Positions 1-64,000 of a DNA stretch of 64,000 nucleotides are shown in pieces; positions within the stretch are counted from its first letter, which is position 1, and the number at the start of each line of letters is the position of its first letter. The notes under the pieces were generated by a model. That model searched no databases, had not been told where the DNA came from, and worked only from the letters and a program-made list of their open reading frames with translations. The position numbers and the translations under genes were made by a program. Source of the DNA: Cannabis sativa. Lineage: Eukaryota > Streptophyta > Magnoliopsida > Rosales > Cannabaceae. The stretch lies in assembly GCF_029168945.1 (NCBI RefSeq), contig NC_083605.1:35105280-35169279 (forward strand), read 5' to 3'.

Positions 1-408
1 TTGATCTAAAATTAACAAATTTTTAACTTAAAAATACTTTTAAAGAATATCTGAATAACTAATTTCCTAGAAAAATCTACTTAATTATTAATTTCAAAAT
101 ATTCTAATTTAAGTTGATCCAAAATTAATTTAAAAAATTAATTTTCAACTTAAATATATTTTCTATGAAAATTTAAATAATTAAGTATCTAGGAAAATCT
201 AATACGTAAATGATATAATATTTTTGAATTATTAGTCTCATAACTTAAAAAATTATGATTATGTATAGGTTAATAAATTAAGTTATAATTCCTAACAATA
301 CCATAATGTAAAACTAAGTTATTCTTTAAAATTCTATTATATTATAATAAACTATAATTCCAAATTGATGTCTATTTAAAATTGTATAAAATATAAAAAA
401 TGAATTCT
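1..408 (-). mobile_element. Interior remnant of old family-3 Ty1-copia element
   Basis: No gene is visible. Read on the minus strand, this AT-rich stretch has the same character as the leader of the complete family-3 element (about 48300-49300): repeated AAGTTG and AATTAATTTT motifs between A/T runs. By position it fits as the continuation of 14722-15131 and 17789-19288 once the inserted elements are removed. The assignment is inferred from composition and distance from the LTR, not from a base-by-base alignment. Confidence 0.45.
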
Positions 409-661
409 TGTTATAAAATAATATAAAGTAATATAAAGTAGAAGAGAGGAAAGAAGAAGAAGATGAAGAGAGAAAGAGAAAGTGAATGAGAATTTCTGAG
501 GTGTTTATTCTAATGGGGTGAACCCCTATTTATACAAATACAAGAGTGAGATATTAAGAAACTAAGAAAAAGGGAAACTAAGGAAAAGATGAATGTTGAT
601 TACAATTCATGGTAATAAATAAAAGATTTGGACATCCACATAATTATTAATATTTATAACA
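409..661 (-). repeat. Family-1 3' LTR, copy A
   Basis: Begins TGTTATAAAATAA and ends ATTTATAACA on the + strand. It is nearly identical to 14464-14716. In element orientation it follows the purine-rich tract, so it is the 3' LTR. It contains purine-rich GAAGAAGAAGATGAAGAGAG-like sequence and, read on the minus strand, a TATAAATAG promoter-like motif. Confidence 0.93.
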
Positions 662-672
662 CTCCCCCTTGG
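662..672 (-). other. Polypurine tract of family-1 copy A
   Basis: The minus strand reads CCAAGGGGGAG immediately before the TG of the 3' LTR, the usual plus-strand primer layout of Ty1-copia elements. Confidence 0.8.
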
Positions 673-689
673 ATGTCCATAATATAACT

Positions 690-1050
690 GCCTTATTAAA
701 AATCTTGCTGAAAAATTTGGTCAAAGGAAAAAGAGTATAGTGTAAACTAACTCCCTCCCCCTCATTTAGGCATTTGTGGAGATCTTCTAATCGACGAATT
801 TCGATCTTGTCTGTCGTCTTCTCAAATGTTGATGTTGGTAATAGCTTTGTGAATAAGTTTGTAAGATTGACACTTGATTGAATATGTTGAACACCAATAT
901 GCATTTTCTTGAAGCGTATAAGAAGAATTTCGTGAAATGTGTTCTAACTCTATCTCCTTCAATGTACCTCCTTTTAGTTGAACGATGCAAGCAGTATTAT
1001 CCATAGAGAATTGCTTGGGTTGATACTTCTTTATTGAGTGCAATCCATAT
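690..1050 (-). pseudogene. Ty1-copia RNase H C-terminal remnant
   Basis: Minus-strand frames contain the hallmarks of the end of a Ty1-copia polyprotein: DNTACIVQLKGG around 940-1000, then NLTNLFTKLLPTSTFEK around 790-850, followed by a purine-rich tract and LTR. The two parts lie in different frames, so at least one frameshift separates them. No reverse transcriptase or integrase is present upstream. This is the only polyprotein sequence left in the element. It identifies the superfamily and orientation but cannot be functional. Confidence 0.8.
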
Positions 1051-1129
1051 GTTTCCCGAATATGCTATGCCAATGATCTCACTCACACACATTCTCTACT
1101 TGCTTCATAAAATGCAAGTATGTTAACAT

Positions 1130-1320
1130 GATTTATAGTTGCCTCGTTAAAAACCTTGCCAGAAAAACCCAGTGGGACAAAATCTGAGCTAGGGAAAAGA
1201 GTACAATATGTATTTCATATTCATAATTATTTGCAAGTTGCCTCGTTAAAAACCTTGCCAGGAAAACCCATTAGGACAAAACCTGAACTAAGGGAAAAAG
1301 AGTGCAACATGAATATGTCT
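1130..1320 (-). repeat. Repeated copia 3'-end motif
   Basis: Two tandem copies (about 1138-1200 and 1236-1310) of a block containing CCTCGTTAAAAACCTTGCCA, a CCCA(G/T)TGGGAC-like core and GGAAAAAGAGT. A weaker third copy lies at about 690-735. Similar blocks are familiar to me from the 3' ends of Ty1-copia elements. Function unknown. The + strand reading frame of 104 codons across it is a by-product. Confidence 0.6.
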
Positions 1321-1429
1321 CCCCCTCATGCACATATGATCCATAATTCTTTTGGTGATAATATATCTCATAAGATTATTGTTATCACTTTTAAAATATC
1401 ACCATATATAATCTTTGATCATATATTTT

Positions 1430-3231
1430 CTATAACTCTTCCAGAGTATGTATGGACTTCTAAATTATAGATGAGGGGTTCGTGGAACATTAGTCTTTAT
1501 CCAACTAATTGTATCATTCATGTGTGTACACAACTTTGTTCATACGAAAATTTAAAATTTCAAGTAGATATGAACATAACACATTAATGGTACTATAAAT
1601 TTTCATTTGTGACAATGATGGTACTCCAAGACCATATATTTATTCCATCTTGTTTTATGATCTTAATTTCCAAATCAAATGATCATATATTTATAATTCT
1701 TGATACATATGAAGTACTTCAGGACTTCAATACTAATGAACAAACTTTATACATTAATATTTCTCGAAATACAAAAGAAATAAAAGTTTGTTCTTCAATT
1801 AATCAAAAACTCTTCAAGAGTCTATCACAACGTATAATTTACGTATTTATATTGCATAGACAACCATAGGTATTTTTCAAATAATAATTTACTTACATGT
1901 CTTTATTTTATACAAAGATCTTTGTCATATAGTGCGCGCGACTTTGAATTTATATCACTTAAGACATGTATTAAATTCTTCTAGAATTTTTAGATAAGGC
2001 TTTTTTCAAATTCTCACTATATTAGGAGCTCCAAATAAATAACCTTTTGTTGCAACATTTATGTGACGCTTATAAATCCTCATAAAATATATTCCAGGCT
2101 ATAATCAAATCATGATTATATTTTCTCAATATTTAAGCCTTACTTCAATCAATCTCATGTCTATGCAAACTTTGTACAACAATTCATTATGTACAAATAC
2201 ATATATGCAAATTTCTCATTAGAAATATTTATTTGCACACCCTACAGGTCTTACTTCACTTTATGTGAGTAAATTTGCCTGGATTGCGTCATAATATTTT
2301 GGCCAAAAATCAAAATGTATGTCGATGATTCTCGACAAATCTAATACCATGATCCTTGCTATCTCATGTTAATTTATTGCATATGCAAACATTCAATATT
2401 TATTGTCGACAAAAATTTCAATAAATGATAATTTCCTCCCATATTGACATAACTTATAGAGATCTCTTTAAATTACATATTTTTCAAATATGTTTATCAT
2501 TTATAGGTACCTATATAGAATCACTTCAGGGATTCAATTTTGATCAAATGTGTTATGTCTAACTTCTCTTGGGAGTCTTTTCGAGTACCGTTTTCATCAC
2601 GGTTATCATTTTAATACTTTATAACATTAAGGTATCTCCATGAGTACCTCTAGATTTAACAACTTCAGGGCAAATCAAATGAACATTTATTAATAATTTC
2701 TACATTGTTCATTTACGCTTCAGGCGTTTTCAACTCATTCTATCTCAACTTTGAATAATATTGATTTGCAGTTGGTATATATCATTTTGAACTATATTGT
2801 TCTTATATACTTTGTGCAAGGATCATTTTTCAAAAATTATCATCGATCCCAACTGCTTCTCTCCCCCTGATCGAGAGAATTTTTAAAAATTGTGATATCT
2901 AATAATATTAATATACCTGTAGGGAATTCAGTATATCACAATGAATCAATATTTGTTTAAACTCATATATACTATATGACATTGAACTTCAGGTTCAATA
3001 AACTTCAGTTTCAAGTTCAATCCTTATGAACTTAATTCATTTCTAAGAATGAGTCATACGTGTATAATTAGAAATACATAAATTTACACATTTTGTAAAT
3101 GCATGATTATATAATCTTATCACATCGATAAGAAACTATGCAATAAAAATCTAACAATGGCTCAAGATTGTTAAGAAAATATAATTTAAATATTTTCTAT
3201 GTGGAAATATATGCACATTCTTCTTTTGAGC
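1430..3231. repeat. Inverted-repeat (hairpin) array, 3' half, copy A
   Basis: Non-coding. Short perfect inverted repeats follow one another almost without gaps. Examples: GAAGT/ACTTC (1711-1728); an 11-bp stem GAACAAACTTT (1738-1748) with 1783-1793, enclosing a hairpin at 1758-1771; ACATGTCT (1895-1902) with 1962-1969, enclosing a 14-nt palindrome at 1912-1925; TTTGTACA (2171-2178) with 2190-2197; TGCAAA (2206-2211) with 2232-2237, enclosing ATTTCT/AGAAAT; and ATTGAACTTCAGGTTCAAT (2981-2999). Several loops contain TTCAG. The array continues at 12125 after the gypsy insertion. Confidence 0.8.
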
Positions 3232-3236
3232 CTTAT

Positions 3237-3674
3237 TGTAACGTCCCCGCTTCAAGCCTCCATTGGGCCCTTACACCCACGGACTAAATGGCTCTTATAC
3301 ACGAGTACGTCACTCTGGCTGCTTCATGGACTGATGACTGACCCTACAGACCAACACGAGTGTTTTCAGCGTGCTTTGTCCTCACTCACACGCATCCTGG
3401 GAAAACTTCCCAGGAGGTCACCCATCCTTGAAATTACTCCAAGCCAAGCACGCTTAACTGTGGAGTTCTTTCGAGATGGGCTACCGAAAAACAAGATGCA
3501 CCTTGTTGATATAGGTAGTACCAATCAATCCATTTAAGCTCTCTTCAACTGTGTAGTCCCATACCTACACAGTCTCAGAATCATCCCACTTGACCTTCCC
3601 CAGGCGATGTGGGATTGCACAGCTTACCCGGTATTTCCCCTTACGGATCACGGGACTACTGACTGTCACAATCA
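3237..3674 (-). repeat. Cassandra LTR (3' LTR in element orientation)
   Basis: 438 bp, TG...CA, matching 3744-4181 at all but about one position. It abuts the CTTAT duplication that belongs to the surrounding gypsy element. Confidence 0.85.
3396..3504 (-). other. 5S rRNA-derived sequence in Cassandra LTR
   Basis: The minus strand matches plant 5S rRNA over its middle and 3' part: AGTTAAGCGTGCTTGG (box A region) at 3442-3457, GGATGGGTGACC (intermediate element/box C region) at 3416-3427, then CTCCTGGGAAG. The 5' third is diverged. This can act as an internal RNA polymerase III promoter in Cassandra LTRs; activity here is not shown. It is not a 5S gene. Confidence 0.82.
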
Positions 3675-3743
3675 CCCCCCCTTACGGGGTCCGACGTCCT
3701 CGTCGACCACACTTCCGGCTGGGTCAAGGCTCTGATACCATTT

Positions 3744-4181
3744 TGTAACGTCCCCGCTTCAAGCCTCCATTGGGCCCTTACACCCACGGACTAAATGGCT
3801 CTTATACACGAGTACGTCACTCTGGCTGCTTCATGGACTGATGACTGACCCTACAGACCAACACGAGTGTTTTCAGCGTGCTTTGTCCTCACTCACACGC
3901 ATCTTGGGAAAACTTCCCAGGAGGTCACCCATCCTTGAAATTACTCCAAGCCAAGCACGCTTAACTGTGGAGTTCTTTCGAGATGGGCTACCGAAAAACA
4001 AGATGCACCTTGTTGATATAGGTAGTACCAATCAATCCATTTAAGCTCTCTTCAACTGTGTAGTCCCATACCTACACAGTCTCAGAATCATCCCACTTGA
4101 CCTTCCCCAGGCGATGTGGGATTGCACAGCTTACCCGGTATTTCCCCTTACGGATCACGGGACTACTGACTGTCACAATCA
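3744..4181 (-). repeat. Cassandra LTR (5' LTR in element orientation)
   Basis: 438 bp, second copy of the Cassandra LTR, with the same 5S-like segment at 3903-4011. The complement of the Met-tRNA primer site lies three bases before it on the + strand. Confidence 0.85.
3903..4011 (-). other. 5S rRNA-derived sequence, second Cassandra LTR
   Basis: Same 5S-like segment as at 3396-3504, displaced by 507 bp, with one substitution in the flanking LTR sequence (CTTGGG for CCTGGG). Confidence 0.82.
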
Positions 4182-5079
4182 TGCTAACGTCTCAGGTAAA
4201 GTGGGGGACCATGGTGGGGTATGATACGGGATAAGGCCGTTGAATGTAGAGATACCCTACCCTACATTTTACTGAGTCGTGTATGAGATTGTTATGGTGG
4301 GTATGATACAGTGATGTTACTGTTGAATATAGAGATACCCTATCCTATAACAATGGTAGGGCTGCATAGGCCCAGGTTATTATATGGGCAGATTAGGCCC
4401 AGGATATTGTAAGGCCAGGCTAGGCCGGGTTATGTAAGTAATGGCTATGATATGTCAATGTTATGGTAATTACATTATTATTTATAGTATTGATATGATT
4501 ATGTTATGAATATGATACTGGAGTTATGATCTCTGTATATATGTATGGTGTGAACAATTAGTATGGACCTATATGATAAAGGTTTTCATGTGTACAGTTA
4601 TTTGGCTATAGTTATAAAATAAGGTGTATGATATTGCTAAAACTTAATAAATAAATTAATGATATGTGTGATATTATATGGTATTGTATGATAAGCATTT
4701 CCTTACTGGGCTTTTAGCTCACCCCCTTACTTTCCCCCTACAGGCAATAGACAGGGAACATTGAATGTAAGTTTGATGAGTTGGGTCAGTTCTGGTATGT
4801 ATACTGCGAGGGGCTATGGACGAGCAAACGGTCTAGAACGCCGGTGGAGCCTTGGTTTTGTTTTTTTTTTTATAGTAAAGTAATCTCAGCTCAGTGGGGT
4901 GTTACAAATTTATTTTTTTGCACTCAACTACTTATTTTGTTTTTAATATGAATGATCATTCACCTTTTTGCATATTTATTGTAAAACCCACTGTGTATTT
5001 CCAAACAGCTTTGAATCTTTTTAATTAATGCATCAAAATTAGTATTTTGTAAAATAAGGAAAAATATTGGGGCGTTACA
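4182..5079 (+). repeat. Truncated 5' LTR of gypsy-like element
   Basis: These 898 bp align end to end with 11222-12119, with two visible substitutions near 4405-4415. The first 1944 bp of the LTR (present as 9278-11221) are missing. It ends in GGGGCGTTACA directly before the PBS. Confidence 0.9.
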
Positions 5080-5081
5080 GT

Positions 5082-5094
5082 TGGTATCAGAGCC
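5082..5094 (+). other. Primer-binding site, gypsy-like element
   Basis: TGGTATCAGAGCC, complementary to the 3' end of initiator tRNA-Met, two bases after the 5' LTR. Confidence 0.88.
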
Positions 5095-7917
5095 GATCGT
5101 TCCTTAGCCCGAAGGATACTCACAGTATACATACAGAAGACTGAAAAGATCCCTCTCACTATAACGTAAGTGTTAGTTTTAATATGCTTAGTATTGCTAT
5201 TAATAGTTTTATATGTGATACATAGATTTTTGTTAAAATATGTTTCCTAGAATTAGAGCCTCATCTGTAGTGGGTGCTTAGAGAAATTAAGAGTATATTA
5301 CCTCTTATGATTGATTACACATTTTACGAAGAAGATGAATAGGTTTTATATTTCTTTATTGCCTTGTATTGAAACTAGGAAGGACAGTGTTCCTTTCTTG
5401 AAAATTTAGAATAAATTATATTAGGAATTCATAAGACTTTGTTTGATAAATAGAATATTACTAGTTAAGCTTGACAACATTAAGTTTAGATATGTTCATG
5501 GAATCTTCTCTCCCTATAATTGAACTCTTTTGTTTCTATTAAATCAATATTTCTTGTAAGAGCTCACACATGCAACTAGAAGATCAGTTAGAATCAATTT
5601 GAAAGGAACGACCAGTAGAGGTGGGGGCTAAGGATGTGTGTTCCGCTGACCCACAAATGGTTGATGTTCCAGATCGAACCCAATAGTAGTTAAGGCTAAC
5701 GATCTAATAGAGGCATTGGAAGGAATGTGAGCATGACTAAGACGATTTGTTGAAGAGTTTTCACAGGCTCAGCGCAATAGATCACCAACACTAGTAGTGG
5801 AACTTGAAGCACATAATGAAATGTACCAATAGCCAACTAAGTATCGATGCATAGAATTGCACCTGTCTACGAATGGTTAAAGATGAAGTCTCTACACCTA
5901 GTTATGAAAGGAAGCCCAACCTATAGGGAGTAGGGAATGATTTAAGATAGTGAATGCTATACTAGACTAGATAGGGTATTTTATGAAACTCACTTATTAA
6001 GAAAGATGAAAGAATAGACCTATAAGGAGCAAGTACTGTCTTGATGGATATTCTATGGATACACACCCCTAAGTTAGATGGTAAGAAGTATGAATATTGT
6101 ATATGAAGACTTTAGAGAAAAGTCTATTATACAAATTAGTCCAAAGAGGACTATGCCATCACGTAGAAAGGAGTGTAGCGTACTGAACAGAATCTAGAAT
6201 AAGAAGTTAGAAAGAAACCTGATATAATTTTTTTAAGTAATGACTTATGAAGGTATCTTGAACACCAAGAGATAAGTAGAGCATCAACAAATATTAGATT
6301 ACCGAAGGAAAATTGTAAGCTTCAAACTCAAGGTCAGCTACTTTGTGAGGAGACAATAAAGTAAAATGCGCATAGTTTCGATAAAGACAATTTCAAAGGA
6401 GGAAGAAAAAGAAGATTTAGACGCGGCTAACAATTCGGGTACAACATGAATGAGAGGCAACACAGAGGACAACTATACAGAACAATTCAAACTGGACAAC
6501 TTGGAGATCATAAATATAGCTTCGTAAAGGATAAAAAAAAATAAACAACTATAGAAAGTAGATCATAAATTTAAGACTTGAGGAAGAGGGGAAATTAATA
6601 TTCAAGGGTGACATCCCTAGATTCTAAATACCCATCGATACAACAACGGTGTAGATCATAACTCAAGGAGAAGAGGTTAGGAAAGCCTCACTCAAAGGCA
6701 AGAGACAAGTGAGACACAACTAGGACTAAACTGATACATCTAGAAGAATTTCATGGAACGACAAGGACCATACGAGTTTTTGGTGAAGTGTTGAGATTAT
6801 AAAATGATTAAGCAACATAAAAGGCACAGAGTATGCAAATGATACTACAATCCACTCATGATTTTCTTTGTGGACAATAGTATGAGTATGTTTAAGTGAA
6901 TAGAAGCAAATAAGAAAAAAAAAAAAAAACTTACAAAAGTGTTAATTTTGGTCAAGAGATGTGGCATTTCTATGCTATATAGTGTTAGAGGAAAGAATGA
7001 CATCAGATCTGCCAAAAGTTAAAGTTGTCAAGAGCTAAGAATTCAGACAAATATTTGAAACTTTCTCGGCCCAGAAGGCTAGTAATGGAGCAATATCCTA
7101 GAGGAACATACTAAGATGGAATAAGACAATAGCCATTGTTTGGAAAATAACTAAAGTTTATCTAATTGGAAGTGAGGAACTTATAAGGAAAGAGAAAAGG
7201 ATGTATATATTGATAACATGATTGCATTCAGATATGGAATGAAGATGCTTAAGTGAAGTATGGACTTATTTTTAAAGGTAGTTTAGGAAGTACGAGTCAA
7301 AGAGCCCTGGCTAAATAATTATAAAAAGTGAGTCTCTAGTAGCAAATTAGACACAAGTGGGGTGTAGGAGGTATAGTAACGATGAACAGAGTAAGGTCTG
7401 TTCGGCATGATTTGCCAATTATGTATATAGTATCCTTACCCCGACAACTTGGTTGATTGATATATTATGAGATTACATGATTAACCTATGGTTAAATAGT
7501 AAATGATAAATAAATAATTGGGCTACCTAACCTATGTTAGGGTTGAACTCGTTTTAAAGGGTTACTAATGCACTTACGATATTTTAGCATATGTAAGGTA
7601 TGATCTTACTTAACTAAAAGTAGATGGTCTGTACTCGAATGTAAGTTGGTTTTAGATTTTGGAGGTCTTAACAGTGCAATTAAGAAGTTGGGATTTATTT
7701 TGTGAACTATAGAGGTCTACAATATGTAAGACATAAATATGGTTAGAAAAATACATGGTATTATAAATATGAAAGTGATGTGATACCCAGAAGGTTAGTA
7801 TAATAGAAGAAACAATCATTGAACACAATTACACAAATCTATCAGCATTGCAGATTTAGACTTCATCAGTATAGCAATGTAACACCACCTGATGAAATAT
7901 GGAGGAAAGTAGGACAA

Positions 7918-8043
7918 ATGGCCGATACTACTGGAAGGATTCCTCTTTGGATAATAGGTACTGTAACTGGTGTTCTGGTGATCGGTTTACTTGGTATTTT
8001 CTTTTATGGTTCATATTCTGGATTAGGTTCATCTCTTAGTTAA
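7918..8043 (+). pseudogene. psbJ: Plastid psbJ fragment (NUPT)
   Basis: Forty codons from ATG (7918) to CTT (8037) encode a protein nearly identical to plastid PsbJ, the single-span low-molecular-weight photosystem II subunit. It opens [14 protein letters not shown] and ends [13 protein letters not shown], with a central hydrophobic helix. The normal stop is lost by a small change after codon 40, so the frame runs on to TAA at 8041-8043; upstream it is open back to 7819. The neighbours are not psbL or psbF as in the plastome, so this is a short nuclear copy carried inside a retrotransposon. It is not expected to be functional. Confidence 0.9.
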
Positions 8044-8089
8044 TATTTAGTTAATAAATGATAAAATGAAATTTAGATGCTTATGGGCG

Positions 8090-8317
8090 ATATCTAATGA
8101 AACTGTCGCTGGAATTGAGATCTCATTCAATGAGAAGGATACCAAATATCTGGAGTTTCTTTTTGTATATTATATGGATGATCTGATCCGCGAGGACCAT
8201 GATTGGGAATTGCTTGATCGTCTTTCTTCGAGGAAGGGACAAAACATAATCAACTTGAATTCGGCACATCTATTTGAAATCTTAGTGAAAGACTGAATTT
8301 GTTATCTCATGTTTGCC
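8090..8317 (+). pseudogene. ycf2: Plastid ycf2 fragment (NUPT)
   Basis: The encoded peptide matches an N-terminal part of plastid Ycf2. It begins [13 protein letters not shown], continues through [12 protein letters not shown] and [11 protein letters not shown], and reaches LFEILVKD. A stop codon (8294-8296) stands where Ycf2 has Trp; Ycf2-like sequence (ICYLMFA) continues in frame for about seven more codons. There are several substitutions. In plastomes ycf2 lies in or near the inverted repeat, far from psbJ, so the two pieces were joined after leaving the plastid. Only 46 bp separate them here. Confidence 0.88.
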
Positions 8318-9260
8318 TAGAAGATAAAAGTTAGTGTGGAAAACTAGATAATCTCATAATCAAGTCAACTTGGTTGAAAGGAGTAATGGAGGACCAAGCA
8401 CCATAGGAGAGATTAGCGAAGAAAATACAATAGAGTGATACAAGAAAGTGACTACAAAAGAAACCAACAGCAGTTACCTAGGAAAATGGGAAGGCGTGAC
8501 AAGTGCAATGAATACATGGATAAAGGATATCAAGAAGTGAATGTTAGACAAAAAAGTGGTCGAAATGGATCATTAAAATATTTATATATAGAAGGCTTTT
8601 TTTAAGAGCTTACATGTTTATTTCCAAGTGTCATGGAACAAGTGTCTATCGATGAGTGAGTAACATCTATGAAATTGAGAGAATGACACTGTAGCCTTAC
8701 AGAAGAAAATCAAGTAGAGAAGTAAGATTTTTATACGTAATAACATTTAACTAAAGAGTGGGAATGATTATAGAAGTTTGCATAAGGTCTTCTACCCTAC
8801 TCCTTGTGTTTATTATTTTGTATTGTATAATGTGTTCTCAAGTGACATGTAAGGATGTTCATTTAGAGAATAAATAGTTTTACTCTTAATGACATGTAAG
8901 GATGCTCATAGAAGAATAAATAGTTTCACTCTTAATGTCATGTAAGGATGGTCATAAGAGAAGAATTTTTTTTATAATATTACGAGCATGCTATTGCAAA
9001 ACTTATGTATTTAAAGCATGTATATGTAATTTATTATGATAGAGTACGCTTTGATATTTAAGTAATGTATAGAGAAATAATAATGCTTAATTAATAAGTT
9101 ATTTGTATTATATGTGTTATGGATTGATCGACAAGATATAGGTTAAATGCATATTTGTTGGCTCCATATAGTAGATAAGGAGGTAATGCGGTAAGTGGTG
9201 AAAGACATGAAGACTCAACACCCCGAGTGTTGGTAAGTTAAATTTCGAGGACGAAATTTC

Positions 9261-9277
9261 TTTTAAGGAGGGTAGAA
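9261..9277 (+). other. Polypurine tract, gypsy-like element
   Basis: TTTTAAGGAGGGTAGAA directly before the TG of the 3' LTR at 9278. Confidence 0.8.
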
Positions 9278-12119
9278 TGTAATATCCAGTTTAAAATAGT
9301 ATTTAATTTTTCGTTTGGTTATTTATTGTGCGAGGATAATTAATTCATTTATTTGTGTTGTTAGTGAGTTGATATTATTGCTTAGAGTAGTTGTACCATT
9401 TTTTAAAGAAAGTTAAAGTTGTATTAACTACGAAAGTAAAATATTATGATATTTTCATAAGTAGGTAATCGTTTAATTAAAGCCCGATATGAAAGTCCAT
9501 TAGGTTTTTATAATATATTTATTAGATTTAATTAATTGTATAAGTGGTATTAAATAATATTATTATTTGATTAATGTTAGAAAAATCGTAAGTTTAGAGA
9601 AATTCGCAGGTTTAGAAACTGTTTTACAAAAATGACCATATCTGGAGTTTTATAACTCCGATTGAGGTGATTTCAGTGGCGTTGGAAAGATAATTCAAAG
9701 ATCTATAAATTTTGTAGAAATAACCATATCATAATTCGTAATTTTTTTAGGTGAAAACTAAGCCCTAAAGTTACGAGATTTAGAGGTTACAATTTAAATT
9801 TAAAAGTAAGATATTTGTTTATTTAATAATTTATTATATTGTTATTGCTATTATGTTAATATTATTATTATTCATAAAACTAAACCTAATAAGAGTCAAA
9901 ATAGTATAGGTTTCATTAACCCTAAAATTATATCGTTCTATTCTTCCCACCTATCTGAGCAAGACTAACCCTAAAATTTTCAAATCATCTTTCCATTACA
10001 TCCTTAACCAAATCTATACCACTCTTCACTCTCATCTTTGATCACCATCATCTTATGTCTATCGATCCAAGCAGCTCGATGTATTTGAGGTAAGAAACTC
10101 TACATTTACTTATTTATTGATCACAATAGGAGAATATTCGTAGGTCTCCTTTTCTTATTTTTCAGAATGAAACATGTTTCAGTAAAACTGTCATATCTCT
10201 TTAAATACTCATCCGATTCTCACAATCTTGGTGCCTATAGAAAGCTTATTCAATTTCCCATAATTCTTATGAAGAAAGGTTTTACTGAATCGAAATTTAT
10301 CTATGTCAAAAATTAGTATTTCTACGCTGTTTATTGTAAATCGTTTTTTTTATATTTTCTATATAAGTTGTCTCAGTAAAATTCAAATATCTCTCTGAAT
10401 AATGATCTGATTCTAGTTATCTTGGTACCGTTGAAAAGATAATTCAATTTTCTAAATATTTTATGAAGAAACCATTCACTAATTATTGAATATTCTAAGT
10501 CAAAATTATTGTTTTATTGCTGTAGTTCGAAATCCATTTGTTTCAGGATTTCTAGAAAACTGTTTCGGTATAATATCTATATCTCTTACGTTATAACTCC
10601 GATTTTAAAGATTTTAGTGTCATTAGAAAGGGAATTCGATTTTCTAAAACTTTTATGAAGAGAGTATTCTCTAATTTGGAATATTTCAGTATCAAAACTT
10701 TGGATTTCCGATGTCTATTGTGATTCGTTACTCCATATTCCTTCTCAGAAATAGTTTCAGTAAAACTATCATAACTCCCTCAGTTTTAATCCATTTTTAG
10801 TGATCTTTATATCATTGGAAAGATAATTGAATTTCCTATAATTTTTATGAAGGAAACTTCCACTGAATTCGTGTAGTTATTGGTCAAAAATAGTATTCTT
10901 TCTGCTGTACTGTAAGAGTGCGAATTTTAATGTTAGAGCCTTGACCCATGTGTTATTATAGGTAGTAGTGACGAGATAACAAGTTTAAGCAGCAGGATTT
11001 GAGGTAAGGAAATTAGATAGTTTTGTATGTGTTTATCTGCATAAACTTAAATTCTTTATGTATTGAAATATGATTTATGATTTGTTATTATGAATATGTA
11101 TATGGTACTAAGAATGTGTGGTATGGACACAATATGAGTTTGTGAATTGATACATAGATTATGGTTGTATGACTAGTATATATTGTATGTTGTATTTGTA
11201 TGTTGCATGTTGTATGTTGTATGCTAACGTCTCAGGTAAAGTGGGGGACCATGGTGGGGTATGATACGGGATAAGGCCGTTGAATGTAGAGATACCCTAC
11301 CCTACATTTTACTGAGTCGTGTATGAGATTGTTATGGTGGGTATGATACAGTGATGTTACTGTTGAATATAGAGATACCCTATCCTATAACAATGGTAGG
11401 GCTGCATAGGCCCAGGTTATTATATGGGCAGATTAGGCCCAGGATACTGTAGGGCCAGGCTAGGCCGGGTTATGTAAGTAATGGCTATGATATGTCAATG
11501 TTATGGTAATTACATTATTATTTATAGTATTGATATGATTATGTTATGAATATGATACTGGAGTTATGATCTCTGTATATATGTATGGTGTGAACAATTA
11601 GTATGGACCTATATGATAAAGGTTTTCATGTGTACAGTTATTTGGCTATAGTTATAAAATAAGGTGTATGATATTGCTAAAACTTAATAAATAAATTAAT
11701 GATATGTGTGATATTATATGGTATTGTATGATAAGCATTTCCTTACTGGGCTTTTAGCTCACCCCCTTACTTTCCCCCTACAGGCAATAGACAGGGAACA
11801 TTGAATGTAAGTTTGATGAGTTGGGTCAGTTCTGGTATGTATACTGCGAGGGGCTATGGACGAGCAAACGGTCTAGAACGCCGGTGGAGCCTTGGTTTTG
11901 TTTTTTTTTTTATAGTAAAGTAATCTCAGCTCAGTGGGGTGTTACAAATTTATTTTTTTGCACTCAACTACTTATTTTGTTTTTAATATGAATGATCATT
12001 CACCTTTTTGCATATTTATTGTAAAACCCACTGTGTATTTCCAAACAGCTTTGAATCTTTTTAATTAATGCATCAAAATTAGTATTTTGTAAAATAAGGA
12101 AAAATATTGGGGCGTTACA
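9278..12119 (+). repeat. Complete 3' LTR of gypsy-like element
   Basis: 2842 bp, TGTAATATCC...GGGGCGTTACA, followed by the CTTAT duplication. The last 898 bp match the 5' LTR remnant at 4182-5079. Between about 9600 and 10930 it contains at least five degenerate copies of a roughly 190-bp unit, recognisable by 'TTTCAGTAAAACT...CATA(T/A)CTC' followed by 'GAAAG(A/C)TAATTCAATTT'. Confidence 0.9.
9600..10930 (+). repeat. Degenerate ~190-bp tandem repeats in LTR
   Basis: Units start near 9615, 10177, 10370, 10562 and 10755; the last four are spaced about 190-195 bp. Each carries a '(C)AGTAAAACT' phrase, a 'CATATCTC' phrase, then 'GGAAAGATAATTCAATTTTCTA...TTTTATGAAG'. Divergence between units is high. 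Confidence 0.65.
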
Positions 12120-12124
12120 CTTAT

Positions 12125-14390
12125 AAATAACAATGAGAAGAATCTTCTGGTTCTTCAACAAAATTTAGTCAAATTCTTTGACAATTTATTGCATATGATT
12201 GATCATGTCAAAATAATTCAATTCATGAACTTCAGGTTCACTATAATTTGTATTTCAATGAAACTTTCAAAATGTAATGTAAATTCATTACAACATAATC
12301 ATTACAAGTTTCATTTTTATATACACGAATAATATAATTATATTATTCTCCAAAACATATACACTCTTCAGGAATCACTATCATCAATTCAATGATGTGT
12401 ATAATTTAAAAGATACATGACAACTTCATCATGTTATTGTAATGGTCAAATATATATAACCATAACATATCATTTATTTTTCCTGATATCTTTTTAACAA
12501 GTCGTCTAATTTATTAATAGACTATTCATTAGTCTAATTATCATGACTTGATATATTATATATTTAAATGTACAACAAGTACATATAATAAGTTATTTAT
12601 TATCACTTTCATAACTAGATAAAAGTTACACATCTAGGTACATACAAAGACATTTTACTACTCAAAGTAGCAATTGTATGTAAGGCTTCTTCAGGAAGCT
12701 TTTCAACTAATCATTTTGTGATTCTTTATCACTTTGATTATATTGGATCACTAACAAATATTAGTAAATTATATATCCACTTTTGGGAATATGCAAACTG
12801 AATTATATGGTAACTATATATTTACATATCATGTACCAACAATAGTTTGAAACTATTGATTTCAAGAAATAATAAAATATGTATATATTAATTTGCTTCT
12901 GGCATTACCAATATATGTGAAATCTATATTCTTTGAAATAGAATTTCATGTCTATTCATTCTCTTTAGGGAATGATATTTAAATATTCTAAATGTACAAT
13001 AAATTTGTACAATTCACATTCTATTCAATAATCAAGTATACTTTTATCTTGATTATAAGTATGTCCGTACTACAGGTACGCGACCACTATTATTCAATTC
13101 CACACATGATATATAAATTTCATGCACTTTGATTGTGTTTGGTATCTCATCTTTTGGTTGTTTCCACTTTTTTCTGGAAATATTTGAGTAGTAAATAATG
13201 TCATTGATTATTTAAAATCATTACATTCACTTCGGGGAATGACGTTGAACAAGTAGAACATTATTATAAATTTCTTAAAAATTTATTACTTGTTCATCCA
13301 TAAAAATATAAGAAATTATTCAACAATTTCTTTTACGATCTTTCAAAGAATATATGAATGCAATTTTTGCATAGTCTCCAAGATGTATGCAAAATTTAAT
13401 CTTTAATATATGTCAGATTCAATAATTTCCAACATTGCAAGTAATAACAATGTATAATAACATGACTAATACGAAGAATCTTTAAAAGTAATTGACTTCA
13501 ATTCGTATCATTCTCTGCAGGGAATGATGAACAATAAATACATGCCTCATGTATTTAAATAACATTAGTCATGCTCATTGTTATTCTTATACTTTGATGT
13601 TTCAATGCAATTTTCTTAACATTCTTTTTGGATATTCAAAACCCACTATAAAATTGCATCAATAATAATCATTTTTAATGATTCTTTAGTTGTATTCACA
13701 TAAATACAATCATTTTTTTTTTTGACAAATATAAAACATTTACTTCAGGAAATGTTTATCAAAATCTATATCGATATTAGATTACTTTTCATTGTCCTCA
13801 AAGAATACAAGAACATATAGATAAATATGTATTCATCTCTTTCATTATATATCCATCAACTATATAATGAATATTACGTTTGCATAATCTTCAGGATATA
13901 TGCAAGATTTTATTGAGGACGCATAATCATCAGGATATATGCAATATTTTATCGAGGATGCATAATCTTCAGGATATATGCAATATTTTATCGATGATGC
14001 ATAATCTTCAGGATATATGCAATATTTTATCGATGATGCATAATCTTCAGGATATATGCAATATTTTATCGATGATGCATAATCTTTAGGATATATGCAA
14101 TATTTTATCGATAATACATAATCTTTTGGATATATGTATAATTTATATAGATTTTCTCTATCATATCATAGGCGCACATATATTGTAAATATTATGAATG
14201 ATAAGAACATAATATATATATATGAAATTAATAATAAATATATAAAAACATATACATACATATATAATATATAGATATATAGATAAAAAGAAAAAAGAAA
14301 ACAAAGGATTCTTGAAATTGTTTCAGTCAGATAAGTATATATATAAATATATATTTAGTGTATCATGACTTTGAAACAATTCAAGAACTT
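12125..14390. repeat. Inverted-repeat (hairpin) array, 5' half, copy A
   Basis: Non-coding continuation of 1430-3231. Examples: TGACA (12179-12183) with 12206-12210, enclosing ATGAT/ATCAT; a 22-nt perfect palindrome at 12327-12348; GCTTC/GAAGC around loop TTCAG (12685-12699); a 9-bp stem with 1-nt loop (12840-12858); CGTAC/GTACG around TACAG (13066-13080); a multi-branch set at 13443-13585; and an 8-bp stem around ACTTCAGG (13734-13757). It ends in a long hairpin near the primer site: 14309-14325 pairs with 14372-14387 with one bulged base. Confidence 0.8.
13882..14140. repeat. 39-bp minisatellite, seven units
   Basis: Units start at 13882, 13921, 13960, 13999, 14038, 14077 and 14116, each near GCATAATCTTCAGGATATAT. 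Every unit contains a hairpin TGCATA...TATGCA around the CTTCAGG loop. Since 39 is divisible by three it makes an open + strand frame of 13-residue repeats; this is antisense to the element and almost certainly not a gene. Confidence 0.9.
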
Positions 14391-14445
14391 TAACAAAATA
14401 ATTACATTGGGACATAGCATAGACTCATGTTTGAAGCTTGGGCAG

Positions 14446-14463
14446 AGACTCGTGCTAATAACG
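14446..14463 (-). other. Primer-binding region, family-1 copy A
   Basis: After the 5' LTR the minus strand reads CGTTATTAGCACGAGTCT. Copy B (CGTTATCAGCACGAG) and the fragment at 62212 (CGTTATCAGCACAAA) are alike. It differs from the usual TGGTATCAGAGC. I cannot assign the tRNA. Confidence 0.55.
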
Positions 14464-14716
14464 TGTTATAAAATAATATAAAATAATATAAAGTAGAAGA
14501 GAGGAAAGAAGAAGAAGATGAAGAGAGAAAGAGAAAGTGAATGAGAATTTCTGAGGTGTTTATTCCAATGGGGTGAACCCCTATTTATACAAATACAAGA
14601 GTGAGATATTAAGAAACTAAGAAAAAGGGAAACTAAGAAAAAGATGAATGTTGATTACAATTCATGGTAATAAATAAAAGATTTGGACATCCACATAATT
14701 ATTAATATTTATAACA
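14464..14716 (-). repeat. Family-1 5' LTR, copy A
   Basis: 253 bp, about three substitutions from 409-661. It is followed by the ATTCT target-site duplication. Confidence 0.93.
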
Positions 14717-14721
14717 ATTCT

Positions 14722-15131
14722 AAAATTCTTTAAAAATTAATTATTATTATTTTTTTTTTTATAAAAAAATACATAAAACTTAACAAAAATATATAAAAAC
14801 ACGTGCAAAACAAATTGTTACTATTTTTATTTTTTTGAAATAGAATAATTATATACATTTATATGATTAAATCAATATATTTATATTTATATATAAGGTA
14901 CTAATTATTTTTAAATTAGTTTATTATAATTAATTGATTAATTTTAAATAACTAATTTAAATTAATTAGAGCTAAAATTTATTATTTTATTAATGCAAAG
15001 TTAAATTTTAGGAAATTAGTAATTTTAGGCTAATGAATTAAATAGGGATCCCATTTAAATATTAGTTTACTATTTATAATGAATTTTGTAGTACGTGTAT
15101 TATATATATATTTTATATTTGATAGTGTAAC
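14722..15131 (-). mobile_element. Interior remnant of old family-3 Ty1-copia element
   Basis: AT-rich, no gene. It lies between the family-1 insertion and the LINE insertion and is read as part of the leader of the minus-strand family-3 element whose LTR is at 19289-26575. Confidence 0.4.
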
Positions 15132-15148
15132 AAAATGATATGTATGTA

Positions 15149-17771
15149 GGGCATCTATTATTTTATAGTTTTAAAAATATAATTAATTATCTCTCTATTT
15201 TTCTCTCGCTCTTTGTCTCTCTAACTCCGGCTAGTCGACCCATTCTAAGGCATCGCATCAGGTATGGTTTTGAGATGATTTAATAGGAAGATGATGAGAT
15301 GAACAGATTAAGTGGTGTTTGTTAGGAATGCTAAAATTGATCATGGTATTTAAATAAATTAATTATATATATGTATGTAAGTATGGGTTTAATTTTTGAT
15401 TGAAATTATTTATCTCATGTTCTTCTGACGAGAATAAAATTAACTAATGACTTTTGTATACAAAAATTGTTCAGATTTCAATTATTAATGAAAACAAAAT
15501 TAAGTGATCTTATTTGTTTAGCTAAGACCAGCCAAATACATAGTTTAAGAGTTCTGATCCTTCACCAATCTATCACGGTAAATATCTCTCTCTGTTTTTC
15601 TTTTTTCTTTTTCGTATACTGAATTCATTTCATTTTATATAGCCGTATTTCGATATTATGTGAATTGTGATAGTGTTTAGTTGGTGTATATACTGTTTGA
15701 TATAATGTTTGTGTGATTCGTGAAAGAATTAGTTATATTAAGGGCCAGTGATCACGATTCTGAAGCAACTTTTCTGTAGTTTAATACCTCTTGATCATAT
15801 TCATTGTTCAAGTTACCTTAAGAGTTTTCTATTAATTTTCTTTGTCTATCGTTTGTTGCTGTAAATGAGTTCAATGTTTTTCTTTCTTTTTCTTTCACAA
15901 CTCTTTTTTATTCTTTCTTTTTCCAATGTTTTTCTTTTTTGTTATAGGTTTGTTTTATATTGATTGTGTTCTATTTTGCGCCATCATTTATGGCTTTGGC
16001 GCCTTACAAGGCTTTAGCACCTATTATATGGTTTGGCCCCTATTTATTTAGGGTAGTTTGTTTAAATTTTCACGTTTTTCGGTATCGAATGTATAAGAAA
16101 ATTTTGACACAATAATATTTTAAAGTTAATAAGTTATGCACTATACAGATTTATTAGTCGGAGTAAAAGGATTAGTTTGGTTAAAGTATGATTTAAAGAA
16201 TATTTTAAACTGAAATAAGGTTTTTATTTTAAACGCTAATTCCTATTAGCTATGTTTTGATTTAACTAATGGTCTAATGAGAATATATTGGTATATATTT
16301 AGGAAATCAAATTATTATGAAAATTTGGTTTGTTCTCAATATTATGGGAATGTACTAAAATTATTATATTATTTGTACTTTTAAAGAATTTTTGGATGAG
16401 TGGTATTAGTTTTTATGGCAGAAATGGAAGTACAAATTTGATGGATGAGCTCCTTCATTGTTTAGGGCTTTAGTGTCTTTTAAGATTTTCGCGCATGATT
16501 TATGGCTGGCTACTAATTATTTAGGATAATTGCTTAAAATTACAAGATATCATGAATTGTAAAAATATTATAAAATTTAATAGCTAACAATTATGGTATA
16601 CAATTATGAGATTATTGCCTTATTAGTTTATTATAGATAACATAATATTAATTTTGGGTATATAAATTATAAATATGAGTTTATTATAGATAACATAATA
16701 TTAATTTTGGTATATAAATTATAAATGTGGGATTCTGTAATAAATTGGAGGTAGGGACATTAATTGTGAATTGAGAATATTTTGTTTTATTATTTTTATT
16801 TTTTTATTTTTGGGAAGATATTGAAATAAATGGGAAGTAAATGCTAATGAAGTATTGAGATTATTGCCTTATTAGTTGAATAAGAAGATACTAATATGAA
16901 TAGTTTTTATAATAATTTGAATGGTATAATAATTAGGAGGTTATCTATTTAAAAAATAAATAAGGAAGCATTATGTCATAATACCGAATTGGATTAATTA
17001 ATGTTAGTTTAATTTTATTAATTAAATATATGATTAAGTGGTATTAGGAAAATGTTACTTTTGAATGTGAAAAGTGCAATCTTAAGTTTTAAGGATATTA
17101 ATACAATTTTGGTTTAATTTAGGCTGAATAAATATTATAGATACCATGTTTTACGCTATAAATAAAATAATAAATAATTTGACTTAATAAGGATTTTGAC
17201 ATGTTTTAGTCTATAAATAAGTAATATTTTTAAGAGATAAAATGAAATAATTAGTATATAATATATTGAATATTTAAGGAATAACGGGTATTAAAAGGAA
17301 ATTTTATTTATGTTTGATTTTAAAAGGGTAAAAGTAAGGAATAGGGATCCTATGAAGGTTATGAAGTAGAATGCTATAATTTAGTTGTTACTAGCCAAAG
17401 GGTAATCCCTTTGGCTAGTTCTAGTATTTTATAGGGAGATATAGTTGCTTAGTCTTGGTGGTTGGTTGATTCTCTTCAGTTTGAATAGTTTTCTAATTCA
17501 AGTTTTATGTTGTTTTTTGATGTTTTTTCAGGGGGAACTTCAGTATTTTATTGAGTTAGGAGCGTAGTTTGAAGATGTTATAGCTTTATTGTCTAAACTT
17601 CCGGGGGCAGTTTTGTCCTATGGGGCTCGCTCTAAGATTTTAGCGGCCCATGGTTGGCAAAGCATGCTCTGCGGTTAGACGATGAGCTATCTTGGTTCGA
17701 GGAGGTTCCAGCGCCGGTGGCGGACGTGGACGTCGTAAATTCATGAGTGATTTTAATCACTTTGTCAAAAA
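15149..17771 (+). mobile_element. 5'-truncated or rearranged LINE with RNase H tail
   Basis: Bounded by a 17-bp direct repeat AAAATGATATGTATGTA (15132-15148 and 17772-17788) and ending in an A run (17767-17775), the signature of LINE-type target-primed insertion. Its last ~200 bp (17530-17749) read, with one frameshift near 17650, as the C-terminal RNase H end of a plant L1 ORF2: AVLSYGARS..., then AAHG/AKHALRLDDELSWFEEVP and a stop. The 2.3 kb before that shows no ORF2 domains: a CT-rich start (15190-15230), AT-rich sequence, and a 52-bp tandem duplication at about 16628-16730. It is either a deleted LINE or a non-autonomous derivative. Confidence 0.75.
17391..17420. repeat. Perfect 13-bp hairpin
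   Basis: ACTAGCCAAAGGG, loop TAAT, then the exact complement, inside the LINE insertion. It is an isolated perfect stem in decayed sequence. Confidence 0.75.
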
Positions 17772-17788
17772 AAAATGATATGTATGTA

Positions 17789-19288
17789 TTGTAAATATTT
17801 TTAGTTAACTTAAGTTTCTAATTTAGATAAGGTGTTAAGAAAATAAGTGAAGGCTCAATAGCGTTTAGGCTCAAATTAAAAGAGACAAGGTTCAATTAAG
17901 GTTAGAGTTAGTTTTATATTTAAAAACAAAGATCGACATACTTGTATTTGATGATGTATGATTGAAAATTATTAAGTAATCAAGACTAATTATTAAACAC
18001 ATTAAATAATAAGTTTAAATTTTTCTTTCTGATGAGATATGATTAAGAAACTAATATTATAGTCGTTTTTAAATATTTAAAATGTGTGTGAAGGAAATGT
18101 TTAAAATTCGAAATGAAATTTAAGATTGAGATTGAGATTTCGAAATGACAATAATAGCGACTACAAGTGAGTTATGGTGATAACAATAGATGAAATGACC
18201 ATGTGTGAGATACAGTAATGACAACGAGTGAGATACGGTGAGACGATGAGATAACAGGTGAAATATGGTGATGACAATACTTCAAGTTTTCCCGACATTA
18301 TCTTATTTATTTATTTTTATAATAATATTTTTTTAACAAATTAATTTAAAATTCTATATATATACATTAATAGTATAAATTTTACACTTTTTAATAAATA
18401 ACTCCAAATAATAGTAATTCATAACATGAAATTAAATAATGTGATTTTATTATTATTACTAATTAGAATTATTATTTTTAAGTGACTATTTTTTATATTA
18501 ATAAATAGTTATTTTTTTTATTATGACACTAAAAATAATTATATTAGTTGTGTGAAGAGCGGCTATATTGCCTAGTTTTAAAAATAAGATAACTAATTAA
18601 GCAAAAAAAAAGATAGATTTTATCAATTTTCGGGATCAACATCTACTAATATCTAAAATTAATTAAAAAAATTAATCAATTTTACTCTAATAATTAGATT
18701 TGAGATTTGAAAAATAAAAATCTAAATACAAAATTATACAAAAATTTTGAAATCATTTCCTTGAAAAAATATGAAAAAAAATAAAAAAAAAATTAGAAAA
18801 AATTGCATTTGGCAGCAGTGCATACCATCCGAGCGCGCATGCATGGGTGCACAGCCTAAAAACCTCAGCAAATGAGGCTGTCAGCAGCCTTTCCACGCGC
18901 GGAATGGGGTTTCAGATAATCCTTTGAGCATGTTGTCTCGAATAGGTGCTGTCCGAACACGCGTGACACCCGAGTGTCACGAGTGTTCCGCGCGCGCGCA
19001 TGGGGTGATGCCACCCCTAATATTTTTCTAATCTTCAAAAATTCATAATTGATTCAAATAAAATCGAAATCAAGTTATGTAAAAAAGTAAATTGCTTAGT
19101 TTTTTCCGTACTATCCAAGAAAAATAATTCCAGAATGAAATTCCAATTATTTTTTGTAAAAATTTCGTAAACATCAAACAATCATTAATAAACACATAGA
19201 TCAACATGAATCACATCCAAATCACACATACATCGTTTTAAATCCATATTTCTTGAAAGTAAATCATTACCATAGCTCTTAGGCTAGT
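17789..19288 (-). mobile_element. Family-3 Ty1-copia leader (old copy)
   Basis: Read on the minus strand from 19288, the sequence after the LTR resembles the complete family-3 element after 46630: a PBS-like CTAGCCTAAGAGCTATGGTA (compare CTGGCCTCAGAGCCATGGTA), 'AAGAAATATGGATTTAAAACGAT', then a GC-rich block (18826-19012) and AT-rich DNA. No coding sequence is visible. Confidence 0.65.
18826..19012 (-). repeat. GC-rich leader block of family 3
   Basis: A GC-rich island in AT-rich DNA, about 280 bp downstream of the LTR in element orientation, with CG-alternating runs and a 7-bp hairpin GTGACAC/GTGTCAC (18963-18980). A related block stands at the same distance in the complete family-3 element (46912-47010). 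Confidence 0.65.
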
Positions 19289-19842
19289 TGATGGATTATA
19301 TTTTATCAAGACCTAGATTTACTAACAAGTATGTTTATAAGATCCAAAATATGAATTTCTAAAACAATAAAACTTAAACACATATAAAGTATGAGAAACC
19401 TTACATTGGTTGCAGCGGAATTAAATGACTTCTTCCGCTCAAATCTCTAACCCTTGTTCCTTTCTGTCGCAGAGTATAATCAAGATTTGAGCCCGACACT
19501 CCTCGAGTTGTTTGGATTCTTCACAGTCTTATACACTTTGATTGAGGACTAACTTGCTATGGGTAGGCATGCACTCAATCACTAAGGCTCGAATTTTTAT
19601 GTGAAGAACTATATAGAATTTCAAAAATAGGAAGAAGAAGAAGAAGAAGTCTCAAACTCTGTAGTTGTTTGACAAGATGTAAACTAGGTTTAGAGTAATT
19701 AGTTGGATTATGAGACTATTTTTTTTTAATACGAATTTACTTAGGGTTAGGATTGAATTATATGGAATAAAAATGATAAAATAATAGCAAAATAGGGACT
19801 TAGTGGCCAACCATGATGCGGGCCCTACGCTAATTATATTTT

Positions 19843-20095
19843 TGTTATAAAATAATATAAAATAATATAAAATAGATGAGAAGAAAGAAGAAGAAGATGA
19901 AGAGAGAAAGAGAAAGTGAATGAGAATTTCTGAGTTGTTTATTCCAATGGGGTGAACCCCTATTTATACAAATACAAGAGTAAGATATTAAGAAACTAAG
20001 AAAAAGGGAAACTAAGAAAAAGAGGAATATTGATTACAATTAATGGTAATAAATAAAAGATTTGGACATCCACATAATTATTAATATTTATAACA
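19843..20095 (-). repeat. Family-1 3' LTR, copy B
   Basis: 253 bp TG...CA, with three AATAATATAA-type units at its left end. Confidence 0.92.
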
Positions 20096-20109
20096 CTCCC
20101 CCTTGGATG

Positions 20110-20480
20110 TCCATAATAACTGCCTTAGTAAAAATCTTGCTGAAAACTTGATCAAAGGAAAAAGAGTATAGTGTAAACTAACTCCCCCTCATTTAGGCAT
20201 TTGTGGAGATCTTCTAATCGAGGAATTTCGATCTTATCTGCTGTCTTCTCAAATATTGATGTTGGTAATAACTTTGTGAATAAGTTTACAAGATTGACAC
20301 TTAATTAAATATGTTGAACACCAATATGTATTTTCTTGAAGCGTATAAAGAAGAATTTCGTGAAATGTGTTCTAACTCTATCTCCTTCAATGTACCATCC
20401 TTTTAGTTGAGCGATGCAAGCAGTATTATCCATAGAGAATTGCTTGGGTTGATACTTCTTTATTGAGTGCAATTCATATG
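20110..20480 (-). pseudogene. Ty1-copia RNase H remnant, copy B
   Basis: Same content and order as 690-1050 in copy A, with additional substitutions. No intact frame. Confidence 0.7.
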
Positions 20481-20849
20481 TTTCCCAAATATGCTATGTC
20501 AATGATCTCACTCACACACATTCTCTACTTGCTTCATAAAATGTAAGTATGTTAACATGATTTATAGTTGCCTCGTTGAAAACCTTGCCAGAAAAATCCA
20601 GTGCGACAAAATCTAAGCTAAGGGAAAAAAGAGTACAATATATATTTCATATTCATAACTATTTGCAAGTTGCCTCGCTAAAAACCTTGCCAGGAAAACC
20701 CAGTGGGACAAAACCTGAGCTAAGGGAAAAAGAGTGCAACATGAATATGTCTCCCCCTCATGCACATATGATCCATAATTCTTTTGGTGATAATAAATCT
20801 CATAAGATTATTGTTATCACTTTTAAAATATCACAATATACAATCTTTG

Positions 20850-23800
20850 ATCATATATTTTCTATAACTCTTCCAGAGTATGTATGGACTTCTAAATTAT
20901 AGATGAGGGGTTCGTGGAACATTAATCTTTATCCAACTAATTGTATCATTCATGTGTATATACAATCTTGTTTATACTAAAATTTAACATTTCAAGTAGA
21001 TATGAACATAACACATTAATGATAATATAAATTTTCGTTTGTGACAAGGATGGTACACCAAGACCATATATTTGTTCCATCTTGTTGTATGATCTTAATT
21101 TTCATATCAAATGATCATATATCTATAATTCTTAACACATATGAAGTACTTCAGGACTTCAATACTAATGAACAAACTTTATACATTTAATATTTCTCGA
21201 TATACAAAAGAAATAAAAGTTTGTTTTGCAATTAATCAAAAACTCTTCAAGAATCTATCACAACGTATAATTTACGTATTTATACTGCATAGACAACCAT
21301 ACGTATTTTTCAAACAATAATTTACTTACATGTCTTTATTTCATACAAAGATCTTTGTCATATAGTGCGCGCGACTTAGAATTTATATCACTTAAGACAT
21401 GTATTAAATTCTTTTAGAATTTTTAGATAAGGCTTATTTCAAATTCTCACTATATTAGGAGCTCCAAATAAATAATCTTTTGTTGCAACTTTTATGTGAC
21501 GCTTATAAATCCTCATAAAATATATTCCAGGCTATAATCAAATCATGATTATATTTTCTCAATATTTAAGCCTTACTTCAATCAATCTCATGTCTATGCA
21601 AACTTTGTACAACAATTCATTATGTACAAATACATATATGCAAATTTCTCATTAGAAATATTTATTTGCACACCCTACAGGTCTTACTTCACTTTATGTG
21701 AGTAAATTTGCCTGGACTGCGTCATAATATTTTGGCCAAAAATCAAAATGTATGTCGATAATTCTTGACAAATCTAATACAATGATCCTTGCTATCTCAT
21801 GTTAGTTTATTGCATATGCACACATTCAATATTTATTGTCGACAAAAATTTCAATAAATGATAATTTCCTCCCATATTGACATAACTTATAGAGATCTCT
21901 TTAAATTACATATTTTCAAATATGTTAATCATTTATAGGTACCTATAACGAATCACTTCAGGGATTCAATTATGATTAAATGTGTTATGTCTAACTTCTC
22001 TTGGGAGTCTCTTCGAGTACCGTTTTCATCACGGTTATCATTTTAATACTTTATAACATTAAGGTATCTCCATGAGTACCTCTAGATTTAACAACTTCAG
22101 GGCAAATCAAATGAACATTTACTAATAATTTCTATATTGTTCATTTACGCTTCAGGCGTTTTCAACTCATTCTATCTCAACTTTGAGTAATATTAATTTG
22201 CAGTTGGTATATATCATTTTGAACTATATCGTTCTTATATACTTTGTGCAAGGATCATTTTTCAAAAATTATCATTGATCCCAACTGCTTCTCTCCCCCT
22301 GATCGAGAGAATTTTAAGAATTGTGATATCTAATAATATTAATATACCTGTAGGGATTTCAGTATATCACAATGAATCAATATTTGTTTAAACTCATATA
22401 TACTATATGACATTGAACTTCAGGTTCAATAAACTTCAGTTTCAAGTTCAATCCTTATGAACTTAATTCATTTCTAAGAATGAGTCATACGTGTATAATT
22501 AGAAATACATAAATTTACACATTTTGTAAATGCATGATTATATAATCTTATCACATCGATAAGAAACTATGCAATAAAAATCTAACAATGGCTCAAGATT
22601 GTTAAGAAAATATAATTTAAATATTTCTATGTGCAAATATATGCACATTCTTCTTTTGAGCCTTATAAATAACAATGAGAAGAATCTTCTGGTTCTTCAA
22701 CAAAATTTAGTCAAATTCTTTGACAATTTATTGTATATGATTGATCATGTCAAAATAATTCAATTCATGAACTTCAGGTTCACTATAATTTGTATTTCAA
22801 TGAAACTTTCAAAATGTAATGTAAATTCATTACAACATAATCATTACAAGTTTCATTTTTATATACACGAATAATATAATTATATTATTCTCCAAAACAT
22901 ATATACTCTTCAGGAGTCACTATTATGTTTATCAAATTTTATATTTCTTCAGGAATCACTATCATCAATTTAATGATGTGTATTATATAAAATGCACATA
23001 ACAACTTCATCATGTTGTTATAATGGTCAAATAGATATAACCATAATATATCATTCATTTTTCCTGGTATCTTTTTAACAAGTCGTCTAATTTATTTAGA
23101 CTATTCATCAGTCTAATTATCATGACTTGATATATTATATATTTAAATGTACAACCAGTACATATAATAAGTCATCTCTTATTACTTTCATAACTAGATA
23201 AAAGTTATACATCTAGGTACATACAAAGATATTTTGCTACTCAAAGTAGCAATTGTATGTAAGAGTACTTCTTCAGGAAGCTTTTCAAATAATCATTTTG
23301 TGATTCTTTATCACTTTGATTATATTGGATCACTAACAAATATTAGTAAATTATATATCCACTTTCGGGAATATGCAAACTGAATTATATAGTAACTATA
23401 TATATACATATCCTGTACTAACAATAGTTTGAAACTATTGATTTCAAGAAATAATAAAATATGCATATATTAATTTACTTCTGGCATTACCAATATATGT
23501 GAAATTTATATTCTTTGAAATAGAATTTCATGTCTATTCATTCTTTTCAGGGAATGATATTTAAATATTCTAAATGTACAATCAATTTGTACAATTCACA
23601 CTTATTCAATAATCAAATATACTTTTATCTTGATTATAAGTGTGTCCGTACTACAGGTACGCGACTACTATTATTCAATCCCACACATGATATATAGATT
23701 TTATGCCCTTTGATTGTGTGTGGTATTTCATCTTTTGGTTGTTTCCAATTTCTTCTGGAAATATTTGAGTAGCAAACAATACCATTGATTATTTAAAATC

Positions 23801-24930
23801 ATTACATTCACTTCGGGGAATGACGTTGAACAAGTAGAACATTATTATAAATTTCTTAAAAATTTATTACTTGTTCATATATAAAAAGAAATTACTCAAC
23901 AATTTCTTTAACAATATTTCAAAGAATATACGAATACAATTTTTGCATAATCTCCAAGATGTATGAAAAATTTGATCTTTAATATATGTCACATGCAATA
24001 ATTTCCAACATTGCAAGTAATAACAATGTATAGTAACATGACTAATACAAACAATCTTTAAAAGTAGTTGAATTCAATTCGTATCATTCTCTGCAGGGAA
24101 TGATGAACAATAAATACATGTCTCATGTATTTAAATAATATTAGTCATGCTCACTGCTATTCTTATACTTTGATGTTTCAATGTAATTTTCTTAATATTC
24201 TTTTTAGGTATTCAAAACCCACTATAAAATTGCATCAATAATAATCATTTTTAATGATTCTTTAGTTGTATTCACATAAATACAATCATTTTTTTTTTGA
24301 CAAATATAAAACATTTACTTCAGGAAATGTTTGTCAAAATGTATATCGATATTAGATTACTTTTCATTGTCCTCAAAGAATACAAGAACATATATATATA
24401 AATATGTATTCATCTCTTTCATTATATATCCATCAACTATATAATGAATATTATGTTTGCATAATCTTCAGGATATATGCAAGATTTTATTGAGGACGCA
24501 TAATCATCAGGATATATGCAATATTTTATCGAGGATGCATAATCTTCAGGATATATGCAATATTTTATCGATGATGCATAATCTTCAGGATATATGCAAT
24601 ATTTTATCGATGATACATAATCTTTAGGATATATGCAATATTTTATCGATGATACATAATCTTCTGGATATATGTATAATTTATATAGATTTTCTCTATC
24701 ATATCATAGGCACACATATATTGTAAATATTATGAATGATAAGAACATTATATATATATGAAATCAATAATAAATATATAAAAATATATACATACATATA
24801 TAATATATAGATATATAGATAAAAAGAAAAAAAAAACCATATGATTCTTGAAATTGTTTCAGTCAGAGGAGTATATATATAAATATATATTTAGTGTATT
24901 TTGACTTTGAAACAATTCAAGAACTTTAAC
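20850..24930. repeat. Inverted-repeat (hairpin) array, copy B
   Basis: Colinear with 1430-3231 plus 12125-14390 of copy A, without the gypsy insertion. Most stems are unchanged and many differences fall in loops, for example CATTC TTTTCAGG GAATG near 23540 against CATTC TCTTTAGG GAATG in copy A. Extra hairpins occur, such as the additional 'TCTTCAGGAATCACTAT' block near 22950. There is no coding frame of note. Confidence 0.8.
24459..24690. repeat. 39-bp minisatellite, six units
   Basis: Units start at 24459, 24498, 24537, 24576, 24615 and 24654; one fewer than copy A. Confidence 0.88.
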
Positions 24931-25000
24931 AAGATACTTACATTGGGACTTGGGCAGAGACTCATGCTTGAAGCTTAGGCAGAGACTCGTGCTGATAACG

Positions 25001-25243
25001 TGTTATAAAATAATATAAAATAGATGAGAAGAAAGAAGAAGAAGATGAAGAGAGAAAGAGAAAGTGAATGAGAATTTCTGAGTTGTTTATTCCAATGGGG
25101 TGAACCCCTATTTATACAAATACAAGAGTGAGATATTAAGAAACTAAGAAAAAGGGAAACTAAGAAAAAGAGGAATATTGATTACAATTAATGGTAATAA
25201 ATAAAAGATTTGGACATCCACATAATTATTAATATTTATAACA
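25001..25243 (-). repeat. Family-1 5' LTR, copy B
   Basis: 243 bp, TG...CA, followed by the ATTTT duplication. It lacks one 10-bp unit present in its partner. Confidence 0.92.
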
Positions 25244-26663
25244 ATTTTTACTATTTTTCTCAATTATTTATCTATTATTTCACAAATGTCATATTTTCAA
25301 ATTCTAATCCTATAAATTCCAAAACTATTTATTTAATAATTAAAATTAATTATCAAATAAAATTGTTATTTATATTATTTATTAATTAGACTCCACAAAG
25401 TCTCTTAATTAACAAATAAATCCTAAAATTTTATTTTTTCCACAATCAAGCCATAACTTAGTAAAAATTCATAAATAAGACATAGTCTAATTTAGAATTA
25501 TAATTGATTAATTAAAATCAATTAACTAAGTCTTACAAGCAATTTTTCTCAACTAGTATGGGGACCATGTGCCTATATAACCGAGCTTTCAATAAGCAGA
25601 TCTAGAATTTACCAAGTAAATTCCCTAACTTATCAATTCCTCCTTGCACCACTATAGATTTAGAATTGCACTCTCAATTATATAGAACACTCTATATGTT
25701 CCACGATATAGATACGCTATGAGTTATCCATTTGTTATAATCCTAATAATCAATTATCCTCTGTAGATGATCTACACTGAGTAGGAACAAATTTTTTGTT
25801 ACACCCTTCAATGTAATTTATCAGTAAACCACTTAGCTACCTATAAATGATATTTCAGTGAACTAATATAATCACTGAAATGAGTACTCAATCATTTATC
25901 TCTTTTAAGCCAAGCTCGAAAGAAATCATCATTTGACTTCTATGTCTAGATAGAAGCTATAGATTTCATATCTATGATTAGTGCTCTCACTCAATTGAAC
26001 TACCATGTCCTTAATCTATATGTCACGAGAAGATCCATCGGTCGACTTTAACGAACAGATTGAAAAACACAAATAATGCAACTGAATTAGAACCTAACCA
26101 TCTCAAGATTGAGATCATTTGATCTAAGATCAACTAGGTGATATTGAATTGAAAAAATATTACGGTAAGTTTATTATATCTTATCCAAGTTTAATATCGG
26201 TCCATTTCGATGCATACTTCTTACATCCAACCTAAGCTTACTTTAACTAATACCCTGGAAAGGACATTGCACTTATTCAAGGTGCAAGTAAACTACATTG
26301 TATATTATCCTATCAGTTAAGCCATGTGTACTGATAAATCATAGGATTCATTTAATCACACAATCTTGATTACTTTCCACTGTGTTAACAACACAAGAAA
26401 TAAGAAGATCAATGTGATAAGGATTTGGATGAATTTATAAATCAAATAAATAAATGATCACATGAACCAAATAACACATTAAATAAGTAATGAAAATAAA
26501 AATGTTTCTTTATTGATAATTGAATAAAGAAGATTACATTGAAGTAGAGTTTTATTTAGGATACAAATCCCAACACTTAATGATATGAAACAATTATTTA
26601 TTATACTATATATCATAAAACATGATAGACTATTTTTAAGGGTGGTAATATATACTCTTGTCC

Positions 26664-28022
26664 AAGTTCAGTTTTGATTTTTATGAGCCACTTTCTATCG
26701 AGGATGCCCTCCAACTTGAGGGGTGGAATGCTGCGATGGGCGATGAAATTTCAGCCATGAAATGCAATAAAACATGGGTTCTTGTTCCACCGTCTCCCTT
26801 ATACAATGTGGTAAGAAATAAATGGGTGCTTAAACCCAAGTTTAATGCAAATGGTTCCTTGCTACGCCTCAAAGCTTGATTGGTTGCTAAAGGTTTCCAC
26901 CAACGCCCTGGTGTGGATTTTGGAGAAACATTCAGTCTTATAATTAAAGCCTCCACAGTACGCATTGTTCTTACTATAGCCACTGCCTACAATTGGGACA
27001 TTCGTCAACTTGATATCAATAATGTGTTTCTCCACGGAACCCTTAATGAGGATGTTTATATGATCCAACCACAAGGCTTTAAAGAATCTTCACTACCTCA
27101 TCATGTCTGCAAATTGTAGAAGTCGATATACAACCTAAAGCAGGCCCCAAGGGCTTGGTATGATCGACTTAAGACAGCCTTGCTGCTTTGGAAATTCGAG
27201 AATTCAAAGGTTGATTCATCGTTATTCATGTTGAAATATCCCAAGTATGTGCTCATGATTCTTATATACATGGATGATATAATTGTCATAGGGAGCTAAT
27301 CGAAGGAACTTGAACTATTTGTTACTCAACTTGACAGGGTCTTCTCTCTTTAGGATCTTTCCCCCTACACTTATTTCTTGGAATTGAGGTCTTTCGTGAT
27401 GAAAGAAGATTTTACTTATCTCAAAGTAAATACATTGCTAAACTCTTACAAAAAGCTAACATGTTGAATACAAAGCCTAGTTCTACACCAATGGTAGCCA
27501 ACAAATAACACTCTATACATGATGGCACACCATCTCACTATATAAGTGTAATAGGTGCACTTCAGTACCTAAGCCACACACCTCCTGACATATCGTTTGC
27601 TCTCAACAAACTCAGTCAATTCCTGAAGAGTCCCATTGTTGTACATTAGAATGCTTCCAAAAGAGTGTTAAGATACTTGAAAGGATCAATTTCTCATGGC
27701 TTACACATCTCACCAAGTGATAGATTGACACTCACATGATTTTTTGATGCCGTCTGGGCTTGGCGTCCCGATGATCGTAGGCTTGTCACTGGCTACAATG
27801 TGTTTTTGGGAGATTCATTGATTTCATGGTCATCAAAGAAGCAAACTGTGGTAGCTCGCTCAAGTACGGAGTCAAAATATAGAGCCCTTGCTTATTTGGC
27901 AACAAAACGCTCATGGATTCAGGAAATGTTAAAAGAAATGAAACTCAAACCATCAGCTGCTCCGGTAATATAGTGCGATAACATGAGTGCTAGTGCACTT
28001 GCTGCAAATCCAGTTTACCATG
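26664..28022 (+). pseudogene. Ty1-copia RT/RNase H pseudogene, 5' part
   Basis: A decayed polyprotein fragment. RT signals in order: WNAAMGDEISA and TWVLVPP near 26720-26800, VAKGFHQRPGVDF (about 26883), DIRQLDINNVFLHGTL (about 27000), LKQAPRAWYDRL (about 27135), and the catalytic YMDD (about 27268). RNase H follows: SSKKQTVVARSSTESKY (about 27833), then LAANPVYH at 28000-28020. In-frame stops occur at 26877, 27117, 27297 and several later points, plus frame changes. Gag, protease and integrase are absent. It is interrupted at 28022 by the Sirevirus-type element and resumes at 37473. Confidence 0.9.
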
Positions 28023-28752
28023 TGTTAGGTCCTTTTTTGGCAATTTAGTTGTCAAAATATTTCTTAATTAATGTGCATTTTATTGAGCATTCAATTTGTT
28101 TTTATCTACTCTAGACCCTTTTTCCAGGGGGAGTTGTGTTTGGTACTTGTGAACTTATTTGGTTTAAAAGTTAGCATGTTTCTTTAGTTATTGTTGGTTT
28201 TCGATTGTGTTACTCAGGGGGAGTAGTTATGGCTAACTTTAACTTGCAGGTACTTTGTGTTAAAAATTATTTTGTTCATCTAAAGTGCCAAAGGGGGAGA
28301 TTGTAAAGTCTTTTTTTGGCAAGTTAGTTGACAAAATAATTTTTCCATTTATGGTAAGATTGGTGTGCATTCATATTCGATTTCTTACCTTATAAATTCG
28401 GATTGTAGTTGCCCTTTTCCTTGTTTGGAAAGTTACTCTTTCAGCTGAACTTTCCTTTGTTGAAAACTTCTCAAAAGAGAAGGAATTCTCTTTTGGAAAA
28501 TTGTCTTTTTTAGGGAAACTTTGATTATTGCCTTTTCCTTATTAATTTCGATTGTATCTTGATACAATCAGAATATCTAATCTGTTTTTGGCAGGAATCA
28601 AGCATTGATAGAGGATCGGACCCGATTTTAGTAAGTTTCCCGTTTCAGGCGTATCCGTTCGTCGCAAGAACCGAATCCGATGTAGAGATCGTGTTTCTTT
28701 TGGAAAGTTTTTGTACAGCTGCTAATTCGAACTTGTGGTTGCCTCTTTGGTT

Positions 28753-28800
28753 TCTATGATCTATAAATAGAGCCTAGAGAGCAACCATTCGAATTACCTC
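28753..28800 (+). promoter_or_regulatory. Probable LTR promoter (TATA box)
   Basis: TCTATAAATAGAGCC at 28758-28772, about 690 bp before the LTR end; the same sequence is in the 3' LTR near 36757. This is the usual form of a plant copia U3 promoter; the start point is not determined. Confidence 0.55.
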
Positions 28801-28952
28801 TTCCATTATTCATTTTCTACATTTATCTTTTGAGAGAAGAGAGTCTTTCTTTGTTTTGTGAGAGCCTAGTTGTTCATCTAGGTTCTAGTTGTTCTATTTC
28901 TGTTCTTACTCTATCCTAGAGGTTGTGAAGAACTACTTGACTGAACAAGAGA

Positions 28953-29115
28953 TTGGTCTTCGGGAGAAGACTTGATAAAGCCTTACTTTGGGAGGAAGTA
29001 AGCACTTGGTCTTCGGGAGAAGACTTGTTGAAGCCTTACTTCGGGAGGAAGTAAGCACTTGGTCTTCGGGAGAAGACTTGTTGAAGCCTTACTTCGGGAG
29101 GAAGTAAGCACTCAC
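28953..29115 (+). repeat. Tandem ~60-bp repeats in Sirevirus LTR
   Basis: Three copies of GGTCTTCGGGAGAAGACTTG followed by 'AAGCCTTACTT(C/T)GGGAGGAAGTAAGCACT'. GTCTTC...GAAGAC forms a short hairpin in each unit. Also present in the 3' LTR (about 36942-37100). Confidence 0.85.
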
Positions 29116-29475
29116 ACTTCAAAGACGAAGGGAGTTCGGGCTTGAAGGTGTTTCAAGAAGTCAGATTCATAAAGTGGATTACAAAGGATTGCGGCAATAC
29201 TTTAGAGGGAGTCTAAACTTGTTTAAGTCAATTGTCTTTGTAATTTTGATACTTTATTAATTGATTTCATTCTCTGGGCGTGGCCCCGTGGACTAGGAGT
29301 GTTCGGGAGAACACTGATACCATGTATAAATCTCTTGTGTCAAGTTATTTATTTTTCTGCAAATATTTTATATTCTCATTCGTTCTTTGCCGTAATTACT
29401 TTCGCCGCCGCAAACGCTTACGGTTTTATATTTTCGTATATACAACTGACATTTGCAAAAACACGGTTTTTCATT

Positions 29476-29487
29476 TGGTATCAGAGC
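29476..29487 (+). other. Primer-binding site, Sirevirus element
   Basis: TGGTATCAGAGC, complementary to initiator tRNA-Met, two bases after the 5' LTR. Confidence 0.92.
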
Positions 29488-29531
29488 GGGACACTAAACT
29501 CTTAGTGTGGTCCTATAACGTTTTTGTTAGA

Positions 29532-32500
29532 ATGTCATTTTTTGCAGAAGGAAGTTCTATTTCTAGACCACCGTTGCTTAATGACTCTAACTATCCTTAT
29601 TGGAAAGTTAGAATGAGGGCCTTCATCAAATCTCAAGATGAGAAGGCGTGGAGAATGGTTCTATCAAAGGGTTGGTCTCCTCCAGGTTGAGACAGCATTC
29701 TTCGTAATACTACTATAAAATCCGAACCGGAATGGTCTATTGAAGATGATAAACTATCCGCCTACAATAGCAAAGCCCCGCATGCTATCTTTAATGGTGT
29801 AGGTGAGGGTTACATTAAACTTATATCATCTTGTGTTTCGCTAAGGAAGCTTGGGAGATTCTTCAAACTCGGTTTGAAGGAACTTCGATGTGAAAAGATC
29901 TAGATTTATCATGCTTCAAACTAAATTTGATGAACTTAGAATGTCTGATAATGAAACTTTAACTGAATTCTATGAAAAATTATCTGACATTGCTAATGAA
30001 TATTTTGCTCTTGGAGAAAAGCTTGATGATTTTGTTCTTGTGAGAAAAATTGTTAGAGTTCTTCCAGAAAGGTTTGATACTAAACTTTTGGCAATGGAGG
30101 AAGCTAAAGATTTTAGCACTATGAAAGTGGAAGAATTGATGGGTTCCTTACGTACTTTTGAATTAAATCAACAGATTAAACAAAAGGACAAACCCAAATC
30201 TATTGCTGATAAAGGTAAAAGTATTGCTTTGAAAGTTGCTGATAATGAAAATTCTGATAGTGAATGTGATGATGAGATTGCTTTATTAACTAAGAATTTT
30301 CAGAAATATATGAAAAAGATGGGACATAAAAAGAATATTTCGAAAGGTTCAAAAGGTAATACTTTCATTAAACCATCTGTCTCTAACAAAAAGGGAATTC
30401 AGTGCAGGGAATGTGAAGGTTTTGGGCATATTCAAGCTGAGTGTGCAAACACTTTGAAAAAGAATAAGAAAAGTTTCAATATCACTTGGAGTGATGATGA
30501 AACCGAAAGTGATGAAGATATTGCTGAAAATGTTGCCCTAACCTCTGTTATGACTAATGTGTTGTGTGATTCACAGGTGAAAGCTAAATTGGTATGTCTG
30601 AATAATACCACCAAACAAGAGGAATCAGATTCAGATGAGTCTGAAATCTGTGAAGAATCTCTTGCTGAATCATACAAAGTCATGTATGAAAAATGGATTC
30701 AGGTTGCTTCTGAAAATAGAGAGTTGAATAAATTGAATAAAAAATTGTCTCATCAGATTGAAATGTGTAATTTGAAAATAAAAGAATATGAGACAAGTTT
30801 TTGTGATAAAGATGAAAAAAAATCTATATTAAAGAAGGAACTTGAAAACTTTAAGAAAAATGTTCAAATGCTTAATCCTGGATCTTCTATTTTTGAAAAA
30901 GCTCATAATGCAGGTCAGAGAGGTTTCGCAGGCCTTGGTTCTAATGGGATGGAAAGTTCTGGAGTCACGAAGTTTGTAAAATCTAGTGTTTCAACAAATC
31001 ACCTTGAGGCTACAAACTCTGCCGTAACAGTTTCACAGCCTGTTGCAGCAAGAACAGCTTCTGATGCTGCGAAATCTCCAGGATTTTCGAAAAGGGTAAG
31101 ATCTCAGGTAAAAAGATTTGTTCCCATTTGTCATTTTTGTGGTAGAAAAGGACATATCAGACCTAAATGTTTCACGTTGAACAATCTATTTAAAACAAAT
31201 TATTTTGATAATATGAAAAAATCTCAAAAGAAACATAAAGGTTTGAAACAAATATGGGTGAAAAAGAAGTGTCTAGCTGGTTTTTCTGATAAAACTGCTG
31301 CATCTCAAATGTGGTATTTTGACAGTGGTTGCTCTAGACATATGACAGGTGACAAGGATTTTTTGACTAACATTCGGCTTATGCAATGTGGAGAAGTCAC
31401 TTTTGGTAATGGCCTATTTGGAAAAGTTGTTGGTATGGGAACTCTAAATTTTGAAGGGTTACCTAGACTGAAAAATGTGATGTTAGTTGAAGGACTGAGG
31501 GCTAATTTACTTAGCATCAGTCAAATCTGTGATCAAGGGTTTACTGTTTCTTTTGAAAGTGATCATTGTTATGTTCTGAATGATGACAATGAATGTATCT
31601 TGCAAGGATTTCGATCCAATGATAACTGTTACACTTTAACCCCTGTGTTTACTTGTCACTCAGCTATCAACAACACCACAGATTTGTGGCATGCCAAGCT
31701 TGGGCTTATTAATTTTAAAAACCTGAAAAAATTGTCAAATGCAGGTATTGTTCGAGGTCTTCCCAAGCTTGGTAAGGAAAGTGAAGGTAAGTGTGAACCT
31801 TGTCAACTTGGGAAGCAATTAAAAATCACTCACAAGTCTCAGAAACCGATATCAATACCTCAAAGGTATTGGAATTGCTTCACATGGATCTTATGGGTCC
31901 AATCCAAGTTGAAAGTTTGAATGGTAAACGATATATCTTTGTGTGTGTTGATGATTTCTCTCGTTTTACTTGGGTAGATTTCTTAAGAGAAAAATCTGAC
32001 ACTTTTGATGCCTTTAAAACTCTTTGTCTGAGATTAAGAGTTGAGAAAGGTTGTAATATTGGGAAAATTGTTCGAATTCGAAGTGATCATGGTAAGGAGT
32101 TTGAAAATTCTGTATATGATGATTTTTGCAAGTCTACAGGTATAACTCATGAATTTTCAGCTCCCAAAACTCCTCAACAAAATGGAGTTGTTGAGAGGAA
32201 GAATCGAACTTTGCAGGAAATGGCAAGAGTGATGTTAAATAGCAAGAAGTTGACAAAACGCTTATGGGCTGAAGCTATTAACACAGCTTGCTACATAATA
32301 AACAGAGTGTTTATTCGTCCAGGTACCTCAAAAACATCTTATGAAATCTGGAAAGGTAAGCGCCCCAATGTAAGTCATTTTCATGTTTTTGGATGTGTGT
32401 GTTATGTCTATAGAGATCGTGAGCATATTGGTAAATTTGATGCTAAAAGTGATGTTGGTGTATTTATTGGATATTCCTTAAACAGTAGAGCTTATCGTGT

Positions 32501-34407
32501 TTATAACATGAGAACTCAAACTGTTTTGGAATCAGCTAATGTGGTTATTGATGATTTTAGAGATTTTTCAGAGTTTTCCACAGAAGCCAAGATAGATAGT
32601 CTCATGGATACTCCTCCAGAAGTTGTAACAGCAGATCCTGATGCAGCAGAACCCATTGCTGATGCTGCAAATGACGAATCTGCTGCTGCAACTGAAACTG
32701 GAGAACCAGAACCGTCTATCTTGACTCATCCAAAGATCATCACTGACTCTATTCAGAAAGAACCAAGCACCAGAGTCAAACTGAATCATCCAAAAGATCT
32801 CATCCTTGGAAATCCTGAAGAAAGCATGATAACTCGCAGAAGGTATATTAATTTAATCAGCTTTCTTTGCTTTGTTTCTCAATATGAACCGAAAAATGTG
32901 AAGGAAGCCATGACCTTTGAGGAATGGCTCAATGCAATGCAAGAGGAACTCAACCAATTTGTTCGCAACAAGGTATGGATTTTGGTCCGAAGACCAAAAG
33001 GTATAAATGTTATTGGAACAAAGTGGTTGTTTAAAAATAAAAGTGATGAGTTCGGTACAATTGTGAGAAACAAGGCTCGTTTGGTGGCACAAGGATACAC
33101 ACAGGTAGAAGGTATTGATTTTGATGAAACTTTTGCTCTTGTTGCAAGATTAGAATCAATTCGTTTACTTTTGTGTATTGCTTGTATTCTGAATATTAAA
33201 TTGTTTCAAATGGATGTGAAATCTGCTTTCCTAAATGGTATTTTGAATGAGGAAGTTTATGTTGAGCAACCAAAAGGATTCGAAGATCCTCAATTTCCAG
33301 ACCATGTATACAAACTTGAAAAAGCTTTGTATGGTCTGAAACAAGCTCCTCGAGCTTGGTATGAAAGGTTGACTCAATTTTTACTTTCTCATGGCTATCA
33401 CAGAGGTAGTGTGGATAAAACTCTTTTCATCAAACGTATAAAATCTGATTTTATCATTGCTCAAATTTATGTTGATGATATAGTTTTTGGTTCTACATCT
33501 AACCATGAAGTGTGGTATTTGTTGATCAAATGAAAAGTGAATTTGAAATGAGCATGGTTGGTGAGCTTAATTTCTTTCTGGGTCTTCAAGTGAGACAAAT
33601 GGAAGGAGGTACATTTGTATCTCAAAGCAAGTATGCTAAGAACCTTGTCAAGAAATTTGGCCTTGAATCGGCTAAGCAGGTAAGTACTCCTATGAGCACC
33701 ACACTGAAATTAACAAAAGATGAGAATGGAGTAAAGGTAGATACTACACTCTATCGTAGCATGATTGGAAGTCTTTTGTATTTAACTGCTAGTCGTCCTG
33801 ATATCTGTTACAGTGTGGGAGTGTGTGCTAGATATCAAAGTAATCCTATGGAATCTCATGTATCAGCTGTAAAAAGGATTATTAGATATGTTAATAGCAC
33901 TCCTGATTATGGAATTTGGTACTCGAAAGATACAAATTCAAATCTTGCTTGTTTTAGTGATGCAGATTGGGCAGGAAATGCTGATGATCGAAAGAGCACA
34001 AGTGGAGGGTGTTTCTTTCTTGGGAATAATCTAGTATCTTGGCATAGCAAGAAATAGAATTCCATCTCCTTATCCACTGCCGAAGCTGAGTACATCGTCA
34101 TTGCAGTTGTTGTACTCAACTATTGTGGTTGAAACAAATGTTGATTGATTATGGGTTTGAATTGGGTGTTTTGACTATTTTTTGTGACAATACTAGTGCC
34201 ATAAATATTTCCAAAAATCCTGTTCAACATTCTAGAACAAAGCACATTGACATAAGACACCACTTTATCAGGGAACTTGTTGAAAATAAATCATTGCAAT
34301 TAGAATATGTTGATACTGAAAAACAATTAGCTGATATTTTCACAAAGGCCCTAGATGCAAGTCGCTTTGACTCCCTCAGAAAGTCTTTGGGAGTTTGCAT
34401 TGTTTAA
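29532..34407 (+). pseudogene. Sirevirus gag-pol pseudogene
   Basis: The ATG at 29532 opens a Gag with the UBN2-like start (SISRPPLLNDSNYPYW). Lesions: stop at 29688-29690, frame changes near 29840 and 29887, a long frame 29890-31920, a frame change near 31845, frame 31800-33533, a frame change near 33510, a stop at 34055-34057, and a frame change near 34110. Recognisable parts: CX2CX4HX4C knuckles (Cys codons from 30403 and 31129), protease DSG (31321), integrase D/D/E (codons 31887, 32085, 32193, with 35 residues between the last two), RT YVDD (33468-33479), RNase H STAEAEY and DNTSAINISK. In the integrase zinc domain the second His is Leu (31705-31707). The C-terminus ends SLGVCIV. Confidence 0.92.
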
Positions 34408-36015
34408 TTTTATCTGTTCATAATTCTTGTACAATAGTGTTATGTGATTCATCTCTAGCTCTTGATCGTCTATCATTGTATTTTGACAAATCATGTTTAT
34501 GCTTTTGGTTTATAATTAGTTAGGATCTCAGTCTGATCATACTTTGTGATGTTGTGCTAAAAGGTTCATGTTACTCTTTATGTGTGTCTAGGATTAAATA
34601 ATGTTCTTATACAGAGTTGAGCAATTTTTGTTTCGCCTTGTCGGGCCCCTTGCTGGAATAGAGCTACCCATACTGAGGTGTGAAAGCCATCTGATGAGTA
34701 AGCTGGAACATTGTAATTAGCAACTATGATGAGGATGCACTACCATAGAAAAGGGCTACCTTCAGTATGGTGTGAAAGCATCCAATTGCGGGATCAAATT
34801 GAAAAAGGCGAAAATGAAAAATCTTGCCAAGGACAATGATCCTATTTTCACTGCACACACTTATGTCTGACAAGTGTGTTCAATTCTGTAAGTCTCCTCT
34901 ATTAAAATTAAATTGATAATCCTGGTACACAATTTTCAGTAACATGCATATCTTTTTCCTTAACATCAATTAGTATGATTATTTCATGAGATACTAATTA
35001 GTTATTTTCCTTAAAAGCATAACATGTATTTTATTTTGTCAATTGTCAATGATATTTGATTTCCTTGCTTGATTCGAATCACATATATTTATTGTACACA
35101 TTGTATTTTATTTTCGGTTTTAATTAAAAAAAAAAAAAAAAAAAGAGAGGGAGGCGTGTGACTTGCTTCATGGGTCAAGAAAATCTTGTGCATAAATGGT
35201 AAGTATCAACATTCATTCTTCTTTGATTTATTTTTGATATGTTTCCATTTAAAGATTGATCTTTTGTATGTAATGTGTCTTTAATCTTGAAAGATTGACT
35301 TATTTTTGGAAATATTGTTGGTAATTCTAGTTTCCTTTTATTTTATTTTTAAAAAAAAGGGGGAAAAGAAGTTGCAAGGAGTGGGTAGTTTCCTTTTGTA
35401 ATCGTGGGCTGGTGGTTTCTCAAATATGTTGAAATTGGTTTCCTTTTTGCTAAACTCTCCCATGTTTATTTCAACCAAGTTTTGTCATTCACTCTCACCA
35501 CCTACCCGATTCTATTTCTTTGTCTCTCTTGCTTGTTTGTTGTTCATTGTCTCTTTCAGATCAAAATAGTGAGAACAAAGAACCTAGGGCATCCCAAAAA
35601 GGAAAATGGTGGAATCTAAACAAGCCCCCTCAAATGCTCTTCTTGCTGCTCCAATCGTCTTGCTGCCATGGAGGAGGTTCAGCAAGAGATGTCCAAGCAG
35701 TTGTCCTCATTGATCAAGCTTTATGGGGCATAAGTTTTCTTTCTTTTTGTTTTTGTTGGACATATTTCTATCTTTTCATTTCTTTTTGTCTTTGGCCCTT
35801 ATAGATAAACAAAAAGGTGGAGTAATTGTGTACTCAACTGTCTAGGGGGAGTTGAGGTTTGTGTTTGTGTTCATCTTTGGTCAAAGTTAGCTGTTTATTT
35901 TGGTTTAATGTTGTGCTTCTCAGGGGGAGTTTTTATGTTTATTTTGCTAACTTTGTTTTGTAGGTGTTTGTTAATTAATAATATTTTGATTATCTAAAGT
36001 GCCAAAGGGGGAGAT
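34408..36015 (+). other. Sirevirus 3' region with repeated purine tracts
   Basis: 1.6 kb between pol and the 3' LTR. The two short frames at 35404-35804 are not convincing genes, and I see no envelope-like protein. A run of about 20 A residues lies at 35126-35145. Purine tracts of the form GGGGGAG occur at about 35847, 35922 and 36007, the last one directly before the LTR. Multiple tracts upstream of the 3' LTR are known for Sireviruses. Confidence 0.8.
36005..36015 (+). other. Polypurine tract, Sirevirus element
   Basis: AAGGGGGAGAT immediately before the 3' LTR start (TGTTAGG at 36016). Confidence 0.85.
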
Positions 36016-37467
36016 TGTTAGGTCCTTTTTTGGCAATTTAGTTGTCAAAATATTTCTTAATTAATGTGCATTTTATTGAGCATTCAATTTGTTTTTATCT
36101 ACTCTAGACCCTTTTTCCAGGGGGAGTTGTGTTTGGTACTTGTGAACTTATTTGGTTTAAAAGTTAGCATGTTTCTTTAGTTATTGTTGGTTTTCGATTG
36201 TGTTACTCAGGGGGAGTAGTTATGGCTAACTTTAACTTGCAGGTACTTTGTGTTAAAAATTATTTTGTTCATCTAAAGTGCCAAAGGGGGAGATTGTAAA
36301 GTCTTTTTTTGGCAAGTTAGTTGACAAAATAATTCTTCCATTTATGGTAAGATTGGTGTGCATTCATATTCGATTTCTTACCTTATAAATTCGGATTGTA
36401 GTTGCCCTTTTCCTTGTTTGGAAAGTTACTCTTTCAGCTGAACTTTCCTTTGTTGAAAACTTCTCAAAAGAGAAGGAATTCTCTTTTGGAAAATTGTCTT
36501 TTTTAGGGAAACTTTGATTATTGCCTTTTCCTTATTAATTTCGATTGTATCTTGATACAATCAGAATATCTAACTGCTTTTTGGTGAATCAAGCATTGAT
36601 GAGGATCGGACCCGATTTTAGTAAGTTTCCGTTTCGGCGTATCCGTTCGTCGCAACCGAATCCGATGTAGCAGATCGTGTTTCTTTTGGAAAGTTTTTGT
36701 ACGTACCGCTAATTCGAACTTGTGGTTGCCTCTTTGGTTTCTATGATCTATAAATAGAGCCTAGAGAGCAACCATTCGAATTACCTCTTCCATTATTCAT
36801 TTTCTACATTTATCTTTTGAGAGAAGAGAGTCTTTCTTTGTTTTGTGAGAGCCTAGTTGTTCATCTAGGTTCTAGTTGTTCTATTTCTGTTCTTACTCTA
36901 TCCTAGAGGTTGTGAAGAACTACTTGACTGAACAAGAGATTGGTCTTCGGGAGAAGACTTGATAAAGCCTTACTTCGGGAGGAAGTAAGCACTTGGTCTT
37001 CGGGAGAAGACTTGTTGAAGCCTTACTTCGGGAGGAAGTAAGCACTTGGTCTTCGGGAGAAGACTTGTTGAAGCCTTACTTCGGGAGGAAGTAAGCACTC
37101 ACACTTCAAAGACGAAGGGAGTTCGGGCTTGAAGGTGTTTCAAGAAGTCAGATTCATAAAGTGGATTACAAAGGATTGCGGCAATACTTTAGAGGGAGTC
37201 TAAACTTGTTTAAGTCAATTGTCTTTGTAATTTTGATACTTTATTAATTGATTTCATTCTCTGGGCGTGGCCCCGTGGACTAGGAGTGTTCGGGAGAACA
37301 CTGATACCACGTATAAATCTCTTGTGTCAAGTTATTTATTTTTCTGCAAATATTTTATATTCTGCCTGTTCAGTTTTGCTGTAGCAGAATTACTTTCTGC
37401 TGCTGCAAACGCTTACGGTTTTATATTTTCGTATATACAACTGACATTTGCAAAAACTTGTTTTTCA
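36016..37467 (+). repeat. Sirevirus 3' LTR
   Basis: 1452 bp. Nearly identical to the 5' LTR except for two clusters of small indels (about 36572-36712 and 37362-37400). Confidence 0.93.
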
Positions 37468-37472
37468 CCATG

Positions 37473-37615
37473 CTCGAACAAAACATATTAAATTGGATGT
37501 GCACTTTGTTAGAGATAAAGTGTTGGAAAAACAGTTAGAAATTTTCTACATTCCTTCGCACGACCAAATAGCAGACTGCCTAACCAAAGGACTGTCGCAC
37601 TCTCGATTCCAATGA
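37473..37615 (+). pseudogene. Ty1-copia RNase H pseudogene, 3' part
   Basis: Continues the fragment interrupted at 28022: ARTKHIKLDVHFVRDK, then EIFYIPSHDQIADCLTKGLS and a stop. With the Sirevirus and one CCATG copy removed it joins the upstream part in frame at the RNase H active-site region. Confidence 0.88.
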
Positions 37616-37739
37616 TGGCTGTGTAATACCTCTGCCTTGTAATGCTTTTGCTGCCTATATATAAAAATTATCTTCATCAGCTACAATTGAGCTGATTTCA
37701 TTTATCATTCAGTCCATTTATAAAATTTACTCTTACCCC
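37616..37739 (+). other. Short junction, copia end to PPR
   Basis: 124 bp of AT-rich DNA between the copia RNase H stop and the PPR-like sequence. It may hold the 3' end of the old copia element. I recognise no LTR end. Confidence 0.3.
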
Positions 37740-38405
37740 CTACAGTTGTTACTTACAACATCTTGATTAATGCTTTGTGTAAATTCAGGATTTGGGATCG
37801 TGCCATTAACTTCTTTGCCCAAATGGTCACCCAGAATTGTTCTCCAGATATTGTAACTTATATTACACTCTTAGGCCCTCTTTGTAAATAAGGAATGATG
37901 GATGAGGCCCTCCAACTACTTAATTTTCTATGTGGTACCAGCTGTTCTCCTGGCTTGATCACTTACAATATTACTAATTGATGGATTTGCTAAACTCAGT
38001 TATATGGAGAAAGCCATGGGGTTGTATCATCAAATGATTGAAAATGGAATTGTTCTTGATGAAATTACCAACCAGTCCTTGATTTTTGGGTTATGCAAGG
38101 CTGATCTAGTTCAGGAAGCTGCTGAGATATTAATGGAGATGAACAAGAGAAGCCACAAGGTGAGAACTAGTTCTTACAGAAGAGTGATAAATGGTTTATG
38201 CAAAAATAAAAGGTGGATATTTCAATACAAATTTTGGGAATGATGATATCAAGGGGATACATGTCAGATGAGTTTGTTTATTCAACTATCGTTAAAGGTG
38301 TAGTCGTTGCTGGTATGTTGAAAGAGGCTGATGAATTGTGTCAAAAATTACCTGGATTGAAGGTTCTTTGAAAAGAAATGACTCATGTTGGAATAAACTG
38401 AATCT
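37740..38405 (+). pseudogene. PPR pseudogene, C-terminal part (At1g08610-like)
   Basis: About 200 codons of P-class PPR repeats starting mid-protein at PTVVTYNILINALCK. They continue through FFAQMVTQNCSPDIVTY, SPGLITYN, EKAMGLYHQMIENG, NQSLIFGLCKADLVQEAAEI and RVINGLCKNKR, and end near ADELCQKLPGLKVL. Stops or frame changes: TAA near 37887, a frame change near 37975, and another near 38213. From memory, order and sequence fit the C-terminal third of Arabidopsis At1g08610, predicted to be organellar. The N-terminal two thirds are absent; the sequence starts just after the copia remnant, suggesting the insertion or a linked deletion removed them. Confidence 0.85.
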
Positions 38406-41220
38406 TTATGCAAGGTTCTTAGTTTTATTCAAGCCTTCTTCTATCCATTTAGGTCAATAGTTTCCCTTTCTCATGTGAAGTTTTGAATTAGATATCAATT
38501 TTGAAACTGTTATTTGTTGAATATAGTTAAACAAGTTTGTTTTTGAGGATAAATGGCTGGGCATATAATGGATGTACTTGGTCCACGTCAATATTTAGTT
38601 GCTGCATATATTTCCTAATATGAAGCTGTAAAAGCTTAAAAAGAGTGTTAAAACTGAAATATTAATACTTTGCCAATTCTTATTCAACAATCTTTGAAGC
38701 TTTGTCCACAAAAATATTTGAAGCTTTCTCTTTTCTGCTTCACCATGATAGTTTTGGACCTTTTGGTCGCCAGATAAAGATCGTAATTTGAAGAGGAAAA
38801 AAAAGAAAAAAAAAATTGAAATGACTCATAAAATGTACTTCATTTTATATAGATTAGCTCGTAACATCTGACAAAGTACTAAATCTTATCCTGATATTAC
38901 TTTTAGTTTGAGAAGTGAGTTACCATGCGAATCTAATTCCTTCAACTAGGAAAATCAAAGTTGTTTCATTTACTAACCTACCTCTGCACAGACAAGATAT
39001 ACAAAATTGAGTGAGCTAAAAGTAATTTCAATCCTTTGCTAACTATCTCTCATATCAACTATAAAGTGCAACTTTCTCCCCATAGTTCCACAAAGAGCTG
39101 AATATTATGTTGTATTGTATGTATGGGTTAAAATATGGAGGACACCCCACTACCTCAAGCTTGGGACTTCCTTATTCTTCCAAGATCATTGTAAGCCCTT
39201 TATTTTCTTTATGTTAGATGTGGCAATTATGAACTATGTTGGTAATTATAAGAGCTCTTTAATTTGTGTATCTTTATTTATCCTAATATCTTTATTTATT
39301 TATTTATTCTTAAATGATTTATTTAGGTTGCCTTTAAACTTTACACATTAATATGTTAGAATATAAATTTATGTGAACAAAATATCCTCAATCAACATCA
39401 ATACCACTAAGCTAGCACATAAGCATAAAAATAGGAAAAGACGTAAATATAGAGACTTTTTTATTTTTACACTTTAAAGTAATTTTTTTTTTTTTTTTTA
39501 GTATTTTTTACGGAATTTTACATTGAAATTCCTATTGCAATTAGCGCTGCAACCTAAATTGCAACAAAAAATCGTATAGAAACCCCTATTGCAACTAGCG
39601 CTGCAACTAATATAGAAACCCAAACCGTAAATTTGAAAAAAAAAATTAAAAAAATAGTATATGAGGCAATTCCCTAAAATAGAGGCTTTTTTATTTTTAC
39701 ACTTCAAAACAATTTTTTTTTTTTTTTGTATTTTTACGAAATTCTACATAGAAATTCCTATTGCAACTAGCGCTGCAACTTAAATTGTAACAAAAAATCG
39801 TATAGAAACCCTATTATTATACTATTATTATCAAAATCTATTTTTTTAAATAAATTTTATTTTATTTAAAAATATAGAAATAGAATATTTTTTTTACAAA
39901 TAAAATTAATTAATACATAAAATACTAAACTAATTTAATAAAATAAATAATACGTAAAGTTGTTTTTTTTTTTATGAAGCAAGAGTAGGTTTATATATTT
40001 TGAGATATTTAAGAAAAACATATCAATAATTAACTTTGTCTTGAAAGTAATAGGTTAATAGTAAAATAATAATTTTGTAAATTAATATGGAAGGACTAAA
40101 AATTATTGACACATATAGTTATAGATTAGTGCTATTGCACTCACGCGCCAAGACCATGGCTCCTAAAAATATTTAAGCCCAACTAATTTAAAAAGTAATT
40201 AGTATTTTTATTTTTTAAATTTATAATACTACTAAATTATATCATCTAAAATGTATATTATGTTGTAAAAATTTAGTGAATTCTTCTATTTACAGAGATA
40301 TAATATTTTGGCCTAATACTTTTGTTAGCTTTTGTTTTTTTTTTTCTCATTTAAAATTTGATGTGATATTGTTAATTAGTATTTTTTTTTTCTTGGATGT
40401 TATTTACATCATGCATCCTCTTGAAAAAGAAATTGAAAATTAAATATATTTTTTTTTTAAAAAAAAATTACTCTGACACCTAAAGTGTATTATTAGTCAA
40501 TTAATATATTTATTGTTGATTTAGATAAGAAATTTACATTTTTTTTTATGTTTAACTGAAGAATTTTATAAATATAAATATGAGTTTGTAAATATGATGA
40601 ATGTTTAAGTAAACAAAAATTTTTAGGAAAAAAAATATTTTTAAAAAAGTTATTGGATTCTCAACAATAATAATAAAAAAAAAGAATTAATACAAAATTA
40701 TTATTTTTTAAAACAAAATAATAAAAAAAAATGGGCATAATATGATATGATCAAAATTCAAGACAAAAATATTAATTATTCGACACTTTATACTAAAAAT
40801 AAATAGAACCTAAAAAAAGGCTATGATTATATAATGAGAATTTTTTTACAATCTATATATTTAGGGGCACGATTCCATAGTATTGTAAGTTCAAATAATA
40901 AAAATACTAATTATTCTATCATAAATAGATCTTAAATAGAAGTTGTATTCTTCACTGTTTTGAAGGCTTTCATATTCAAATGTTTTGGGTCGTGTACATA
41001 AATTAAAGAGTGCTTTACAGTTAAGTATATATGCACCCCTTTCTTGTTTATGATATTTGAATAACTAAAATCTCAAATTTTTTTATATGATGATGTATAT
41101 TGTAGCTATTTAAGACATACTTCAATGTTTTGAGAAATTTTGAATAATTTTCAATATACAAAAAACTATGGTTGAAAACTCCAAATGGTCAATTTTACAT
41201 ATATATTAAATAAAATAGGC
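38406..41220. other. AT-rich intergenic DNA
   Basis: No gene found. The 78-codon frame at 39115-39351 is low-complexity hydrophobic sequence without a match I know. It contains a tandem duplication (39450-39815) and many A/T homopolymers. The first few hundred bases may be former 3' UTR of the PPR pseudogene. Confidence 0.6.
39450..39815. repeat. ~228-bp tandem duplication
   Basis: Unit 1 begins AGAGACTTTTTTATTTTTAC (about 39450) and unit 2 AGAGGCTTTTTTATTTTTAC (about 39678). Each contains a T run, then 'TTCCTATTGCAA(C/T)TAGCGCTGCAAC' and 'CAACAAAAAATCGTATAGAAACCC'. Unit 1 carries the TAGCGCT motif twice; unit 2 is shorter. Confidence 0.85.
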
Positions 41221-41821
41221 AGGCGTAACAGACTGTTTTTTTATAGAATAAAACTGTTGTATATTAGATGTTCAAATTTAAAATACAACAGTTCAAAGAG
41301 GAGGTGTTTCTCCACCGAAAAAGCATACTTAGCTAGCTTATGAGCATGAGTATTAGCAGATCTAGGAACATGGGAAGTCTGCACTCCTGGGAAATTGGTC
41401 ACAAGATTACGAATGTCAGATAAAATACAATGAGATTCAGGAACTATGGCATTAGAAGATTGCAATCCTTTCGCCACCAAAAGTGAATCTGTTTCAATGT
41501 AATGCACCGGATATTGAAGAGCAATCAGCCTCCGAAGGCTATAGAAAATTGCCAAAGCCTCTAGTATTTCTGGTTTATAGCATCTTTGGAAAGGAATGGA
41601 GAAGGCTGCTAAAGTCTCCCCATCAGAGTTACGCAAAATGGCTCCAAAACCAGTTTTTTGTTCCATTGTATTCACCGCAGTGTCGATATTGAGTTTCAGC
41701 CGTCCTGAAGGAGGATACATCCATTATGGTGTAGTAAAAATGGGTCTTTGATTAGGTTCAATGCCGTGTTGTCCTCCTTTGTTAATATTACAATTTGCAG
41801 ATTGATATTCAGCCACATAAT
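41221..41821 (-). pseudogene. LINE ORF2, RNase H part (3' end)
   Basis: Third piece of the minus-strand LINE. The frame 41720-41241 is a plant L1-type RNase H (RVT_3) domain: KLNIDTAVN with the first Asp, [12 protein letters not shown], a Glu in EILEALAIF, Asp in YIETDSLLV, and the C-terminal [11 protein letters not shown] stop interrupts the linker at about 41724. An A run (minus strand, about 41235-41241) marks the 3' end. It joins 43735 exactly across the solo LTR. Confidence 0.85.
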
Positions 41822-43734
41822 TGTTGGGTTTTATACCCTAAATAAAACTCATTTCATATAATCAGATTTACTTATTAATAAAGATCAGAAATAACATTTT
41901 ATGGTGCATGGTTCACATGATTTATTTCATGATTATATGTGTATATAATGTATGAATTCTTTTTTAAGTCCAGAACATATGAGTTGGTTAAAGATTATAG
42001 TGTTGTCAGCACAGTGGAATATAATCTTTATTATATGTTCAAAAGTTGATTCCCTGATTTGTCAGAACACTGGATTTAGACTGACATGGTATAATCAGCG
42101 ATAGGTATTCTTACACGTTGGAAAAGTGTTATGTCCTTTCCAGGACATTGGCAAAGTTTACCAGTATCGGATGTATGGAGTATACATCGGAAGGGACCGA
42201 TATTGAACTTTGATTAGATGTGTTGAAATTTACCGTAATATCTATTCAATTCAATATCACCTGTTGATCCTAGATCACATGATCGAAATCCTGATATGGT
42301 TAGGCTCAATTTCAAGAGTGTTACTCGTGTTCTTTGATTTGTTAGTTAAGCCTAGTTTTGTATATGGGTGATACGTACATTTTGGGAACACGGTAGTGCA
42401 ATTGAGTGGGAGCGCTAACATAAATATGGAATCTATAGCTTCTATTTGGCAAATAGAAGTAAAGGATGATTTCCTTCGAGCTTAACCAAACGAAGATAAA
42501 TGGTGGAGATCTCATTTCACTTAGGTGAAATATCATTTATACAGGGTTAAGTGTTTTAAGGATAAAATACATTGTAGGGTGTTACGGTAATTTAATCTTG
42601 TACAGTGTAAATCATCTATATAGAGGATCATTGATCACATTAGGGTTATAACAATGGATAACTAATGACGTGTCTATATCGTGGAACATATAGAGCGTTT
42701 CTATATGACTGAGAGTGCAATTCCAAGTTCTAAGTGTGGATTCAATGAGGAATTAATAAGTTAGGGAATTTACTTGGTAAATTCGGTTCGACTTATTGGA
42801 AGCTCGGTTATATAGACCCATGGTCTCCATACTAGTTGAGACCATACTGCTTGTAAGACTCAGTTAATTGATTTTAATTAATCAATTATAATTCTAAAAG
42901 TTAGACTATGTCTACTTTATGAATTCTCATAGTTTAAGGATGAAATCGTAAATAAAAGGGTTTCGAGGTTTAATTATTAATTGAGAGACTTTGCATGTCT
43001 AATTAATAATTATTTTAAATGACAATATTATTTAATAATCTATTTTAGTTATTAAATAATTAGTTTTGGCATTTAAATGATTAGAATTGGAAAAATGGCA
43101 TTTTTGGAGAAATTGAAATAAAATTGAGGAAACTGAAAAATTCAAGTGAGGCCCATATTCCCTCTATGGCCGAGCACTCCCTTTGTGTTTCCCAATTATT
43201 ATTTTTAATTTTTAATTGCCATGTAATTGCTAATCAAAGCCTAGCAAAAATAGGAAAGTGGTGGATCACACTAAATAAGGCAGTTGATTGATTACACAGT
43301 AATTAAGGAAACTGTTTTATTTGGAAAGTTGTGCTCTCCCTTTTCCTATATAAAGCAACCTTGTTCTCTTCTCTTGCATGGATGAAAAGCCACGAAATTA
43401 AGAGAGAAAAATAGAGAGAAATTTCGAAATCCTTGTGAGATGAGTAGTGCCCACACACATCAAGTGGTATCTCAATCATAGTATGGAAGACTATGGAATT
43501 TCTGCATCAAAGAAGGAGAAAAGAAGATCCAGGTTCAGATCTTGGTGATGCTCGCTACGTAAAGGAATCAAGGGCTAGAGATCTGAACGGAAGGAGTCAT
43601 ATTATTCCGCTGCACCCACTGTAAGGTTTTCTAACTTTATATGTGTTTATTTTCATTGTTTTAGAATTCATATTAGGTTGTTAATCCAACATACTTGTTA
43701 GTAAATCTAGATCCTGGTAAAATAATTTTCAACA
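41822..43734 (+). repeat. Solo LTR, family 3
   Basis: 1913 bp from TGTTGGGTTTTATACCC to TTTTCAACA with perfect duplication ATAAT (41817-41821 and 43735-43739). Same family as 44749-54903 but clearly diverged. No interior or partner LTR, so it is the product of LTR-LTR recombination. It interrupts the LINE between zf-RVT and RNase H. Confidence 0.93.
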
Positions 43735-44748
43735 ATAATTTAAAGCAATTTGTAATAAGACTTCAGCCGGGTTTGATTTTTTTCCATGGAAGTCATTGTT
43801 TCTTTCATTCCAAATATTCCAACAGATGCATGCTACTTGTTCCAATTCTTGCTTGGTTAATAAATCTGAGATATAAAAGAGTAGCGACTTACAAGAAGCA
43901 TGATGATTCATTAGTTGTGGTATATGTATACCAGACGAAAGCCACACTTTTCGCTCTTTTGCACGCAAAAAGAGCATGAAAAGTTGTTTCTTGGTGATAA
44001 GATTAAAGTGGGCATCTACTTGAATCAGCAATATGTCTTCTATGCAAAGTGGCACTGGAAGAACATCATGAAGAACTCGCCATAGAAAAATTTTGATCTT
44101 CGATGGCACCTTTAAAGACCAAAATTTCTTCCACCGTTTTGATTCGGAATTGGAGGCAGATTCTTCTTCAGTTTTGTGAAGCTGGAGTGATACTTGATAT
44201 CCAGATTTGACAGTGTATATTTCATCCGCAGTGTAATGCCAAATTTGTTGGTCATGATGAGGAGTGTAACTTAGAAGAGTGTCCAATATTCGTTGGATAT
44301 CAAAAGGAATGAAACACTTCGACAGTAAGGAGATATTCCATGTGCGATCTGGAGTAATGAAGCTGGAGACACGCATTGAAAGATCTGAATCCAGAAATTG
44401 AAGTGGTTTGAAGGTAGTTGTTCCAGGAAATCAGCCATCTAATGCAGCAGAAATATTTTCCCCAGTTCCAACCTTCCATCTTAGACCCTTTTTAAGCAAT
44501 TCTTTTCCCCAAACTATACCTCTTCATGTCATAGAAGGATGAGATCCAACCTCAGATCCCAAGAAACCCGTATTAGAGAAGTACCAGTGCTTAAACAGAG
44601 TACTAAGTAATGAGTTTGGATTGGAAAAAAATACTCCATGCTTGTTTTGCCAATAAGGATTGGTTGAAATGAACAAAGTCACGAAAGCCCAAGCCTCCTT
44701 CACATTTTGCATGACATAAAGATTTCTAATTTTTCCAATGGATACCCG
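43735..44748 (-). pseudogene. LINE ORF2, linker and zf-RVT part
   Basis: Second piece of the LINE. Minus strand 44376-43740 contains the zf-RVT region (KFWSLKVPSKIKIFLWRVLH) and further down VACICWNIWNERNN, a typical plant LINE phrase. The Cys/His ligands of the finger (RCPL, then ETTFHALFACKRAKS) lie in another frame, so frameshifts flank them near 44000 and 43930. 44712-44524 carries degraded sequence from behind the RT domain. Confidence 0.85.
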
Positions 44749-46630
44749 TGTTCGGTTTTATGCCCTAAATAAAACTAATTTCAATATAATCAGATTTACT
44801 TATTAATATAGATCAGAAATAACATTTAGTGTTGCATGGTTCACATGATTTATTTCATGATTATATGTACATAATGTATAAATTCATCTGAAACCCTTTT
44901 CACATACTTGATCCTGTTTATTGTGCCGTCAACACATTGGAAAGTAAACATGACTATGTGAATAAAGTTTCCTAGATTTATCAAACATAGGGTTTTACTG
45001 ATATGATAATCTACAACAGAGTTTACTTGCATTTGGAGAAGTGCTATGTTCTTTCCAGAGCATTGGTTAAAGTAAAGCTCAGGTTGGATGCATGGAGTAT
45101 GCATCGGAAGGGACCGATATTGAACTTTGACTTAGATTTATTAAACTTACCGTAATATCTATTCAAGTCAATATCGCCTAGTTGATCCTAGATCAAATGA
45201 TCTTAATCCTGTTATGATTAGGCTCAATCTCAGGAGGCTATTCGTGTTCTTTGATTTGTTAGTTAAGCCTACTTTTAGGTCAGGGTAATACGTACATTTT
45301 GGGAACACGGTAGTGCAATTGAGTGGGAGCTCTATCATAAACATGGAATCTATAGCTTCTATCTGGCGAATAGTAAGTAAAGGATGATCACCTTCGAGCT
45401 TGACCAAACGAAAATAAATGGTGGAGATCTCATTTCACATAAGCTGAAATATCATTTATACGGGGTTAAGTGTTTTAAGGATTAAATACATTGTAGGGTG
45501 TAACAGTAATCTAATCCCTATACAGTGTAGATCATTCATATAGAGGATCATTGAACAAATTAGGATTATAACAATGGATAACTAATGATGTGTCTATATG
45601 GTGGAACATATAGAGCATTCTATATACTGAGAGTGCAATTCTAAGTTTTATGCGTGGATTCAACGAAGAATTAATAAGTTAGTGAATTTTAATAATAAAT
45701 TCTTGATCTACTTATTGGAAGCTCGGTTATATAGACCCATGGTCCCCGCACTAGTTGAGATAATATTGCTTGTAAGACTCATATAATTGGTTTTGATTAA
45801 TCAATAATAATTTTCAATTTAGACTATGTCTATTTGTGAATTTTTCACTAAGTAAGGGCGAAATTGTAAAGAAAGAGTTTTAGGGGCATATTTGTTAATT
45901 ATGATACTTTGTATGGTTCAATTAATAAATATGATAAATGACAATATTATTTAATAATTATTTATAGTTATTAATTAGTTAGAATTGGCATTTAAATGGT
46001 TGAATTTGAAAATTGGCGTTTTTGAGAAAATTAGATGCAGAAAAGATAAAACTCCAAAATTGCAAAAAGTGAGACCCAAATCCACTTGTATAGGGCCAGC
46101 CACTTTTGTAGGGAATTTAAACTAATATTTTCATTATTTTAATGCCAAATAATTCAAACCTAACCCTAGTGGAATGCTATAAATAGATAGTCAAGGCTTC
46201 AGGAAAATTACACTTCTGATTCAGAAAAAACTGAGCCTCTCTCTCTCTCCCGATTTTTGGACGCACCCACTTTCTCTCTCTTCTTCCTTCAATTTCGAAA
46301 TCCTTAGTGATAGAGTAGTGTCCACACACAGCAAGTGATACCTCAACCATAGTGAGGAAGATCGTGAAGAAAGACTTTCGGCAAAAAGGAGTTTCAGCAC
46401 TAAAGAATCAGAGAAAGAGATCCAGGTTCAGATATTGATAATGCTCTGCTACAGAAAGGAATCAAGGGCTAGATATCTGAACGGAAGGAATCATTATATT
46501 CCGCTGCACCCAATGTAAGGTTTCCTAAACTTTATATGTGTTTATTTCATCGTTTTAGAAAGTTTATATTTAGGGTGTTAATCAACATACTTGTGAGTAG
46601 ATCTAAGATCCTGGTAAAATAATTCCAACA
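44749..46630 (+). repeat. Family-3 5' LTR
   Basis: 1882 bp, TGTTCGGTTTTATGCCC...AATTCCAACA. A plant promoter-like CTATAAATAGATAG lies at about 46179. A CT-rich tract follows (about 46230-46290). Confidence 0.92.
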
Positions 46631-46650
46631 ACTGGCCTCAGAGCCATGGT
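46631..46650 (+). other. PBS-like site, family 3
   Basis: ACTGGCCTCAGAGCCATGGT directly after the 5' LTR. It differs at two positions from the initiator-Met type TGGTATCAGAGCC. Confidence 0.6.
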
Positions 46651-49600
46651 AATTGATTTGCTTGCAAGAAATTTGGACTTTAAAACGATTGTTTGATGTT
46701 TTGGATGGTATCATGTTGTATTGAGTGTTATTTGATGATTGATTGATTTTTGTGAATTTTCGTGAAAAATAATTGAATATCTGTTTCTGGAATTATTTTT
46801 ATTGGATAGTATGGAAAATATTAAGCAAGTTACTTTTTTACAGAACTCAATTTCGATTTAATTTGAATTAGTTATGATTTTTTGAAGTTTCGAAAAAATC
46901 GGGGTTGAGCTTAATCCCACCTGCGCATGCGGAGAGGCTGCTAGCAGCCCCCTGCGCCTAGGTTTCACGCCCAAGCCAGCCCATGCGCGCCCATGCTTGG
47001 CATACTGTCCGTACAACTCGCAATTTTTTCGTTTTTCTTCGTTTTTTATGCTTTTTCATGGAATTAACTTCCGATTTTTTATGTAGTTCTGTATTTATAC
47101 ATTTTCTATTCCTAATTCAATTCTAATTATCATAATTAAATTTTTAAATATTTTTTAAATTTAATTCATGATATTAGTGTAATTTGAATTTGAAAATAGT
47201 AAATATCTATCTTTTTTGCTTAATTATCTATCTTATTTTTAAATTTGATTATATCTTATCTTATTTTTAAATTTAAGGTCAGATTTTAAATTTTTAAATT
47301 ATTTTTTTATTTAAATTTAAAATAAGATAGCTATAATCATGTAATTTTAAATAGATGTAAGATATTTTGCTAACTTTTAAATTTTGTTATTTTATTTATT
47401 TAAATTACATTTAAAATCTCAAAAAGATATTCATGTATCTTTCTTTAATTTTTTATTTAATTTTTATTTATAAAATAACATTTAAATTTTAAAAGTAGTT
47501 AGCAAATTTTGAAATGATATTTAGGTTGGTTGAAACCTAATTTTTCAAAATTGTAGGTTTAATTTTAAATTTTTTTTTTGAAATTTCGAAATTTTTTAAA
47601 TTTTCGAATTTTTTTAATTTAATTATTTAATTTTTCGATTTTTTTTTTAAAATTAAATAAATCCTACATCCAACTATCCAGCTAACCTTGTTGCAGGAGT
47701 ATGTGTTTTAGCTTGTTTGTAAGTTTTTTTTAAAACCTATTATTGCTTGATTGCAAATAGCCATGGTTACTTTTTGCCAGATCTAATGATCTGATGGCTC
47801 CCTTGTTCAAGTAAATAATTTGTAACAGGTATATTTACAATCTTCTTTCATCTGTGTATGACCTAGCAACATGATAGGACTCATCCAAAGTGTGCCTGTG
47901 TGAGCCTATGTGTTTAATTTCATTATAGATGCATATAGGTTGTTGTTGCTAAATAAATTATCATAGTTCTTGATAGATTTTATTTAGGCCCATTTAGCTT
48001 TTGGGCCTATTCAATTAATAACAGTTGTTCATTTTAAGGTTAAATTCCTCTCTTTTGGGCCTTGTGTGAGAGTTGGGAGCCATAGTAGTGGGTACGACAT
48101 ACTGAACCCAGCACCCCCTCACATGAACCACCCCAATTGTGAAGGCCCATTTGCCTGATTTGAATAACTGTACTAGGTTAATTAAACTAGTTTAACCTAA
48201 TAAAATTGATTAGCAACATAATTAATTTCATTTATTTTGAAATTAATTTAAGAAAATTATAGTTTAAAGAATTTTTTATTCTAAGCTAAACTATATGTAT
48301 TTTCTTGTATTTAATTAAATTTAGAATTATAACCATCTAGATTCTTTCTGAAGCTTAATTTAAATTTTTCGTTAAATATTCCTATTTAAGTTGACATTTA
48401 GTTATCTCTAACTAATCAACTTAAATCTGAATATCTTTTGGATTTAAAATTTTAAAATTAAGTTGAGGAATTTTAGGAATTTGTTATTAAGATTCTTTAG
48501 ATATTTTTTAAGTTAATATCTTTTCGAATATTAACTTAAAATTAAATATTTTAGATATTTTTTAAGTTGATATCTTTTCGAATATTAACTTAAAATGATA
48601 TATTTTCAAATTAAGTGGTTATAACTTAATTTTTGATATTTAATTAATTTTAAATTTGAAAATATTTAAGTTCTAGATTTTTTCTAATACAACTTAAATT
48701 AGATATTTTTTCAAATTTTGTGGAAAAGATACTTAGTCAAATAAAATATTTTCTATATAGTCATTTCTAGACTACTTATTATTTCTAATATTAAATAAGA
48801 AAATATTATACATTGTGAAATTAATTATTTAAATAATTAATTTTGGTACAATTTATTTTTAGTATATTTTTCCTAGTATTAAACTAGAGATTAATAATTA
48901 AGCCTTCTCTACACTTAATTATTTATTTTTTGAATTTACTACATTTAATTAATTTGAAAATTAAATATCTAAGTTGATTTTCATCATGATACTTAAATAT
49001 TTTTTTTCATGACACTTAATTAAATAGAAAATTATTTTTAGTTGAAATTTATTTTTTCAACTAAATTTAAATAATTTTCAAAATATATATTTTCTTTATT
49101 TTATTAATCAAATTTCGAAATTGTATTTCTTAAATGCTGCAATTTCGAATTTTATTTGAAAAATAGATTAAAGTTGTAAATTATTTATTTTAATTTTGGA
49201 CCAACTTAAATCAATAATTTTTTCATTAATTGATTAATTTAAAATAAATGAAGTAAAATATATTTAATTAGAAATTGAATTAATTAGTCAAAGGAAAATC
49301 TAGATAGGTGATATTTTTGCTTGAAGTATTTTTCTAGTGTATTTGATTAAATAGAAAATTAATATTTAAGTTCATACTTAAATATTTGAAATTTTTCTTA
49401 TATATATTTAATTAAATAGGAAAATTATATTTTTTGTTGTAAATTAATTTTGGGCCAACATTAAATTGGAATAATTTTTCCAGGATTTAATTTTTTATTT
49501 TAACATGTATTTTCGAAAATTGTATCCTTAAATACTTTAATTTTTCGAAATGCAATATATATATTTATAGAAAATTAAATTTGAGTTGTAAATTAATTTA

Positions 49601-51000
49601 AATTAGTTTTGTAACAACTTAAATTGAATATTTTTCTAAATATTTATTGGAAATTATTACTAAGATGGAATAATTCATGTTATTTTCATATCCATCTAAG
49701 TAAAATTTATAAATATTAAATTAAAATTTATATTTAGAATTTTTCATTCTAAATTAAAAGTTTTAATTAATAAATATATATTTAAAATAAATAGATTAAA
49801 TAAAGAGAATCAAAGAAAATACAACTCTCTTTAAATAATGAGCTTTATTATTAAGATATTCGATCTCCATTGTTGGTTTTACATCGTGTTTGTTTTAGTG
49901 AGTAATCCTCCCTAATGGAGGAACGTTCATTAGCAATTTCGCACCGTTTAATCTCGAAAGATAAGTAGTTTGTAAGTGTTTTATATGGTATGGATCACCC
50001 TAATGGTGGCGACCATATTTGACTTGCAAATTGCGAAACAATGGTGGAAGCTCATAAGATAGAATTGCCTTGACTCTCGCCTAAACGGGACAACGCTGAA
50101 TTCCAATCTTGATCGAATAAAAGGTTGCTAGAATGTTTAACATTTTAGATGAGCTGACAACTCTATTCAATGAATAGTAGCTTTGACTCTCGCCTAAACG
50201 GGACACTGATATCAGTTTGTTGAAAATCTTGGAAATTATTTAGGATTGTAAGTTTTAGTATTTTCACTTGTCATTCCTACTTGCTATATGTTTAATAATT
50301 TTTGAATTGTGTATGAATTTATATTGAACCATGTTATTTTCTGTTATTAAGTTGTAGTTTAATTTTGAATCTTCATTGTTGGTCTAACTTGGTTTGTTTA
50401 TCTAATGAGATAAATCCCTAGTGGATTTTCACCATTAGACATACATAATAGTGTTAGATCTCGAAAGATAAATATTGTATATGCGACATCTAGCTGTTCA
50501 TCAATAGAAGACACCTTAGACTAGTATTTTTACGATATGAAACAAGAAGATTGTATAAATAAGATTACTTTGACTTTCGTTAATCGAAGCATCGTTGGAT
50601 TCTTATTTAATAAACGAAATTATCCTAATTCCTCTTAGCTTATTCATTTCGAATTAGCTCAATAACATATCATTGGATGAATGGTCTATATATCATTTAA
50701 TGTCATTATATTTTCTCTTAAGAAATTAAATGACGCATATGATTATAATCCCGAAATTCTATCCCCAATGATATAAATCCTCCATCTTAGAAATCTCCTA
50801 CTTTTATGGGCAAATCTGACTTAGAGTTAAATTAGTAGTGGTGGTCCAAGATAGAATTACTCATTATATTTGGTATAAATTTAAGTCTTTGACTTTAATT
50901 TTAGATTCCAAACAGAAATTTTCTTATATTTCTAATTCCAGAATACAATACAGTTACACTTTCTCAAGTGTTTAATATCCATCTTCTATTAATGGATTCA
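46651..51000 (+). other. Family-3 leader: GC block, AT-rich repeats
   Basis: No coding sequence found. GC-rich block at 46912-47010. Very AT-rich DNA with recurring TTAAGTTGATATCTTTTCGA and similar motifs (about 48400-49800). Two diverged copies of a ~250-bp block at about 49868-50130 and 50374-50640 ('CATTGTTGGT...', 'ATCTCGAAAGATAA', 'TTTGACT(C/T)TCG'). The phrase GACTCTCGCCTAAACGGGAC occurs at about 50078 and 50183. Confidence 0.7.
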
Positions 51001-52960
51001 AACTGTATGGAATATGAGTTCGGTATTCTGTGACCAGGATCCACTTGCACTATTCTAAGAATTCTTTGATGTAACTAAACCTAAGTCATCAAAAGACACT
51101 ACCACATTTTTTTTAATCTATGGCATTTGTATCTTGTTCATAGTGGATTTGACAAGATCAATCTCTGCAAAGAGTTAATATGCCTATATCCACTGAAAGT
51201 AGTTCATCTCATTCGCAGATGGATGTACATTCAGGGGTGGATATGAGTTTTTTCGTTGTATTCTTAAAACGATAACTCTAGATTATACCTTTTAGCAAGA
51301 AATTTGAAATGTTTGAAAAATTTCATTAATTTCTAGCAATGGTTAAAACCATTAAGGTAAGTGGTTAAAGATCTTGCGAACTGATAGGGTGGAGAAATAG
51401 TTAGTAGATATGCAGTTCAAAGATCATTAAATTGATTTTTGAATTATATCTAAACTTACCTCCTCAGAAATTTCGAGTTGCATATTGATGATTAGTTACT
51501 AGTCGTTGCCTAATTCCTTCTATGGTAATACAATTTCAGAATGATGTAATGGTTGTATACTTAATGTAAATCATTACTAGATTCATGGATGACCTAATCA
51601 AAATCTTAAGAAAAGCTAGAACTGTTAACCATGGTTTGTTAGCTATTCTAAGTGATTAGGGGTGGACCATCCCATAGTCAATAGATAAGAAAGTGTTTGT
51701 TCAAACAAATACTACTTTTCTAAAAAAATGACTAAGTCTGAAAATAAAGTAGCAAATAAAGGAGACATTTAATTCTTGATTCCAAAAGTGTTCTATCATC
51801 TTATATCCCACTGGCTCTGTTGTCTTGTCACAACCGAAGAGTTCAATACCATTTAGTTTTCTTCGACATAATTCACGGTACCTTGTCGTAGTGGGAGAGT
51901 TTCTAGGAACTCACATTCTTATGACTTGGGAGACACTAGTAATTAAAATCCATTGTGAGTTTAAACAAGTAATGGATTGTCAAGATAAGAAACTAAGAAG
52001 AAAAGCCAATAGAACTATGGTTTAATCCATTCACATGGAGTAACCTAAGTTTTCTATTACAAGGACATAAAAGGAAATTTTAGTTAATAAGTCTATTCTA
52101 TGGACTTAACAAAACTTCCTGTTCCTAGTATTATAGGTTTGAGTTTATCTAAACCTATGGCTTGTGGTATACCTGGTAATTACTTACTCTAATGCAAGCA
52201 ACTTACTTTAGTAAGATGCTGAAGCATTTTCTTTCTAATGGCAATCTATAGAAGCTTCACAACTTCTTAGGCATAGATTTTATTTATCTAAGGAAAAGTC
52301 TCAACTATTCCAGAAAAGATAAAGCCATGAAAGAATTTCTTATATCAACAGTGAGAGGTCTCAGATATGCTTTTGTATGCCTTAGACCAGACACCTGCTG
52401 TTGAGTGGGAGTAATGAGTAGGTATCAGATTAATCCAGGAGAAGAACATTGGAAGACAATCAAGTAAATCCTAAGATTAAGAAGAGGAACTATATGTTAG
52501 TCTATAAGGGTGCGTTTAAAACTCTTAGACTACACCACATCAGATTTCGAAATTTGCCTTTGTGCTAGAAAATCTTTCTGATAAGATGGTGATTACTCTG
52601 GGGGTGGAATAGTAATTTTGGAGAAGTGCAAAAACCTATCTGAAGTCTCTAGGTCTACCAGGAAGGGACTGAATGTTAAAGTTACAGGAAAGGTACTTAT
52701 TCAGTCTAAGGAAAGTTCTATACATCTTTGGCACCATTCCAAATTGCCTAAACTACTAATGTTAATTTCCTGATTAACCAAAAGTAGTTGCCAAAGGTAT
52801 GTATAGAATCCAGTATCCCAAGAGAGTAGACATATAGAGAGGAATTTCACATTATTAATGATTTTGTGATTAAGGAAGAGTAATGGTGGAGAAAAGGTTG
52901 TGTTTAATTCAACCTTTCAGATCCTATTACGAGGAGTTTACTACTACTACACTTGATTTG
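51001..52960 (+). pseudogene. Family-3 pol remnants
   Basis: No open frame longer than about 70 codons, but copia Pol can be followed across frames: a gag-pre-integrase-like WHLYLVHSGFDKI near 51120, and an RNase H region near 52384-52620 (ARPD/CLRPD-type start, MSRYQINPGEEHWKTIK, and a decayed DSRKSTSG region). Integrase and RT are not individually recognisable. Heavily mutated. Confidence 0.65.
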
Positions 52961-53024
52961 TATATCAAGGTGTTGAGATTATTTGAAACGCACTTTTTGT
53001 TTTATATTAGTGCAAGTGGGAGTT

Positions 53025-54903
53025 TGTTGGGTTTTATGCCCTAAATAAAACTCATTTCAATATAATCAGATTTACTTATTAATATAGATCAGAAATAACA
53101 TTTAATGTTGCATGGTTCACATGATTTATTTCATGATTATATGTACATAATGTATAAATTCATCTGAAACCCTTTTCACATACTTGATCCTGTTTATTGT
53201 GCCGTCAACACATTGGAAAGTAAACATGACTATGTGAATAAAGTTTCTTAGATTTATCAAACATAGGGTTTTGCTGATATGATAATCTACAACAGAGTTT
53301 ACTTGCATTTGGAGAAGTGCTATGTTCTTTCCAGAGCATTGGTTAAAGTAAAGCTCAGGTTGGATTCATGGAGTATGTATCGGAAGGGACCGATATTGAA
53401 CTTTGACTTAGATTTATTAAACTTACCGTAATATCTATTCAAGTCAATATCGCCTAGTTGATCCTAGATCAAATGATCTTAATCCTGTTATGATTAGGCT
53501 CAATCTCAGGAGGCTATTCGTGTTCTTTGATTTGTTAGTTAAGCCTACTTTTAGGTCAGGGTAATACGTACATTTTGGGAACACGGTAGTGCAATTGAGT
53601 GGGAGCGCTATCATAAACATGGAATCTATAGCTTCTATCTGGCGAATAGTAAGTAAAGGATGATCACCTTCGAGCTTGACCAAACGAAAATAAATGGTGG
53701 AGATCTCATTTCACATAAGCTGAAATATCATTTATACGGGGTTAAGTGTTTTAAGGATTAAATACATTGTAGGGTGTAACGGTAATCTAATCCCTTTACA
53801 GTGTAGATCATTCATATAGAGGATCATTGATCAAATTAGGATTATAACAATGGATAACTAATGATGTGTCTATATGGTGGAACATATAGAGCATTCTATA
53901 TACTGAGAGTGCAATTCTAAGTTCTATGTGTGGATTCAACGAAGAATTAATAAGTTAGTGAATTTTAGTAATAAATTCTTGATCTACTTATTGGAAGCTC
54001 GGTTATATAGACCTATGGTCCCCGCACTAGTTGAGATAATATTTCTTGTAAGACTCATATAATTGGTTTTGATTAATCAATTATAATTCTCAATTTAGAC
54101 TATGTCTATTTGTGAATTTTTCACTAAGTAAGGGCGAAATTGTAAAGAAAGAGTTTTAGGGGCATATTTGTTAATTATGATACTTTGTATGGTTCAATTA
54201 ATAAATATGATAATGACAATATTATTTAATAATTATTTATAGTTATTAAATAGTTAGAATTGGCATTTAAATGGTTGAATTTGAAAATTGGCGTTTTTGA
54301 GAAAATTAGATGCAGAAAAGATAAAACTGCAAAATTGCAAAAAGTGAGGCCCAAATCCACTTGTATAGGGCCGACCACTTTTGTAGGGAATTTAAACTGA
54401 TATTTTCATTATTTTAATGCCAAATAATTCAAACCTAACCCTAGTGGAATGCTATAAATAGATAGTCAAGGCTTTAGGAAAATTACACTTCTGATTCAGA
54501 TAAAACTGAGCCTCTCTCTCTCCCTATCTTTGGCCGAACCCACTTTCTCTCTCTTCTTCCTTCAATTTCGAAATCCTTAGTGATAGAGAAGTGCCCACAC
54601 ACAGCAAGTGATACCTCAACCATAGTGAGGAAGATCGTGAAGAAAGACTTTCAGCAAAAAGGAGTTTCAGCACTAAAGAATCAGAGAAAGAGATCCAGGT
54701 TCAAATATTGATAATGCTTTGCTACAGAAAGGAATCAAGGGCTAGATATCTGAACGGAAGGAGTCATTATATTCCGCTGCACCCAATGTAAGGTTTCCTA
54801 AACTTTATATGTGTTTATTTCATCGTTTTAGAAAGTTCATATTTAGGGTGTTAATCAACATACTTGTGAGTAGATCTAAGATCCTGGTAAAATAATTCCA
54901 ACA
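53025..54903 (+). repeat. Family-3 3' LTR
   Basis: 1879 bp, TGTTGGGTTTTATGCCC...AATTCCAACA, preceded by AAGTGGGAGTT and followed by the ACCCG duplication. Confidence 0.92.
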
Positions 54904-55617
54904 ACCCGTTCCTGTGGCATTCGAACCCCACCAAAATCTATTCATCATTTTTTCAATTTGATCAATCAATTTTTTTGATAGTTGGAAACAACTCATAACA
55001 TAGGTAGGAATTGATTGCACTACTGTTTTTAGGAGAATTTCTTTCCCCCCAGCCGAAAATAGCTTCTCTTGCCATGAATCAAAAAGCTTCCAAATTCTGT
55101 CAGTGATGTTTTGGAACAATATCTTCTTGTCTTTTCCAGAATATGATGGTAAGCCCAAGTATTTCTCATGTAGAAGTTGAATTGGCATTTGGAAAATCTG
55201 ATGGAATCTTGATTTGTCATCTCTATTGGTGTTTGGAGAGAAAGATAGACTTGATTTTGCTTGATTGATGAGTTGTCCAGAAGCTTTGCAATAAAAGTCC
55301 AGAGAACGTTTTAGTGAAATACTAGAGGAGCTATTAGCTTTGTAAAGAATGAGGCTGTCATCCGCAAAGAAAAGGTGCGTGATGGATGGAGTATTCCTTG
55401 TGATTCGAAGGCCTTGAAAATTACCAATCATTTCTTCGTATTGTAGCACTCGAGATAAGGCTTCTGAACAAATAATAAAGAGGTAAGGCGATAACATATC
55501 ACCTTGTCGAATCCCTCTCTCTGAAATAAGGTTTCCTTGAATTTCTCCATTAACCAAAAAAGAATAAAATACAGAGTTAAAGCATCTTACAATTAGATCC
55601 ACAATTTGTAGGATGTT
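54904..55617 (-). pseudogene. LINE ORF2, reverse transcriptase part
   Basis: First piece (5' end on the minus strand) of the LINE. Contains [42 protein letters not shown] with the catalytic [22 protein letters not shown] and FWWGS, the usual order of an L1-type plant RT. Endonuclease and the front of RT are missing: homology stops at about 55617, consistent with 5' truncation at insertion. Interrupted at 54908 by the family-3 element and resumed at 44743. No ORF1. Confidence 0.9.
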
Positions 55618-56760
55618 TAAAAAAATTACGATATACATTTTTATATATATATATATAAATAAATTTAAAATTATCTAAATGTTAAAAATATGAAGAGTGT
55701 ATTAATATACTTAATTTTAGGGAGTGAGCCTAAATTAATTATAGTGTTGGGTTATTATTATCTTTAATTATTATATTTAATATCTCAAATATTTTTTGTG
55801 TTGTATGCTTTTTTTTTTTTTTTAGTAATTTTACTTTTTAGTTTTAACTATAAATTTAACTGAGAATATAATATTATACTTCTTCATCTAAGTAAATAAT
55901 TATTTATCATATAGTATTATTATAGTGGAAAAATAATTACATATTAAACTTGCTTTATGTATTTTATAAAAATAAATTATTTAAAGCGAATTCTCTAATA
56001 ATATATATAGTGAAAGGAAAACGCTAGCTCCATCAAAATAATTGAAGAACTTTTTGGTATATCAATACTTTGAGGACTAAAATTTTTGGTACAGTTATAG
56101 ATTATAGATTAAACCATATTTTATAGAAACTAAGCTATGCGTGCTAGAAAGTAATGTGTGGCAATTTTTGTTTAATATAAAATGTGTAAGATATTGATAT
56201 TGTATTTCTAAAAGGAATTATTTATAAATAGTTTTATGGAATTTTAAATATTTTTATAATTTTTTTGATTTTATTTTAAAAAATACGATTTTTTATGTTA
56301 TATTTTTTGTTAATTTATTATTTAATTTTTATTATATGTATGTTATTTTTTGTTATTATTTTAATATTATTTAAAAATTATTTTTATATTATTTTTATTA
56401 GTTTTTTTCTGAGTTGTTTTTCGTACTATTTATATAAAAAACTGTACAAAAATATAATTTATTTACAAAAAATAAAATAAAATAATATCTTATATAATTA
56501 TCTCTTTATAAAATTACTAATTTGCTAAACACTACAAGTTATATTGAATTCCAAATTAAGCCGTCTCCTTTATTTATTTATTTTGATGTACATATCATCA
56601 GATAGATATAAAAAATTATATAAATGTTATAATTTTATATATTTATGTCTAATATTGTTTTAACATATGATTTTTTTGATAATATATTACCAAGAAAAGA
56701 TATAATTTTAGATTTATAATTGAAAAATCAAATTTTGTTATAAATAAGTTTTAATTTAAA
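55618..56760. other. AT-rich intergenic DNA
   Basis: No gene found. Short TA microsatellite at about 55640-55660. The 61-codon frame at 56295-56480 is a low-complexity product of T-rich sequence. Confidence 0.65.
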
Positions 56761-56763
56761 GAA

Positions 56764-56770
56764 TATAAAA
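56764..56770 (+). promoter_or_regulatory. Possible TATA box of PPR gene
   Basis: TATAAAA, about 717 bp before the chosen ATG and some 50-150 bp before sequence that looks like 5' UTR (GC richer, CT-rich, from about 56830). Context only. Confidence 0.4.
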
Positions 56771-56829
56771 TGTTTTTGTGTTAGAATTATTATCCTATCC
56801 TTTACTACTAGATATCCATCCAATATCAT

Positions 56830-57480
56830 ATCCTTATCTGAGACTGACTGAGACTGAGAGGAGACTCTGTCACTGCCGTGCCTCATTCAAATGTTCAATT
56901 TTTGGGTGAAAACTTAAAGTTGTGAACTCTGCAGCTCCTTCTCCGGTGGAGCACTGCCGTCGCATCTACTTTAATTCATTCCATGGGACGAAGAGCTTCT
57001 CTTCTCCTCCTTCAATGCATTGTGTTAACCTGGGTCGGTCCAAGGTATTATTTTTCAACTTTTTCTCTGTTTAAAATGGTGTCTTGATTTCTAATTCCAT
57101 TTGTTTTATTTTTTATTCCTGACCTTCTTGCTCTGTTCTGTTTCTCTTCTCAGAATATCTCATTTCATTTACTTCTCAATTCTCTCTCAACTTCAAGGAT
57201 GAGGTGGGTGGTGGTCATAATTCTTTCTAGTTTTGTTGATGTTTTTTGGTGATGCTAAAGGTCTTCTCTGTGTGATGTTTATGTTTGAACTCTGAAAGAT
57301 TGTCACCTTTTGTAGTTTCTGTTGACTTTGTGCAGATTGTGAATTTCATTCTTAGGCTGGAGTTAGAGGTTAATCAATGGTTCAGCTTTGAGGCCATGCC
57401 ATTTCCCTTCTATTAGTGTATGCTCTACCACTCTTTTGTAGTTCTTTTCGGTGTTTATTTACTTAAAAGTAGGTGGAGAA
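56830..57480 (+). other. Probable 5' UTR with introns, PPR gene
   Basis: The composition changes from AT-rich to mixed near 56830. Candidate intron 1: donor CAAG/GTATTA (57045), acceptor TTTCTCTTCTCAG (57153) after a pyrimidine tract. Candidate intron 2: donor GAG/GTGGGT (57204), acceptor TTTGTGCAG (57335). An upstream ATG at 56983 opens a short reading frame. Splicing is inferred from signals only. Confidence 0.45.
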
Positions 57481-59268
57481 ATGGGGTATACAATTACCCA
57501 ACATAGTTTTATGATTGGTGGTCATAGTCTTCATAGATTTTCCAAACAAGATGGTCTGTGTTGTGGCACTGGCCGCAGCTCTAGTATTAAAGAATGTGCA
57601 GTTTACATAAATTGCTTCAGCTCAAGTAGAGACTTCAGCAGAAAACCATTTAGGTCTCCTAAGGTTTCTATTGAAACAACAAGAGGAGGAGGACCCCTTT
57701 TGCACCGTTATGGATATAAAGAAATTCATCTTTTGAAAGTTCTTAATAGAGCTTGCAGAGCAGGGAAGTACAAGGAGGCCCTTTACTTTCTCCAATTAAT
57801 GGTTACTAAGGGTTTTAAGCCTGATGTTATCCTTTGTACAAAAGTGATGAGAGGGTTCTTCAGTTCTAGGGATGTTCAGAATGCTGTCCGGGTTATGGAG
57901 ATTTTGGAAAAACATGGGGAGCCTGATTTGTTTTCTTATAATGCCATGATCAGCGGGTTTTGTAAGGCGAATAGGATTGAATTAGCCAATAGAGTGCTTG
58001 ACAGAATGCGGGCTCAAGGCTTTTCTCCTGATACTATTACTTACAATATAATGATTGGGAGTCTATGTAGTAGGGGGAGGCTTGAGTTGGCGTTTAATGT
58101 TTTGGATGAGTTGTTGAAAGATAAATGTGCCCCTTCTGTGATCACTTACACCATTTTAATTGAGGCAACCATTAGTGAAGGTGGTATTGACAAAGCTATG
58201 GAGCTTTTGGATGAGATGTTGTCAAGAGGGCTTCTTCCTGATATGTGTACTTTTAATGCTATAATCAGGGGAATGTGCAGAGAAGGAATGGTGGATAGAG
58301 CTTTTGAGTTTGTTAGGAGCTTAGAAGCCAAGGGTTGTAGTCCAGATGTGATATCTTATAACATCTTGTTAAGGGCACTCTTGAATCATGGGAAATGGAA
58401 TGATGGAGAGAAGTTATTGAGTGATATGGTTTCAAGAGGATGCGAGCCAAATGTGGTGACTTACAGCATTTTGATTAGCACACTTTGTAAAGATGGGAAG
58501 GTTGAAGATGCCGTGAATGTACTCAAGGCTATGAAGGAAAAGGGGATAACCCCAGATGCTTATAGTTATGATCCATTGATATCTGCTTTCTGCAAAGATG
58601 GAAGGTTAGATTTGGCAATAGAATTCATGGACTACATGATCTCTGATGGTAGCTTGCCGGATATAGTAAACTACAACACAATCTTGTCCGCATTCTGTAA
58701 AAATGGGAACCCTGAGCAGGCTTTAGACATCTTTCACAAGCTTGGGGAAGTGGGGTGTCCTCCAAATGTCAGCTCATACAACACAATGTTCAGTGCTTTG
58801 TGGAACTGTGGGGAAAGAATTAAGGCTTTGGAGATGATATCAGAGATGGTTAGCAAAGGGATTGATCCTGATGAAATCACTTATAACTCACTCATATCTT
58901 GCTTGTGCAGAGATGGGTTGGTAAATGAGGCAATTGGACTGTTATTAGACATGGACAGTGGTGGTTTCCGGCCATCTGTTATCAGTTATAATATTGTTCT
59001 TCTTGGATTGTGCAAAGCACGTAGAATTGATGATGCCATCGAGTTTTTCACAACAATGGTTGGGAAAGGGTGCCAGCCAAATGAAACAACTTTGATTCTC
59101 TTAGTTGAAGGAATCGGATTCTCAGGGTGGCGAGTTGAAGCCATGGGGCTCGCCAACTCCCTTCTCAAGCTAGAAGCAATATCAGAACATTCCTTTAAAC
59201 GTTTGAATAAGATCTTTCCTATGCTTGATGTTTATAAAGAACTTACTTTGTCAGAAATTAAGAATTAG
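57481..59268 (+). CDS. PPR protein, P class, At3g04760-like
   Basis: 595 codons, single coding exon, no lesion. The open frame extends ten codons further up to 57451, but that start is GTG; the first ATG is 57481 (MGYTITQHSF). Residues 1-80 are Ser/Arg-rich and lack repeats, like an organelle-targeting sequence. From about residue 83, thirteen 35-residue P-type PPR motifs follow head to tail (for example 152-186 SYNAMISGFCK..., 222-256 TYTILIEAT..., 467-501 TYNSLISCLCR...), with a weaker fourteenth to about 571. There is no E, DYW or SMR domain, so a role in stability, splicing or translation of organellar RNA is more likely than editing. By sequence I take it as the orthologue of Arabidopsis At3g04760, a predicted chloroplast protein. 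Its RNA target is unknown. Confidence 0.93.
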   Translation: MGYTITQHSFMIGGHSLHRFSKQDGLCCGTGRSSSIKECAVYINCFSSSRDFSRKPFRSPKVSIETTRGGGPLLHRYGYKEIHLLKVLNRACRAGKYKEALYFLQLMVTKGFKPDVILCTKVMRGFFSSRDVQNAVRVMEILEKHGEPDLFSYNAMISGFCKANRIELANRVLDRMRAQGFSPDTITYNIMIGSLCSRGRLELAFNVLDELLKDKCAPSVITYTILIEATISEGGIDKAMELLDEMLSRGLLPDMCTFNAIIRGMCREGMVDRAFEFVRSLEAKGCSPDVISYNILLRALLNHGKWNDGEKLLSDMVSRGCEPNVVTYSILISTLCKDGKVEDAVNVLKAMKEKGITPDAYSYDPLISAFCKDGRLDLAIEFMDYMISDGSLPDIVNYNTILSAFCKNGNPEQALDIFHKLGEVGCPPNVSSYNTMFSALWNCGERIKALEMISEMVSKGIDPDEITYNSLISCLCRDGLVNEAIGLLLDMDSGGFRPSVISYNIVLLGLCKARRIDDAIEFFTTMVGKGCQPNETTLILLVEGIGFSGWRVEAMGLANSLLKLEAISEHSFKRLNKIFPMLDVYKELTLSEIKN

Positions 59269-59970
59269 TTTAGAATGAAGATTACATTTCACTATTTATT
59301 CTCTTTTCCTGTTCTTTTTATCTTCTTCAGATTATGATCTTTATTTGGCTATTTTTAAATTGTTTGTATATTGAAGACATTGCCTTGATTTTAGTGGGGC
59401 AGCTACCAAAACTATCATTGTGGTGAAGCAGAAAAAGAGAAATCTACAGAAAGAGATAATTATTCAGCCAGTGATAGATGCTAGGCATGAACACTTCTTA
59501 CGCATAAAATGTTAATTGGTTAGACCACACATTTTATTACGAGTGGAACCACTGGATTGATATCATTGATACAATTTTGTACATAAATTGAGTGTAAAAT
59601 GAGTGTCTTTATTGTTATTTTCACTTTATGTAATTAATCACAATTAGGGGTTTATTTATTAGTATACTATAAATGATAAAATAATACTATAATATTACTC
59701 TCTATATTTAGAATATCTCCAACCATGTTATTTAAACACACTTTTTAGCTAAAATAGATAGTAATTCTTAAAAAAAAAAAAAATAAGCTCCAACCATAAA
59801 AAAAAAAATTGACTCTATAATAGAGAATGGATAGAGAGCTTTCTAAATGTAAGGAGTTTCCTACTTTTTTGCTAACTTTTTTTAATATTATTTTAATAAA
59901 TAAATATTATTACTTTTTTCATTTCATCAAATAAATTTATATTTAATAAATTCAAATTATAAAATATATA
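59269..59970 (+). other. PPR gene 3' flank
   Basis: Probable 3' UTR up to roughly 59620, then AT-rich DNA. No further gene. No decisive polyadenylation signal was identified. Confidence 0.4.
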
Positions 59971-61926
59971 GGGCCGGTTTGTCACAACTGTACTGTGGAA
60001 AAAAGCAATTGTAGTTGTGCTGTGAGAAAAAAAAAAACTGTAGAAAAACTCTACAAAAAAACTGAGCCGAGTGTTTGGTATATTATAAATTTCAAAGTAC
60101 TGTGAGTTGTTAAGATCTATTATAATGATAATGATAATGTTATATTCTAGTTTATTATAATCATAAATATGTAAAAATTTCTTTTATACAATATTTTATT
60201 TTTTTATATATTTTTAATTTTTTTTTCTAATATAAATTTAGAATAATTAGCAATTTTGTCCCCTGAACTTTCGACAATACTAATTTTGACCCCTAAAATA
60301 TACGACTTGTTAAAAATCCCCCCTGAATTTTTACATTTACAAAAATTTAGTCCTTCTGTTAGGTTCCATTAAATTATTCTGTTTAAATGATGACATGTCT
60401 ATGTCAATTAGCAACTTTGCTCCCTAAACTTTGACATCTATCACATTGTACCTTCTCAAAATAAAAATGAGAAAGATTCAATATTTTTTTTTTTGGCAAA
60501 TCTTAAAAATTTAATTTAGAACTTAAGAAAATCATTTGAATGATTAAGAAAATTAAAAAATAAATTAAATTTCAAAACTAATTACGCGATATGAAAAATT
60601 ATTTTTTATTAGAAAATTCATTTAGATATTCAAAAAATATATTAAAAATTTAATTTGTAAAAATTAAATTTTAAAGGAACAAACTTGAATATATTTTGTT
60701 TTTATCAAAAAATATTGATTTGTTTAAGTAAACATAACATTTTTTTAGTTTAATTTATAACTTTTTTTTTTCAAAAAAAAAAGAATATTTTTATTGAATT
60801 TTTAATTATTTTTTTATTTGTTAAGATATGAGTTTATAAAAATAAATAAGTTTTATTTTTTCTTCAAAAAATCTTACTTCATTTAAACTATTTATTAGAT
60901 TCTCAATAATTTTAGTTTGATTTTTTAAGATACGTGTTGATAAATAAAATAAAGTTTGAAAATTTTTTAAGTAAAATTAATATTGTTTTATTAATTTTAC
61001 ATTTTTATCCAATTTTTTCAATAATTTTTATTATGTTTTTCTAAATTAATAGAATATTATAATTGCATTTAAAAAAGATAGAATATTATAATTTTTTTTA
61101 ATAAGAGGGAGCAAAATTTTGTATTGGTCAAAGTTCAGGGGGTAAAAATGTTAATTTTTAATGGTAGAAGAAACAGAACCTAACAGAAGGGACATAATTA
61201 TGTAACTGTTATATTTTAGGGGGAATTTTTAACAAGCCGTATATTTGGCACAGCTATACTGTCGAAAAAAGTAGTTGTAGCTGTGCTGTGAGAAAAAACA
61301 GCTGTAGCAAAACTGTGGAAAAAAACTGAGCTGAGTGTTTCGTAAACTATAAATTTCAAAATACTGTGAGTTGTTAAGATTTATTATAATGATAATGATA
61401 ATGTTATAATCTAGTTTATTACAATCACAAATATATAAAAACTTATTTTATATAATATTTTATTTTTTTAATATATTTTTTTTTTCTAATATAAATTTAT
61501 ATGCATTTGATAAAAATAATTTATAGTATTTTTTTATTATTTTTTATCAAATGTAAAAAAGTAGAAACTCAAGTATATAAGAAAAATTCTAGGTTGATGT
61601 TGTTTGTTAATAATAAAATAAAATATAAATTATTTTTTTAAAAAAAAAAATAAGAGATTTAATAATTATTTATTTTATTATAATTAGTTTAATTTTTTTT
61701 TATTTTTTAATATGTATTAAATAAGTAAATATGGTTTTAGTATAAAAAAATTTATTATAATCTTGTAATAAAAACAACTATTTCTAAATGTTGGGTTGGA
61801 GCAACTTCAGTTTTTAACTGTAACTTCTCCAAAAAATTGTTTTTTGACTGTTTACCATATACATAATTATCACAGTTTTTCAAAGATCAATTTTTAGCTT
61901 TTTTAAAAGCTGTGTCAAACGGGCCC
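59971..61926. mobile_element. MITE-like composite with internal duplication
   Basis: Outer ends are inverted repeats: GGGCCGGTTTGTCACAACTG at 59971 and the complement of GGGCCCGTTTGACACAGCTT ending at 61926. I cannot find matching target duplications. The first ~265 bp (59971-60236) are repeated in direct orientation at about 61243-61500, with ~1 kb between. That middle segment has its own inverted ends (about 60296-60317 and 61225-61247) and 'CCCCTGAACTTT'-type phrases in both orientations (60260, 60420, 61130). Best read as nested or rearranged non-autonomous DNA elements. No transposase. Confidence 0.55.
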
Positions 61927-61989
61927 TTAAAGTAATCAAATGCTAAGTAAAGTAGGGAGCATGATTGGAGCAAAAATAATAATAATAGC

Positions 61990-62303
61990 TCTTTGATATG
62001 AAATATTATATATATGAATGTCCAAATCATCCAAATCAGTGTATTAATTATCACCATAAATGTTTAGTTTCTCATTATTCTACTTATATTTTTGTATAAA
62101 TAGAGGTTCGCCTCATTGGAATAAATTACTAAGAATTCTCATTCTGTTTCTCTTTCTCTTTTATCATCATTTTATCATCTATTTTATATTATTCATAATT
62201 ATTTTATAACACGTTATCAGCACAAATCTCTGCCCAAGCCCCAAGATAAATATTTTGTTAAAGTTATTAAGTTGTTTCAAGGTCACGATACACTAAATAT
62301 ATA
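61990..62303 (+). mobile_element. Family-1 Ty1-copia fragment (5' LTR end and leader)
   Basis: Plus-orientation, diverged. Matches the family-1 LTR (GAATGTCCAAATC, TATAAATAGAGGTTCGCC...ATTGGAATAAA) up to TTTTATAACA (62211), then primer region CGTTATCAGCACAAATCTCT and leader TTGTTTCAAGGTCACGATACACTAAATATA. Cut off at 62303 by the next LTR. Confidence 0.8.
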
Positions 62304-63902
62304 TGTTAGAGATATTATTACAATAGAAGAAAATCAAGACATTACAACTCTATTGCAATATAATACAAGGATCAACAAAGAGATTAAATAAATGTTACAA
62401 TACATAATATACAATATATATATATACACTATATATATGTATTATATATAAGAAAGGTAGAAGAAGATATACATATAAATATATATGTATACACTCACTC
62501 ACAACCTTAAGTGAAGAATAGTGGGGATCACCATGACTTGAACAAGGTTTTACACCTTTGTCCAAAAGCTTATTTCCCCTACCTTTAAGCACTAAGGGCC
62601 CGTTTGGTATGCAAGACTGGATTGGATTAGACAGTCTAATTTGTCCAATCCAGTGTTTGGTTATGTTAGAAGTCTGAATAACTAATCTAGCTAACCTCAT
62701 CTGTCTGGGATTATTTATCCCATCCAACAGGGTGGGATAAATAATTCCATGCAGGTGAGATTTTTTTTTATCATTTTTTTTAATTTTAATTTTATTAATA
62801 TATTTTAAATTTAATAAGAATTTAAAGGAAATAATTATCACACATTTATTTATACATTTTTTTATCAAAAATTTATTCATTAAAATTAGTGAAAATATAT
62901 AATTTTGAATTATTACACATAAGTTTTCAAAATTTAGAATATTATTATTTGAACAATAGTTACTTAAATTGATTCTAAGTAAAACAATATGACAATAAAT
63001 TATATATTATTTTTAAATTACTAGAAAATTTATGTAAATATTTTAAAAAAATAATAATTATATTAAATTAGTGTTTAAGATAAATAATTTTATTTATTGA
63101 AATATTTTTATTTTATTATTTTAATTATTTATTAAATAAAAAATATGATAAAATGTTTTATTATATATTTATGATAAATAGTTAATTATATAAGATATAT
63201 TATTTTTTTGCTACGAATTATTTATTTTTATTTATTTATTATTATATATTTAATTTTAATTTATTATTATACATTTTTATTTTAATTTAAGTTTTTCTTT
63301 TTCTAAAAGGAAATAAATAAAATAGTCCAGCCTATTCTTAAGCCAAACACAAGATTACTTTCAGCATAATCTAATCTTGTCCAGTCCAATCCAATCCTCT
63401 TCAGTCCAATCCAGTCTAATCCTGCGTACCAAACAGGCCCTAAGGGAACTCTCATGAAAATAGCTTTGAGAATTATCAAGCCTTATAGGGTTTCCTAACA
63501 AAGTGTTTTCTTGATAGAAAACTTTTTCATTCTCAAATGAGTACCAAAGACCTCCTTTTATAATGTTTAGGTGATCATACTTAGAATTCAAACACCCCAT
63601 CTCATTCTCTCATATAATGAGCATTAATATAATTGTAACAACTATATTTCATACCATTTGAATCCTATCATCAAATTGTATAACAACCCTTATATTACAC
63701 TAATAATGTGTGATCAATATATGAGTTACAAGTGATAACAAATTGTAACTCCTCTCCAAGTTACAACATGTAGGTTACAAAAGTGTATGTTAAATTCATA
63801 GGTTACACATTTATTTACCATACATTTAATGTATATTATTCACATAATAATATATTGACCACATTTTAATCTATACTTATTATATTATAAAATAATATAA
63901 CA
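62304..63902 (-). repeat. LTR of another Ty1-copia element
   Basis: TGTTAGAGATATT...AATAATATAACA, 1599 bp including a nested MITE. To its right the minus strand has a purine tract (AGTGGAGAAT), so this is the 3' LTR of a minus-strand copia element that continues past the window. Family assigned by general form only. Confidence 0.5.
62596..63440. mobile_element. PIF/Harbinger-type MITE
   Basis: 845 bp with inverted ends GGGCCCGTTTGGTATGCA and, reverse-complemented from the right, GGGCCTGTTTGGTACGCAGG. Each is followed inward by TTGGATT-rich repeats, and the element is flanked by TAA on both sides (62593-62595, 63441-63443). No transposase. It lies inside the copia LTR. Confidence 0.8.
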
Positions 63903-64000
63903 ATTCTCCACTAGATTAAAATGTGTGACACACTTGTAACATTTATTTAATCAATCAAAATATTATATAAAAATATAACATTTCCCCACTTTGATTGAAT
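63903..64000 (-). mobile_element. Start of copia interior beyond 3' LTR
   Basis: On the minus strand: AATCAAAGTGGGGAAATGTTA (63976-63996, given here only as landmark positions) and, nearer the LTR, AATCTAGTGGAGAATTGTTA. Two purine-tract-like copies stand in tandem. Continues outside the window. Confidence 0.45.

Follow-up and report, generated by a model that had tools for sequence, protein, structure and literature searches.

A non-coding copia derivative in Cannabis sativa with an interior of short perfect hairpins

Non-autonomous retrotransposons often outnumber their helpers. In a 64,000-nucleotide stretch of Cannabis sativa contig NC_083605.1 (the window), an earlier note described an LTR retrotransposon with functional-looking ends whose interior, at 1430-3231 plus 12125-14390, is built from closely spaced hairpins. 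What kind of element is this, and are its hairpins selected or merely accumulated? The coordinates proved correct, and a second, uninterrupted copy can be added; the two are referred to as elements A and B (Table 1).

Two copies in the window and their family

Both copies carry the ends ascribed to them, namely LTRs, a primer binding site, a polypurine tract and target duplications (ATTCT at 404-408 and 14717-14721 for A, ATTTT at 19838-19842 and 25244-25248 for B). The LTR pairs are 98.8% (A, 3 mismatches in 253) and 99.6% identical (B, over 240 bp), compared with 95.4 and 96.6% between the interiors of A and B, from which we infer that most variation predates insertion. The interior of A comprises 662-3235 and 12123-14463 and is rich in hairpins from about 1430. 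It is split by an insertion outside the hairpin-array family, which we take to be of gypsy type from its primer site, TGGTATCAGAGC, and which also holds a 5S-like segment.

Table 1 Features of the hairpin-array family in the window
Feature	Position	Strand	Basis or remark
Element A, whole span	409-14716	-	sequence read directly; split by nested insertion
5' LTR of A	14464-14716	-	
Primer binding site of A, CGTTATTAGCACGA	14450-14463	-	anticodon arm of tRNA-Ile(AAU), exact match
Hairpin array of A, 5' half	12123-14390	-	inverted-repeat counts, folding, motif counts
Insertion nested in A	3236-12122	+	two 902-bp repeats (4181-5082, 11221-12122) with 99.7% identity
Hairpin array of A, 3' half	1430-3235	-	inverted-repeat counts, folding, motif counts
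75-79 bp module of A, two copies (...CCCACTGGGTTTTTCTGGCAAGGTTTTTAACGAGGCAAC)	1137-1314	-	
Copia RNase H of A, decayed C-terminal end	760-1064	-	
Polypurine tract of A, AAGGGGGAG	662-670	-	sequence
3' LTR of A	409-661	-	
Element B, uninterrupted	19843-25243	-	
5' LTR of B	25001-25243	-	
Primer binding site of B, CGTTATCAGCACGA	24987-25000	-	C opposite A34 of tRNA-Ile
Long leader inverted repeat of B, TTCTTGAATTGTTTCA / TGAAACAATTTCAAGAA	24845-24923	-	directly after primer site
39-bp hairpin unit of B, tandem array	24457-24690	-	
Hairpin array of B with CCNGNAG motifs	21000-24840	-	
Two 3' modules of B	20570-20760	-	
RNase H end of B, decayed	20180-20493	-	
Polypurine tract of B	20096-20104	-	sequence
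3' LTR of B	19843-20095	-	
Third relative: LTR end, primer site and leader	62064-62315	+	about 73% identity; sequence differs thereafter

At least 566 exact LTR-primer junctions, and at least 827 with up to one mismatch, are present in the 771-Mb genome. All 20 fetched loci align with the family as far as each locus extends, and 11 have both LTRs, spanning 5.3-5.6 kb. Among these 11, ten loci have no forward frame longer than 96-128 codons, and one has a longest frame of 155 codons that lies outside the element; the two ORFs expected for gag and pol are absent from the 11 complete copies, and no gag-pol partner was seen among the 20 loci. The earlier statement that there are no protein genes is nearly right, the exception being about 0.3 kb of decayed copia RNase H near the 3' end. 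This remnant (P0002) gave 76 matches including itself, a few of them named Copia protein, TNT 1-94 Pol or Ty1/copia RT; a Pfam search of it returned no copia model. The family is a non-autonomous Ty1/copia derivative that has lost gag-pol except for this RNase H end. It is young and abundant, with short perfect hairpins following one another through 4 kb of its interior.

The primer site of B is complementary to half of tRNA-Ile(AAU), whose gene was taken from the same genome, with a C opposite A34/I34 where A carries a T. According to PMC6317226, the Bianca lineage of Ty1/copia is marked by a half-tRNA-Ile site in which C faces the first anticodon base, itself edited to inosine; the inosine reading, being already published, was dropped as a new observation. 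The primer site points to Bianca, a known copia group, of which the family would be a derivative rather than a full member. This placement uses the primer site and the RNase H remnant, the element being without RT and INT. Bianca itself is described there with two ORFs (PMC6317226), whereas the family has lost both and carries the hairpin array. Other LTR ends with the same primer site were found at 6 and 6 places, the first six being family variants; these searches yielded no diverged family with a hairpin array. One pattern scan of genome contigs returned a Pseudoalteromonas match, taken as chance, and a coding copia element (L052) on a contig in a cyanobacterial MAG. The latter shares the TAACA + CGTTATCAGCACGA junction and has the polypurine tract GAGGGGGAG, but encodes gag-pol in a 1306-codon frame that begins shortly after the primer site, with merely a few dozen bases from the pol end to the LTR. 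No match was obtained with the family patterns against viral contigs.

Because it is a non-autonomous Ty1/copia derivative with many LTR-primer junctions, the family is LARD-like: LTRs, primer site and polypurine tract surround kilobases of non-coding interior in many copies. The founding LARDs of barley are gypsy-related and have long LTRs; the present family differs from LARDs in its LTRs of about 250 bp, its copia source and an interior made up of short hairpins, in which one loop recurs. According to PMC7215508, LARDs likewise have functional ends around non-coding interiors in many uniform copies, and show conserved RNA structure; the copies studied here keep their hairpins, without an excess of compensatory changes. 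Sireviruses resemble the family in being copia elements whose non-coding DNA repeats a symmetric motif many times and whose polypurine tract is present in several copies close to the 3' LTR; their boxes, however, lie in the LTRs around a CGG-CCG core (PMC2829016), whereas the family's hairpins fill the interior and have the loop rather than the arms in common. The earlier view that no LTR family of this design is described thus needs qualification, since conserved RNA structure is known from non-coding LARDs and the primer site is of Bianca type. In literature searches on LARDs, hairpin interiors, the sequences, the primer and such genomes, covering few subscription journals, no account of the family itself was listed.

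Hairpin density and the recurrent loop

Perfect inverted repeats (loop 3-15) were counted against 30 dinucleotide shuffles. With arms of at least 5, A and B have 186 each (shuffles 107.5 and 115.3). With arms of at least 7 they have 38 each, compared with 10.0 (shuffle maximum 17) and 11.0 (maximum 18), so that the roughly 4-kb interiors hold 3-4 times the shuffled level; at 8 or more the counts are 16 against 3.2 in A and 13 against 3.1 in B. Non-overlapping hairpins with arms of at least 6 number 56 in 3921 nt of B, about one per 70 nt, against 27.1 in shuffles. The proposed density above chance was thereby confirmed. However, while the nested element at 5100-9300 shows no excess (3 against 4.6, arms of at least 7) and 28000-36000 a smaller one (26 against 9.4), two AT-rich controls equal the raw excess, with 45 against 14.6 at 47000-51000 and 48 against 16.8 at 60000-64000. 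Arms consisting of A/T only make up 14 of 15 control hairpins at 60-62 kb and 9 of 20 at 48-50 kb. We therefore rejected the inverted-repeat count alone as proof; it is the shared loop that is distinctive.

Folding z-scores in 120-nt windows (transcript strand, then plus strand) are -1.17 and -1.83 for A at 12120-14390, -1.01 and -1.20 for A at 1430-3235, and -1.10 and -1.76 for B at 21000-25000. The controls gave -1.56 and -1.34 at 47-51 kb and -0.69 and -1.08 at 62-64 kb, and the remaining stretches +0.20 to -0.91. The window has no Rfam match at gathering score.

On the transcript (minus) strand of B, CCNGNAG occurs 21 times against about 0.46 expected, and once in antisense; CCTGAA and CTGAAG occur 14 times each against 0.6. 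Stems of at least 4 bp enclose 18 of the 21 sites, and stems of at least 5 enclose 14, compared with 8.1% when the flanks were shuffled and 8.8% for positions drawn at random. A shared loop on differing stems thus exceeds shuffled controls, but it is a minority feature: CCNGNAG lies in the loop of only 9 of the 56 B hairpins, and most hairpins have unrelated loops. Motif loops vary more among copies than the rest (pi 0.057 against 0.036), with peaks at C2 and G4, both in CHG methylation context.

Variation of stems and loops among copies

One copy alignment was built from 16 of the 20 loci (without L035, L037, L040 and L043), the two halves of A, and B. Tests on 32 rows, and on 37 after adding five copies, masked cells in stretches with local identity below 72%, and 10 of 30 places extend only 1.5 kb into the interior; the stem-diversity and motif-loop pi tests omitted the last piece of the interior. 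Over 32 rows, shared variants per site are 0.042 in stems, 0.115 in loops and 0.067 elsewhere (Fisher test, stem/loop p=0.0037, stem/rest p=0.029), whereas variants confined to one copy hardly differ (0.130, 0.160 and 0.129). The observed loop/stem ratio was matched in 7 of 4000 column-shuffled draws. With 37 rows, stem/loop remains at p=0.003 and stem/rest is at p=0.19. The expectation that stems decay more slowly than loops is therefore borne out for shared variants, but is borderline or non-significant for stems against the rest. Compared with chance hairpins, stems are not exceptional: 110 of 200 column shuffles were as low in diversity (arms of at least 5) and 316 of 4000 as low in shared variants. 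The lower stem substitution between A and B, considered as a sign of protection, was rejected as it equals the ascertainment expectation. Better stem conservation in the copies with a variant primer site, suggested by the initial 1.7 kb of six copies (stems 36/1650, loops 56/902, rest 317/5084), weakened across the whole interior of five (L053 omitted; 143/3972, 136/2064 and 702/14276).

Covariation, which the earlier note had suggested checking, showed no excess. Five Watson-Crick double changes were seen in 10,957 pair-cells, each in one copy only, and stems had 14 double-changed cells against 7-36 in slid control pairs. The 56 B hairpins contain 0 GU and 0 AC mismatches (shuffles 1.2 and 1.4); of the outward mismatches, A has 4 GU among 58 and B has 8 among 54, which shuffled sequence equals. 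Selection of RNA on the transcript strand is hence unsupported by wobble pairs.

Possible origins of the hairpins

We tentatively hypothesize that the hairpins were selected as Gag-binding and compaction sites on a transcript copied in trans by the proteins of a complete relative, the trans mobilisation being suggested by the lack of genes together with young LTRs. Many weak, cooperating packaging sites would then be read as in satellite tobacco necrosis virus, whose stem-loops join a common loop motif to arbitrary stems and whose coat protein recognises the loop and is indifferent to the stem (PMC3593212). In that virus the loop preference is experimental. The hairpin excess, the orientation of the motif (21 of 22 in B) and the lower level of shared variants in stems than in loops speak for packaging. 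Against it speak the restriction of the motif to 9 of 56 hairpins, motif loops that are no better conserved than the rest, stem diversity at the level of chance hairpins, and the lack of wobble enrichment and of a compensatory excess. Release from coding could let an element fill its interior with packaging sites. That all genes were given up and the whole interior became a Gag-binding array with a loop code, outcompeting the helper for particles, is a far-reaching version that we consider quite unlikely.

The main rival to packaging is template switching, a mechanism described in PMC8794818: while DNA is being replicated or RNA reverse-transcribed, the growing strand turns back on itself as template, making and repairing perfect inverted repeats, so that functionless hairpins pile up in an interior free of coding constraint. 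We regard it as somewhat unlikely. It is favored by perfect Watson-Crick stems without G-U preference, by strands that fold about alike once G-U pairs are barred from the folding (z -1.44 and -1.29) and by the unrelated loops of most hairpins, but it leaves the one-orientation motif unexplained and does not fit the difference in shared variants between loop and stem; moreover, its signature, an arm rewritten to match its partner, was sought by eye (A against B; double changes in 18 rows) and not clearly seen. Neutral inheritance from a founder hairpin-rich by chance, with tandem duplication of hairpin units, is unlikely in our view. The 39-bp unit is indeed tandemly repeated in numbers that differ among copies, copies share 92-95% identity with B over their main aligned stretches, LTR pairs are near-identical and A-B stem substitution is as expected; conservation would be uninformative under this reading because the family would be too young for decay. 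However, plain duplication does not give a recurring loop on unrelated stems, and shared variants are unevenly spread. A structured RNA serving nuclear retention, translation-independent stability, or the evasion or exploitation of small-RNA silencing appears very unlikely. Dense folding of both strands would agree with it, and PMC4977306 lists among new microRNAs a small RNA of the ice plant that runs antisense to an LTR-primer junction like those of this family, so that such elements may be targeted; yet this small RNA maps to the junction and not the array, and Dicer would be expected to need arms longer than 6-11 bp.

If the far-reaching version were correct, the array would be a distributed packaging signal, the retrotransposon counterpart of those of satellite viruses. 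With about 800 junctions and a recurrent loop, the family is a concrete, testable candidate for sequence that acts in cis to win packaging or copying, and it offers a case for distinguishing hairpins made by template switching from selected ones. Similar runs of CTTCAGG/CTTCGG hairpins may also occur in other plant genomes.

Anatomy and coding capacity of the element family

Elements A and B are copies of the same LTR element and both young, since their LTR pairs of about 250 bp are 98.8% (A) and 99.6% (B) identical. On the transcript, the LTR is followed by the primer site, a leader that contains a long inverted repeat, a hairpin array of about 4 kb, two modules of 75-79 bp, a decayed RNase H end, the polypurine tract AAGGGGGAG and the closing LTR. 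Further polypurine-like tracts precede the one in use and are reminiscent of the multiple polypurine tracts of Sireviruses.

A search of the 770.7-Mb genome (18 contigs) yielded at least 288 plus at least 278 exact LTR-primer junctions, and at least 429 plus at least 398 with up to one mismatch. At the first 20 junction places, sampled at 8 kb each, LTR and leader of the family were always found at the start. Both LTRs, spanning 5.3-5.6 kb, were present in 11 of the 20; of the others, the second LTR of L047 is split, L032 carries an extra 1.5 kb and seven are interrupted, rearranged or truncated. The longest frame, measured for forward frames only, was 96-128 codons in ten of the two-LTR loci and 155 codons in L038, where it lies outside the element. 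Based on these short forward frames and the many junctions, the family is LARD-like and non-autonomous. The earlier note described the interior as free of protein genes, which holds for long gag-pol frames but not for the decayed copia RNase H end. P0002, an unbroken relative of this remnant, has 75 other matches, the majority nameless; some named ones are Copia protein (Nicotiana tabacum), Pol polyprotein from transposon TNT 1-94 (Cardamine amara) and Ty1/copia-type reverse transcriptase (Gossypium). Two matches in Solanaceae named 'secreted RxLR effector protein 161-like' are taken as misnamed copia fragments. Pfam returned no copia model for three pieces.

Features of elements A and B and of neighboring elements in the window
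Feature	Position	Strand	Remarks
Element A	409-14716	minus (transcribed)	Target duplications ATTCT; split by composite nested insertion 3236-12122
Element B	19843-25243	minus (transcribed)	Target duplications ATTTT
Broken copia RNase H end (A)	~760-1064	minus	Relative of P0002
Broken copia RNase H end (B)	~20180-20493	minus	Relative of P0002
Additional GAGGGGGAG tracts	20096-20770 and 662-1340		Three related copies, ...AAG.TTTTTA.CGAGGCA-like module
439-bp pair, within nested insertion	3236-4181	minus	Copies 99.8% identical, CTCTGATACCA between them, 5S-rRNA-like stretch; presumably a Cassandra-like TRIM; directly adjoins 902-bp repeats (99.7% identical) of a gypsy-type element
LTR element	28023-37467		LTRs 97.4% identical, long gag-pol frames; presumably a Sirevirus-like copia element
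608-codon frame	57442-59268		Reads like a pentatricopeptide-repeat protein

Hairpin density and the recurrent loop

As the earlier note anticipated, inverted repeats are denser than in dinucleotide-shuffled controls. A and B each have 38 perfect repeats with arms of at least 7 bp, where 30 shuffles gave 10.0 for A (maximum, 17) and 11.0 for B (maximum, 18); the element nested in A is at chance level (3 versus 4.6 expected). Density by itself is nevertheless unremarkable, because AT-rich DNA at 47-51 kb (45 versus 14.6) and 60-64 kb (48 versus 16.8) shows as great a raw excess. At 28-36 kb, 26 were found versus 9.4 expected. Arms holding G/C occur in 16/19 (12-14 kb) and 18/20 (22-24 kb) hairpins of array bins, and in 1/15 (60-62 kb) and 11/20 (48-50 kb) of non-array AT-rich bins. 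The 47000-51000 stretch also folds as well as the arrays, yet holds at most one site of the loop motif CCNGNAG.

The distinctive feature is the recurrent loop. CCTGAA and CTGAAG were each counted 14 times in the B transcript, versus 0.6 expected. The wider form CCNGNAG is found 21 times in B and 19 times in the two halves of A (shuffle expectation 0.46 and 0.44), and once per element on the opposite strand. Perfect stems of at least 4 bp surround 18 of the 21 B sites; at 14 sites they reach at least 5 bp and at 9 at least 6 bp (shuffled flanks: 23.0%, 8.1% and 2.7%). These stems are unlike one another (CGTAC/GTACG, ATTGAAC/GTTCAAT, ACGC/GCGT, AAACATTT/AAATGTTT). However, only 9 of the 56 B hairpins with arms of at least 6 bp carry the motif in the loop, and no common feature was seen in the remainder. 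The proposed shared loop on varied stems is thus real but confined to a minority of these hairpins, and the contrast with AT-rich DNA holds for the loop, not for raw hairpin count.

Variation among copies and origin of the hairpins

Variants were counted in 32 rows, namely 30 places (10 with only 1.5 kb of interior) and the two halves of A. We infer that single-copy variants are mostly neutral and post-insertion, and that shared variants mostly derive from active lineages. Single-copy variants per site amount to 0.130 (stem), 0.160 (loop) and 0.129 (rest), shared ones to 0.042, 0.115 and 0.067 (Fisher: stem/loop p=0.0037, stem/rest p=0.029). The corresponding values were p=0.027 and 0.025 with CG and CHG sites removed, and not significant for transversions alone (p=0.16 and 0.17). 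When hairpin choice was repeated within column-shuffled alignments (4000 draws), the loop/stem ratio was as large 7 times, stems were as low 316 times and loops as high once; loops being freer than expected is therefore a clearer signal than stems being held. In a previous count with 18 rows, p was 0.063 for stem/rest and 0.026 for stem/loop; adding five copies to the 32 rows (37 rows) gave 0.19 and 0.003. Stems thus carry fewer shared variants than loops, but their difference from the rest is not significant in the larger set.

Covariation, a check suggested in the earlier note, revealed no compensatory excess: stems hold 14 double-changed cells, slid control pairs 7-36. Five of nine double-change events (37 rows, 10,957 cells) are Watson-Crick, a share attainable by transitions alone, and each is confined to one copy. 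The CCNGNAG motif shows no conservation beyond that of the background (pi 0.057 versus 0.036), its CHG bases being worst.

The reading we put first is that the arrays may be distributed packaging or Gag-binding hairpins. There are two reasons: coat proteins that read loops use this kind of signal, one loop recurring on arbitrary stems, and a gene-free element depends on the particles of a helper. The satellite tobacco necrosis virus coat protein (PMC3593212) prefers the loop and is indifferent to the stem, and the A and B arrays likewise combine a recurrent loop with arbitrary stems. Beyond the observed anatomy, copy number, recurrent loop and uneven variation, packaging would entail that a helper element's proteins serve the family, that the hairpins are bound and that the array gives the element an advantage.

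A serious rival is template switching, in which hairpins arise or are repaired as DNA. Selection on RNA would be expected to show as wobble pairs in the transcript strand, but none were found inside the 56 B hairpins (0 GU and 0 AC mismatches; 1.2 and 1.4 expected), terminal GU did not exceed shuffles, and folding z is about equal on both strands with G-U disallowed. This missing wobble signature fits template switching, which, as argued in PMC8794818, is able to create and maintain perfect stems; alone, however, it yields no polar recurrent loop. Neutral inheritance of the array is likewise a serious rival. The origin may also be mixed, template switching having generated the hairpins and selection having preserved some of them.

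Primer site and related sequences

The primer site (CGTTATCAGCACGA in B, CGTTATTAGCACGA in A) is complementary to the anticodon arm of tRNA-Ile, the sole departure in B being C for T, opposite A34, a base that is edited to inosine. This arm is found at 14 places of the genome, and the one fetched is tRNA-Ile with anticodon AAT (ARAGORN). Neumann et al. 2019 (PMC6317226) report a half-tRNA-Ile site, explained by A-to-I conversion, and within plant copia elements they find it in no lineage but Bianca. A and B have this site in common with Bianca and are without RT and INT, so the link is drawn from the primer site, not from trees. Outside the C. sativa genome, a half-tRNA-Ile site accompanies a copia element with a 1306-codon gag-pol frame in CAKZGI010000010.1 (L052), a contig recorded under the cyanobacterial MAG uncultured Trichormus sp. 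The element there is probably a contaminant that stems from a plant host, at a guess a fern such as Azolla.

A table in PMC4977306 lists the ice-plant 'novel microRNA' mcr-miR6, TTCGTGCTGATAACGTGTTGAA. Its reverse complement consists of an LTR end and the half-tRNA-Ile primer site, so a retrotransposon may be the source of this small RNA.

For the 28023-37467 element, CTNCNGG sites number 6 and 7, and GC-holding hairpins 10 and 9, in the 2-kb bins with its LTRs.
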